From Salinivirgaceae bacterium (GTDB lineage: Bacteria > Bacteroidota > Bacteroidia > Bacteroidales > SZUA-534), in the NCBI GenBank assembly GCA_017650325.1, contig JAGCFC010000059.1:1-41244 (forward strand): DNA of 41,244 nt. Direction: 5' to 3'. A program made the position numbers and the translations under genes. This document shows positions 1 to 41,244 of the stretch, piece by piece; positions within the stretch are counted from its first letter, which is position 1; the number at the start of each line of letters is the position of its first letter. The notes beneath the pieces are model-generated. The model saw nothing but the letters and a program-made list of their open reading frames with translations, was not told where the DNA came from and searched no databases.

Positions 1-1242
1 GCAAGCGGCTACGAGTCGCTGCACACAACGGTTATGGGCCCCGACGGGCACTGGGTTGAAGTGCAGATTCGCACGCGCCGTATGGACGACGTGGCCGAAA
101 AGGGCAACGCGGCGCACTGGTAATACAAGGAATCGGGCAAGGACGAGTCGCACGACCAATGGTTGAGCAACATTCGCGGCATTCTCGAGAGCAAAGACGG
201 CAGTTTCGACAGCGAGCTCGACGGCAGCGGCCTGCAGTTGAAAACGGCCAACATCTTCGCCTTCACACCGCAGGGCGACATCATCAAACTGCGGCAGGGC
301 GCCACAATACTCGACTTCGCCTACTCAATCCACAGCAACCTGGGCAACACCTGCACCGGCGCGCGCGTCAACGGCAAGATTGTGCCCATCAAATACCAAC
401 TCTCGAACGGCGACACGGTTGAAGTTCTGACATCGAAAAACCAACGGCCGAACCTTGAGTGGCTCAACATCGCAGTGAGTCCGCGCATCAAGGCACGCAT
501 ACGCCGCTCTATCAACGAAGAAGTGTTCCGCCACGCCGAAATGGGCAAGGAAATGCTCGAGCGCAAGGTGTCGCAGCTGAAGATAGAACTGAACGACCAG
601 ACTATCCTTCAGATGATTACGCGCTTCAAATACAAGCACGCTCTCGACTTTTATCAGGATATTGCCGACGAGAAAGTTGACCTGCACGCTGTGCGCGATT
701 ATCTGCAGACGCTGGTTTCCGGCACTGCCGAACATCCTGTTGAACAACCGGTCAGCAACACCGAATACACCGCCCCCGTTGAGTCGGACGACTCGCTCAT
801 TATCGACCGCGACCTCGTGAACATCGATTACAAGCTGGCGCAATGCTGCCACCCCATTCAGGGCGACAAGATTTTCGGCTTTGTGACTGTGGACCGCGGC
901 ATACAGATACACCGAATGGGCTGCCCCAACGCCAAAGACCTGCTCACCCGCTACCCTTACCGCATTGTCAAGGCGCGCTGGAACGACACTGAGCGGCAAT
1001 CGGTCTTCAACGCCGACATAATTATCACCGGCATCGACAAACTGGGCGTTGTGAACCACATCACCGAAGTGATTGCCAAAAGCGAGACATCGAGCCTGCG
1101 CTCGCTCAAAGTGAACTCGAAGGACGGCATCTTCAAGGCCTACATATCAGTGTTTGTCGGCAGCACCGACCAACTTGACGTGCTGCTGAACGATATTAGG
1201 AAAATCAAGGACGTGGTAAGGGCGGAACGGGCGGAAAGGTAA
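1..1242 (+). pseudogene. relA/spoT: RelA/SpoT-family (p)ppGpp synthetase/hydrolase, 5'-partial, interrupted by in-frame TAA
   Basis: The frame enters from the left edge with the end of the (p)ppGpp synthetase domain: [15 protein letters not shown] and [13 protein letters not shown] are all recognisable. Directly after that HW comes TAA (121-123), in a place where the family usually has lysine (HWKYK). The same frame then continues without disruption: TGS domain (about residues 28-90 counted from the TTG at 163; ANIFAFTPQGD), helical region, CCHPIQGD zinc-finger/RIS-like segment and a C-terminal ACT domain ending at 1242. So the gene is full-length in content but carries one nonsense codon, one substitution from AAA. 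If real, it separates the catalytic half from the regulatory half; the product would be a synthetase lacking TGS/ACT. A sequencing or assembly error is equally possible. The family makes or hydrolyses the stringent-response alarmone in the cytoplasm. Family assignment is secure; functional state is not. Confidence 0.85.
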
Positions 1243-1576
1243 TTGGTATTTACAATTATATATAGGTTAATAAAAGACCGCCTCATGCGAACCCATATAC
1301 ATATTTATAATATGCGTGCCATTCGCACCATTAGTAGTCAAAAACAACTCGATCGAGCATTTTATGGAAGAAAAACGGCCGAATACCAATAAAAAACGCC
1401 AAAAAGCAACTTTTTTTACTGAAAAAAGTTCGCCGTATTGAAAATATTCGTAATATTGCAACGTTTGAGTAATGGAATTCGGACGCGAATGACACGAAAG
1501 AGCAAAAGAGAAATGAGATAATTAAAGTGAATAATCCAGCGAAAGCTATTTAATATTAACTTAAAATTTTAGAAAA
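1243..1576. other. Intergenic stretch, AT-rich, leader and promoter region of the next gene
   Basis: This 334-base stretch holds no convincing gene. A short open frame on the minus strand (1267-1461) has no recognisable content. The right part contains a candidate promoter (1437-1467) followed by about 100 bases of AT-rich leader, ending in an A-rich run just before the ATG at 1577, typical of Bacteroidota translation starts. No RNA gene was recognised. Confidence 0.6.
1437..1467 (+). promoter_or_regulatory. Candidate Bacteroidota promoter for the T9SS cargo gene
   Basis: ATTG (1437-1440), a 19-base spacer, then AACGTTTG (1460-1467), compared with the phylum consensus TTTG - about 19-21 bases - TAnnTTTG. 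The first base of the -7 box deviates. It would give a 5' leader of roughly 100 bases. Pattern match only. Confidence 0.35.
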
Positions 1577-2371
1577 ATGAAAAAGATTTATCTTTTAAGC
1601 GCAGTTGCTTGCTTGTTTGCTTTCAATGCAAACGCATACGAAGATGATTTCATCGACGGTTGGGGTACTGATGGTGGTAAAGCAAAAATTGCTAAAACTG
1701 CTTCTGGTACTTTGAATATTACTGTAGCAGATGCTTCTGCTGACTACAATGCACAGTTGATCTCTACAAGCTGGCAGAAACTTGAAGGCCAAAAACAAGG
1801 TAAGACCTTCAAACTTTCTTGGGAAATGAATTTCCACGGTGAGGCTGACTCAGCTACATATTTGATTATGGCTGGTAAGACTTTCCCATGGACTGCTGAT
1901 TTTGACCAAGGTAACAACTTGCAGGTTGTAGACGCTGCTGGTGCTTCTCTGGGTCAAGGTTACGGCGTTCGTCAGAAAAAAGTCGGCAAAGATTACAAGC
2001 TTTGCACATTCGAAGGCTTAGTAGGTGAGTGGGGTCAGGATTCAATCCGTATCCAACTTAACCTTGGTGGTGAAGGCAGCGATGGCGTATTCAACATCAA
2101 GAACATGAAGCTCGAACTCGACGGCAAAGTTGTTAAAGAGTGGTTTACTGAAGCTGCTGAAGGAACAGCTATCGCTGAAGAGGCTGCAGTTAAAGCATTC
2201 GTTGCTAACAACGTAATCTTCGCTTCTGAGGCTGCTGACGTAGTTGTTTACAACATCAACGGCGTTGCTGTTAAGAGCGCTAAGAACGTTACTTCTCTTG
2301 ACGTAGCTGACCTGAAAGCTGGTCTGTACATCGCCAAAGTTGGTAATGCAACCGTTAAATTTGTGAAATAA
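1577..2371 (+). CDS. Secreted T9SS cargo protein with C-terminal Por sorting domain
   Basis: 264 residues. A classic signal peptide (MKKIYLLSAVACLFAFNANA) is followed by a Gly/Asp/Ala-rich body of about 190 residues that reads like a beta-sandwich, possibly carbohydrate-binding. No catalytic motif is seen. The last ~50 residues fit the type A T9SS sorting domain: VVVYNINGVAVKSA, then DLKAGLYIAKVGNATVKFVK at the very end. The protein should therefore cross the outer membrane by T9SS and be anchored or released. Codon use is shifted to GCT, GGT and GTT relative to the neighbours, and a strong terminator follows, which suggests high expression. The start has an A-rich leader (AGAAAA before ATG) and the correct signal-peptide position. 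The ligand is unknown; a jelly-roll binding role is inference. Confidence 0.8.
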   Translation: MKKIYLLSAVACLFAFNANAYEDDFIDGWGTDGGKAKIAKTASGTLNITVADASADYNAQLISTSWQKLEGQKQGKTFKLSWEMNFHGEADSATYLIMAGKTFPWTADFDQGNNLQVVDAAGASLGQGYGVRQKKVGKDYKLCTFEGLVGEWGQDSIRIQLNLGGEGSDGVFNIKNMKLELDGKVVKEWFTEAAEGTAIAEEAAVKAFVANNVIFASEAADVVVYNINGVAVKSAKNVTSLDVADLKAGLYIAKVGNATVKFVK

Positions 2372-2396
2372 ATTTAATCAAGCAATTGCTGGATTT

Positions 2397-2428
2397 GAAG
2401 GCTGCCTTAAAGGCAGCCTTCTTTTTTT
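2397..2428 (+). terminator. Rho-independent terminator
   Basis: Near-perfect stem GAAGGCTGCC / GGCAGCCTTC (2397-2406 and 2412-2421) with a TTAAA loop, followed by seven T. It lies 25 bases after the stop of the T9SS cargo gene. It also argues against the longer reading of the next gene that would start inside it. Confidence 0.9.
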
Positions 2429-2567
2429 GCATACATCTTATCTCCTATCCTTTTCAATACTCACTTTTACTCCGCACCCATTAAAAGAATATTGGCTTTT
2501 TTCGACAAAAGCCTTATATAATTTATTATATTGGATAATCGATTTTTTAAAACTCATTCTACTGACA

Positions 2568-4016
2568 ATGACCGATTTATCGAAACTAGAGCCAGCCGAA
2601 GTGTGGCGTCAATTTGGCGAGATATGCAAAATTCCCCGCCCATCGAAAAAAGAGAGCAAGATGGTTGAGTACCTACTACGCTTCGGCCAACAACACAATT
2701 TAGAAACAATAAGTGACATGGCTGGCAATGTGGTTATCAGAAAACCTGCAACCAAAGGCATGGAAAACCGCAGAACCATTGTGCTCCAAAGCCATATCGA
2801 CATGGTTTGCGAAAAAACGGCCGATTCGGCACACAACTTTGACTGTGACCCGATTGTGCCAGTCATAGACGGTGATTGGGTCAGTGCAACCGACACCACA
2901 CTCGGTGCCGATGACGGCATTGGCGTGGCCACACAACTCGCAATTCTTTCGTCGGGCAGTGTGGAACACCCCGCAATTGAGTGCCTGTTTACAGTTGACG
3001 AAGAAACCGGTCTAACGGGCGCAAACTCATTAGATGGCAGCATGTTGAAAGGCCGCACGCTCATCAACCTTGATTCGGAGGATGAGGGACAGATTTTCAT
3101 AGGCTGCGCCGGAGGAATCAACACCACAGCGCGGTTGAAGTTCACAAAACAACCTGTCGCAACCAATAGCATGGCATTCAGAGTAGATGTGAAAGGCTTA
3201 CGCGGCGGTCATTCGGGCGACGATATCCACAAAGGTTTTGGAAACGCCAACAAGATTCTGAACCGCTTTTTATGGAATGCGACAAAACTCTTCGAATTAA
3301 AACTATGCAACTTCGACGGCGGAAATTTGCATAATGCCATTCCCCGGAATGCAACCGCCACAATCACAATCAACAAAAAGGATGAAACTGACTTGCTTCA
3401 ATACTTCGACAGTTTCAAAGACAACGTCAAACAAGAACTAAAATACACTGAATCAAATCTATCTATCGAACTTACAAAAACTGACTTGCCGACTGAAGCA
3501 ATCGATAATAACAGTCAGATGCGCCTTCTGAACGCCATCTATGGCTGTCCAAACGGCCCGATAGCCATGAGCCACGCCCTTCCCGGACTTGTTGAGACAT
3601 CGACAAATCTGGCATCAGTTAAAACAGAAACCTCTGAGATTGAAATTGTTACAAGTCAGCGGAGTTCGGTTGAATCGGCAAAAGAAGACATTGCCGCCAT
3701 GGTTGAAAGTGTTTTTGCACAAGCAGGCATGGAAGTTGAACATTCCGAAGGTTATCCCGGATGGGAGCCTAATACCAATTCGGACATTCTGTCAACCGCA
3801 GTGGCAAGTTACAAGCGGCTTTTCGGCAAAGAACCTGAAGTGAAAGCCATTCATGCCGGGCTGGAATGCGGACTTTTTTTGAAAAAAATACCTGACATGG
3901 ATATGATTTCAATCGGACCAACCATGCGCGGAGTGCACTCTCCTGGCGAACGAATTGAGATAAAAACAGTGAAAATGTTCTATGACTTTCTTACTGATAT
4001 TCTAAAAAATATTTAG
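2568..4016 (+). CDS. pepD: Aminoacyl-histidine (cytosol non-specific) dipeptidase, M20C family
   Basis: 482 residues, the usual size for PepD. Metal-site motifs of M20 peptidases are all present: H77 and D79 in SHIDMVCEK, D116 in LGADDGIGV, the catalytic/metal pair E145-E146 in VDEETGLTGA, D169 in NLDSEDEG, and a C-terminal His in RGVHSPGE. The RGGHSGDDIHKGFGNAN segment belongs to the dimerisation/lid domain. The enzyme hydrolyses dipeptides in the cytoplasm with two zinc ions. The frame is open back to 2427, but I chose ATG 2568 (MTDLSKLEPAEVW): it matches the family N-terminus, and the upstream extension would overlap the preceding terminator. An inverted repeat GGCTTTT-6-AAAAGCC (2494-2513) lies in the leader. 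Confidence 0.93.
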   Translation: MTDLSKLEPAEVWRQFGEICKIPRPSKKESKMVEYLLRFGQQHNLETISDMAGNVVIRKPATKGMENRRTIVLQSHIDMVCEKTADSAHNFDCDPIVPVIDGDWVSATDTTLGADDGIGVATQLAILSSGSVEHPAIECLFTVDEETGLTGANSLDGSMLKGRTLINLDSEDEGQIFIGCAGGINTTARLKFTKQPVATNSMAFRVDVKGLRGGHSGDDIHKGFGNANKILNRFLWNATKLFELKLCNFDGGNLHNAIPRNATATITINKKDETDLLQYFDSFKDNVKQELKYTESNLSIELTKTDLPTEAIDNNSQMRLLNAIYGCPNGPIAMSHALPGLVETSTNLASVKTETSEIEIVTSQRSSVESAKEDIAAMVESVFAQAGMEVEHSEGYPGWEPNTNSDILSTAVASYKRLFGKEPEVKAIHAGLECGLFLKKIPDMDMISIGPTMRGVHSPGERIEIKTVKMFYDFLTDILKNI

Positions 4017-4074
4017 AATTCATAAATTCAATCAATCAGTTATTCTATTAATCAGTTAATCAACCAATTGCAAC

Positions 4075-4554
4075 ATGAAAACAAAACATATCGATATAGA
4101 AATAGGAATAGCCGATCATTTAGACGAACTCGACAAAACAGATCAGGATCTGGTCAGGCACGCACAGGAGGCCGCAAAACGAGCATACGCCCCCTACTCT
4201 AATTTCAAAGTTGGAGCCTGCCTCCTTCTCGACAACGGAGAAATGATTGAAGGCAACAACCAGGAAAACGCATCATATCCGTGCGGTTGCTGCGCCGAAC
4301 GCACCGCATTGCACTATGCGAATTCAAGATACCCCGAATCGAAAGTTAAGGCAATCGCCATATCGGCATTCAACGGCAATGGTTTGATTGACGAGCCAAT
4401 AACCCCTTGCGGTATTTGCCGACAGGCCCTGCTGGAAACCGAAATGCGTAACAAAAAAAGCATCAAGGTTATAATGAATGGGCAGAATCACACAAAAATA
4501 GTTAACTGCGCATCGGACCTGCTGCCGCTGGCATTCGACAACAGCCAATTGTAG
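4075..4554 (+). CDS. cdd: Cytidine deaminase
   Basis: 159 residues, the size of the homotetrameric CDA class. The substrate-binding and zinc motifs are visible: YAPYSNFKVGA, then NQENASYP, CAER (zinc Cys and catalytic Glu) and PCGICRQ (two zinc Cys). Three cysteines thus complete the zinc site. The stretch before CAER reads CGC where SGL is common, so two extra cysteines sit beside the active site; this is a small oddity, not a loss of function. The enzyme deaminates cytidine and deoxycytidine to uridine forms in pyrimidine salvage. It lies 58 bases after pepD on the same strand and may be cotranscribed. ATG 4075 is the only sensible start. Confidence 0.95.
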   Translation: MKTKHIDIEIGIADHLDELDKTDQDLVRHAQEAAKRAYAPYSNFKVGACLLLDNGEMIEGNNQENASYPCGCCAERTALHYANSRYPESKVKAIAISAFNGNGLIDEPITPCGICRQALLETEMRNKKSIKVIMNGQNHTKIVNCASDLLPLAFDNSQL

Positions 4555-4571
4555 ACTGAAAATGCGGTTTA

Positions 4572-4611
4572 TGCAACTTTATGCAAAAAATTGTGCAAAC
4601 TTTACGCAAAT
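4572..4611 (+). promoter_or_regulatory. Tandem imperfect direct repeat upstream of the LacI-family gene
   Basis: Two copies of a motif reading TGCAACTTTATGCAAAA (4572-4588) and TGCAAACTTTACGCAAAT (4594-4611), spaced one per 22 bases, lie between cdd and the regulator gene. Repeated half-sites about two helical turns apart fit an operator for autoregulation. Which protein binds is not known. Confidence 0.3.
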
Positions 4612-4710
4612 AATGTAAATTGCAGTTGGTTGGCAAAAAATACGTAACAAGAGCCAAACGCTTTTGTTCCAGACAAATAACCAACAAACATGGTTTCATA
4701 AACTCATTTG

Positions 4711-5730
4711 ATGATGAAAAAAGCAGCAACAATTAAGGATATTGCAAAAGCAATTGGCGTTTCGGTTTCAACCGTTTCGCGAGCATTGCAAGACAAACCT
4801 GAGATTTCAGACGAGACCAAAACGCTTGTACGTGAGACTGCGTCGAAGATGAACTACCGCCCAAACACCATGGCTGTAGCACTTAAAACGCGCAAATCGT
4901 ACTCAATAGGTGTGGTTGTGCCGCAAATTGTCAGCTTCTTCTATGCTACTGTGGTTCAAGGGATTGAACAAGTTGCAAATGAGTTGGGCTATCAAGTTTT
5001 CGTCAGTTCGTCGAACGAGGATATGATTAAAGAGATGCAGAACGTATACGGCTTCCTCGATCACCGTGTCGATGGAATGATTGTATCGTTGTCGAAAGCC
5101 ACCGATGAATTTACCCACATTCACAGAATTGAAGAGAACAATGTTCCTTTGGTTCTATTCGACCGCACATCGAAAGAGATAAACGTTCCGAAAGTTGTTG
5201 CAAACGACGCCGATGCCGCTTATATGGCTGTTTCCCATCTGATTGAGCGTGGTGCAAAACGAGTTGCGCTCATCACCGGACCAGAGCACATGCTCATTGG
5301 TCGCAACCGTTTCCGCGGCTATCGTGCTGCACTCACTAACCATGGGCTCCCCATCGACAACCGCATGATTGTGCGCTGCAATCTGACTGTTGACGATGCC
5401 CGCGAGGCCGTACTGAAGATGTTCGACATGAAAAATCCGCCTGACGCCATTTTCGGTATTAATGACGATGTGGCCATCGGCGCTCTATACGCTGTAAAGG
5501 AAAAAGGTTTGAAAATCCCTGAGGATGTGGCAATTGTGGGATTCTCCAATAGCCGCCGATCAAGTTATATTGAGCCACCTCTCAGCACCCTTGACCAAAA
5601 CCCGATGAAAATTGGCGTTTTAGCAGCCAAACTCCTCTTCGACCAAATTCAGGGCAAACCCGATTTCAGCGAAAACAAAGAGGTTATTGTGCCTGCCACT
5701 TTGATTGTGAGAGCCTCGTCGAATAGGTAG
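4711..5730 (+). CDS. LacI/GalR-family transcriptional regulator
   Basis: 339 residues. The N-terminal LacI helix-turn-helix is clear (ATIKDIAKAIGVSVSTVSRA, then LQDKPEISDET and the hinge region NYRPNTMAVAL), followed by a periplasmic-binding-protein-like effector domain (SYSIGVVVPQI, FYATVVQGIEQVA, DGMIVSL, ITGPEHMLIGRNRFRGY, IFGINDDVAIGAL, VAIVGFSNSR, STLDQNP). Such proteins bind an operator as dimers and respond to a sugar or nucleoside. No sugar operon is adjacent; the nearest metabolic gene is cdd, so its target cannot be read from context. Two ATGs (4711, 4714) follow a TTG at 4708; I take the first ATG. A repeated motif upstream (4572-4611) may be its own operator. Confidence 0.92.
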   Translation: MMKKAATIKDIAKAIGVSVSTVSRALQDKPEISDETKTLVRETASKMNYRPNTMAVALKTRKSYSIGVVVPQIVSFFYATVVQGIEQVANELGYQVFVSSSNEDMIKEMQNVYGFLDHRVDGMIVSLSKATDEFTHIHRIEENNVPLVLFDRTSKEINVPKVVANDADAAYMAVSHLIERGAKRVALITGPEHMLIGRNRFRGYRAALTNHGLPIDNRMIVRCNLTVDDAREAVLKMFDMKNPPDAIFGINDDVAIGALYAVKEKGLKIPEDVAIVGFSNSRRSSYIEPPLSTLDQNPMKIGVLAAKLLFDQIQGKPDFSENKEVIVPATLIVRASSNR

Positions 5731-5732
5731 AT

Positions 5733-5766
5733 ATTAGGTGTTGGGGGTTAGGTGTTGGGTGTTGGT
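5733..5766. repeat. Short direct repeat in a convergent gene junction
   Basis: Two copies of TTAGGTGTTGGG, plus a third partial GTGTTGG, fill the 38-base gap between the LacI gene and the convergent GH3 gene. It is a low-complexity G/T-rich repeat with no hairpin. No function is assigned. Confidence 0.5.
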
Positions 5767-5768
5767 AA

Positions 5769-6875
5769 TCAACATTGTAATTCCTGTTTCACCTTCAAAA
5801 TCCGCCTATACGCTTTATTGATGCGCTCTTCCGAGATTTTCCCCTCGCCTACAAGCCGCACAATGATTTCGATTGCATCTTTCACAATATCAGAATTGTA
5901 GGTGTCGATATTGTTTGAAAACACTAGCACGTCGACTCCTGCATTGATGGCCAGACTGATGGCCTCATCCAATCCATAAAACTTGCTGATGGCATTCATC
6001 ATCATATCGTCGGAAAAGACCAAACCATCGTACTTCAAACTGTCGCGCAATATAGAAAGTGTTGTAGCCGACAATGTTGCAGGATAAAGGCTGTCGATTT
6101 TGCGATTAAAAATATGCGATGTCATAACCGACACAAGCGCCGTATCTCTCAATAAAACCCGGTAAGGTTCAAGTTCGGTATCCTGCCATGTATCAGTAAC
6201 ATCGGCGAGGCCCAAATGCGTGTCGCTGACCGAACTGCCATGACCGGGAAAATGTTTCAGAGCACAAAGCACCCCCTGCTTCTGATGCTCATTGACATAC
6301 CAGCGCGCATTACGCGCAACCACTTCTGCATCCTCCGAAAAAGAGCGTCCATATTTGCCAATAATAGGGCATTCAGGGTTGATATTGACATCGACCGACG
6401 GAGCAAAGTTGACATTAATACCTAATTGCTTGCACTTTTGAGCGATTTGCCGCGCGTAGAACCTTGTTGTATCCTCATTGTCAATGGTTCCCAAATATTG
6501 AGGTGTCACAGTCGGCTCGAATCCGTAACGTGTTTTCAGACGCGAAACATTGCCTCCCTCCTCATCTATCGCCACAAACAATGGCTCTGAGGAAAAAGAT
6601 AGCAAACTGTCAATCAAAGATTTGACTTGACTTACCGATGTGATATTGCGCGGGCGGCTTTTCGATGGAGAATCGTAATCAAAAAGAATAACACCGCCAA
6701 TATGGTAGTCACGTATCCATTGCGTCACCTCACTTTCTGCATTTATTGCCGTGTCGCGGAAACCTACCATAAGCATCTGCGCCACCTTCTGCTCCAATGT
6801 CGGACCTGAGTTTTTATTTGTCTGACAAGAAATGAACAATCCCGAAAACACAAATAAGAAAACCAACCGCTTCAT
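5769..6875 (-). CDS. Glycoside hydrolase family 3 lipoprotein (beta-N-acetylglucosaminidase type)
   Basis: 368 residues. A lipoprotein signal peptide ends in FISC (Cys17). The single-domain GH3 barrel carries the NagZ-type loop KHFPGHGSSVSDTHLG (207-222), whose Asp218-His220 dyad acts as general acid/base. The nucleophile is likely Asp289 in VFSDDMMM, and IDEEGG (103-108) is a substrate-binding segment. These features mark the beta-N-acetylhexosaminidase branch, which removes GlcNAc from muropeptides or chitooligosaccharides. Unlike cytoplasmic NagZ of enterobacteria, the lipobox places it in the periplasm or on a membrane. It is 23 bases downstream of the BamA-like gene and probably in its operon. 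The family call is firm; the exact substrate is inferred. Confidence 0.9.
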   Translation of the reverse strand: MKRLVFLFVFSGLFISCQTNKNSGPTLEQKVAQMLMVGFRDTAINAESEVTQWIRDYHIGGVILFDYDSPSKSRPRNITSVSQVKSLIDSLLSFSSEPLFVAIDEEGGNVSRLKTRYGFEPTVTPQYLGTIDNEDTTRFYARQIAQKCKQLGINVNFAPSVDVNINPECPIIGKYGRSFSEDAEVVARNARWYVNEHQKQGVLCALKHFPGHGSSVSDTHLGLADVTDTWQDTELEPYRVLLRDTALVSVMTSHIFNRKIDSLYPATLSATTLSILRDSLKYDGLVFSDDMMMNAISKFYGLDEAISLAINAGVDVLVFSNNIDTYNSDIVKDAIEIIVRLVGEGKISEERINKAYRRILKVKQELQC

Positions 6876-6898
6876 AACTAAATTATATTGATTATCAA

Positions 6899-8314
6899 TC
6901 AGAATGCTTTTAAAACGTGAACGTAAACCCCGCTTGTTCCCCGACGGCTGAGAGTGCCTTCAACACGAAAAACTATATCGTAATAGGTTATCATATCCAA
7001 ACCTATACCGGCGCTGGTTAACAATTTGTTTGACAGATAGTTATTGGTTCCAATACGGGCATCGTCGACATAACCAGCATCGACGAACATGTTGAGATAG
7101 AAACTATAATGAACCTTGTTGAACTCCTCCCACGACCAACCGTCGATTTTCTTTATCCGCATTGGAACAATGGCAAATTTGGCAAAGGCTCGTCCTGTAG
7201 CAAAGCGCTGACCATCAATAACATAATATTCGAAACCGCGCAGATAATCCTCGTAGCCCAAAGCCCGCTCTGTATAGTATGGCTGCGGCTTGTCGGGCGA
7301 ATATTTGGCCAAACCGCCAACACCTGCATAAAAGCGATGCCCCAAATCGAAATATTTGTATGCCGCCAACCTCGTGTACCATGAACCATCCACCTCGTTA
7401 TCAAGCATATTCAATCCAATCTTTCCCAACTCAAGTGTAACGTTGTGACCTTTAAGCGGGTAGAACTTATAGTCGCGGCAATCCCAATCAAAAGTGTACG
7501 CCAAAGTGAGATACTGGCTGCGGTTTGTCGGCTTCCCAAAATAATCGGGGTTAAGTTTGACAATGGTGTCGGCTACGTTGATATGGTTATAGCCCGCAGT
7601 AAAAATATGCCGAACGTCGAACTTAGGACGGAAGGTATAGAACAGATACAAATCCTGATTGTCTATAACTTGATGTTTGTCATCGCGATAATACAGCGGT
7701 TTGCAACTATCAGTAGCGTAACGAATCTCGTTTTGGCGATAAAATGAAAGTTGAACAGCCAGCCCGTGTTTTTTGTTTTCGGTGATATACGGGATATCAT
7801 AAAAAATCTGAAACTGCTTTTTGTACCCTAAACGGAATTTCACTTTCAGCGTTTCGGCACGTCCTCTAAAATTATTGTTAATCAGCATTAAACCGTAATT
7901 AATACGGCTCCAGTCTCCGTCGTTGAAGAAAGCGCTCAAATTTCGGTCGGCCTGCTCGAAAATGATGTACGGCCACCAATACCAACGCTCCTCAAGCATG
8001 ACGAGTATCTGTTTCTCATGCTCATTCAGATCAATCAAACTAATTGTAACATAATTAAATAACGACGTGTTAAGTAGGTTTTCCTTTGAGCGGAGCAGAA
8101 TGGCTTCCGCCGCATCTGCCTGCAACGTATCGCCTTCGGAAAAAAGCAGTTCTCGCCTAACAATGAACTCTTTAGTAGTGCGATTTCCGGCAATCATTAT
8201 GTCGCGCACAACAAAATCGGAAGATACAACCGCGGTGTCCTTTGATTGGGCATCGGTCATAAAACAACTGAAAACCAAAAAAATAAATACGGCTATTGAG
8301 ATTGGTTTGCTCAC
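6899..8314 (-). CDS. BamA/TamA-family outer-membrane protein (POTRA plus beta-barrel)
   Basis: 471 residues, much shorter than BamA. After a signal peptide there is one POTRA-like domain (about residues 30-110: VVRDIMIAGNRTTKEFIVRR, then LLNTSLFNYVTI), followed by a C-terminal 16-strand-type surface-antigen barrel with alternating aromatic residues and a terminal strand ending in VYVHVLKAF. Short POTRA-barrel proteins of Bacteroidota are of uncertain role, perhaps outer-membrane protein or lipid insertion. The start is GTG, overlapping by one base the stop of the CBS gene (TAGTG), so translation is probably coupled. Three genes (CBS, this one, GH3) appear to form one operon. Specific function unknown. 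Confidence 0.8.
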   Translation of the reverse strand: MSKPISIAVFIFLVFSCFMTDAQSKDTAVVSSDFVVRDIMIAGNRTTKEFIVRRELLFSEGDTLQADAAEAILLRSKENLLNTSLFNYVTISLIDLNEHEKQILVMLEERWYWWPYIIFEQADRNLSAFFNDGDWSRINYGLMLINNNFRGRAETLKVKFRLGYKKQFQIFYDIPYITENKKHGLAVQLSFYRQNEIRYATDSCKPLYYRDDKHQVIDNQDLYLFYTFRPKFDVRHIFTAGYNHINVADTIVKLNPDYFGKPTNRSQYLTLAYTFDWDCRDYKFYPLKGHNVTLELGKIGLNMLDNEVDGSWYTRLAAYKYFDLGHRFYAGVGGLAKYSPDKPQPYYTERALGYEDYLRGFEYYVIDGQRFATGRAFAKFAIVPMRIKKIDGWSWEEFNKVHYSFYLNMFVDAGYVDDARIGTNNYLSNKLLTSAGIGLDMITYYDIVFRVEGTLSRRGTSGVYVHVLKAF

Positions 8315-8979
8315 TAAATGCTCAAGAATTTCATAAAGGAATTGTAGCGGTCTTCAAGCAACATGTCGTAATCTTTATCGTTTGAGAACACTTGCACAAT
8401 TTTGTAGTTGTAGCGCTCAAGAGTCTGAATCACAGGCGAAATGTCGGTACGGTTTAGTTTAAGCGTAACAAATATAACATCGGGATTGCCTCCTGTGTTG
8501 ACATAAAGGCCTAAAATTTTAGTATCGTTTCCCTCAACTATTTGCGATATTTCGCTCAGCGAATAGTCCCGCACACTAAGTTCAAGCACCACAATCGCAC
8601 CATGGGCATTGCTTGAAACCATATTGGCAATCTCATGCGAAAGGTCGGGTAAAGTTATGACTCCCAAATATTTATCTTCGAAATCAAGAACCGGCAGAAC
8701 TGACAGATTGTTCTCAGCCAACGGCTGCATCGCCTCGATAATATGCTGATTGTCATGCACAAACGGGCGCTCCATCACTAGCATCTGACTGCTGATTGCA
8801 TCGTCAGGATTGTGCATGTCGTATATCTCCCGCTCCGACACCAATCCCAAATACTCACCATCATCGACAACCGGCAGATGCGACACTTTGAACACATCCA
8901 TCCAGTTGAGCGCATCGGTACCCGTATCAGTTTTATGAATGGCAGGAACCACATCCGATAACAAATCGCTAACTGTCAT
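8314..8979 (-). CDS. CBS-pair domain protein with C-terminal ACT-like domain
   Basis: 221 residues, cytoplasmic, no signal. Two tandem CBS motifs are visible: residues about 1-60 (VSDLLSDVVPAI, then WMDVFKVSHLPVVDDGEYLG) and 66-125 (QHIIEAMQPLAENNLSVLPV, DKYLGVITLPDL). The last 90 residues (AIVVLELSVRDYSLSEISQI, then VFVTLKLNRTDISPVIQTLE) look like an ACT-type ligand-binding fold. CBS pairs bind adenosyl nucleotides and usually regulate an attached or partner protein; none is evident beyond the coupled outer-membrane gene. It is first in a three-gene operon. An inverted repeat GTCGAT-4-ATCGAC (9024-9039) lies about 45 bases upstream of the start. Role in the cell is unknown. Confidence 0.85.
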   Translation of the reverse strand: MTVSDLLSDVVPAIHKTDTGTDALNWMDVFKVSHLPVVDDGEYLGLVSEREIYDMHNPDDAISSQMLVMERPFVHDNQHIIEAMQPLAENNLSVLPVLDFEDKYLGVITLPDLSHEIANMVSSNAHGAIVVLELSVRDYSLSEISQIVEGNDTKILGLYVNTGGNPDVIFVTLKLNRTDISPVIQTLERYNYKIVQVFSNDKDYDMLLEDRYNSFMKFLSI

Positions 8980-9117
8980 TATCTAGTTAATTCTAATTCG
9001 TGTAAATTTAAAAAAAGATTCATGTCGATATACATCGACTTTACCATTGGCATAAAAATGTCAATGAACAGCGATTTTCTTTTGTCGCATGGCAAACTTA
9101 TATATGCCAGCCAAACT

Positions 9118-10098
9118 TTACCTGACAAAGATTGTCTTTCCGACACGCAGAACCGTTGTGGGCTTAATGCCATTCAATTTGCACAACATGCTTACGGTTG
9201 TTCCGTTCTTGTGGGCAATGCCGCTCAAGGTGTCTCCCGACTTGATTTTGTACGTTTTGTGCTGCGATTCGGCCAACGACTGCTCATCGGTCAGCCCATA
9301 GTGCGAGTAAATGCTGAAATAGTGCTTTTTGATGGTGTAAAGCGTATCGCGTAAAGCGCCTGTCTGAAAATCAACAAGCCGCTCAGGATCAAACGATTGG
9401 CCATGATAGCGAATCTCGAAATGAAGATGAGAGCCAGTGCTGCGGCCTGTGTTGCCGCCTTTGCCGATAATCTCGCCCGCTTTCACAATCTCGCCCACCT
9501 GCACATTCCGTGCCGACAGGTGCGCGTAGTAGGTTTCAAGTCCGTTGGCGTGGCGCAGCACAATCAAGTTTCCGTATCCGCCCGTGCGTTTCGAGTATTC
9601 CGACACACGCACTTTTCCATCGAAAGCGGCGCGCACAGGGTCGCCAACCTCAAGTTTGATGTCGGTGCCGTTATGGTTGCGTCCTTTTCTGAAACTATAG
9701 CGCGATGTGATGCGGCCTGTGATTGGTGCACAGAAAGAATGAGCCGAATCAACAAGCATCAAGTCAATCTCATCGGGCAACTCATTGAGCGACACCTCTT
9801 TATAAGAATGGATATTGTTATTCCAAAAGAGCGTGTCCAAATCATTATCGTTGATAACAGGACGCCCCATGTCGATATAATCCCACGTTTTGTTATTGTA
9901 TAACACGATTTTAACAAACTTGTCATCGGTATCTACCGTGTCGATGGCCTCTGGCAGGAAATCGGGAATTGTCTGCTCATCAGAACCAATCCCCATCTCT
10001 TCGTCTTGAACTTGAGTCTCATCATCGCTCACCTGCGCCATTGCGACTGTCATCGCCGACAGGCAAGCAATTGTAAATAGTAACTTTTTCAAAATCAT
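9118..10098 (-). CDS. M23 (LytM) endopeptidase with C-terminal LysM domain
   Basis: 326 residues from ATG 10098, which puts the signal peptide (MILKKLLFTIACLSAMTVAMA) at the N-terminus; the frame is open to a TTG seven codons earlier, but this start is less natural. A spacer rich in Asp and Glu is followed by the M23 domain: zinc ligands in HNGTDIKL and HLHFEIR, with YYAHLS between them. The end is a LysM peptidoglycan-binding module (YKIKSGDTLSGIAHKNGTTV, then LCKLNG and VGKTIFVR). The predicted role is cleavage of peptide cross-links, or activation of an amidase, in the periplasm. All catalytic residues are present, so it is not a degenerate EnvC-type protein on this evidence. Confidence 0.93.
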   Translation of the reverse strand: MILKKLLFTIACLSAMTVAMAQVSDDETQVQDEEMGIGSDEQTIPDFLPEAIDTVDTDDKFVKIVLYNNKTWDYIDMGRPVINDNDLDTLFWNNNIHSYKEVSLNELPDEIDLMLVDSAHSFCAPITGRITSRYSFRKGRNHNGTDIKLEVGDPVRAAFDGKVRVSEYSKRTGGYGNLIVLRHANGLETYYAHLSARNVQVGEIVKAGEIIGKGGNTGRSTGSHLHFEIRYHGQSFDPERLVDFQTGALRDTLYTIKKHYFSIYSHYGLTDEQSLAESQHKTYKIKSGDTLSGIAHKNGTTVSMLCKLNGIKPTTVLRVGKTIFVR

Positions 10099-10264
10099 AC
10101 TGTTTTTCGATTGCGGCAAATATCAAAAAAATGTCGATAGCCGAAAACCGCGAATCGGAAATAGAAATTAACCGCGATACTAACAATTTGGCCGGAAATC
10201 AAATTATCCAATCTAATTGATTTAGAGCAAAATCGGCGTGATTTTTGCATGTACGGGTATACAT

Positions 10265-13200
10265 CTACCTTACAATCACAATCCGCCCGACTCCGCCAAC
10301 AAGTGCGCCAGCACTACCCGGCTCATTGCGCGTTGGGAACGGCTGACCATCGTAAGAAATGCGCGCCTTGTAGAAATAGACACCAGCCGGCAGCAAAGCG
10401 CCATTGGCACCCGTGCCGCTCCACTCAGACGACTTGTTCAAACCGAAATGCAAATCGCCAAAATCGGCCATTGTGATGGTCTTGACAATCTTCCCCACCG
10501 GATTATAAATGTCGACACGAAGTTCGTCAGGCAACTGAGAACCTGTTAGTTGGAATACGAATCGCGTTGAAGCGCCAAACGGATTCGGGAATGCGAAAAC
10601 ATCGGAAACTGTATTGGCGGCAACCACACGGAACGAAATTATATAATCGTCGCTGCCCGACTCGTTGCCCGAAGCATCATGGGCGCGGACACGAAGTTGA
10701 TAGGTTCCGTCATCCAAACTCATTTGTAATGAGAGTCTTGCGATGTTGTTTTCTGAAGTACCAGGAGTGAACGACACTTCGCTATTGCCTGCAAGTTCAA
10801 TGCGATGTTCAATGCCCGTAACAGCCGGAGTCAGATAAACGGCTATTGAATTTGTGTCATCTATGGTCATGAATTGGTTGGCATCGGCCACACAGACTGT
10901 AATAATCGGATGCGACGACACAATATCGCCATCCTTAATGTGCCGCCCGTCGAACGTAACATCCATGAGCGGATTACCAACATCGCGCAAAACATGGAAC
11001 TGTTTCTGTATAAAGTTGTTGAAATGCGTCAATTCCATTTGGTCATACTCTTGCGAGCCTGGCTTAATCGGATTTAATTCTGCATAGAAAATGTTGTCGG
11101 CATCAAGCCCCACGGTATTAAACGCAACATTATCAACCACATGCCCGTTGGGTTTCAAAGCCGCTAACCGTTTGTATCCAATATCAACAATCCGGTTAGT
11201 TGCTGTCTGCAGCCAGTAATGCACCAAAACACTGTCGGATGGCTGTTTCCCAACATTTTCATAAGCAACTGTGACTCTTACTGATTCGCCTTCGTTAACG
11301 GTGTCGGAGACGAAACTCCAGCCGCGGTTCGGGTTAACCGCCAAATCGGTGTACGGGGTGTAAAGCACTCGCCACATCCGCAATTGCGACGGCACATGGC
11401 TGCTATCGTCTTTTGTGAAAAACTGCAGTTTCAATTGCCCGAAGCGTTTCGAGTCGATGCCGGAAAGGTCGGCGGTGCTGCTGGTTACAGAGTCAATCAG
11501 AACGCTCTGAATGCCGTTAGCGCCCACTCCCATCACCCTGACAAACGACTCGCCGTGAACAGTGTCGCTCGCCCACTCAAGCCCCGTCCATTGTTTCGCG
11601 GGACCAATCAGCGGGCTTGTTATGGTTCCGAAATTGTAGTTGTTGTGCAGAGTTCGATGAAAATCAATCTGGTCATTGGCCGATGCGCCTATGACCTCCT
11701 CTGCCTCGCCAGGGTAGCCTTTGTGAGTGAAAAATATGTATGGCACAGAACTGTTCACATTGCGTATCCGTGTGGCCCCCCAACGCTCAAACGCGCTGTA
11801 AGCCCGCTCCGGCCACTGTTGGAACCGTCCCGACATGAACGAATAAATCATTATGTAGTTGCCGTTTGGCACGACATTTTCGACCATACTGATTAGCGAG
11901 TCAAGGCCGGCATCGAGATTGTTTAAATAGAAAATGAAATACAGTTCGTAGGCCGCCGATGAGCAATGCGGATAGTTGGAATGACCAAAGCGTCCACGGT
12001 CGGACTGCCACGGCACCAGATTGAACGAGTCAATTACAACCATGAGCAGGGCATTCGCCGCACCACACGACGACTGAGCGCTATAACCGTCCATGTCGAA
12101 ACTGATTTTCATAAAGTTACTCGAATTGGGTGAGCCGATATTATGGCAACGCAAAGTTCGCGCGGCACTCGCAAAACTGAACGAGCGGCTTTCGCCATCG
12201 GGTTCGATATGGGCAAAAACGTCATCATCAATCTGCTCAAAATGTGACTGTTCCCACCCTGCAAGTCCGTCACGCACAACAAACGAATTCGGCTGATTGT
12301 AATCGTTGCCCGTATCGCCTTTAACCCGCCAGAAGTGAACCATATCTTTTCCGATTACATTCGACGGACTCCACTCAACAACTCCGCCGCCATGCTCCTT
12401 GCGCTTCGTCTGCAATTTCGGACTGTTGAATTGTTCTGTTGTATCCATCTGGAACTCACTTGAATATCCCGAAACTGCGACACCCGAAGCCGATGCTTTA
12501 AGCGCATCAGGAACCGCGTCGGTAAGGCAATAGTTGTATGGCCACACCGGCGTCACATCGACCGCCTGCACGTAGGTTGTAACCTCAACAGAGTTATTGT
12601 CCTCGTTCAATTCTTCGATCTGTTCCATTGCGTCTAGTTTTATAGAAAAACGATTGACGCCAGAAGCGATTGTTCGATCCATGGGCAGACGGAAACGCAA
12701 CGTATCTCTGAATTTGAGACCATTGAGTTGTTGAGTGTACAGCGATGTTGTACCATCGGGGAAAGTGTGCAGCAAATCAACCTCAAAATCAGACGTTATG
12801 GCACGGCTGACATTGCGCAGAACCACATTAACAGTAAACGAATCGATGGCTGTGGTCAGCAACGACGGTGAAAACCACACATCGGAATTCGAAATTTGCA
12901 AATCAGGTAAAGATTTACAATTCAATACAATACAAGGATCACCATGCAACACCATCTGCTGAATGGTCCCGTTGGTGAGCCGGTTGTTGCTACCGGCCAT
13001 AGCCGCTTGCGATATTCTCATCGATTTGCCAATCGGCTCAGCATATGAGTATTTGGCAATTTGCTTGTAAAAGTTCGACGAGAATTTGTCAAGATAGTAC
13101 GGCACACCTTCGTTGACCATGGCTATCAAACCAATGGCACCCTTTTTGTCGGCCAGCACCCACTCCTCGCTCACCGATGACTGCCATGCTCCATAGATGT

Positions 13201-15112
13201 TGCCCGTGTAGCACGAATTTGAAATTATCAGCGGATATTTTCCTTCGTTGTTATAGTACGACGGCACATCGATATCCTGGTCAAAACCGCCGTAACCAGA
13301 GCCGTGCCCGAAGAACGTCATCAGGCTGACTCCGCCGTTGATGAGCATCCGCACGCTATCGTTTTTCGATGTCGAAATCGGATCCGATGTCGATTTGTAG
13401 AACGAAGTGACGGTGCCACCGAACAGAGTATCCTCAATAATACTCTTGTAATCAGCCATATATCGTTTTATTTCATCTTGTTCACGTTTAGTCTTGCCGC
13501 CTACAAAATGCAGAACACGCTTCATCCATTCGCTCTGCTCGTTCTGCTCAAAAGCCTTCACCTTGCTCAGATATTTTTCGATATCGCTTTCGCGCAAAGC
13601 CGACAAACGTCCTGTGGCCAATAGCGGCCCATGACCGGAGCCTCCAATGTAGGCCGAAAGCAGCGCATCCGATGCCGGAACGCCCATTGTCGGAACAAGG
13701 CAGTTGGCGTAACCTGTGGCATTATGGCGCATATCGCTGACCACCACGCCTTTACCTATCAGGAACAAATACTGCGGCTTAACGTTCCACTTGGCCACCA
13801 CATACTCAATAAAATGACGAATGGCCATGGGGTGCTTGCTGATACCATAGCCGAACTGATTATAAAGTTCCTCAACATCAACAATATAAGCGTTCCGATA
13901 GTCGGCATATTCTTTGGCTTTCTCCATCAGCGATGTATGCGACACAATCAGAACCCGCTTGCCGCCAACCGCATGATTTGTGAACGGCGAGTGCGATATG
14001 CGGCCAACCTTGAGCAGCGACTTGCCTCTCGCCACCACAAGTCTGACTGTGTCGGAATGCGATGGAATGAGCGCCGTGGCCTTGCCGCCATCAACCAAAA
14101 GACCGATACGCAAATTGCGTGTAACATCGTACAACACAGCGCTTTCATCAAGCTCCATACCTGCGATGGTTATGCTTGAATCGGCAACTGCGGGCGGCAT
14201 GACGAAAACCTGCTGCCTACGGTCTTTGAACGTGAAATCGGATGGATACTCTATCTCGATGAACGACACCCGCGAATAGTCGGTTTTGGCCTCGATATTG
14301 TCGATGCTCGAAAACGTGAACTTGTTTTGTTGCTGCAAGTTAGCCGCATCAATCACCTTATTGTATTTTACGGTGTGCAAGCCATAGAAAATTGTGTCGA
14401 ACTCAAAGCCCGGCCCCTCTATCTTAATATGGTGGCCCTGCGACGAATAGGTGGCCAAAGCCAGCCGTATTTTAGCCTTTCCGCCGACATTGGCACCAGG
14501 TGTTGGCACCGTTTTTGCTAACTGACGCCCCAGCGACAGCGCAGAACCATCGAACCAACCTTCGGCCTCGGTAAACCGACAATCCTCCTCGCCCCCCAAA
14601 TATGTTGCCACAAACTGGCACACTGTGTCGATTATGCAGTGCTCTGCCTGGCTGTGATTTGCAGCATCTGTTGAGCTGCATTTGGTATGGCGCAAGTTCG
14701 AAAATTTGTTGTTCCATGTCAGGAAAACGGCCGCTGTGTCGGTTATAAGGCTGTAATGCGGATTGGTCTGACTCTCGGCACTTTCGTACATCTCCTTATC
14801 GAACCATCCATTGTTGCCTTCGGCAAAAAACTCGATAAAATTCAGCAAACCAGTCTGTTCGCCATCGATATGGCAAGCAATCGGCACACCGTTCTGATAT
14901 AGTTGAATGTTCTGCGGATTGAAACTCCCGACAGGCACTCCGGCGGCCTCGAGCTGACTGCGGCTGACACGGTAAACTCCCGTCTGCGGAATGTCTAACC
15001 TATAATAATCTTGAGAAAAATTTATCCAATCGTTTGTAAACTTCTGAGCATCAGCGTTTATTGCCGCCGTTGCGGTAACAACTGTAAGCAATATGCCGAA
15101 TAATCGCCTCAT
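10265..15112 (-). CDS. Large C25-family (gingipain/PorU-like) cysteine peptidase with T9SS/FlgD-like C-terminus
   Basis: 1615 residues with a signal peptide (MRRLFGILLTVVTATAAINA). An N-terminal region (about 25-380) of beta-rich domains precedes the C25 caspase-like fold. The catalytic pair is His603 in FFGHGSGYGG and Cys634 in ISNSCYTG, with DPCIVLN closing the domain. A long C-terminal half holds CARDB/Ig-like domains (for example SFTVNVVLRNVSRAI and VRVTVAYENVGKQPSDSVLV) and ends in a FlgD/Por-like module (FAFPNPFGASTRF, LPAGVYFYKARI). PorU of P. gingivalis, the T9SS sortase that cleaves cargo C-terminal signals, is about 1160 residues; this is the longer type found in other Bacteroidota and could be either a sortase paralogue or a secreted peptidase. 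Its promoter and first 118 codons are duplicated at 16303-16780. Higher GC than the cluster upstream. Confidence 0.85.
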   Translation of the reverse strand: MRRLFGILLTVVTATAAINADAQKFTNDWINFSQDYYRLDIPQTGVYRVSRSQLEAAGVPVGSFNPQNIQLYQNGVPIACHIDGEQTGLLNFIEFFAEGNNGWFDKEMYESAESQTNPHYSLITDTAAVFLTWNNKFSNLRHTKCSSTDAANHSQAEHCIIDTVCQFVATYLGGEEDCRFTEAEGWFDGSALSLGRQLAKTVPTPGANVGGKAKIRLALATYSSQGHHIKIEGPGFEFDTIFYGLHTVKYNKVIDAANLQQQNKFTFSSIDNIEAKTDYSRVSFIEIEYPSDFTFKDRRQQVFVMPPAVADSSITIAGMELDESAVLYDVTRNLRIGLLVDGGKATALIPSHSDTVRLVVARGKSLLKVGRISHSPFTNHAVGGKRVLIVSHTSLMEKAKEYADYRNAYIVDVEELYNQFGYGISKHPMAIRHFIEYVVAKWNVKPQYLFLIGKGVVVSDMRHNATGYANCLVPTMGVPASDALLSAYIGGSGHGPLLATGRLSALRESDIEKYLSKVKAFEQNEQSEWMKRVLHFVGGKTKREQDEIKRYMADYKSIIEDTLFGGTVTSFYKSTSDPISTSKNDSVRMLINGGVSLMTFFGHGSGYGGFDQDIDVPSYYNNEGKYPLIISNSCYTGNIYGAWQSSVSEEWVLADKKGAIGLIAMVNEGVPYYLDKFSSNFYKQIAKYSYAEPIGKSMRISQAAMAGSNNRLTNGTIQQMVLHGDPCIVLNCKSLPDLQISNSDVWFSPSLLTTAIDSFTVNVVLRNVSRAITSDFEVDLLHTFPDGTTSLYTQQLNGLKFRDTLRFRLPMDRTIASGVNRFSIKLDAMEQIEELNEDNNSVEVTTYVQAVDVTPVWPYNYCLTDAVPDALKASASGVAVSGYSSEFQMDTTEQFNSPKLQTKRKEHGGGVVEWSPSNVIGKDMVHFWRVKGDTGNDYNQPNSFVVRDGLAGWEQSHFEQIDDDVFAHIEPDGESRSFSFASAARTLRCHNIGSPNSSNFMKISFDMDGYSAQSSCGAANALLMVVIDSFNLVPWQSDRGRFGHSNYPHCSSAAYELYFIFYLNNLDAGLDSLISMVENVVPNGNYIMIYSFMSGRFQQWPERAYSAFERWGATRIRNVNSSVPYIFFTHKGYPGEAEEVIGASANDQIDFHRTLHNNYNFGTITSPLIGPAKQWTGLEWASDTVHGESFVRVMGVGANGIQSVLIDSVTSSTADLSGIDSKRFGQLKLQFFTKDDSSHVPSQLRMWRVLYTPYTDLAVNPNRGWSFVSDTVNEGESVRVTVAYENVGKQPSDSVLVHYWLQTATNRIVDIGYKRLAALKPNGHVVDNVAFNTVGLDADNIFYAELNPIKPGSQEYDQMELTHFNNFIQKQFHVLRDVGNPLMDVTFDGRHIKDGDIVSSHPIITVCVADANQFMTIDDTNSIAVYLTPAVTGIEHRIELAGNSEVSFTPGTSENNIARLSLQMSLDDGTYQLRVRAHDASGNESGSDDYIISFRVVAANTVSDVFAFPNPFGASTRFVFQLTGSQLPDELRVDIYNPVGKIVKTITMADFGDLHFGLNKSSEWSGTGANGALLPAGVYFYKARISYDGQPFPTRNEPGSAGALVGGVGRIVIVR

Positions 15113-15218
15113 AGCCCAAACACCTAAAAACGAACAAATTTAAGCATATAACGCTGCAGTGGTATTGTTTTTTGGCGAATTGACAAGGCAATGGGGCGAA
15201 TGACGGGGAAAATACACG
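14760..15218. repeat. Long direct repeat, copy 1 (5' end of the C25 gene and its promoter)
   Basis: Matches 16322-16780 at a constant offset of 1562 bases with no gap. By eye there are nine differences in 459 bases: five in the coding part (14771, 14900, 14957, 14960, 15047) and four upstream of the ATG (15176 and 15204-15207). It covers codons 1-118 plus 106 bases of leader. Identity stops abruptly at both ends, and the 1103 bases between the copies hold two lipoprotein genes. Confidence 0.97.
15135..15142 (-). promoter_or_regulatory. Candidate -7 box of the C25 gene
   Basis: On the minus strand this reads TAAATTTG, an exact TAnnTTTG match, 23 bases before the ATG. No clear -33 TTTG at the usual distance. 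The same box is preserved in the duplicated copy at 16697-16704. Confidence 0.4.
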
Positions 15219-15255
15219 GGGCTTAATGCATAAATAAAAAAATTTTTTACACCCA

Positions 15256-15675
15256 CTATTTCAACACCTTTCTACCTATAATTGTAATTATTGAACCTTC
15301 ATGTCTATGTTTATACTCTTCACTTATTAAAAGACTGTCATTTCTTAATTTCCCCTGAGCCCTGACTTCCGAATCCCAATAATCACACAAAGAGATTTCT
15401 CCGTTGGTTTCAACCTTTATATGCCCTTTCTCTGAATCGAAATAATAATAACTGCCAGGAATGGATTTGAAATACAACATAGAATCATCCACCATTCCGA
15501 CTTCAATTGTGTCTCTACTCATAGTGTGCATGTCTATGCCTAAATCAGCTCTATGATAACACTCGTCTATTGCGCATGAATAATTCCACACAAAACATTC
15601 CCTATAATCTCTTTCATCCTCCTTGCAACTTGAAAACAGCAAGCTTATTAACATTACAATCAATATCTTTTTCAT
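15256..15675 (-). CDS. Small lipoprotein, paralogue of the one at 19662-20081
   Basis: 139 residues. ATG 15675 gives a clean lipoprotein signal, MKKILIVMLISLLFSSC (Cys17), followed by KEDERDYREC. The frame is open further upstream into the preceding gene, but that extension is not plausible. The mature part is short and beta-rich (DTIEVGMVDDSMLYF, YYYFDSEKGHIKV, EVRAQGKL) and ends IIGRKVLK. By eye about 78 percent of residues match the paralogue at 19662-20081, including the start, the end and the four-base spacing from the upstream gene (TAGAAAAATG), although the upstream genes differ. No family was recognised. It is probably anchored in the outer membrane. This is the last gene of the two-gene cassette between the direct repeats. 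Confidence 0.8.
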   Translation of the reverse strand: MKKILIVMLISLLFSSCKEDERDYRECFVWNYSCAIDECYHRADLGIDMHTMSRDTIEVGMVDDSMLYFKSIPGSYYYFDSEKGHIKVETNGEISLCDYWDSEVRAQGKLRNDSLLISEEYKHRHEGSIITIIGRKVLK

Positions 15676-15679
15676 TTTT

Positions 15680-16240
15680 CTATTCCTCCTGTCCTGCAAA
15701 TATTGCCTTGCCATTGGTCTTACAATATGCGGTCTTAACAATGGATACAGTGTGGTGGTAATCGTGTTGATAAGTATAATGAGGCTCCATCAACGGCAAA
15801 ATCCAACCATAATTTACACTTGTGTCTGTTTCAAATTTAACTGCAAGATATTCATCTGACACAGGATTAGAGTCTCGCCAATAATTATTTTCACTTTCCC
15901 AATGTATTGTATCACATATTATATCTCCGGAGTGCATAATAAAGCCACACAATCCTCCAATTGTGATTTTTGGGGAGAGCGGAACACAAAGCACACTTTC
16001 CCACCCCGAACGTTGTTTTAAACATATCATTACATCATCCACTTTGTCGTTGTTAATATCTATGCTTACACCAAGTTCCACCATTTTACTATCGCTCAGC
16101 CGAGTTCCACGAACATCATAAAAATCAAGAACAAAATCATCACCATACTCCTTTACAATGAAGTCTGACTCTACGTTCTCATCCTTTTCACAACTTGTAA
16201 GCAACAAGCCTACAAGAGCAACTAATAACAACTTTTTCAT
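15680..16240 (-). CDS. Orphan lipoprotein sharing leader and signal peptide with the FISUMP lipoprotein
   Basis: 186 residues with a lipobox (MKKLLLVALVGLLLTSC, Cys17) and an acidic linker. The segment SIDINNDKVDDVMICLKQ looks like an FG-GAP or EF-hand-like loop (D-x-N-x-D-x-x-D), as seen in extracellular repeat proteins. The rest (FIMHSGDIICDTIHWES, YGWILPLMEPHYTY) matches nothing I know. The first ~20 codons and about 55 bases of leader are nearly the same as those of the gene at 17685-18437, while the mature proteins are unrelated. It lies four bases upstream of the next lipoprotein gene, so both are one transcript. The body is AT-rich compared with the C25 gene. Function unknown. Confidence 0.75.
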   Translation of the reverse strand: MKKLLLVALVGLLLTSCEKDENVESDFIVKEYGDDFVLDFYDVRGTRLSDSKMVELGVSIDINNDKVDDVMICLKQRSGWESVLCVPLSPKITIGGLCGFIMHSGDIICDTIHWESENNYWRDSNPVSDEYLAVKFETDTSVNYGWILPLMEPHYTYQHDYHHTVSIVKTAYCKTNGKAIFAGQEE

Positions 16241-16302
16241 ACCTTATAACTTGGAAACATATACTGATATACAATTGTCATCCGCAACCTCAAATTTTTC
16301 TT
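16183..16302. repeat. Shared leader/signal-peptide segment, copy 2 of 2
   Basis: Partner of 18380-18495. The minus strand reads TATATGTTTC within both leaders, a near match to the TAnnTTTG -7 box (last base differs), so the repeated segment probably carries a promoter. Confidence 0.65.
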
Positions 16303-16674
16303 CTAGATACCAGTCTGCTTTGGATTGGTCTGGCTCTCGGCACTTTCGTACATCTCCTTATCGAACCATCCATTGTTGCCTTCGGCAAAAAACTCGATAA
16401 AATTCAGCAAACCAGTCTGTTCGCCATCGATATGGCAAGCAATCGGCACACCGTTCTGATAAAGTTGAATGTTCTGCGGATTGAAACTCCCGACAGGCAC
16501 TCCGGCGGCCTCGAGCTGGCTACGGCTGACACGGTAAACTCCCGTCTGCGGAATGTCTAACCTATAATAATCTTGAGAAAAATTTATCCAATCGTTTGTA
16601 AACTTCTGGGCATCAGCGTTTATTGCCGCCGTTGCGGTAACAACTGTAAGCAATATGCCGAATAATCGCCTCAT
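16303..16674 (-). pseudogene. Truncated duplicate of the C25 peptidase gene (first 118 codons)
   Basis: The frame encodes the signal peptide and the first 118 residues of the 1615-aa C25 protein with no amino-acid change, then diverges after SQTNP into five residues (KQTGI) and stops. The copied 5' region includes the -7 box TAAATTTG, so the fragment could be transcribed and exported as a 123-residue product. It cannot be a peptidase: the catalytic His and Cys lie about 500 residues further on. The five base differences in the coding part are all third-position and silent. Possible origins are capture of the gene start during cassette insertion, relic of a second full-length allele, or an assembly join of two strains. 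I call it a pseudogene fragment; a decoy function is not excluded. Confidence 0.85.
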
Positions 16675-16780
16675 AGCCCAAACACCTAAAAACGAACAAA
16701 TTTAAGCATATAACGCTGCAGTGGTATTGTTTTTTGGTGAATTGACAAGGCAATGGGGCGAATGAATGAGAAAATACACG
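16322..16780. repeat. Long direct repeat, copy 2
   Basis: Partner of 14760-15218. The left boundary falls at GGATTGGTCTG, preceded by unrelated bases. The right boundary lies after AATACACG, beyond which the two sequences differ completely. Boundaries carry no obvious insertion-sequence ends, target duplications or integrase gene. Confidence 0.97.
16697..16704 (-). promoter_or_regulatory. Duplicated -7 box in front of the C25 fragment
   Basis: Reads TAAATTTG on the minus strand, identical to the box at 15135-15142. The fragment therefore keeps the same putative start signals as the intact gene. Confidence 0.35.
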
Positions 16781-16876
16781 TTGTTTAAAGCAGAAAAAGC
16801 AATGGCAAATTCAAAGTTTGACATTAAGCAAACATTAAGGAATCATTAAGGGAAGCTATAGCGATTCCACAATGAC

Positions 16877-16906
16877 AAAAAAGCAGGCAGCCAAAAGACT
16901 ACCTGC
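16877..16906 (-). terminator. Rho-independent terminator after the 246-aa lipoprotein gene
   Basis: On the minus strand a 10-base stem GCAGGTAGTC / GGCTGCCTGC (two G-U pairs) with a TTTT loop precedes six T. It lies 18 bases after the stop of the gene at 16925-17665 and would separate the lipoprotein cluster from the duplicated C25 fragment. Confidence 0.8.
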
Positions 16907-16924
16907 GGAGCATTTAAATCTCAA

Positions 16925-17665
16925 CTATTCTGCTGTATACAAAATATTTCCATACGGAATTTCATATACCAGCTTAGCGCGCTCATAATAGCGTAGCAAA
17001 CTGCGGAAACCGCCTGTGATACCATTCTTTTTGCCAATTTCCAAATCCTCGTTCAGTCCGCCAATGCCCTCAATCCATACTGCGGAACTGTATTTGAGCG
17101 TTTTATCGTCGCTCGATTTTGCATATTTGCTTGACAGATAGAAATATTTCCTTTGCGAATTGTCGAGCATTGTTCGGGTAATTATAGAATCGACAACCAT
17201 ATAGCCGGTGGAATCAGCTATCCGCTTCGATTGGAACGTGTCGCCGGCGCTTAGGTTATAATTGTAATAAACCTTTTTGTCCCATACAACACAACCAGCG
17301 CTATCATACATATATCCTTCAGGTTTCCACTCTTTTATCATTCCGTGCTGATACATTTTGGCATGTTCGATTTTCAAACATTTTCTATCGTTGATTGTAG
17401 TATCAATCCCCCGATATACATACGCCGCAAACAAGTTCACATCTTCTTCTCCCCAAAACCATAACTTATCGTTAGGGAAAAGCTTTGCCACCGAATCGAA
17501 ACGTATTGGCGCCAGTTGGTAGTTAAACTCTAAATAAAGATTTGCCGTGTCGACGGTTGGCATTGTGTCGTTTTCTGGTGTTGGCAGAGGCTCTTCGTTT
17601 TCGTTTTTGTCGCAAGCCGCAAAAGCCATAGCCACAACGCACATCAGGATTATTGATTTTTTCAT
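16925..17665 (-). CDS. Orphan lipoprotein
   Basis: 246 residues. Signal peptide MKKSIILMCVVAMAFAAC with lipid-attachment Cys18, then a Glu/Pro/Asn linker (DKNENEEPLPTPENDTMPTV). The mature domain contains WFWGEEDVNLFAAYVYRGI, KCLKIEHAKMY, YNYNLSAGDTF and a final IPYGNILYTAE. The repeated pattern of short beta segments and the GDTF turn resemble the hypothetical lipoproteins often found with T9SS or FISUMP proteins, but no named family can be assigned. It lies 19 bases downstream of the FISUMP lipoprotein gene and is closed by a good terminator, so the two are likely cotranscribed. Function unknown. Confidence 0.8.
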   Translation of the reverse strand: MKKSIILMCVVAMAFAACDKNENEEPLPTPENDTMPTVDTANLYLEFNYQLAPIRFDSVAKLFPNDKLWFWGEEDVNLFAAYVYRGIDTTINDRKCLKIEHAKMYQHGMIKEWKPEGYMYDSAGCVVWDKKVYYNYNLSAGDTFQSKRIADSTGYMVVDSIITRTMLDNSQRKYFYLSSKYAKSSDDKTLKYSSAVWIEGIGGLNEDLEIGKKNGITGGFRSLLRYYERAKLVYEIPYGNILYTAE

Positions 17666-17684
17666 TGTTTGAAACGTTTTGTGT

Positions 17685-18437
17685 TTACTGTTTTATTTTA
17701 ATGCATCTGATAGGAATCATCCAAGAATAATTGTTGGAATGCCATGTAGACGCTCCTCCTGGCTGAATGCATGCTGCAGTTAAATAAGTGCCGTATTCGC
17801 TTTTGTATATATCTGTCGCCCAATATGATACACCATACGAATATGGAAACCATGGTACTGCGGTAAAGCCAGAAATGTTTAGAAAAGGACTATCATTGTC
17901 GATTTGCCAGTGAGTATTACCTTTTTCTCTTAATTTGTAACTTGCTATAGAATCGCGGTTGTGGTCGCTCAAGTAGTTTATTAGTTTTTCCCAGTCAGCA
18001 GCGGTTGGCACTCGCCAGCCTTCGGGCGCAATGTTCCGGTTGTCAGTGGCAACATCCCATGTGTAACTGAAACCATACGTGGCAATCATTTCAAGGTCGG
18101 CTGCGATATAATATGTGGTGTTTTGCAAAGCCAAATTCGGGAAGTATGTGTTCTGTTCTATACTGTCGCCTTCGCGATACCAAGTATAATCATCTTGTGA
18201 CAAGTTTTCCCCGTTTTGATAATGCGTAACCCTTAAATTCTCAGCCATCCATTCTTGTTCGCCGATTCGTATTGTTTTATACTCGTTACCATCAATGTCG
18301 GTAACTGTGCCGTATTCTTTTTGGGGATTGAATTGTGCGGTTGTACGTCCGTTAAATGGGCTTTGCGGCTCAGAGTCGTCTTTTTTGCAACTTGCAAGCA
18401 ACAGACCTACAAGGACAACCAATAATAACTTTTTCAT
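17685..18437 (-). CDS. FISUMP-domain lipoprotein (Fibrobacter succinogenes major paralogous domain)
   Basis: 250 residues. Lipobox MKKLLLVVLVGLLLASC (Cys17). The mature part fits the FISUMP domain: YGTVTDIDGNEYKTIRIG, EQEWMAENLRVTHYQNGENL, the central APEGWRVPTAADWEKLINYL and a final PIRCIK. Such proteins are surface lipoproteins or T9SS-linked secreted proteins of unknown activity, widespread as paralogues in gut and rumen Bacteroidota and Fibrobacteres; the fold is related to the C-type lectin-like formylglycine-generating enzyme group. The leader and signal-peptide DNA is nearly shared with the gene at 15680-16240. The ATG choice follows the lipobox. Confidence 0.88.
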   Translation of the reverse strand: MKKLLLVVLVGLLLASCKKDDSEPQSPFNGRTTAQFNPQKEYGTVTDIDGNEYKTIRIGEQEWMAENLRVTHYQNGENLSQDDYTWYREGDSIEQNTYFPNLALQNTTYYIAADLEMIATYGFSYTWDVATDNRNIAPEGWRVPTAADWEKLINYLSDHNRDSIASYKLREKGNTHWQIDNDSPFLNISGFTAVPWFPYSYGVSYWATDIYKSEYGTYLTAACIQPGGASTWHSNNYSWMIPIRCIKIKQ

Positions 18438-18495
18438 ACCTTAAAACTTAGAAACATATACTGAAATACAATTGCCCACCGCAACCTTAAAAGCA
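18380..18495. repeat. Shared leader/signal-peptide segment, copy 1 of 2
   Basis: About 115 bases covering the first ~20 codons and ~55 bases before the ATG resemble 16183-16302 closely (for example GAAACATATACTGA and ATACAATTG are in both). Similarity ends inside each gene after the lipobox. See the finding on mosaic 5' ends. Confidence 0.7.
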
Positions 18496-18549
18496 TGTCC
18501 GTTTTTTATACTCCAATTCCGACAATGTAAATAACAAATGGCCATTACT

Positions 18550-19656
18550 TTAATTTTTATAGTGCTCAAATTCAGGAGTTGGAATTAACGACAATTCGCT
18601 ACCAAGCGGAACTGAAAATTCGCCCTGTAATTCAATAAAATCAGTTGCACGTAAAGTGTATTTACCATTTTTGGGTACAGAACTGTTCTTTAATGTAATT
18701 GATTTCTTTACTGCATAATTAAATTTAGCAAAATCAAAATTTGATTTGTTTACTACCGTTTTACAGTCCATTTTCATATTATAATACCTAATATAATCTA
18801 TCTGATATGAATATGGCCAGTTAGTGTTTTCTGATACATTATTTTCGTCATCGCCAAACTTACCATCCTCAATGCCCATTGTAACATACATAATCATAGA
18901 TTCAAATTTTCCACAATACTTGCTTTCTGTTCCTCTAATTAACTTATCATCATAATAAAAGTTAATGTAATCGGGTGTCCATTCACATGCGAAAGTGTGA
19001 AATTTGTCGAAATCAACATAGAAATCATAATATGTCTTATTATCACCCGACCGCAATATCCATCTGTTGCCATTATCATGATACTCATCATTAGCCACCA
19101 TAGTATAATCCCTATAATATGCATTGCACGTATGGATATTCCTATATCCGTTAAATTCGTATATATCTATCTCACTCCAACTGGTATTATCTCCAGTTGT
19201 TTGACCATAAAGCCAAAAACTCGGGTTTATTCCTTTGAACTTATAGGCGTTTGGGAACCTGCAACGAATTTCAAAATATCCATATTTAAACCTATTCCTT
19301 TTTGAAAACAAAGCACCCTCAGAATAATATGCGTTGTAATATTTGTATTTATTGGAATCCCAATCCATTTCTTTACAAGTACATTTTTCCTTGATTGCCT
19401 TTAATGTAAGCACTCCATTCGAAAGCGAGAAATGAGAAGCTTGAGGCGTTTCGTCATACCTATATGCTGTTTTTTTGCCTTTGTCTTCACAAGTTCCCCA
19501 ATGATGAGTTGAACTCCATTTTTCTTGATTTATTGTCGTTCCATTGAATTCATCTGACAACGATTCATTCAATACCCAATTTTTGTCGTTGCTAGGATTT
19601 TGTGCACTTGTAAAAAGAGCCGTATTTACCAATATGCACAATAAATATTTTTTCAT
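18550..19656 (-). CDS. Glycoside hydrolase family 16 enzyme, secreted
   Basis: 368 residues from ATG 19656; a GTG two codons upstream overlaps the stop of the previous gene. Signal peptide MKKYLLCILVNTALFTSAQ. The GH16 jelly-roll is marked by LSDEFNGTTINQEKW, YGYFEIRCRFP, and the active-site motif SEIDIYEFNG, with nucleophile Glu162, Asp164 and acid/base Glu167 all intact. GH16 enzymes cleave beta-1,3- or beta-1,4-glucans, laminarin, lichenan, agar or carrageenan; the subfamily cannot be fixed by eye. The last ~70 residues after the catalytic domain (from CKTVVNKSNF) form an extra module that ends without a clear sorting signal. It sits between lipoprotein genes and no SusCD pair is adjacent. 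Confidence 0.88.
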   Translation of the reverse strand: MKKYLLCILVNTALFTSAQNPSNDKNWVLNESLSDEFNGTTINQEKWSSTHHWGTCEDKGKKTAYRYDETPQASHFSLSNGVLTLKAIKEKCTCKEMDWDSNKYKYYNAYYSEGALFSKRNRFKYGYFEIRCRFPNAYKFKGINPSFWLYGQTTGDNTSWSEIDIYEFNGYRNIHTCNAYYRDYTMVANDEYHDNGNRWILRSGDNKTYYDFYVDFDKFHTFACEWTPDYINFYYDDKLIRGTESKYCGKFESMIMYVTMGIEDGKFGDDENNVSENTNWPYSYQIDYIRYYNMKMDCKTVVNKSNFDFAKFNYAVKKSITLKNSSVPKNGKYTLRATDFIELQGEFSVPLGSELSLIPTPEFEHYKN

Positions 19657-19661
19657 ATCCA

Positions 19662-20081
19662 CTATTTTAACACCTTTCTACCAATAATTGTAATTGTTGA
19701 GCATTCATGTCTATGCTTATACTCTTCACGTATTATAATACTATCATTATTTAATTTTCCTTGAGCCCGAACTTCCAAATCCCAATAATCATATAAAGAG
19801 ATTTCTCCATCGGCATCTACCTTTATATGTCCTTTCTCTGAATCGAAATAATAGTATCTGCCAGGAATAGATCTGAAATACAACATAGAATCATCAACTA
19901 TTCCAACTTCAATAGTATCTTTCCCCGTAGTGTGCTTATCTATGCCTAAATCATCTCTATGATAATATTCATCTATTGAGCAGGAATAAGTTCCCATAAA
20001 ACTTTCCCTATAATCCTTTTCATCTTCTTTGCAACTCGAAAACAGCAAACCTGTTAACACTACAAACAATATTTTTTTCAT
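19662..20081 (-). CDS. Small lipoprotein, paralogue of the one at 15256-15675
   Basis: 139 residues. MKKILFVVLTGLLFSSC (Cys17) followed by KEDEKDYRES. Same length and architecture as its paralogue, with about 30 substitutions. Conserved stretches include DTIEVG, VDDSMLYF, YYYFDSEKGHIKV and TIIGRKVLK. The upstream gene is the S74/T9SS protein, not the lipoprotein seen upstream of the other copy. The stop overlaps by one base a possible GTG start of the GH16 gene, so the two are tightly packed. No known family. Duplication and divergence inside one locus suggest a surface role under diversifying or locus-specific selection, but this is inference. Confidence 0.8.
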   Translation of the reverse strand: MKKILFVVLTGLLFSSCKEDEKDYRESFMGTYSCSIDEYYHRDDLGIDKHTTGKDTIEVGIVDDSMLYFRSIPGRYYYFDSEKGHIKVDADGEISLYDYWDLEVRAQGKLNNDSIIIREEYKHRHECSTITIIGRKVLK

Positions 20082-20085
20082 TTTT

Positions 20086-21126
20086 CTATTTCTCCGTAAT
20101 AATCATCCTCCTGCTATCTGCCTCAACCCCTCCAATAGCCAATGTGTATATATACATTCCCGCGCTTAACTCGTTGCCGCAGATAGTAACACTACCATTA
20201 CCTATTGCTGTTATCGGCTTAGTGAGCAAAAGATTGCCATTGAGCGAAAATACATAAATGCACGCATTTTCGGCATTCTCCGGCACAAAATATTTAATCA
20301 CGGTTTGTGTGCTGAACGGGTTGGGCGAGTTTTGGAAAAGAAATGCATTTGTGGTAATATCCTCTTTTTCAACTGTTCTTTCTATTTCAACATCCTCCTC
20401 AACTTCTTCTTCTCCGTTAGTTGCAGATGGAGCAACCATAAATTTTCGTCCACCATGCGGATTTTTAAACGAGTTGTTGTTTGAAGCGAGTTCTTTCTCG
20501 AGTTCCTTGATTTTCTCGCTTTGAGCAGAAACCGTATTCTGGAGTTCTTGCACCATCTCGACAAGGATAGGTATAAAGCCAATATAATCGATTGAATATT
20601 TGCCTGTTGAGTCATCTTTATATGTTAGTTCCGGATAGATTTTCTAAATATCTTGAGCCTTGAACCCGTAGTGTTCGTGATTGAATTTTGGGCGTTCCTT
20701 TTCGGGCAATCTGCCCATGAACTCTTTGGTAAAGTGATATTTATATGGTTTAATCTGTCTGAACTTGTCTTGCTCTTTATTCAACTTCTTGAAATCGCAC
20801 TTAAATGTCGAGTCGGAGTCGGTATAAGTTCGGTTCGCATGAATTGTCTGCACAAAAATTGTCCCCACACGTTTTTTATCTTTTCCCAGTTGCAAATACC
20901 AGTCTCGGTCCGGGTAAATACACGGGGATGAACATAATCCGGTTGCATCCATATAAACATCGGACCATTCATCAAATCTGATTTTACTCCAATTGTAATC
21001 AATATCTAACGCAAACTGCGGATTGGTTGTTCCAATACCTACGTAACCATTACTATTAACCTTGATTTGTGCGTTTGCACCCATTGCGCAGCAAATGGCT
21101 GCAATAATTAAAAATTGTTTTTTCAT
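20086..21126 (-). pseudogene. S74-like chaperone-domain protein with T9SS sorting signal, split by in-frame TAG
   Basis: Two open frames, 20644-21126 and 20086-20556, are in the same reading frame and together make one typical protein of about 346 codons. Order: signal peptide (MKKQFLIIAAICCAMGANA); VGIGTTNPQFALDI, the usual head of tail-fibre-like Bacteroidota proteins; S74-like region (TYTDSDSTFK, YGFKAQDI, then KIYPELTYKDDSTGKYSIDY, GFIPILVEMVQEL); a coiled coil (QNTVSAQSEKIKELEKELAS); linker; and a Por sorting domain (FLFQNSPNPFSTQT, then ELSAGMYIYTLAIGG). A TAG at 20644-20646 stands between AQDI and KIYPEL, where the family normally has Glu or Gln (AQEVEKVFPEL type). One substitution from GAG or CAG restores the gene. 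Truncated as read: no sorting signal, so not exported by T9SS. Confidence 0.85.
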
Positions 21127-21167
21127 AAAATGCTAAAATTTAAAGTTATACTTAAAAAGAAGATTTC

Positions 21168-21554
21168 TCATTTCACTGTAACATTGTTACTATAAACCAC
21201 AGTACTGCCACTGCTCACCACAATGGTATAGCAGCCGTTGCCGTAGTTGCGCAGGGTATAAACCAATGTGGCGCCAGCCGCGGCATTAGCGTTTACCACT
21301 TTGGTACCATTCCGGTAGATTTCAACTTTGCCGTCTTGGCTATTGCTTGGGAACGACACGTTTAGTGCTGTTGTAGTGGAATTGTAGGAGACTTTTGGTG
21401 TTGTATTTACACTAAGGCATTTGTGAGGTCTATGATGTCTGGCATCATGATTATTATTAGTTGTTTTATAAACAACACTCTTTGTTTGTGCAGATGCCTC
21501 AGCAATCACACCCGAAACTGCAATTAGAGCAGCCACCAGAAATACTTTTTTCAT
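21168..21554 (-). CDS. Small secreted Ig-like/beta-sandwich protein
   Basis: 128 residues from ATG 21554, which begins a signal peptide (MKKVFLVAALIAVSGVIAEA). The frame is open upstream into the palindromic repeats, but that extension is not protein-like. After a His/Asn-rich linker (NNNHDARHHRPHK), the mature domain of about 80 residues has Ig-like or DUF3244-like strands (ALNVSFPSNSQDGKVEIYRN, then YTIVVSSGSTVVYSNNVTVK). No Por CTD is separate from this domain, though the domain itself resembles one. It starts the minus-strand cluster, with the S74 pseudogene 41 bases downstream. Function unknown. Confidence 0.7.
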   Translation of the reverse strand: MKKVFLVAALIAVSGVIAEASAQTKSVVYKTTNNNHDARHHRPHKCLSVNTTPKVSYNSTTTALNVSFPSNSQDGKVEIYRNGTKVVNANAAAGATLVYTLRNYGNGCYTIVVSSGSTVVYSNNVTVK

Positions 21555-21618
21555 TTCAAAAAAATTTATGTTTTGCTGCGTTAAAGTTATGGGCCGTACT
21601 GCCCTCGGCGCAAGAGGT

Positions 21619-21635
21619 TGTTCCCGTCGGGAACA
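21619..21635. repeat. Palindrome, copy 1
   Basis: TGTTCCCGTCGGGAACA: perfect arms of seven bases around a three-base centre, 24 bases from the second copy. Confidence 0.8.
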
Positions 21636-21658
21636 TCTTATATGTTTGATTTTCAATA

Positions 21659-21677
21659 TTGTTCCCGTTGGGAACAA
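21659..21677. repeat. Palindrome, copy 2
   Basis: TTGTTCCCGTTGGGAACAA: arms of eight bases around GTT. Shares GTTCCCGTYGGGAAC with copy 1. It could be an operator pair or a REP-like element. Confidence 0.8.
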
Positions 21678-21864
21678 CTTCTCAGGGTATAAACAACAAC
21701 ACTAAGCCATTTGTTGCAATCATGTCTGATTGTGAGAAATTTTACTGATATTCAAATGTTTATGTTATTATTGGCGATTTGGCGCGATTTTGGGTTCTTG
21801 CATCAAAATTGTTGTTTTAGGTGTTTTTTCGGGTATGAAATGGCCTTTTATACAGCTGAAAAGC

Positions 21865-21872
21865 TAATTTTG
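21865..21872 (+). promoter_or_regulatory. Candidate -7 box of the TPR regulator
   Basis: TAATTTTG, an exact TAnnTTTG match 21 bases before ATG 21894. No convincing -33 element. Confidence 0.35.
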
Positions 21873-21893
21873 CATAAAAAAAGTGGCACTGAT

Positions 21894-23492
21894 ATGAAAA
21901 GAATGGGGGCTATAATTCTATTTATTTCAATGTTTTTTGCCGCCGCTTGCTCGAAAAAAAGCGAGGCATACCGGCAACTCGAACATATTGATTCTGTCTT
22001 ATTTGCCAATTTTCCCGATTCGGCAAAATCGTTGCTAAGAGGAATAGCACCCGAAACAGAAGCCGATAGTGCTTATTACAATATATTGAAAACACAAACC
22101 AATTATCTGCTTTACTCAACAGACTATGATTTCAGAGATATTGACTTTAGCATAAAATATTACCAGAAGCATTACAACGCGCAGAAGTTGTCGAATGCAT
22201 ATTATTATAAAGCAATGATTTATGTCGACCATGATTCGTTGACACAGGAAACAGTTCTGCTGTTGAAAGAAGCCGAGAAACTGTCGGAAGAAACCACAGA
22301 CAATAATCTTAAAAACAAAATATGCTCGGCACTTGCTTATTTAAATGGCGTTTTAGGGAATTATGGCGAATCGCTCAAATATGCTAAAAAAGAGTATTTC
22401 TATGCAAAAAAACTTAACAACAACAGAGATATCGCTTACGGATTGTTAAGACTTTCAACCAATTATGAAATAAGCGGCATGAAAGATAGTGCGGTATTTT
22501 GCATTAATGAGTGCAACAAGCTTGTCCAGTATATAAACAATGATGATAAGGCTTTTGTTTATACCCTATTAGGCGAAAGTTTTATAAGCACTGATGTCGA
22601 TTCTGCCCAGTATTACTTTGTCAGAGCGTTAAAGCACAAAAAAAGTTCAACAGCCTATCAAAATCTGATGGAGATATATTTCGCAAAAAACGACAGCACG
22701 GCAGCCAAACGTTACTGCGACTCGGCTCTAATGCTGGCTTGGACTAAACAGAAAATAGGTATTTATTCGCAACTCGCACAAAAATACTACGATGGCAACG
22801 ATATAGCTGATTTGAAGGCTGTTACCGATAAAATCATAAGCACTCACAATGATATTTTGGTTGAAGACCAAAATAAATTCTTCCTGGAAATGCAGCGTAA
22901 GTTTGATTTTGAGAAACAGCAAATAGTATATAACAGAAATGTAAGTGTCTGCTTTTTGGCTATCATAATTTTGTTCGCCATTTGTATAATTTTACATCTG
23001 CGGCGCAAACATGAGAAGCAGTTAACCATTCAAAAAGAATTGGAATGGGAGAATCGCAACTTACAGTTACTTAATGATTTGTGCGAAGCAAAACGCATAA
23101 TCACCGACCACGAACTGCACATTAGAGAACTTGAAACTGAAAATTCAAAACTTGCAGAATTATCCGACAATCAAGAATACCTAAACACCAAACGACATAT
23201 TTCGGAAGTGTTGGAAAGCGGGCGCAGCATCTACCACAAAATCGAAAACAACGAATGCATCTGTGATGATAAAGATTTATGGGTTCACTGCATATTCTAC
23301 TGCATGTATAATGTTGCAAATAAGGTGATGGTGGTTTTCGGCCATTATCGGAATCTTTCAATAGACGAGAAAATCTTTGTTATGGTTGATGAGGCTTTCT
23401 CCAAAGAAGACGATGAGGTAGCAAAAATACTCGACATCTCCCCCATAACCGTCCGCACCCGCCGCACAAAATTGAAATCGAAGTTATTGTAG
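21894..23492 (+). CDS. Membrane-anchored TPR protein with C-terminal LuxR-like HTH (signalling regulator)
   Basis: 532 residues from ATG 21894. The N-terminus MKRMGAIILFISMFFAAAC carries a lipobox (Cys19). Residues about 30-340 form TPR-like helical repeats (LANFPDSAKSLL-type, SLKYAKKEYFYAKKL, SAQYYFVRALKHK). A transmembrane helix (about 349-369, VCFLAIIILFAICIILHL) is followed by a cytoplasmic coiled coil and a terminal HTH (SIDEKIFVMVDEAF, EVAKILDISPITVRTRRTKL). This architecture, extracytoplasmic TPR sensor plus cytoplasmic DNA-binding tail, is common in Bacteroidales and usually controls nearby surface genes. It is divergent from the lipoprotein/T9SS cluster and separated from it by the palindromes, so it is a natural candidate regulator of that cluster. 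The ligand is unknown. Confidence 0.8.
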   Translation: MKRMGAIILFISMFFAAACSKKSEAYRQLEHIDSVLFANFPDSAKSLLRGIAPETEADSAYYNILKTQTNYLLYSTDYDFRDIDFSIKYYQKHYNAQKLSNAYYYKAMIYVDHDSLTQETVLLLKEAEKLSEETTDNNLKNKICSALAYLNGVLGNYGESLKYAKKEYFYAKKLNNNRDIAYGLLRLSTNYEISGMKDSAVFCINECNKLVQYINNDDKAFVYTLLGESFISTDVDSAQYYFVRALKHKKSSTAYQNLMEIYFAKNDSTAAKRYCDSALMLAWTKQKIGIYSQLAQKYYDGNDIADLKAVTDKIISTHNDILVEDQNKFFLEMQRKFDFEKQQIVYNRNVSVCFLAIIILFAICIILHLRRKHEKQLTIQKELEWENRNLQLLNDLCEAKRIITDHELHIRELETENSKLAELSDNQEYLNTKRHISEVLESGRSIYHKIENNECICDDKDLWVHCIFYCMYNVANKVMVVFGHYRNLSIDEKIFVMVDEAFSKEDDEVAKILDISPITVRTRRTKLKSKLL

Positions 23493-23508
23493 CCAGCCAT
23501 ATCTTTTC

Positions 23509-23599
23509 CACAAATAACCGAACAAAATCGCTACAAATAACCGAACAAAATCGTCACAAACAACCGAACAAAACCGTCACAAATAACCGAAAATTCACA
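23509..23599. repeat. Four tandem 23-bp iteron-like repeats
   Basis: Units begin at 23509, 23532, 23555 and 23578; each contains ACAAAYAACCGAA and the first three continue with CAAAAYCG. The fourth decays after CCGAA. The 23-base period is not a multiple of three and no frame uses it. The array lies just upstream of the -33 element of the DUF4143 gene. Confidence 0.9.
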
Positions 23600-23606
23600 A
23601 AACGCT

Positions 23607-23637
23607 TGCATAATTAAATAATAATCAATAGTTTTGT
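23607..23637 (+). promoter_or_regulatory. Promoter of the DUF4143 ATPase gene
   Basis: TTGC (23607-23610), 19-base spacer, TAGTTTTG (23630-23637): a good Bacteroidota promoter. It lies eight bases after the tandem repeats and 28 bases before the ATG, so a protein bound to the repeats would affect RNA polymerase. Confidence 0.55.
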
Positions 23638-23665
23638 TGCCAGCATTCAAAAGCAAGTTTTTTGT

Positions 23666-24943
23666 ATGAAAACCGACTATAAACAAAGAATTGCAGACAG
23701 ACTTTTGGCACGCAAATTAGCAGGCAAGGGTGCGGTATTGATTGAGGGTCCAAAGTGGTGCGGCAAGACAACCACTGCCAGACAACAAGCTGCAAGCATG
23801 CTTGACCTTGGCGACAGTGGCGTGCTGAAACAAAGCTTGCAAATGATGGAAATAAGCCCAAAAACGCTTTTGCAAGGTAATACTCCACGCCTGATTGACG
23901 AGTGGCAAACAATTCCGCCGCTGTGGGACTCGATACGAGGCGAGGTTGATATGAGGAGCGATTTCTCGCAATTCATTCTTACTGGCTCATCGGTGCTCCC
24001 AATGGCCGACGAAACCATACATAGCGGTACTGGGCGTTTCGCCACAATCAAAATGCGGCCAATGTCGCTTTTCGAGTCGGGCGATTCGTCGGGGAAAGTC
24101 AGCTTGCAGGAACTCTTCAACGGCAATTCGATAGAGCCAATCGAATGCAATACAAACCTCCGTCAGATTGCCTATCTCGTTTGCCGTGGTGGTTGGCCAA
24201 TGGCGACATTCCTTAAAGGCAATCTTGCGCTCGACCAGGCATTAGATTACGTTGATTCGGTGGTTGAGCGTGATATTCAGCGGGTTGATGGTGTGAGGCG
24301 CAGCCCCGAACGAGCGCGGCTGCTTTTGCGCTCATACGCCAGAAACATTTCACAACAGGTTTCTTACAGCACAATCAAGGCCGATATGCAGGCGAATGAT
24401 TCTCAAACACTTGACGAGGATACAGTGGCAGATTACATAAAGGCATTCAAAAAATTGTTTGTCATTGAAGACCTTGCCGCCTGGAATCCGAATCTTCGCA
24501 GCAAATCGGCCATCCGCACCAGCGACACTCGGCATTTTGTCGACCCGAGTATCGGAACCGCCGCCCTCGGCCTTGGCCCCGACGACCTTGTGAACGACCT
24601 TGAATCGTTTGGGCTGTTTTTCGAGGATATGGCAGTCCGTGATTTGCGTGTGTTTGCGGAAGCTCTCGATGGCAGGCTGTACCACTATCGCGACAGCTCA
24701 GGTCTTGAGTGCGACACCGTACTGCACCGCCGCAACGGCACGTATGCACTGATTGAGGTTAAACTTGGTGGCGAGAAACTGATTAATGATAGTGTGGCTG
24801 CGCTGAAAGAGCTATCCGAAACTATCGACACTACCCGTATGCCAAAGCCTTCGTTTATGATGGTGCTTACAGCCGTTGGTCAATATGCCTATCAGCGTCC
24901 CGATGGCATATTTGTGGTACCGATAAGTTGCATAAGAGACTAA
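23666..24943 (+). CDS. AAA-type ATPase with DUF4143 domain
   Basis: 425 residues. Walker A GPKWCGKTT (28-36), Walker B-like LIDEWQ (77-82) and a sensor segment FILTGSS place it in the AAA_14 group. The C-terminal part is DUF4143, with the region TVADYIKAFKKLFVIEDL acting as a winged-helix-like segment and FFEDMAVRDL before a PD-(D/E)xK-like core (ECDTVLH, then YALIEVKLGG). These ATPases are widely spread, often in many copies, and their cellular role is unclear; DNA binding or nuclease-like action has been suggested from the fold. No toxin or partner gene is adjacent. It is preceded by its own promoter and a repeat array that may be its binding site. The gene is GC-richer than the lipoprotein cluster. 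Confidence 0.9.
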   Translation: MKTDYKQRIADRLLARKLAGKGAVLIEGPKWCGKTTTARQQAASMLDLGDSGVLKQSLQMMEISPKTLLQGNTPRLIDEWQTIPPLWDSIRGEVDMRSDFSQFILTGSSVLPMADETIHSGTGRFATIKMRPMSLFESGDSSGKVSLQELFNGNSIEPIECNTNLRQIAYLVCRGGWPMATFLKGNLALDQALDYVDSVVERDIQRVDGVRRSPERARLLLRSYARNISQQVSYSTIKADMQANDSQTLDEDTVADYIKAFKKLFVIEDLAAWNPNLRSKSAIRTSDTRHFVDPSIGTAALGLGPDDLVNDLESFGLFFEDMAVRDLRVFAEALDGRLYHYRDSSGLECDTVLHRRNGTYALIEVKLGGEKLINDSVAALKELSETIDTTRMPKPSFMMVLTAVGQYAYQRPDGIFVVPISCIRD

Positions 24944-25023
24944 AAATGCCCAACAGGAAAGCTTCGTTATTGTACCACATTTTCCCTTCTGCCATTTCAA
25001 ACACCCTCAACCAAAAATTATGC

Positions 25024-25031
25024 TACATTTG
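25024..25031 (+). promoter_or_regulatory. Candidate -7 box of the phosphatidylserine synthase gene
   Basis: TACATTTG, an exact TAnnTTTG match 25 bases before ATG 25056. The -33 element is not clear. Confidence 0.4.
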
Positions 25032-25055
25032 CATCCGTTTTAAAACAGCTGAACA

Positions 25056-25796
25056 ATGGCACAAAACAAAGTCATTTCTTGCATTCCAAACGCAATCACG
25101 CTAATGAACGCCTTGTCGGGATGCCTTTCGATAACATTCGCATTCACAGGCAGCCTCACACTTGCAGGGCTTTTCATTCTGGTGGCCGCCATGTTCGATT
25201 TCTTCGACGGCATGGCCGCCCGTCTGCTTAAAGTCAGCTCGGCCATTGGCAAGGAACTCGACTCGCTCGCCGACGACATCAGTTTCGGTGTGGCACCTTC
25301 GGTTATTGCGTTCGTAATTGTGAGTCAGCAACTTAATCCAAACGGCGTCGGGTTCGCTGAATTGCCGTTGGGCATAATGGCTGTATGCCTCCTGCCGTTC
25401 CTAATGGCCGCTTTTTCGGCTCTGCGGCTCGCAAAATTCAACCTCGACGAGCGCCAGACCGACAAATTCATCGGCCTGCCAACACCAGCCAACGCCATGG
25501 TTTGGGCCTCGCTGCCATTCATCCTCACCTACAACGCCGACAGTTACATTTCGCAACATATTATTGTGCCACAAATACTTATACCGCTGGCGCTGATTAT
25601 GTCGTTTCTGCTGGTTTGCGAGTTGCCGCTTTTCTCGCTAAAATTCAAAACATGGGATTTCGGCAGCAACAAAATACGCTATATCTTTTTGCTGTTCAGC
25701 CTTATACTGATTATTGTTCTGCATTTTGCCGCCATTCCGGCCATAATTCTGCTCTACGTGCTAATGTCAGTGGCAGCTTTCAAGCCACAGCATTAA
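25056..25796 (+). CDS. pssA: CDP-diacylglycerol--serine O-phosphatidyltransferase (phosphatidylserine synthase)
   Basis: 246 residues, an integral inner-membrane enzyme with about seven or eight hydrophobic helices. The CDP-alcohol phosphatidyltransferase signature D-G-x2-A-R-x8-G-x3-D-x3-D is complete in DGMAARLLKVSSAIG followed by KELDSLADD. The N-terminus (CIPNAITLMNALSGCLSI) is that of the Gram-positive/Bacteroidota PssA subclass, which is membrane-bound, rather than the E. coli cytosolic type. It exchanges CMP for serine on CDP-diacylglycerol, the first step towards phosphatidylethanolamine. No decarboxylase gene (psd), which often lies next to pssA in this phylum, is in the window. It converges with the kinase gene 27 bases downstream. 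Confidence 0.93.
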   Translation: MAQNKVISCIPNAITLMNALSGCLSITFAFTGSLTLAGLFILVAAMFDFFDGMAARLLKVSSAIGKELDSLADDISFGVAPSVIAFVIVSQQLNPNGVGFAELPLGIMAVCLLPFLMAAFSALRLAKFNLDERQTDKFIGLPTPANAMVWASLPFILTYNADSYISQHIIVPQILIPLALIMSFLLVCELPLFSLKFKTWDFGSNKIRYIFLLFSLILIIVLHFAAIPAIILLYVLMSVAAFKPQH

Positions 25797-25823
25797 AAAT
25801 CACTGGTTTGCGAATCAACAGCG

Positions 25824-26468
25824 CTACAAGTATGTAACTCCGTTGGGATAAGTGCGTCCTAAAATAGCATCCTTCAGAAATTCATAATCGCTCCGGTTGC
25901 GCACAAAATCGAGTTTTGTGGTATCAATCACCACAATCGGGAACTTATCGGCAATTTTGAAATATTCGCGATAACTCCGTTGTATATCAGTAAGATATTC
26001 AGCAGTAATGCTCTGCTCATAACTGCGTCCGCGCATGGCAATGTTGCTCAACAACCGCTCAACCGACGAGTGCAGGTAGACATATAGCGATGGCATTGGG
26101 ATATGCTGCCAGATAATGTCGAACAACTGACGATAGAGGGCAAACTCGTCGTCGGCAAGGGTTACACGCGCAAAAATCAGCGATTTGACAAAATAGTAGT
26201 CGGCAATGGTTGTGGGTGCAAACAGCTCGGGCTGGTTCAGGTTGTTGTTCAACTGCCGGTAGCGCTCGGCAAGAAACGACAACTCGAGTTGGAATCCGTA
26301 CTTTTTTGGGTCGGCATAGAACTTTGGCAGAAACGGATTGTCGGCAAACTCCTCAAGAACCACACGCGCACCAATATCGCCCGCAATCTTATTTACCAAT
26401 GTCGATTTTCCGGCACCTATATTTCCCTCAATAACAATATATTGCATATGTTCCGCCTTGTTTGCCAT
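25824..26468 (-). CDS. Deoxynucleoside kinase
   Basis: 214 residues. P-loop GNIGAGKST, the catalytic/binding Glu-Glu in VVLEEFADNPFLPKFY, FQLELSFLAERY, the DRS-like segment replaced here by IADYYFVKSLIFA, and the LID-type motif IAMRGRSYEQSI identify the dCK/dGK family. It phosphorylates deoxynucleosides for DNA precursor salvage in the cytoplasm, complementing cdd elsewhere in the window. Two ATGs are possible: 26468 and 26447, the second just before the P-loop strand (MQYIVIEGN). I list the first; the family often begins near the second. It lies 41 bases after the TetR gene on the same strand and could be in the same transcript. Substrate preference cannot be read from the sequence. Confidence 0.9.
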   Translation of the reverse strand: MANKAEHMQYIVIEGNIGAGKSTLVNKIAGDIGARVVLEEFADNPFLPKFYADPKKYGFQLELSFLAERYRQLNNNLNQPELFAPTTIADYYFVKSLIFARVTLADDEFALYRQLFDIIWQHIPMPSLYVYLHSSVERLLSNIAMRGRSYEQSITAEYLTDIQRSYREYFKIADKFPIVVIDTTKLDFVRNRSDYEFLKDAILGRTYPNGVTYL

Positions 26469-26508
26469 ACCGATTCTGGTGTTACACGCCGTACAAAAGC
26501 ACTCGCAA

Positions 26509-27132
26509 TCAACATTTTATACCATTAATCACCAAAGTTATTATATCCTCTTTGCGACTATTGATGAATTCTGCTTTTTCGGACTCGGTCGAGTCCGACA
26601 CTGCCTTGTAGATAGGCATAATAATGAAATTGAACACCGTGAGCGACACAATGTCGAGCACAAAATCGACAGTTTTTATCGGACGGATTGTGCCTTTGCC
26701 CACCTCGGTCTGCACCACATTGTCGATGGTTTCGAAAACCTTGCTGCGCGACGTGTTCTGCATGAAATAGTTATAGGCAAGTTTCAGCCTCTCGCGGTTA
26801 CAAAGCAGTTCGTTGATAACAAAAAAAGGCAGACGTGAGTTTTCCGTCAGAAAATCGAAATAGGCACCTATGGCATTGCGCAGTTTATCGTTAAACTCCG
26901 CATTTTGCTGAAGCAGAGGCTTTTGCAGAGTTGTAAGAATTGTTTCGACTTTAGAGTTGAAAACCTGCAAGAAAAGATTCTCTTTAGTGCGGAAATAATA
27001 GTGCACAAGCGCCTGATTGCACCCCACCCGCTTTGCAATGTCGGTTGTGGAAGTGCCTGAGAAACCGTTTTCCAAAAAAAGTTCCTCAGCCGATTTAAGT
27101 ATCTCACTTTCAAGATTTTGTTCCTTGCTCAT
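26509..27132 (-). CDS. TetR/AcrR-family transcriptional regulator
   Basis: 207 residues. The N-terminal TetR HTH is clear: EILKSAEELFLENGFSGTST, then TDIAKRVGCNQALVHYYF and RTKENLFLQVF. The C-terminal ligand-binding part (about 60-207) is helical without a family name I can assign. It begins 36 bases downstream of the 833-aa dehydratase-activase gene and ends 41 bases before the deoxynucleoside kinase gene, all on the minus strand. That position suggests it controls the activase operon of which it may be a part. The effector might be a CoA thioester or fatty acid, as for other TetR regulators next to acyl-CoA genes, but this is inference. Confidence 0.9.
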   Translation of the reverse strand: MSKEQNLESEILKSAEELFLENGFSGTSTTDIAKRVGCNQALVHYYFRTKENLFLQVFNSKVETILTTLQKPLLQQNAEFNDKLRNAIGAYFDFLTENSRLPFFVINELLCNRERLKLAYNYFMQNTSRSKVFETIDNVVQTEVGKGTIRPIKTVDFVLDIVSLTVFNFIIMPIYKAVSDSTESEKAEFINSRKEDIITLVINGIKC

Positions 27133-27167
27133 ACTGTCCGTTCGTTACACTTGTGAAACACTTGTTA

Positions 27168-29669
27168 TCAGGACTTTTCGTCGGCCAACTGCTCCTTGCA
27201 ATTCTCGACCATAAAGTGCAGTCGGTTGAACACGTTCGCCTCCGATGTGCTGCTGTCGAAATCGAGGAATAAAAGGCTCATTTGCGGATATACCTGCTTG
27301 ATTTTCTTTTCGATACCTTTCGATATTATATGGTTGGCAATGCATCCGAACGGTTGAAGGCTCACCACGTTACGAATCCCGCTCTCGGCCAAATGGCAAA
27401 TCTCGCCAGGCAGCATCCAGCCTTCGCCGAAATCGGCGGCCGGATTAATCACCTGCTCCGACAATTTGCCAATCTCGAAAATGCTGGCGAAAGGCCTGTA
27501 GTAAGGATACGGCTTGCAAATGCGGTCGTACTTGCGCATGCAGCGCAGCAACAAGGCGTGCAGTCCATCGGTAATCCACTGCGCTGTGTCAACTTTTTTA
27601 ATATTGTACTGACGATTATAGTGGCTGTTGACAAACGATGTCGAGAAGAATGTCACCAATGCTGGCGGCACAACCTCAACTCCATGCTCGATAAGCCATG
27701 GCACAACACTTTTGTTGCTGAAACTGTTATACTTAACGTAAATCTCGCCTACAAGTCCAATTACAGGAACTTTCTTGTTCGGTTCAACCGCAGCCGTAAA
27801 TTCGGCAACAGCCTGAGCCATAAGTTTGGGCATTGCCTTGAAATTGTTGGCTTCGATTATCGGGTATGCCAGATTGTAGTATTTGTCGCGCAAGCGTTTT
27901 GCTATGCCCGGCTCAATCTCGCGCACAGCCGCCGAATGGTACATTTTTGCAAGACAATCGGCATAAAGCATTGCGTGAACAAGAATGCGTGTGAGTTTCA
28001 GCCAGTCGATTTCGAATCCGGGCTGATTGTTGCTTATACCCGCCCCCGTTGCCAACGACAGCACCGGCACCTGAGCGAATCCGCCCGACACCATAGCGTT
28101 TTTAATCAGCGAATAGTAGTTGCTGGCTCGGCACTGACCGCCCGTCTGCGTAATAATGACGGCGGTGTTGTCGAGGTCGTATTTACCACTCTGCAAGGCA
28201 TTTATGATACTTCCGACAACTATTGTGGCAGGATAACAGATATCGTTGTTGGCATAGCGAAGGCCAGTCTCGGCAGCCGCCTGGGTGCCCATTGGCAGAT
28301 TCACAACATCGTAGCCCAAAACCTTGAACAGCGATGGAATGAACTCCGAATAGCCCTCGGCAAAATATGGTGCGAGAATCGTCCTCCGACGGTCCGATTT
28401 TTCAAAAATCTTTGTGGTTGTAAACTTCTGGTCGATGTGTGTTTCCTGCGCAATCTCGCTCTTGCATGACTCAACAAGCGAGCGGATTCTGAGTCGCAAC
28501 GAACCAATGTTGTTCACATCATCTATCTTCAATATTGTCAGGTTTTTGCCGAAACGTTTCAGAATCGAGTTCACCTCGTCGAGAATGAAAGCATCGGGGC
28601 CGCAGCCGAACGAAGTCAGCTCAACAAAATGCAGATTCTTGCGCGGATATTTGCCAGCGAAGTATGCAGCCTTGAAAATGCGGTTCGGATAGGCCCACTG
28701 GCTCAGAGCGTTTATCTCTTCGAAAACCGTTGAGCCCGACTTTGTGGCGACATGCTCCGTAATTACATCGATGCCCATGTAGGCAATGGCCTGCGAAATT
28801 TTATGCTCAATCATCGGGTCGGTGTGATACGGACGAGCGGCCAGCAGAATCACCATCCGATTCTCTTTTGTGGCTAAATCGAGAACCTCGTTCGCCCTAT
28901 CGGCAAGTTTTTGTATATAAGCAGTTTGCACATCTTTCGCCATAGTCACGGCGCGTTCGGCAACATCGCGTTTCACGCCAAGAGTTTTCAAGTATGCCCA
29001 GCATGATTTCTGCATCAGTTCGTCGCTGTTGAACGTGATGACTGGCGCATCGAACGGAACTCCACGCTTGTGCGCAGGGTCCATCGAACTTTTTATAACA
29101 TCGGAATAAGCCGAAACAATCGGGCAGTTGAAACTATTTTTCGATTTATCGTCTTCTTTGCGCTCGTAAACCACATACGGATAGAAAATTCTATCCACCT
29201 TCAAATCAATCAAATTGTTGATATGACCATGCATCAATTTTGCCGGAAAGCAGATGTTATCGGCCATAATTGTGCGCAATCCCGACTCGTAAATCTTGTT
29301 GCTCGAATTGTTCGACAAAACCACCTCGAATCCGCAAGCCGAGAACAACGTGTACCAGAACGGGTAATTCTCGTAGATTCCCAACGCCCGCGGCAATCCA
29401 ATCTTGACACCCATTGTTTTGCCGATAGGCTCAACTTTCGGCTGACGGAAAAGCAGTTTGTACTTCTCCACCATCATATTCACGCCCTTACGCTCCGATT
29501 CCGAATGGTTTGAATACACCTTCTCGCAATTGTTGCCCGAAGCGAATGTGTTGCCGTTCGGAAAATGGAACAACTTTACGGTGCAGTGGTTATCGCATCC
29601 CGGACAAGTCTGAAACTCCGACTCGTAGGTGTTGGCGTTTATTAATTCTGTAAGCGATTTATCTGACAT
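27168..29669 (-). CDS. 2-hydroxyacyl-CoA dehydratase / activase-related protein (DUF2229 plus HgdB-like region)
   Basis: 833 residues, cytoplasmic. An N-terminal cysteine cluster (CPGCDNHC) and NTFASGNNCEKVYSNHSE precede the DUF2229 signature VKIGLPRALGIYENYPFWYT. Later segments, including ADNICFPAKLMHGHI, LLAARPYHTDPMIEH, TSFGCGPDAFILDEV, GLRYANNDICYPATIVVG and the final IRNVVSLQPFGCIANHIISK, show the conserved cysteines typical of HgdB-like [4Fe-4S] subunits. In most Bacteroidota this region is fused to the activator in one chain of about 1400 residues; here it is a separate gene 113 bases after the activator. The pair totals 1425 residues. No separate dehydratase alpha and beta genes are present, so the substrate is unknown. 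Confidence 0.88.
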   Translation of the reverse strand: MSDKSLTELINANTYESEFQTCPGCDNHCTVKLFHFPNGNTFASGNNCEKVYSNHSESERKGVNMMVEKYKLLFRQPKVEPIGKTMGVKIGLPRALGIYENYPFWYTLFSACGFEVVLSNNSSNKIYESGLRTIMADNICFPAKLMHGHINNLIDLKVDRIFYPYVVYERKEDDKSKNSFNCPIVSAYSDVIKSSMDPAHKRGVPFDAPVITFNSDELMQKSCWAYLKTLGVKRDVAERAVTMAKDVQTAYIQKLADRANEVLDLATKENRMVILLAARPYHTDPMIEHKISQAIAYMGIDVITEHVATKSGSTVFEEINALSQWAYPNRIFKAAYFAGKYPRKNLHFVELTSFGCGPDAFILDEVNSILKRFGKNLTILKIDDVNNIGSLRLRIRSLVESCKSEIAQETHIDQKFTTTKIFEKSDRRRTILAPYFAEGYSEFIPSLFKVLGYDVVNLPMGTQAAAETGLRYANNDICYPATIVVGSIINALQSGKYDLDNTAVIITQTGGQCRASNYYSLIKNAMVSGGFAQVPVLSLATGAGISNNQPGFEIDWLKLTRILVHAMLYADCLAKMYHSAAVREIEPGIAKRLRDKYYNLAYPIIEANNFKAMPKLMAQAVAEFTAAVEPNKKVPVIGLVGEIYVKYNSFSNKSVVPWLIEHGVEVVPPALVTFFSTSFVNSHYNRQYNIKKVDTAQWITDGLHALLLRCMRKYDRICKPYPYYRPFASIFEIGKLSEQVINPAADFGEGWMLPGEICHLAESGIRNVVSLQPFGCIANHIISKGIEKKIKQVYPQMSLLFLDFDSSTSEANVFNRLHFMVENCKEQLADEKS

Positions 29670-29782
29670 TATTGTTATTGATTAAAAAAAGATAAGTGCT
29701 GAGATGTAAAAGTTATAAATTGCTGGTTTCAAATATTATAACACTAAATTTCACCATGGTTCTTTTCTCAAAACACTTTCCT

Positions 29783-31561
29783 CTAAACTTTACTCATTTT
29801 TATAGCATGAAGTGCCGCTCCGTAAGCGCCCATAAGTTCCGGAATGTCAGTAAACGACACCTCGCAACCCGTAAGCAATTCGAGAGCTCGTACAATTGAA
29901 TGGTTGCGGAATGTTCCGCCCTGAACCACAATATTGTTGCCCAAATCCTTTATATTCTTCAATTTCAGCACTTTGAACAAGCAGTTTTTCACCACCGAAT
30001 AACTGAATCCAGCGGCAATATCCTCAACGGCCGAACCTTCGCGCATGGCCTGTTTAACCTTCGAGTTCATGAATACGGTGCACCGTGTGCCCAAATCGCA
30101 CGGGTACTGTGCTGTGCACGACAAACGGGCAAACTCATCGACTTTGTAGCCGAGCATTGTGGCAAACGTCTCAATGAACGACCCGCACCCCGACGAGCAA
30201 GCCTCATTAATCTCAATGCGTTTGATGGTTCCGTTCTCAACAAAGATGGCCTTCATGTCCTGACCGCCAATATCGAGCACAAACGACACATCGGGGTTGA
30301 CATGCCGGGCCGCGACAAAATGCGCCATTGTCTCAACAATTCCGTAATCGAGACTGAATGCTGTCCGAAGCAGATTCTCGCCGTAGCCTGTCGCGCAACT
30401 TCCCGCCACAATAACATTCTCAGGATGCTCAACTTTGGCATACATCCGCTTCAATCCATCAGCAAATGTTTTAAAGCTGTCGCCGTTATTCCGCTGATAG
30501 TCAGTGTATGCAATCTCCCCTTTCTCGTTCGTAAGCACAATTTTAGTTGTAGTGCTGCCCGAATCGATGCCAAGGTAATATTTGCACGGCTTGTCTGTAA
30601 CAAATTCGGCTTTCGGCACAAAACTATTCATCTTGCGTTTGTGCCACTCCTCATATTCGGTTGGCGATACAAACAGAGGTTTGAGCCGCTTCGACAAATC
30701 GACTGGCGTATCATCGTTAGCAAAACGCAGAATATAAAGAAATTCCGACAAACGCATTTTGCGGTTACTCAATGTGTTAGCCAGCAAAGCGCATCCAAGG
30801 GCCGGTATAATCTGTGCGTTTTCAGGCAAAACGCAGTCGCTATCTGTAATGTTAAGCACATGGATGAAATGCTTTTTCAGCTCTGGCAGAAACGCAAACG
30901 GACCTCCGCAGAAAAACACTTCAGGCAAAATATCCATGCCGCGGGCAAGCGATGCCACCACCTGCATTGCAACCGCGTTGAACACCGAAGCCGCGATGTC
31001 GCTGCGGCTAACATTTCGGCTGATAAGATTCTGAATATCAGTTTTTGAGAACACTCCGCAACGCGAAGCTATCGGGTAGATGGTTTCTGATTTTTCGGCC
31101 AGGGCATTCAGTTCGTTAGTTTCAACACCGAGCAGTGTGGCAGTCTGGTCGATAAACGCGCCAGTTCCACCAGCGCAACTGCCGTTCATGCGGATATCAG
31201 GCACCTTGCCCTCTTCAAAAAAAATCATTTTGCTATCCTCTCCACCCATATCAATAAAGGTGTGAACCTGTGGATAGCGTTGCTTGATGGTTTCCGCGGC
31301 GGCCACAACCTCCTGAATAAAACCAATATTGAGCCTTTCTGCATATCCCATACCCACAGAACCTGTTAAAACAACATTCAACCAACAATCGCCAAACTTG
31401 TTGAAAATGCGAGTGGCAACATGGTTGGCTGTCTGTTTAATAGCCGCATTATGTCGCTGATAATCAGAATATACCAATTTTCCATCAGCATCGAGCATAG
31501 CCACCTTTAAAGTTGTTGAGCCAATGTCGACACCAAGATTATAATGATTTCCCTCTTTCAT
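29783..31561 (-). CDS. CoA-dehydratase activase with two tandem BcrAD/BadFG (ASKHA) ATPase domains
   Basis: 592 residues, two homologous ATPase domains. Domain 1 (about 7-270): [29 protein letters not shown] with Cys129 and SRCGVF with Cys168; these match the two cluster cysteines of HgdC in position and spacing. Domain 2 (about 328-590): [28 protein letters not shown] (Cys455, Cys459) and GTRCTVF (Cys494). In the known reaction a homodimer bridges one [4Fe-4S] cluster and uses ATP to inject one electron into the dehydratase. Two domains in one chain could form that cluster within a single polypeptide. It is the first gene of the operon with the DUF2229 protein and TetR. Physiological acyl-CoA unknown. 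Confidence 0.9.
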
Positions 31562-31691
31562 TAATAATAGAGTTATTTAATAAACTTATTAAAGTGGTGC
31601 GAATATACGCCAATTTCAATAAACTGATAATAATTTTCAGAAATGAGCAACTTAATGACAGCCGCTATATATAAATGGTATGGGGATGGGC

Positions 31692-31720
31692 AAAAAAAAG
31701 GCTGCCTCATTGGGCAGCCT
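31692..31720 (-). terminator. Rho-independent terminator of the HU gene
   Basis: On the minus strand AGGCTGCC / GGCAGCCT pair around a short AATGA-type loop and eight T follow. It begins 20 bases after the HU stop. The stem core is the same as in the terminator at 2397-2428. Confidence 0.9.
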
Positions 31721-31739
31721 ATAACCAAACGAATTCTAA

Positions 31740-32027
31740 TTACTTCTTAACGTTTGTTTTAACCTTAGCAACAAACTCTGCAGTTGGTTTGAAAGAAGGA
31801 ATATAGTGCTCCGGAACTACAATAGTGGTGTTTTTGGTGATGTTACGAGCGGTCTTTTTGGCTCTTTTCTTTGTAGCGAAAGTACCGAAGCCTCTCAAGT
31901 AAACATTGTTACCACTTACCAGTGAGTTCTTTACGCTGTCCATAAAAGCCTCAACTGCTTTTAACACTGTCACTTTCTCAATTCCTGTGTTCTTTGAGAT
32001 CTCATTTACTAATTCTGCCTTTGTCAT
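31740..32027 (-). CDS. hup: HU-family nucleoid protein
   Basis: 95 residues. MTKAELVNEISKNTGIEKVT begins the HU dimerisation helices and VYLRGFGTFATKKRAKKTAR is the DNA-binding arm start; PSFKPTAEF closes the fold. HU/IHF proteins bend DNA non-specifically or, for IHF-like ones, at specific sites. The arm tip here has NITKNTTIVVPEHYIPSF in place of the usual NPQTGEEI-IPA pattern, a common variant in Bacteroidota. Strong promoter and terminator on either side show a single-gene transcript. Codon use favours GTT, GCT and ACT as expected for an abundant protein. Confidence 0.95.
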   Translation of the reverse strand: MTKAELVNEISKNTGIEKVTVLKAVEAFMDSVKNSLVSGNNVYLRGFGTFATKKRAKKTARNITKNTTIVVPEHYIPSFKPTAEFVAKVKTNVKK

Positions 32028-32070
32028 AACAAAAATATTTTATAATCAATAAATTAAATTTTTAGTTTGG

Positions 32071-32101
32071 CAAATATATGAAATAGAATATTGTTAGCAA
32101 C
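32071..32101 (-). promoter_or_regulatory. Promoter of the HU gene
   Basis: Minus strand: GTTG (32098-32101), 19-base spacer, then TATATTTG (32071-32078), an exact TAnnTTTG -7 box. The ATG is 43 bases downstream. The best promoter match in the window. Confidence 0.65.
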
Positions 32102-32229
32102 ACATTTTTATCTTTTTTCTGAAAATATTTTTTTCGTGTCAAAATTTGTCAATTCACATCATTTTTGGACTCATCACGACTGACAAACTCCTCTTAAAAT
32201 ATTATTTTTACAGCCTTAAAAAATGGAAA

Positions 32230-33036
32230 ATGCACACAATTAAAATAATGGTTGCAGCTCTTCTGCTGCTTGCCGTAACGGCAGAGGCCCAAAATGTTGG
32301 ACAGAGAAACGACACCATATTAAATTATACCGACATCAACGGCCTGAAACAAGGACGCTGGATTATGAAATTTCCGAACGGGAAAATCAAATATGAAGCT
32401 TATTTTATTGATGGGCAACCTGTCGGAGAATTTAAAAAATACGACTCTTACGGCAATCTGAACGCCATTCTGAACTACAGCACGGATGGAGCCAAAGCCG
32501 ACGCCAAATTCTACCACCGCAGCGGGAAGGTCAGTGCTACTGGCAAATACATCGGCCACGAAAAGGACAGCATCTGGCTATACTACGCTGACAACGGCAA
32601 CCTATACCTTCAGGAGTCATACAAAAAAGGATTGAAGGACGGCTTATTCATCCAATACACATCTGAGCATAAGAAAATTGAAGAAATCACATGGAAAGAT
32701 GGCGAGAAACATGGTCCATGGCGAAAATACTACGTCACCGGTTCATTAATGTTCGAGCTGAACTATGACCATGGGAAACTCAACGGCGAAGGCAATGTGT
32801 ACTACGCCAACGGCAAACTTCAAAAAAAAGGCAAATATGTCAACGACCTGATGGAAGGCAGCTGGCTGATATTCGATGAATTCGGCAATTACAAAAAACA
32901 ATATGTGTACAAACACGGCTACTGCGCCGAACTTGCCGAAGAGCAGAACAATACAATCAACGAGCTTGAGCAACACAAAGATGAATTTGAGGACCCAATG
33001 GAGCACCTCAATGACCCGACGTGGCTAATGCGCTGA
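32230..33036 (+). CDS. Secreted MORN-type repeat protein (YwqK-antitoxin-like)
   Basis: 268 residues from ATG 32230, which begins a signal peptide (MHTIKIMVAALLLLAVTAEA); earlier in-frame starts would bury it. The mature protein is made of about eight repeats of the MORN_2 type, with the pattern G-x-x-x-G-x-W-x-x-(Y/F)-(Y/F)-x-x-G-x-(L/I): GLKQGRWIMKFPNGKIKYEA, KDSIWLYYADNGNLYLQ, GPWRKYYVTGSLMFEL, GEGNVYYANGKLQKKG and MEGSWLIFDEFGNYKK. The C-terminal tail is acidic and helical. Proteins with this repeat are annotated as YwqK-family antitoxins, but no toxin is present here; the domain is more likely a surface or protein-binding platform. The stop is five bases before the mnmA start, so the two may be cotranscribed. 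Confidence 0.8.
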   Translation: MHTIKIMVAALLLLAVTAEAQNVGQRNDTILNYTDINGLKQGRWIMKFPNGKIKYEAYFIDGQPVGEFKKYDSYGNLNAILNYSTDGAKADAKFYHRSGKVSATGKYIGHEKDSIWLYYADNGNLYLQESYKKGLKDGLFIQYTSEHKKIEEITWKDGEKHGPWRKYYVTGSLMFELNYDHGKLNGEGNVYYANGKLQKKGKYVNDLMEGSWLIFDEFGNYKKQYVYKHGYCAELAEEQNNTINELEQHKDEFEDPMEHLNDPTWLMR

Positions 33037-33041
33037 CAATC

Positions 33042-34121
33042 ATGAGCAAAGACAGAGTACTGATGGCAATGAGCGGCGGCATCGACAGTACGGTGTCCGC
33101 AATGCTGCTTATTGAGCAAGGCTACGAACTCGAGGGGGTCACATTCCGCTCGTGGGACAGCATATCAAAAGCCTGCATGGAACGTGAAACCGGCTGCTGC
33201 TCTGTCGACTCCATTTTCGAGGCAAAACACGTTGCAGAAAACTTAGGTTTCAACCATCAGATTCTCGACATCCGCGAACTGTTCCGCAATACGGTAATCA
33301 GTAATTTTATCAGCGAATATCTTAAAGGACGCACTCCCAACCCATGCGTTGTATGCAACAAACTCATTAAATGGGGCGCTCTGCTCGACCTGGCCGATAA
33401 GCTTGACTGTAAATTTATTGCCACCGGACATTATGCCCGTATCGGCTGCGTCAACGGACGACATTTCATCAGCAAGGGCATTGACACCACCAAAGACCAA
33501 TCATACTTTCTTTGGCAACTGACACCCGAGAACTTGAGCCGCACACTTTTTCCACTAGGAGAATTTACCAAACAGCAAGTACGCCAAATGGCCGCAGACC
33601 GTGGCTATATTAAACTGTCGCAAAAACGTGAGTCACAGGAAATCTGTTTTGTTCCCGACAACGACTACCGGAATTTTCTGCGCCAGAATTCAGCCGAATA
33701 TTCAGCTGTCGGCCCCGGCAACTTCATCAGCCCGGATGGTCGTGTTTTAGGGCAGCACAAAGGTTATCCAAACTATACAATCGGACAGCGCAAAGGACTT
33801 GAAATCGCATTGGGACAGCCAATGTACGTGTCGCACATCGACCACACAACAAACACCGTAACACTCGGCACACGCGATGATTTGCTGAGCCAATCGCTCA
33901 CTGCCTCAGACTATAATTTCACAAAATTGGAGATTCCACAAACGCCCGTTGAAGTAACCGCACGTGTCCGCTACCGCAGCAAAGGCATTCCTGCAACCAT
34001 TGTGGCACAAGGAGAAAAGGTTGTCGTTGACTTCTGCGAGCCTGTTGAATCTGTGTCACCTGGCCAGTCAGTAGTATTCTATCAAGGAGACGACATGATT
34101 GGTGGAGGAATTATCGATTGA
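33042..34121 (+). CDS. mnmA: tRNA-specific 2-thiouridylase MnmA
   Basis: 359 residues from ATG 33042 (MSKDRVLMAMSGGIDSTVSA). The PP-loop SGGIDST binds ATP; the catalytic cysteines are Cys102 in GRTPNPCVVCNK and Cys202 in SQEICFVP, as in E. coli MnmA. TGHYAR, KDQSYFLW and the OB-like end (VSPGQSVVFYQGDDMIGGG) complete the family. The enzyme thiolates U34 in the wobble position of tRNA for Lys, Glu and Gln. The segment ERETGCCSVDSI near residue 47-58 adds two extra cysteines, a feature of a Bacteroidota subgroup. The reading frame is open seven codons upstream but would overlap the previous gene. Length and all motifs are intact. Confidence 0.95.
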   Translation: MSKDRVLMAMSGGIDSTVSAMLLIEQGYELEGVTFRSWDSISKACMERETGCCSVDSIFEAKHVAENLGFNHQILDIRELFRNTVISNFISEYLKGRTPNPCVVCNKLIKWGALLDLADKLDCKFIATGHYARIGCVNGRHFISKGIDTTKDQSYFLWQLTPENLSRTLFPLGEFTKQQVRQMAADRGYIKLSQKRESQEICFVPDNDYRNFLRQNSAEYSAVGPGNFISPDGRVLGQHKGYPNYTIGQRKGLEIALGQPMYVSHIDHTTNTVTLGTRDDLLSQSLTASDYNFTKLEIPQTPVEVTARVRYRSKGIPATIVAQGEKVVVDFCEPVESVSPGQSVVFYQGDDMIGGGIID

Positions 34122-34174
34122 AATCCAACATCTGAGGTTGTTAACCGACTATTTTTAATAACTCGACAATTATC

Positions 34175-34207
34175 GTTGTCAATTTCATTTCCGTTTTTAT
34201 ATATTTG
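34175..34207 (+). promoter_or_regulatory. Promoter of the siaB-siaC pair
   Basis: GTTG (34175-34178), a 21-base spacer, TATATTTG (34200-34207), and the ATG 18 bases later. A good match to the Bacteroidota consensus, showing that the pair is transcribed apart from mnmA. Confidence 0.55.
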
Positions 34208-34224
34208 CAACACAAGCAAACATT

Positions 34225-34767
34225 ATGTCTTTGGATATAAATAATTGGTATAAAAAGGTTACGGCCGACGATGTGATCTACCTCTTCAAAGGGGAAGTTA
34301 CCGACCAGTTGATTGCTCAGTCACTCGATGTGATCGAACGTCAATTGGAAAACACACCGTTACCAATCAGGAAGAAGATTTACAATGTACTTGTTGAATG
34401 CTTGCAAAACCTTTACCACCACGCTTCGGAAATCCCGTACAAAAAAGACGATGACTTCTGCGGCAAACTTGGTGTGTGTCTGCTGTCGAAACGCGACGAC
34501 CACTATCATGTGGTAACAGGTAACTTTGTTGTTCCGAAACAGCAGGCCTTTCTGAAAGGTCATCTGGACAGAATCAATTCTCTCGACAAAGAAGGTCAGA
34601 AAGAGATGTACAAAGAGATTCTTGACAACCAGACATTTTCAGAAAAAGGCGGTGGCGGACTCGGAATGATTGACATTGCAAGAAAATCTGGAAATAAATT
34701 GAATTATAATTTTATTAATTGTTGTAGTGATTATAATTTTTTTACCTTAGACGTGACTTTTAATTGA
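34225..34767 (+). CDS. SiaB-family protein kinase (GHKL-type partner-switch kinase)
   Basis: 180 residues, cytoplasmic. The family is recognised by VLVECLQNLYHHA (the N-box-like Asn in a GHKL helix), followed by GKLGVCLLSKRDDHYHVVTG and GGGGLGMIDIARKSG (G-box-like loop). SiaB of Pseudomonas phosphorylates SiaC on a threonine; SiaA, a PP2C phosphatase, reverses it, and unphosphorylated SiaC activates the diguanylate cyclase SiaD. The next gene, 20 bases downstream, is the SiaC homologue. No SiaA or SiaD gene is near. In Bacteroidota the pair is common without a cyclase, and its output is not known. It has its own promoter. Confidence 0.85.
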   Translation: MSLDINNWYKKVTADDVIYLFKGEVTDQLIAQSLDVIERQLENTPLPIRKKIYNVLVECLQNLYHHASEIPYKKDDDFCGKLGVCLLSKRDDHYHVVTGNFVVPKQQAFLKGHLDRINSLDKEGQKEMYKEILDNQTFSEKGGGGLGMIDIARKSGNKLNYNFINCCSDYNFFTLDVTFN

Positions 34768-34787
34768 TAAACCATAAACATAATAAA

Positions 34788-35165
34788 ATGGAACCTATTT
34801 CTATTATCGGAACACCAAAAACGCCAACAGTTACTTTTGAAGCTAACGGAAAGCTCGAAATTAAAGGTCGTTCGATTCCCGAAAACTCAGTGGAATTCTA
34901 CAAGCCTTTGGTTGATTGGCTTGAGCAGTATTTATCGTCGCCAGCACCGCTGACCGAAGTCTCAATAAAGCTTGAGTACTTCAACACAAGTAGTTCGAAA
35001 TGTATTCTCGACGTGTTCAAGAAGTTAGAGGCTATTTACAAAAGCGGCAATGAGGTTGTAATTCTCTGGCACTATGAAGAGGATGACGAAGATATGCTTG
35101 AGGCTGGCGAGGACTACCAGTCAATCATAAAAGTGCCTTTCAAAATGGTTGAAATGTCCGAATAG
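34788..35165 (+). CDS. SiaC-family phosphoprotein (DUF1987)
   Basis: 125 residues from ATG 34788 (MEPISIIGTPKTPTVTFEAN). A leader-side extension would overlap the kinase gene. The family motif LEYFNTSSSK places the phosphorylatable threonine at residue 67, next to position 68 in Pseudomonas SiaC. WHYEEDDEDMLEAGEDY is the other hallmark block. The fold is STAS-like. It is the substrate of the kinase encoded upstream and should bind an unidentified effector in its unphosphorylated state. A hairpin terminator follows. Confidence 0.88.
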   Translation: MEPISIIGTPKTPTVTFEANGKLEIKGRSIPENSVEFYKPLVDWLEQYLSSPAPLTEVSIKLEYFNTSSSKCILDVFKKLEAIYKSGNEVVILWHYEEDDEDMLEAGEDYQSIIKVPFKMVEMSE

Positions 35166-35190
35166 ACATTCACTTTTATATCGACAAACA

Positions 35191-35227
35191 AAAGAAATCT
35201 CTGTCTGAGCAGGGATTTCTTTGTTTT
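35191..35227. terminator. Bidirectional rho-independent terminator
   Basis: Thirteen-base stem AAAGAAATCTCTG / CAGGGATTTCTTT (one G-U) with a TCTGAG loop. T-rich on the plus side after the stem, and T-rich on the minus side too. It lies between the converging siaC and ABC-transporter genes. Confidence 0.8.
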
Positions 35228-35256
35228 ATCCTCAACAAAAAAAACGATATAATTTT

Positions 35257-38200
35257 CTATCGTTCCCCCGCCTTTCTTACACGGGAAAACCACTCCAGAG
35301 TCCTGCGTAACAATCTGAATTTAAGCGTAATATACATCAGCAACGAAAACACCCAGATAACCAGCATATTTACCCAATAAGTTGGATATGGATGGCCAAA
35401 CAGGTTCTTATACGGAGCGTAGAAATGCGCCTTGATAAACGGATGTGTAGGATCAATGTATATAGGATCGCTCTTCTGATACAGGTTTCCATCGGATTCA
35501 ATAATTCGGTCAAGCGAATTTGAATTACGCACAAAAGATGTCAAGCTTTCATTGCTATACCTCAGTTTCCGCTCAATAAACAATTCCCTCTCCTCGTCTG
35601 TACGCTGCATGGAATTAATAAGCTGGTCTTTTTGTGAGTTGACGTGATTGTACTGCCGATAATAGTAGGTCTTGAGTTTGTTTAAAAACGCCTCAAGATT
35701 ATCAAAAATGTCAGGTGTAACCTTATTCAGATACAGCCTGTCTATCTTGTCATATTGGAAATACCCCATGACATCAAGTTGTTTCGACAACTCGTTTCTT
35801 AGGAGTTCGAGGTCTTTCTTGACTCTGATCTGGCATGCTGGATTATTGTAGTTACGGCGGCAGTACGACACTTTATTTTCTATGGTTTTAATCCAATAGT
35901 TCTTCCTGTAATCGCACTGGCTCAGCACTTTATTATATTCATAGAAATCGCGTTCAAACTCGTTCTCCTTGAATTGCTGAACAGCAAGAGCCTCATAAGC
36001 CCATCTGGCTGTAATCACTTCGCCATAAATCGGTATCTTCTCAGGATTAGAAATTGCCGGGTTCAGTTTGTCAAATGGCACAATTATACCACTTAGTATC
36101 AGTTGTGGAATCACCAAAAATGGTATTAATATATATATGGTAACAACGGTGTCGAAACTGTCTGATATGTTCAAACCCAGCAAACAAGAGAAGAACCATG
36201 CGCTGAACAATGCAAACCAATAATAGAAGAACATTCCTCTAATGCCAAGTACCAAATTGCCCACAGAAACAAACATCAGAGCCTGTACTGCCGATATTGC
36301 GAACAAAATGGCCATTTTAGAAAACAGATAGCTTGTCCGGCTCAAGTTCAAAAAACGTTCTCGCTTCTGTATCTTACGGTCTTTTACAATCTCTTCGGCA
36401 CTAACCGACAAGCCGATGAATATGGCCACAATGACCGCCATGAAAATGTAAACCGGAATATTGGCGTTTCCGAAAAAGTTATAATAACCAGACGATTTAT
36501 TGAAATACCTGATGATGAATGCCAGCAAGAACGCCAATACAGGCGACTCCAGAATATTTATCACCATATACTGCCTATTGCTGATTTTCGAAAGCACATC
36601 ACGCTCAACAAACACACGGAATTGCTTGAATTTACCGGGTATTTTGGATTCGTTTGGCGGCAATTCGTCATATTTCAACTCAGGAACCGGCTTAGTACGG
36701 CGCAAATCTTGTGAATACTTATACCAGTCTTCGGGTTGCAACCGTCGCGTAGGAGTCAAGTTTCCGTACTCATCAAGCATCTGCGATTCCACGATGTTGA
36801 ATATCTGTTCTGGATTTACATTACCACAGGTATGACACTCACTGTCATTCCAATTGGCTTGATGCACCTTCGTCTTAAAATATATAATGGAGTCGACTGG
36901 GTTGCCATCATATATCAAGTATCCACCTTTATCAAGAATATACAGATTATCAAACATTTTGAAAATGTCAGACGATGGCTGATGAATTACTGTAAATACG
37001 AGTTTGCCCCGTAATGCCATCTCTTTCAAAATGTCCATAATGTTCTCCGAATCGCGTGATGACAATCCCGATGTCGGCTCGTCAAGGAACAATATGGCCG
37101 GCTCACGTATCAGTTCCAGTGCAATATTGAGACGTTTTCGCTGTCCGCCGCTGATCTTCTTGTTAAGCGGGCTGCCTACAACCATATCTTTAATGTCGGA
37201 AAGCCCCAAGCTCTTGAGTACTTTCAGCACCTTGCAGTTTATCTGGAAATCTGTCAAGTCATCAAAACACAAACGAGCGTTATACAGAAGATTTTGATAT
37301 ACAGTAAGTTCCTCCACAAGTAAATCATCTTGCGACACGTAACCTATCAAACCCTCAACCTTCTCTTTCTCCTCATATATGTCGATTCCATTAATTGTAA
37401 CCGTTCCTGACGTGGGTCGGCAGCTACCATTAAGCACATTGAGAAGCGTAGTCTTGCCCGATCCGCTTGCTCCCATTATCCCGACAAGACTGCCAGACTC
37501 CTGAACAATATTTATACAATTGAGTCCCTTAACGCCTGCCTTGAAATAATACTCCACATCTTTTGCAACGAACTGGATCTTGCTGCCAATCTCGTCGGCA
37601 AAGAAATAGTTGACTATATCAGAATAGTAAATAGGCTTCATCTTTGCATCGCGCAACGATGCTCCCTGATTCAGAACATACACGTTGCCGGGGATGACTA
37701 TCTGCCCGTTCAGATATAGCTCACTGGTGCCGAACTTTCGGAACAAATACATGTTCGACAGTTCGAAATAAAGAACCCAAAGCTTGTCGTTGAATGTCTC
37801 GTGATATAAATGACGAATATCTGGTATTATTGACGCCCTATGTCCGTCGATTAACAGGAATCGCGGTGATACGGGAATGTTCCCGTCATCGCTCATGACA
37901 AAATCGTATAGCAGTTTGAAATTTTCGCTCGAGAAGAAGAAACTCTCAGAAACAGTCTGAACAAACTCTATCTCCTGTTCTGAAACTTCTGTCCCCACCT
38001 TAATAAACTCAAGCAACCTGACAAGAACCATCATCTTCTGCCTGATGTCGAGCTCCTCATTTATTTGGGTACATATTTTCAGGACCTTGACTGAGTTCAG
38101 AGCAAGATTCTTCTCTTTTTTATCGTTCTCCGACTGCTTGCGCTGATAATGGGCATAAAAGCCGTCGAATAATTCAAGGTACTCACCGACAGCGTTTTCG

Positions 38201-38316
38201 CGCAACTGCTGATAGAGAAAGGCCTCAACAATTTGCCTGCCCCCCTTATTGTTAGCCCGCGGGCCGACAATAATGGCAAACAATTGCATCAACGCTTTTA
38301 GGACTTTCTCCCTCAT
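35257..38316 (-). CDS. ABCG-like ABC transporter (ATPase-permease fusion) with extra N-terminal domain
   Basis: 1019 residues in one chain. Residues 1-140 form a helical region resembling a TerB-like domain, then a ~130-residue linker. The ATPase follows with Walker A GASGSGKTT (282-290), signature SGGQRKRL (389-396), Walker B ILFLDEP (408-414) and H-loop His445. The permease has about five helices between 585 and 750 in ABC2/ABCG order and a final one near 985-1005. Between them (about 755-980) lies a hydrophilic, lysine/glutamate-rich segment of more than 200 residues, probably exposed on the periplasmic side; this is unusually long for the fold. It is the last gene of a four-gene minus-strand operon with an M23 peptidase and two secreted proteins. 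Direction of transport and substrate are unknown; export of an envelope molecule is inferred. Confidence 0.88.
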   Translation of the reverse strand: MREKVLKALMQLFAIIVGPRANNKGGRQIVEAFLYQQLRENAVGEYLELFDGFYAHYQRKQSENDKKEKNLALNSVKVLKICTQINEELDIRQKMMVLVRLLEFIKVGTEVSEQEIEFVQTVSESFFFSSENFKLLYDFVMSDDGNIPVSPRFLLIDGHRASIIPDIRHLYHETFNDKLWVLYFELSNMYLFRKFGTSELYLNGQIVIPGNVYVLNQGASLRDAKMKPIYYSDIVNYFFADEIGSKIQFVAKDVEYYFKAGVKGLNCINIVQESGSLVGIMGASGSGKTTLLNVLNGSCRPTSGTVTINGIDIYEEKEKVEGLIGYVSQDDLLVEELTVYQNLLYNARLCFDDLTDFQINCKVLKVLKSLGLSDIKDMVVGSPLNKKISGGQRKRLNIALELIREPAILFLDEPTSGLSSRDSENIMDILKEMALRGKLVFTVIHQPSSDIFKMFDNLYILDKGGYLIYDGNPVDSIIYFKTKVHQANWNDSECHTCGNVNPEQIFNIVESQMLDEYGNLTPTRRLQPEDWYKYSQDLRRTKPVPELKYDELPPNESKIPGKFKQFRVFVERDVLSKISNRQYMVINILESPVLAFLLAFIIRYFNKSSGYYNFFGNANIPVYIFMAVIVAIFIGLSVSAEEIVKDRKIQKRERFLNLSRTSYLFSKMAILFAISAVQALMFVSVGNLVLGIRGMFFYYWFALFSAWFFSCLLGLNISDSFDTVVTIYILIPFLVIPQLILSGIIVPFDKLNPAISNPEKIPIYGEVITARWAYEALAVQQFKENEFERDFYEYNKVLSQCDYRKNYWIKTIENKVSYCRRNYNNPACQIRVKKDLELLRNELSKQLDVMGYFQYDKIDRLYLNKVTPDIFDNLEAFLNKLKTYYYRQYNHVNSQKDQLINSMQRTDEERELFIERKLRYSNESLTSFVRNSNSLDRIIESDGNLYQKSDPIYIDPTHPFIKAHFYAPYKNLFGHPYPTYWVNMLVIWVFSLLMYITLKFRLLRRTLEWFSRVRKAGER

Positions 38317-38328
38317 ACGCAGACTTTT

Positions 38329-38754
38329 TTATTGTTTGAAACCGATAAGCATAACAGAAATACCAGACGTTACGTCTTTTGAGTCGATTTCGGCTTCAAT
38401 TATACAATCCATTGTATTCTCAAATTTAAAATCCCAATATGGAGTGTTCTCAAAATCGCGGTTGGTAAACAACAAGTTACGCTCCTGATCATAAACAGAA
38501 AACACCAAATTGCCGGCTTCCGTTCCGCAATATCCAACCAAACGGTACACTGTGCCACCATAAAACGTCACATAGAACTCTGCGATGTCTTCTTTATTCA
38601 AAAGAACCGTATAATATTGTCCATCAGAAACATATTCCTCTGGCATATGAGTCTTGCACATTTTTATCGATGAATCGAACTGTGCCGATGTCATTTGGGG
38701 CATTGCCACTACCAACAAGCCCAACAGCATCATATATATACTTATCTTCTTCAT
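38329..38754 (-). CDS. Small secreted protein of the ABC-transporter operon
   Basis: 141 residues with a signal peptide (MKKISIYMMLLGLLVVAMPQ then MTSAQ). Mature domain of about 115 residues of beta type: YYTVLLNKEDIAEFYVTFYG, YRLVGYCGTEAGNLVFSVYD, LFTNRDFENTPYWDFKFEN and VTSGISVMLIGFKQ. The pattern resembles pre-peptidase C-terminal-like (PPC) domains with their FxLxG and YDxxxNLL strands, but I cannot name a family. It is 12 bases upstream of the ABC transporter gene and five bases downstream of the lipoprotein gene, so it belongs to the same transcript and may act with the transporter in the periplasm. Confidence 0.8.
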   Translation of the reverse strand: MKKISIYMMLLGLLVVAMPQMTSAQFDSSIKMCKTHMPEEYVSDGQYYTVLLNKEDIAEFYVTFYGGTVYRLVGYCGTEAGNLVFSVYDQERNLLFTNRDFENTPYWDFKFENTMDCIIEAEIDSKDVTSGISVMLIGFKQ

Positions 38755-38759
38755 TTTAA

Positions 38760-39662
38760 TTAGCTTACAATTTGTTTTCTAACATTTTCAACTTTACGTG
38801 TTATATTTTCCAACACTTGAGCCGGCACCTCAATTTTAGTCACCGACTTGACAATTGTAATTCTATTTTCCACATCAATTTCAGGAACAACATATGTGTA
38901 CTGCTGCTCAACCCCGTCGAAATCATTTGTCAGTTCGATTAGCGCATCAATAAGTTCCGCCATCTCTTTTGACTCATTATAATAAGGTGACAAAATCTTA
39001 ATCAAGTTTTCAAGAGGCTGCTTGCTCTCTCCTATCCGCTGGATCAACATTTGATTGTGGTTCTCTTTGGCGAGTTGTGTAAGCATGTACATTGCCTCAA
39101 TCCAACCGCCGGCGAGCACCAAAGCCCCCTCTCTCTGCCGCTGCGACTCTTTCAGATAAACATCGACATCGCGATATGTGTTTGACAATATATGCAAAAG
39201 CGAATCAGTGTTGTCAACGTTTCGTTCGACACGTTCAACAAGACTTTTGTTGAATGCCGATGTCAGATCCAAGTCGTTGGCCAAATTTTTAATCACCGAA
39301 AACAAATTGAGTATTAGCGGCGACTGCTCATAAATGTTCATATAGGCCAAGTCGGCACCGTAAACACCCAAATTGACACATTTTTTATATATGCTTGTGT
39401 ACTTCTGATTGTTTTCAACATCGTTCAACAAACTCTCATTGAATTTTGTTCCTGTGTTTTTCACCATCATCGTCAGATGATACGGCGAGGGCAGACTGAA
39501 TAATGCATTTCCGAATTTAATTGTCTGCGACGAAGTATCCAACGATTCCACACTGCTTAACTGCCAACCGTCTTTCGTTTTATTGGCATTGTTACTGCAT
39601 GAGGTCGCCACGAGCAGTGATGCTGCGGCAAAAAACAAAACTGATATTGTCTGTATTCTCAT
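38760..39662 (-). CDS. Lipoprotein of the ABC-transporter operon
   Basis: 300 residues. Signal peptide with lipobox LVATSC (Cys22), then a helix-rich mature protein without recognised domain: YHLTMMVKNTG, NNQKYTSIYKKCVNLGVYGA, DLAYMNIYEQSP, VYLKESQRQREGALVLAGGW and ENLIKILSPYYNESKEMAEL. Long amphipathic helices suggest an alpha-helical bundle. The C-terminus ends in a helix with KVENVRKQIVS. It follows the M23 gene by 94 bases and precedes the small secreted protein by five. Probably membrane-anchored and facing the periplasm. Function unknown. Confidence 0.85.
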   Translation of the reverse strand: MRIQTISVLFFAAASLLVATSCSNNANKTKDGWQLSSVESLDTSSQTIKFGNALFSLPSPYHLTMMVKNTGTKFNESLLNDVENNQKYTSIYKKCVNLGVYGADLAYMNIYEQSPLILNLFSVIKNLANDLDLTSAFNKSLVERVERNVDNTDSLLHILSNTYRDVDVYLKESQRQREGALVLAGGWIEAMYMLTQLAKENHNQMLIQRIGESKQPLENLIKILSPYYNESKEMAELIDALIELTNDFDGVEQQYTYVVPEIDVENRITIVKSVTKIEVPAQVLENITRKVENVRKQIVS

Positions 39663-39756
39663 AATATTATCTAATACTTATTGCAAGTAACAAAAAAAAA
39701 CACAACTCGCAAAAGCATTATAAAGATAAAAATGAAAAAATGGGAAAAGCAGGTTA

Positions 39757-40713
39757 TTATTCCGCACCCACAAATGCGTTGACCATCTCACGATACTCTG
39801 TAGAGGTCATATCTCTAAGGAAGAAATTATCCGGGTTCTTTTTCGTGCCAGATACAATTACCTCGTAATGAAGATGTGGTCCTGTCGACTGTCCTGTGTT
39901 GCCAACCAGACCGACCACCGTTCCACGACTGACTGTATCTCCTACATGCACAGAAAATTTACTAAGGTGGGCATAACGGGTTTTAAGACCATATCCATGA
40001 TCAACCATCACTTGTTTGCCGTAGCCCCGGGGATCGTTAGAGACCGAAACCACAACTCCCTTGCCTGTTGCATACACGTTACTGCCTTCACGCGCAGCCA
40101 GATCCAAACCATCGTGATGAATAAACTGATGTTTAATAGGATGCTCGCGGAATCCGAATGGCGATGAAACCCTGTACTGACGCGGATTGACAGGCAGAAT
40201 GCCTGGCACGCAAAGCAAACTGTCCTCAGCTCGCTGCACATTACGCAACACCATTTCGTATGATTGTTCCTGCAAGTTCAGTTTGTTTGAAAGAATGTCG
40301 ACCTTGCGGTTATAATCAACAAACAAATCGGTATTGAAATATCCTTCGAGATTCTCATATTTATTGGTACCACCGAAACTTGCCATACGTTTGTCAGCAG
40401 AAAGCGGCTCCATATACGATAGCACACGATAGCAACTGTCGTCATGACTCTGAATCTCGGACAAAAATTCCTCAATTTTCTCAAAACGCATATCGAGTTG
40501 ATGAATATTGGAGATGCAAACCTCTCCTTCGTGCTGCAGCAATAACGAGTTAACAGAAGGTATTATATTGAAATATGACAAGCCCCAAACTGCACTGCCT
40601 ACAACAAATGCCGAAAGAAAAAACTTGCCACAACGCTTGAAAAAACGTGCAAGAGTTTGTTTCTCCTCAACAAAAGTCAGATTATCACTATCAAATATGT
40701 ACTTTTCTCTCAT
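39757..40713 (-). CDS. Membrane-anchored M23 (LytM) endopeptidase
   Basis: 318 residues. A short cytoplasmic N-terminus is followed by one transmembrane helix (about 25-48, FFKRCGKFFLSAFVVGSAVW). A coiled-coil-like segment (about 70-170) leads to the M23 domain, which starts FGFREHPIKHQFIHHDGLDL and contains the zinc motifs HHDGLD and HLHYEV, with RYAHLS between. All expected metal ligands are present. It is likely to act on peptidoglycan from the inner membrane. The same architecture, TM-coiled coil-M23, is seen in EnvC/MepM-like activators and in bacteroidal cell-division-associated peptidases. It begins the four-gene operon containing the ABC transporter. Confidence 0.92.
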   Translation of the reverse strand: MREKYIFDSDNLTFVEEKQTLARFFKRCGKFFLSAFVVGSAVWGLSYFNIIPSVNSLLLQHEGEVCISNIHQLDMRFEKIEEFLSEIQSHDDSCYRVLSYMEPLSADKRMASFGGTNKYENLEGYFNTDLFVDYNRKVDILSNKLNLQEQSYEMVLRNVQRAEDSLLCVPGILPVNPRQYRVSSPFGFREHPIKHQFIHHDGLDLAAREGSNVYATGKGVVVSVSNDPRGYGKQVMVDHGYGLKTRYAHLSKFSVHVGDTVSRGTVVGLVGNTGQSTGPHLHYEVIVSGTKKNPDNFFLRDMTSTEYREMVNAFVGAE

Positions 40714-41016
40714 TGCTTATTTGGAAAGCGGTGTAAAACTATGTATTTTTTTCAATAAAAAAATGCTTTACATCATATTTTTTATCAAAAACATCATTTT
40801 TCATAAGAAACAGACCGCAAATTACGTCATTTTGTCATTAAAAATCAAAGATATAATGACAAATAGTCAATATAAAAAACATCTTAAATAATATCACAAA
40901 GCACACAGCAACAACATTTTAAACACACAACCCATATAACAACGATATTCAAAATTACTGATGGCGCGGATTTTGTTCGTTTCCTAACAGAAAAATCAAA
41001 AAAAAAAAAAAACGCT
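40714..41016. other. Divergent intergenic region between the M23 operon and clpB
   Basis: 303 bases, very AT-rich. It contains an inverted repeat (40831-40863) and a run of 15 A (40998-41012) directly before the clpB start. No canonical TAnnTTTG box was found for clpB; no gene seen. Confidence 0.6.
40831..40863. repeat. Inverted repeat upstream of clpB
   Basis: TTTGTCATT (40831-40839) and AATGACAAA (40855-40863) form nine-base arms with a 15-base loop. It could be an operator for either divergent gene. It is not the CIRCE sequence. Confidence 0.6.
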
Positions 41017-41244
41017 ATGAACACGAATAATTTCACAATCAAGGTGCAGGAAGTGTTGGAAAAGGCTTTCAACATTGCACAAGCCGAGAGCAATCAGGCG
41101 GTTGAGACCGGCCATTTGCTCAAAGCACTGCTGACTGAAGAACAAAGCATCAGCCGATATATATTGCAGAAACACAATGTATCGGAAAATGCTCTTGTTC
41201 CGATTGTCGACAGCATTATAAAATCGTATGCGAAGGTGTCGGGC
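41017..41244 (+). CDS. clpB: ATP-dependent chaperone ClpB, N-terminal part (cut by window end)
   Basis: The first 76 codons are present. MNTNNFTIKVQEVLEKAFNI, then the Clp N-domain hallmark VETGHLLKALLTEEQSI, identify the N-terminal repeat domain of ClpB (Hsp100). The protein would disaggregate proteins together with DnaK. The start is at an ATG after an A-rich run typical for this phylum. No ATPase motifs are visible because the window ends, so ClpC/ClpA cannot be excluded, but the NNFT start and spacing fit ClpB best. Confidence 0.85.
   Translation, partial: MNTNNFTIKVQEVLEKAFNIAQAESNQAVETGHLLKALLTEEQSISRYILQKHNVSENALVPIVDSIIKSYAKVSG

Follow-up and report, generated by a model that had tools for sequence, protein, structure and literature searches.

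A partial porU2 duplication around two predicted lipoprotein genes in a Salinivirgaceae genome, consistent with additive recombination at an accessory hotspot

In a 41,244-nt stretch of DNA from a Salinivirgaceae bacterium (contig JAGCFC010000059.1; the window), a pair of predicted lipoprotein genes lies between two directly oriented copies of the 5' end of a porU2-like gene. The repeat and the enclosed gene pair probably arose together, in one additive single-crossover recombination with sister-strain DNA, a route by which bacteria are known to acquire accessory genes with no special enzyme. That the start is now duplicated seems to be a side effect of the event and not a sign of a dedicated cassette system. 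The incoming sister-strain DNA would have carried a porU2 5' end adjoining the lipoprotein pair; this end would have recombined with the resident start, leaving the gene with a working start and the old start stranded upstream. The incoming piece may have been circularized (about 1,562 nt) or linear and joined illegitimately at its far end. The porU2 5' end would have served as mere homology for ordinary recombination, expression of the intact gene was presumably kept, and if the cassette were lost by RecA-type recombination between the two copies, a single intact start would remain.

The repeated porU2 start and the genes it encloses

The intact porU2-like gene (10265–15112, minus strand) encodes a C25 peptidase whose sequence predicts the type IX secretion sortase PorU2 (NCBIfam NF052324, E = 1.3e-210, 701.9 bits against a curated cut-off of 450; Pfam Peptidase_C25). 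No solved structure matched PorU2 by sequence at E ≤ 0.001, and no literature joining PorU2 with type IX secretion was found. Comparison of the window with itself gave a gap-free direct repeat of 475 nt at 97% identity (14 mismatches), with a left copy at 14760–15234 and a right copy at 16322–16796, both on the minus strand. The direct orientation and fixed offset of 1562 agree with an earlier note on this DNA; the repeat is slightly longer than the 459 nt given there. A chance origin is ruled out by 475 nt at 97%. Mismatches are unevenly placed, with six in 14760–15203 (444 nt) and eight in the last 31 nt. The repeat begins within codon 118 and extends to the leader, so that both copies contain codon 118 (in part) through the start codon, the signal peptide and a −7-like box, as the earlier note had it. 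The box, TAAATTTG, is a pattern match 30 nt before the start codon in both copies; that of the intact gene lies at 15135–15142 (minus strand), where aligned relatives have TTAAATTTG or TTAACTTTG.

The left copy is joined to the intact gene body, and the right copy is stranded upstream as a 123-codon open reading frame (16303–16674, minus strand; NF052324 positions 5–119 of 879), again as first noted. The shared segment is thus present as a full copy and a truncated one, oriented alike, which is the geometry expected if a circle with part of a gene had integrated through a single crossover. The junction between the end of leader homology and the start of the cassette (J1) is AT-rich and can be placed only approximately, at 15226–15240, since the repeat ends at 15234 and homology to a paralogous region described below starts at 15226. 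The junction between the cassette and porU2 codon 118 (J2) lies at 16321/16322, where identity of the copies begins (16322/14760), and is read here as an illegitimate joint or, if the incoming DNA was a circle, as its scar.

An artefact of assembly or strain mixture, in which the contig joins two strain versions or a cassette-free chromosome and a separate cassette molecule, is quite unlikely. The assembly is fragmented (244 contigs; contamination 4.36%), the repeat copies differ as strain alleles do, and they share exact stretches of up to 128 nt, which exceeds many of the word lengths used in assembly. However, J2 lies outside the repeat and therefore cannot be created by path swapping within it; the window contains no N, and a single path of gene body, repeat, cassette, repeat and flank uses all four joints.

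Two open reading frames with lipobox-like signal peptides lie between the copies, in agreement with the two lipoprotein genes first reported there. The first cassette gene, B' (15680–16240, minus strand; 186 aa, lipobox LLLTSC), is followed by A' (15256–15675, minus strand; 139 aa, lipobox LLFSSC). Neither matched a family in Pfam or PHROGs, and no restriction-modification gene was found in the insert; NCBIfam gave only sub-cut-off matches for A' and none for B'. The structure model of A' (pLDDT 79.5) weakly predicts a lipocalin- or fatty-acid-binding-like barrel, but this assignment was not used, as no PDB match reached E ≤ 0.001 (best Foldseek E 2.2e-3, TM-scores at most about 0.5). The B' model is weak (pLDDT 67.9) and had no usable structural match. 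Descent of the cassette from a phage or plasmid was rejected, with no match in either and none confirmed in viral contigs, as was a composite transposon or site-specific element, since neither A' and B' nor the rest of the interval genes tested matched a transposase or integrase.

Ancestral flank and divergence of the two copies

Among 11 genomes of the genus, the porU2 start occurs twice only in the genome studied here. The other 10 are other species and not sister strains; all have one 5' end and no cassette, as the insertion proposed in the earlier note would predict, and none has the same repeat around other genes. It is the stranded copy that retains the ancestral sequence upstream, and the leader of the intact gene is joined to the cassette. 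In three relatives (G009, G004 and G008), homology to the right copy continues to 16854–16861, and homology to the left copy stops at 15204–15218. The old flank is aligned across by BLAST in only these 3 of the 10 relatives; its position on the stranded copy, and not on the intact gene, means that a start came with the insert, and this part of the earlier proposal is borne out.

The flank also contains an array of four 11-bp-spaced CATTAAG-like units (16822–16866, plus strand). A similar array is found 169–199 nt before the porU2 ATG in five relatives (G009, G004, G001, G008 and G010); in the window it now adjoins the stranded copy, 1.7 kb from the intact start. The idea that the target stays functional is therefore borne out only in part, by the retained reading frame and core leader; the array has been displaced. 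The array was set aside as an insertion signal: the pattern also occurs elsewhere in 8 of the 11 genomes (with a reversed control pattern, each genome gave 0–1), and a dispersed element, regulatory or otherwise, is the likelier reading. A terminator-like hairpin, a consensus match only, lies at 16883–16906 (minus strand) behind the gene at 16925–17665.

The repeat copies show five coding differences, every one of them synonymous. The probability of this is 0.0004–0.0014 if both copies drifted freely and 0.004–0.010 if only one did, with the argument for import carried by only five differences. Purely synonymous differences suggest that the divergence preceded the event, and thus that the second start had probably diverged before it was imported. 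The ancestral base at the five sites is mixed, three favoring the stranded copy and two the left copy.

A local origin would instead have the porU2 start and neighboring lipoprotein genes duplicated in tandem and later trimmed by deletions, with no incoming DNA. This is unlikely, though it has some support in the surrounding interval, where both A' and the B' 5' end have paralogs in the same orientation. An older paralog of A' (the A region, 19634–20095, minus strand) lies 4.4 kb away and has 85% DNA identity; the 5' end of the FISUMP lipoprotein gene B (17685–18437; Pfam Fib_succ_major), at 18376–18491 on the minus strand, resembles the B' 5' end at 16179–16294 (84.5% over 116 nt). Local duplication is also favored by G009, in which an old repeat of a whole gene surrounds other genes. 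However, A and A' are much more diverged (dS 0.55) than the two porU2 starts (dS 0.086), and a single event therefore did not also generate A' from A; the A'–B' order beside porU2 differs from the order of the neighboring genes, and no coding difference alters the protein, even though one copy is only a fragment.

Import of the cassette from a sister strain remains the preferred reading. A' has a 96% identical relative in metagenomes (P0002, a cluster with 4 contigs); the other 19 genomes of the family gave no full-length homologue, the sole match being one of 37 residues in G001. For B' the relatives are P0010–P0017, and G016 holds three tandem homologues; G016 was the only genome with full-length relatives among 392 other genomes of the order (partial in G045 and G248), and likewise in a comparison with 59 other genomes. 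A source in a neighboring species of the family was rejected, with no full-length A' there and full-length B' in G016 only. No donor with a porU2 start adjoining A'–B' was found in the genus, family and order genomes or the set of 59 searched. A protein-database search with the stranded reading frame returned no second case, only P0001, which was rejected as a stranded start: it lies on a contig of 1,085 nt and beyond codon 118 carries on as ordinary PorU2, and it is probably an end-cut normal gene. This search is no evidence of absence, because clustering may conceal fragments behind the full-length protein.

The interval between porU2 and pssA as an accessory hotspot

The cassette lies at one edge of an accessory interval (15113–25055) between porU2 and a pssA-like gene (25056–25796). 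Of the eight genus genomes bounded on both sides, four are empty (148–208 nt) and four filled (4.4–13.4 kb). By a crude motif, lipobox-like reading frames are commoner inside the interval (14/35) than outside it (14/152). No integrase or transposase was named by Pfam in the 12 window-interval reading frames of at least 100 aa or found by PHROGs in 10 of these 12, and Pfam named no recombinase or integrase in 23 reading frames from the filled intervals of six other genomes (two edge-cut), which upholds, for these reading frames, the remark that no integrase is visible. A tRNA or RNA-gene attachment site was likewise rejected, with no hits in a tRNA scan of the window or in Rfam at gathering scores.

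Recombination has also affected porU2 itself in the genus. Breakpoints in its 5' end reached 0/300 shuffles in 5 of 12 pairs tested, in two other clades: G003 and G007 differ by 5.4% up to nt 370 and by 36.0% after it, G001 and G006 by 54.9% and then 2.7% around nt 75, and G001 and G010 have a breakpoint at nt 415. When the window porU2 was compared with G009, G004 and G002, no breakpoint was significant (31, 33 and 32 of 300 shuffles, respectively, reached the observed value). The interval is a hotspot in that it combines conserved flanks and variable content with no integrase found and with recombination in a flanking core gene.

A dedicated system, in which lipoprotein cassettes insert recurrently with the porU2 start as attachment site, is very unlikely. 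The variability of the interval across the genus, its excess of lipobox-like reading frames and the presence in G006 of a differing signal-peptide stretch next to an interval that is empty would fit such a system; against it are that no recombinase gene was found in the interval reading frames searched and the single duplicated start in 11 genomes, with no other within the fetched stretches. The proposal that the locus accepts cassettes by regenerating the peptidase start is therefore not supported as its usual mode of gene uptake.

Known recombination systems and implications

The pattern matches insertion with long target duplication, known from Helicobacter pylori (Nobusato et al., 2000, as described in PMC1643837, PMC3031569 and PMC4978471). 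In both, as far as these accounts describe the published cases, long direct repeats flank an insert, the repeated sequence is single in relatives, and there is no short transposon-type target duplication. The H. pylori inserts are described as frequently, though not obligatorily, restriction-modification genes, whereas here they are predicted lipoproteins; here, too, the repeat is a gene start and its copies differ at 6 of 444 nt.

In E. coli, 56 of 60 selected clones gave a duplication PCR product, and the 14 clones sequenced had duplications of 109–950 bp, which were explained by a single crossing-over with a circle that had become shorter; this crossing-over of partly degraded, recircularized DNA was seen beside homology-facilitated illegitimate recombination (PMC3240628). 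As in the clones described there, part of a target gene is duplicated around incoming DNA (475 nt here), but the E. coli case is a laboratory conjugation with a plasmid and ours is drawn from one genome. Classic homology-facilitated illegitimate recombination was rejected: it requires a recipient deletion at the illegitimate end, and here the target is duplicated.

Hotspots without recognizable mobile elements are reported to diversify when the core genes that flank them undergo homologous recombination (PMC5635113), and share with this interval conserved neighbors, high turnover, no mobility genes found and flanking-gene recombination. The model outlined in that report is a double recombination at the flanks, whereas the change here is additive and leaves the old start behind. 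In Vibrio cholerae, remnants of displaced genes are described at type VI secretion loci, and a conserved incoming stretch is proposed as an anchor (PMC5361080). A conserved anchor stretch and an old part stranded beside incoming DNA are common to both, but what is left stranded is immunity genes and 3' ends in the loci described there and a 5' end here. Since the pattern matches insertion with long target duplication or single crossing-over, the locus stands as a variable accessory site rich in lipobox-like reading frames and not, as had been suggested, as a new type of site.

A more far-reaching reading, which we consider unlikely, is that the porU2 start provides lasting homology for a surface-gene exchange site that works with no integrase, at which lipoprotein genes would travel from strain to strain with a fresh porU2 promoter and signal peptide and circles of ~1.6 kb could hop in and out. 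If so, each exchange would also swap or renew the start of a secretion sortase gene. Additive single-crossover recombination, the reading we prefer, makes the locus a clear footprint of such an event at an accessory hotspot in an uncultured member of the Bacteroidota, adjoining a predicted secretion sortase gene. Surface-lipoprotein exchange in these bacteria would become traceable, with no new mechanism needed.

Two copies of the porU2 start around a predicted lipoprotein cassette

Profile NF052324 places the C25 peptidase gene porU2 (10265–15112, minus strand) in the PorU2 type, with 702 bits where the cut-off is 450. Its 5′ end is present twice in the window, at 14760–15234 and 16322–16796, as a gap-free repeat of 475 nt with 14 mismatches. 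The left copy is part of the intact gene, and the right, stranded copy closes in a frame of 123 codons. Between them, in the same direction as porU2, lie A′ (15256–15675) and B′ (15680–16240), each with a lipobox-like signal peptide; the earlier note's description of a PorU-like peptidase gene start duplicated around two lipoprotein genes is thus borne out. The cassette is AT-rich, like some other genes of the region upstream of porU2, with 35.9% G+C compared with 49.4% in porU2. The structure model of A′ is a predicted barrel with lipocalin-type likeness at weak scores.

The gene at 18550–19656, between A, the paralog region of A′ (19634–20095), and the FISUMP lipoprotein gene B, encodes a glycoside hydrolase of family 16 (Pfam Glyco_hydro_16) that has a signal peptide; a kappa-carrageenase model scored below its cut-off. 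In another genus of the family, one locus (L074, G016:C17:22194–23820) holds three homologues of B′ in tandem, at 49–65% identity.

The source assembly is fragmented: its 244 contigs total 3.22 Mb, with 92% completeness and 4.36% contamination. The junction between the cassette and porU2 codon 118 (16321/16322) lies outside the repeat, and the contig is without N, so this junction cannot stem from an assembly path that went wrong inside the repeat.

Ancestral context and divergence of the two starts

Ten other genomes of the genus were compared. For the right copy, DNA homology extends beyond the repeat to 16854–16861 in three of them (G009, G004, and G008); for the left copy, homology in the same three ends at 15204–15218. 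In the remaining seven, homology to both copies ends within the repeat. In G009, G004, G001, G008, and G010, the porU2 start codon is preceded at 169–199 nt by an array of CATTAAG-like units spaced at 11 bp, which was absent from the fetched stretches of G002, G003, G005, G006, and G007; in the window, it precedes the stranded copy only. There, it spans 16822–16866, with three to four units (CATTAAGGNAA/CATATAGGNAA) at an 11-bp period, as upstream of porU2 in the five relatives. The array pattern also recurs elsewhere in 8 of the 11 genus genomes, with no such match in G003, G005, and G007. Because flank homology and array both go with the right copy, the stranded start is, judged from sequence, the one in ancestral context, and the leader of the intact gene is joined to other DNA. 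The earlier proposal that the insert brought a gene start was right in outline, with the stranded copy keeping the ancestral flank.

All five codons that differ within the repeat carry synonymous changes; a sixth, codon 118, differs at a base one position beyond the repeat. With a chance of 0.21–0.27 that a random change is synonymous, five of five has a probability of 0.0004–0.0014 if both copies were drifting and 0.004–0.010 if one was drifting and the other constrained, which suggests that the copies diverged while each belonged to a working gene, i.e., in two strains. The A′/A paralogs have a dS of 0.55 compared with 0.086 for the two porU2 starts, and therefore this pair did not arise from the same event. 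Base agreement at the five coding differences, counted by eye over nine aligned relatives, was mixed between the stranded and left copies (9 and 0 at codon 22, 3 and 5 at codon 51, 5 and 2 at codon 52, 5 and 1 at codon 71, and 2 and 7 at codon 114). A crossover within the repeat would leave both copies mosaic, and these sites are too few as proof.

An incoming circle could have carried the porU2 segment from codon 118 to the leader together with A′ and B′. One crossover in the shared segment would then give body, full start, A′, B′, truncated start, and old flank, which is the observed order; the same product could come from a linear fragment joined by homology at one end and illegitimately at the other. 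The contig would look the same if the sample mixed a chromosome lacking the cassette with a separate circle.

The interval upstream of porU2 across the genus

The first 118 residues of PorU2 have two matches in the window's genome and one in each of the 10 others (residues 9–118 in G006), and no second DNA copy of the porU2 start was found in the fetched stretches of those 10. The comparison across relatives that had been proposed thus gave a single 5′ end in each of these 10 genomes. The next conserved upstream gene, divergently oriented, is that of a CDP-alcohol phosphatidyltransferase (25056–25796, by Pfam), designated pssA here. Measured from start codon to start codon, the porU2–pssA interval was bounded on both sides in 8 of the 11 genomes. 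It is 208 nt in G003 and G007, 203 nt in G005, and 148 nt in G006, but 4.4 kb in G001, 9.9 kb in the window, 11.6 kb in G004, and 13.4 kb in G009. In G002, G008, and G010, other genes follow porU2, and the fetched stretch stops short of pssA. In G016, from another genus of the family, pssA directly adjoins porU2; it was not within the 1.5-kb flank of porU2 in the other seven family loci examined. The empty interval may be the ancestral state.

The contents of filled intervals are largely unrelated among genomes, with the exception of homologues of window genes 21168 and 21756 in G009 and G004, a homologue of gene 20086 in G008, an Abi_2 gene common to G009 and G004, and one gene common to G001 and G010. 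Among the Pfam families matched in the other intervals are a TonB-dependent receptor, DUF4249, C10 peptidase, RHS-repeat, alpha-2-macroglobulin, BspA-type leucine-rich repeat, and type IX sorting domains. The 23 ORFs examined there (2 of them cut) gave no Pfam match to an integrase or transposase. By a crude motif applied to ORFs of at least 100 amino acids in related genomes, 14 of 35 inside the interval were lipobox-like compared with 14 of 152 outside, the match in the TonB-dependent receptor being likely false. In the G009 interval (L033, L068; oriented 16370–16776 and 19693–20212), a small secreted-protein gene and its leader occur twice, with other genes in between; of the two copies, which are about 74% identical, the outer one has a broken frame. 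This may record an earlier duplication like that of the porU2 start.

Recombination in porU2 and known precedents

The first 1,200 nt of porU2 were tested for a change point in 12 genome pairs, with 300 shuffles each; five pairs gave 0/300. The breakpoints were after nt 370 in G003/G007 (difference rising from 5.4% to 36.0%; 206 of the 208 intergenic bases agree), at nt 610 in G003/G005, nt 75 in G001/G006 (difference falling from 54.9% to 2.7%), nt 66 in G010/G006, and nt 415 in G001/G010. The other seven fell short of this, with 1/300 in G003/G008 and 24–178/300 in the rest, including all three window pairs. From these five pairs, we infer that recombination has affected the porU2 5′ end in two clades or more. 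Next to its empty interval, G006 carries a different signal-peptide stretch. Between the G003 and G007 loci (L038 and L036), porU2 is a mosaic with both gene ends at 97–98% and the intervening 4 kb at 55–91% (250-nt bins).

Footprints similar to that in the window were reportedly described in Helicobacter pylori by Nobusato et al. in 2000, as insertion with long target duplication. The porU2 breakpoints and the signal-peptide stretch of G006 fit an exchange in which a flanking gene undergoes ordinary homologous recombination, as described in PMC5635113. In E. coli, a duplication PCR product was obtained from 56 of 60 selected clones, and 14 sequenced clones had duplications of 109–950 bp, attributed to one crossing-over event involving a shortened circle (PMC3240628), a documented precedent for circle integration as proposed here. 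Stranded remnants adjoining a homologous anchor, like the stranded start beside homology in the window, have been proposed in Vibrio cholerae (PMC5361080). The earlier suggestion of a new type of accessory site is not upheld, as known kinds suffice: the locus is best read as a recombination hotspot without mobile elements combined with an additive insertion.
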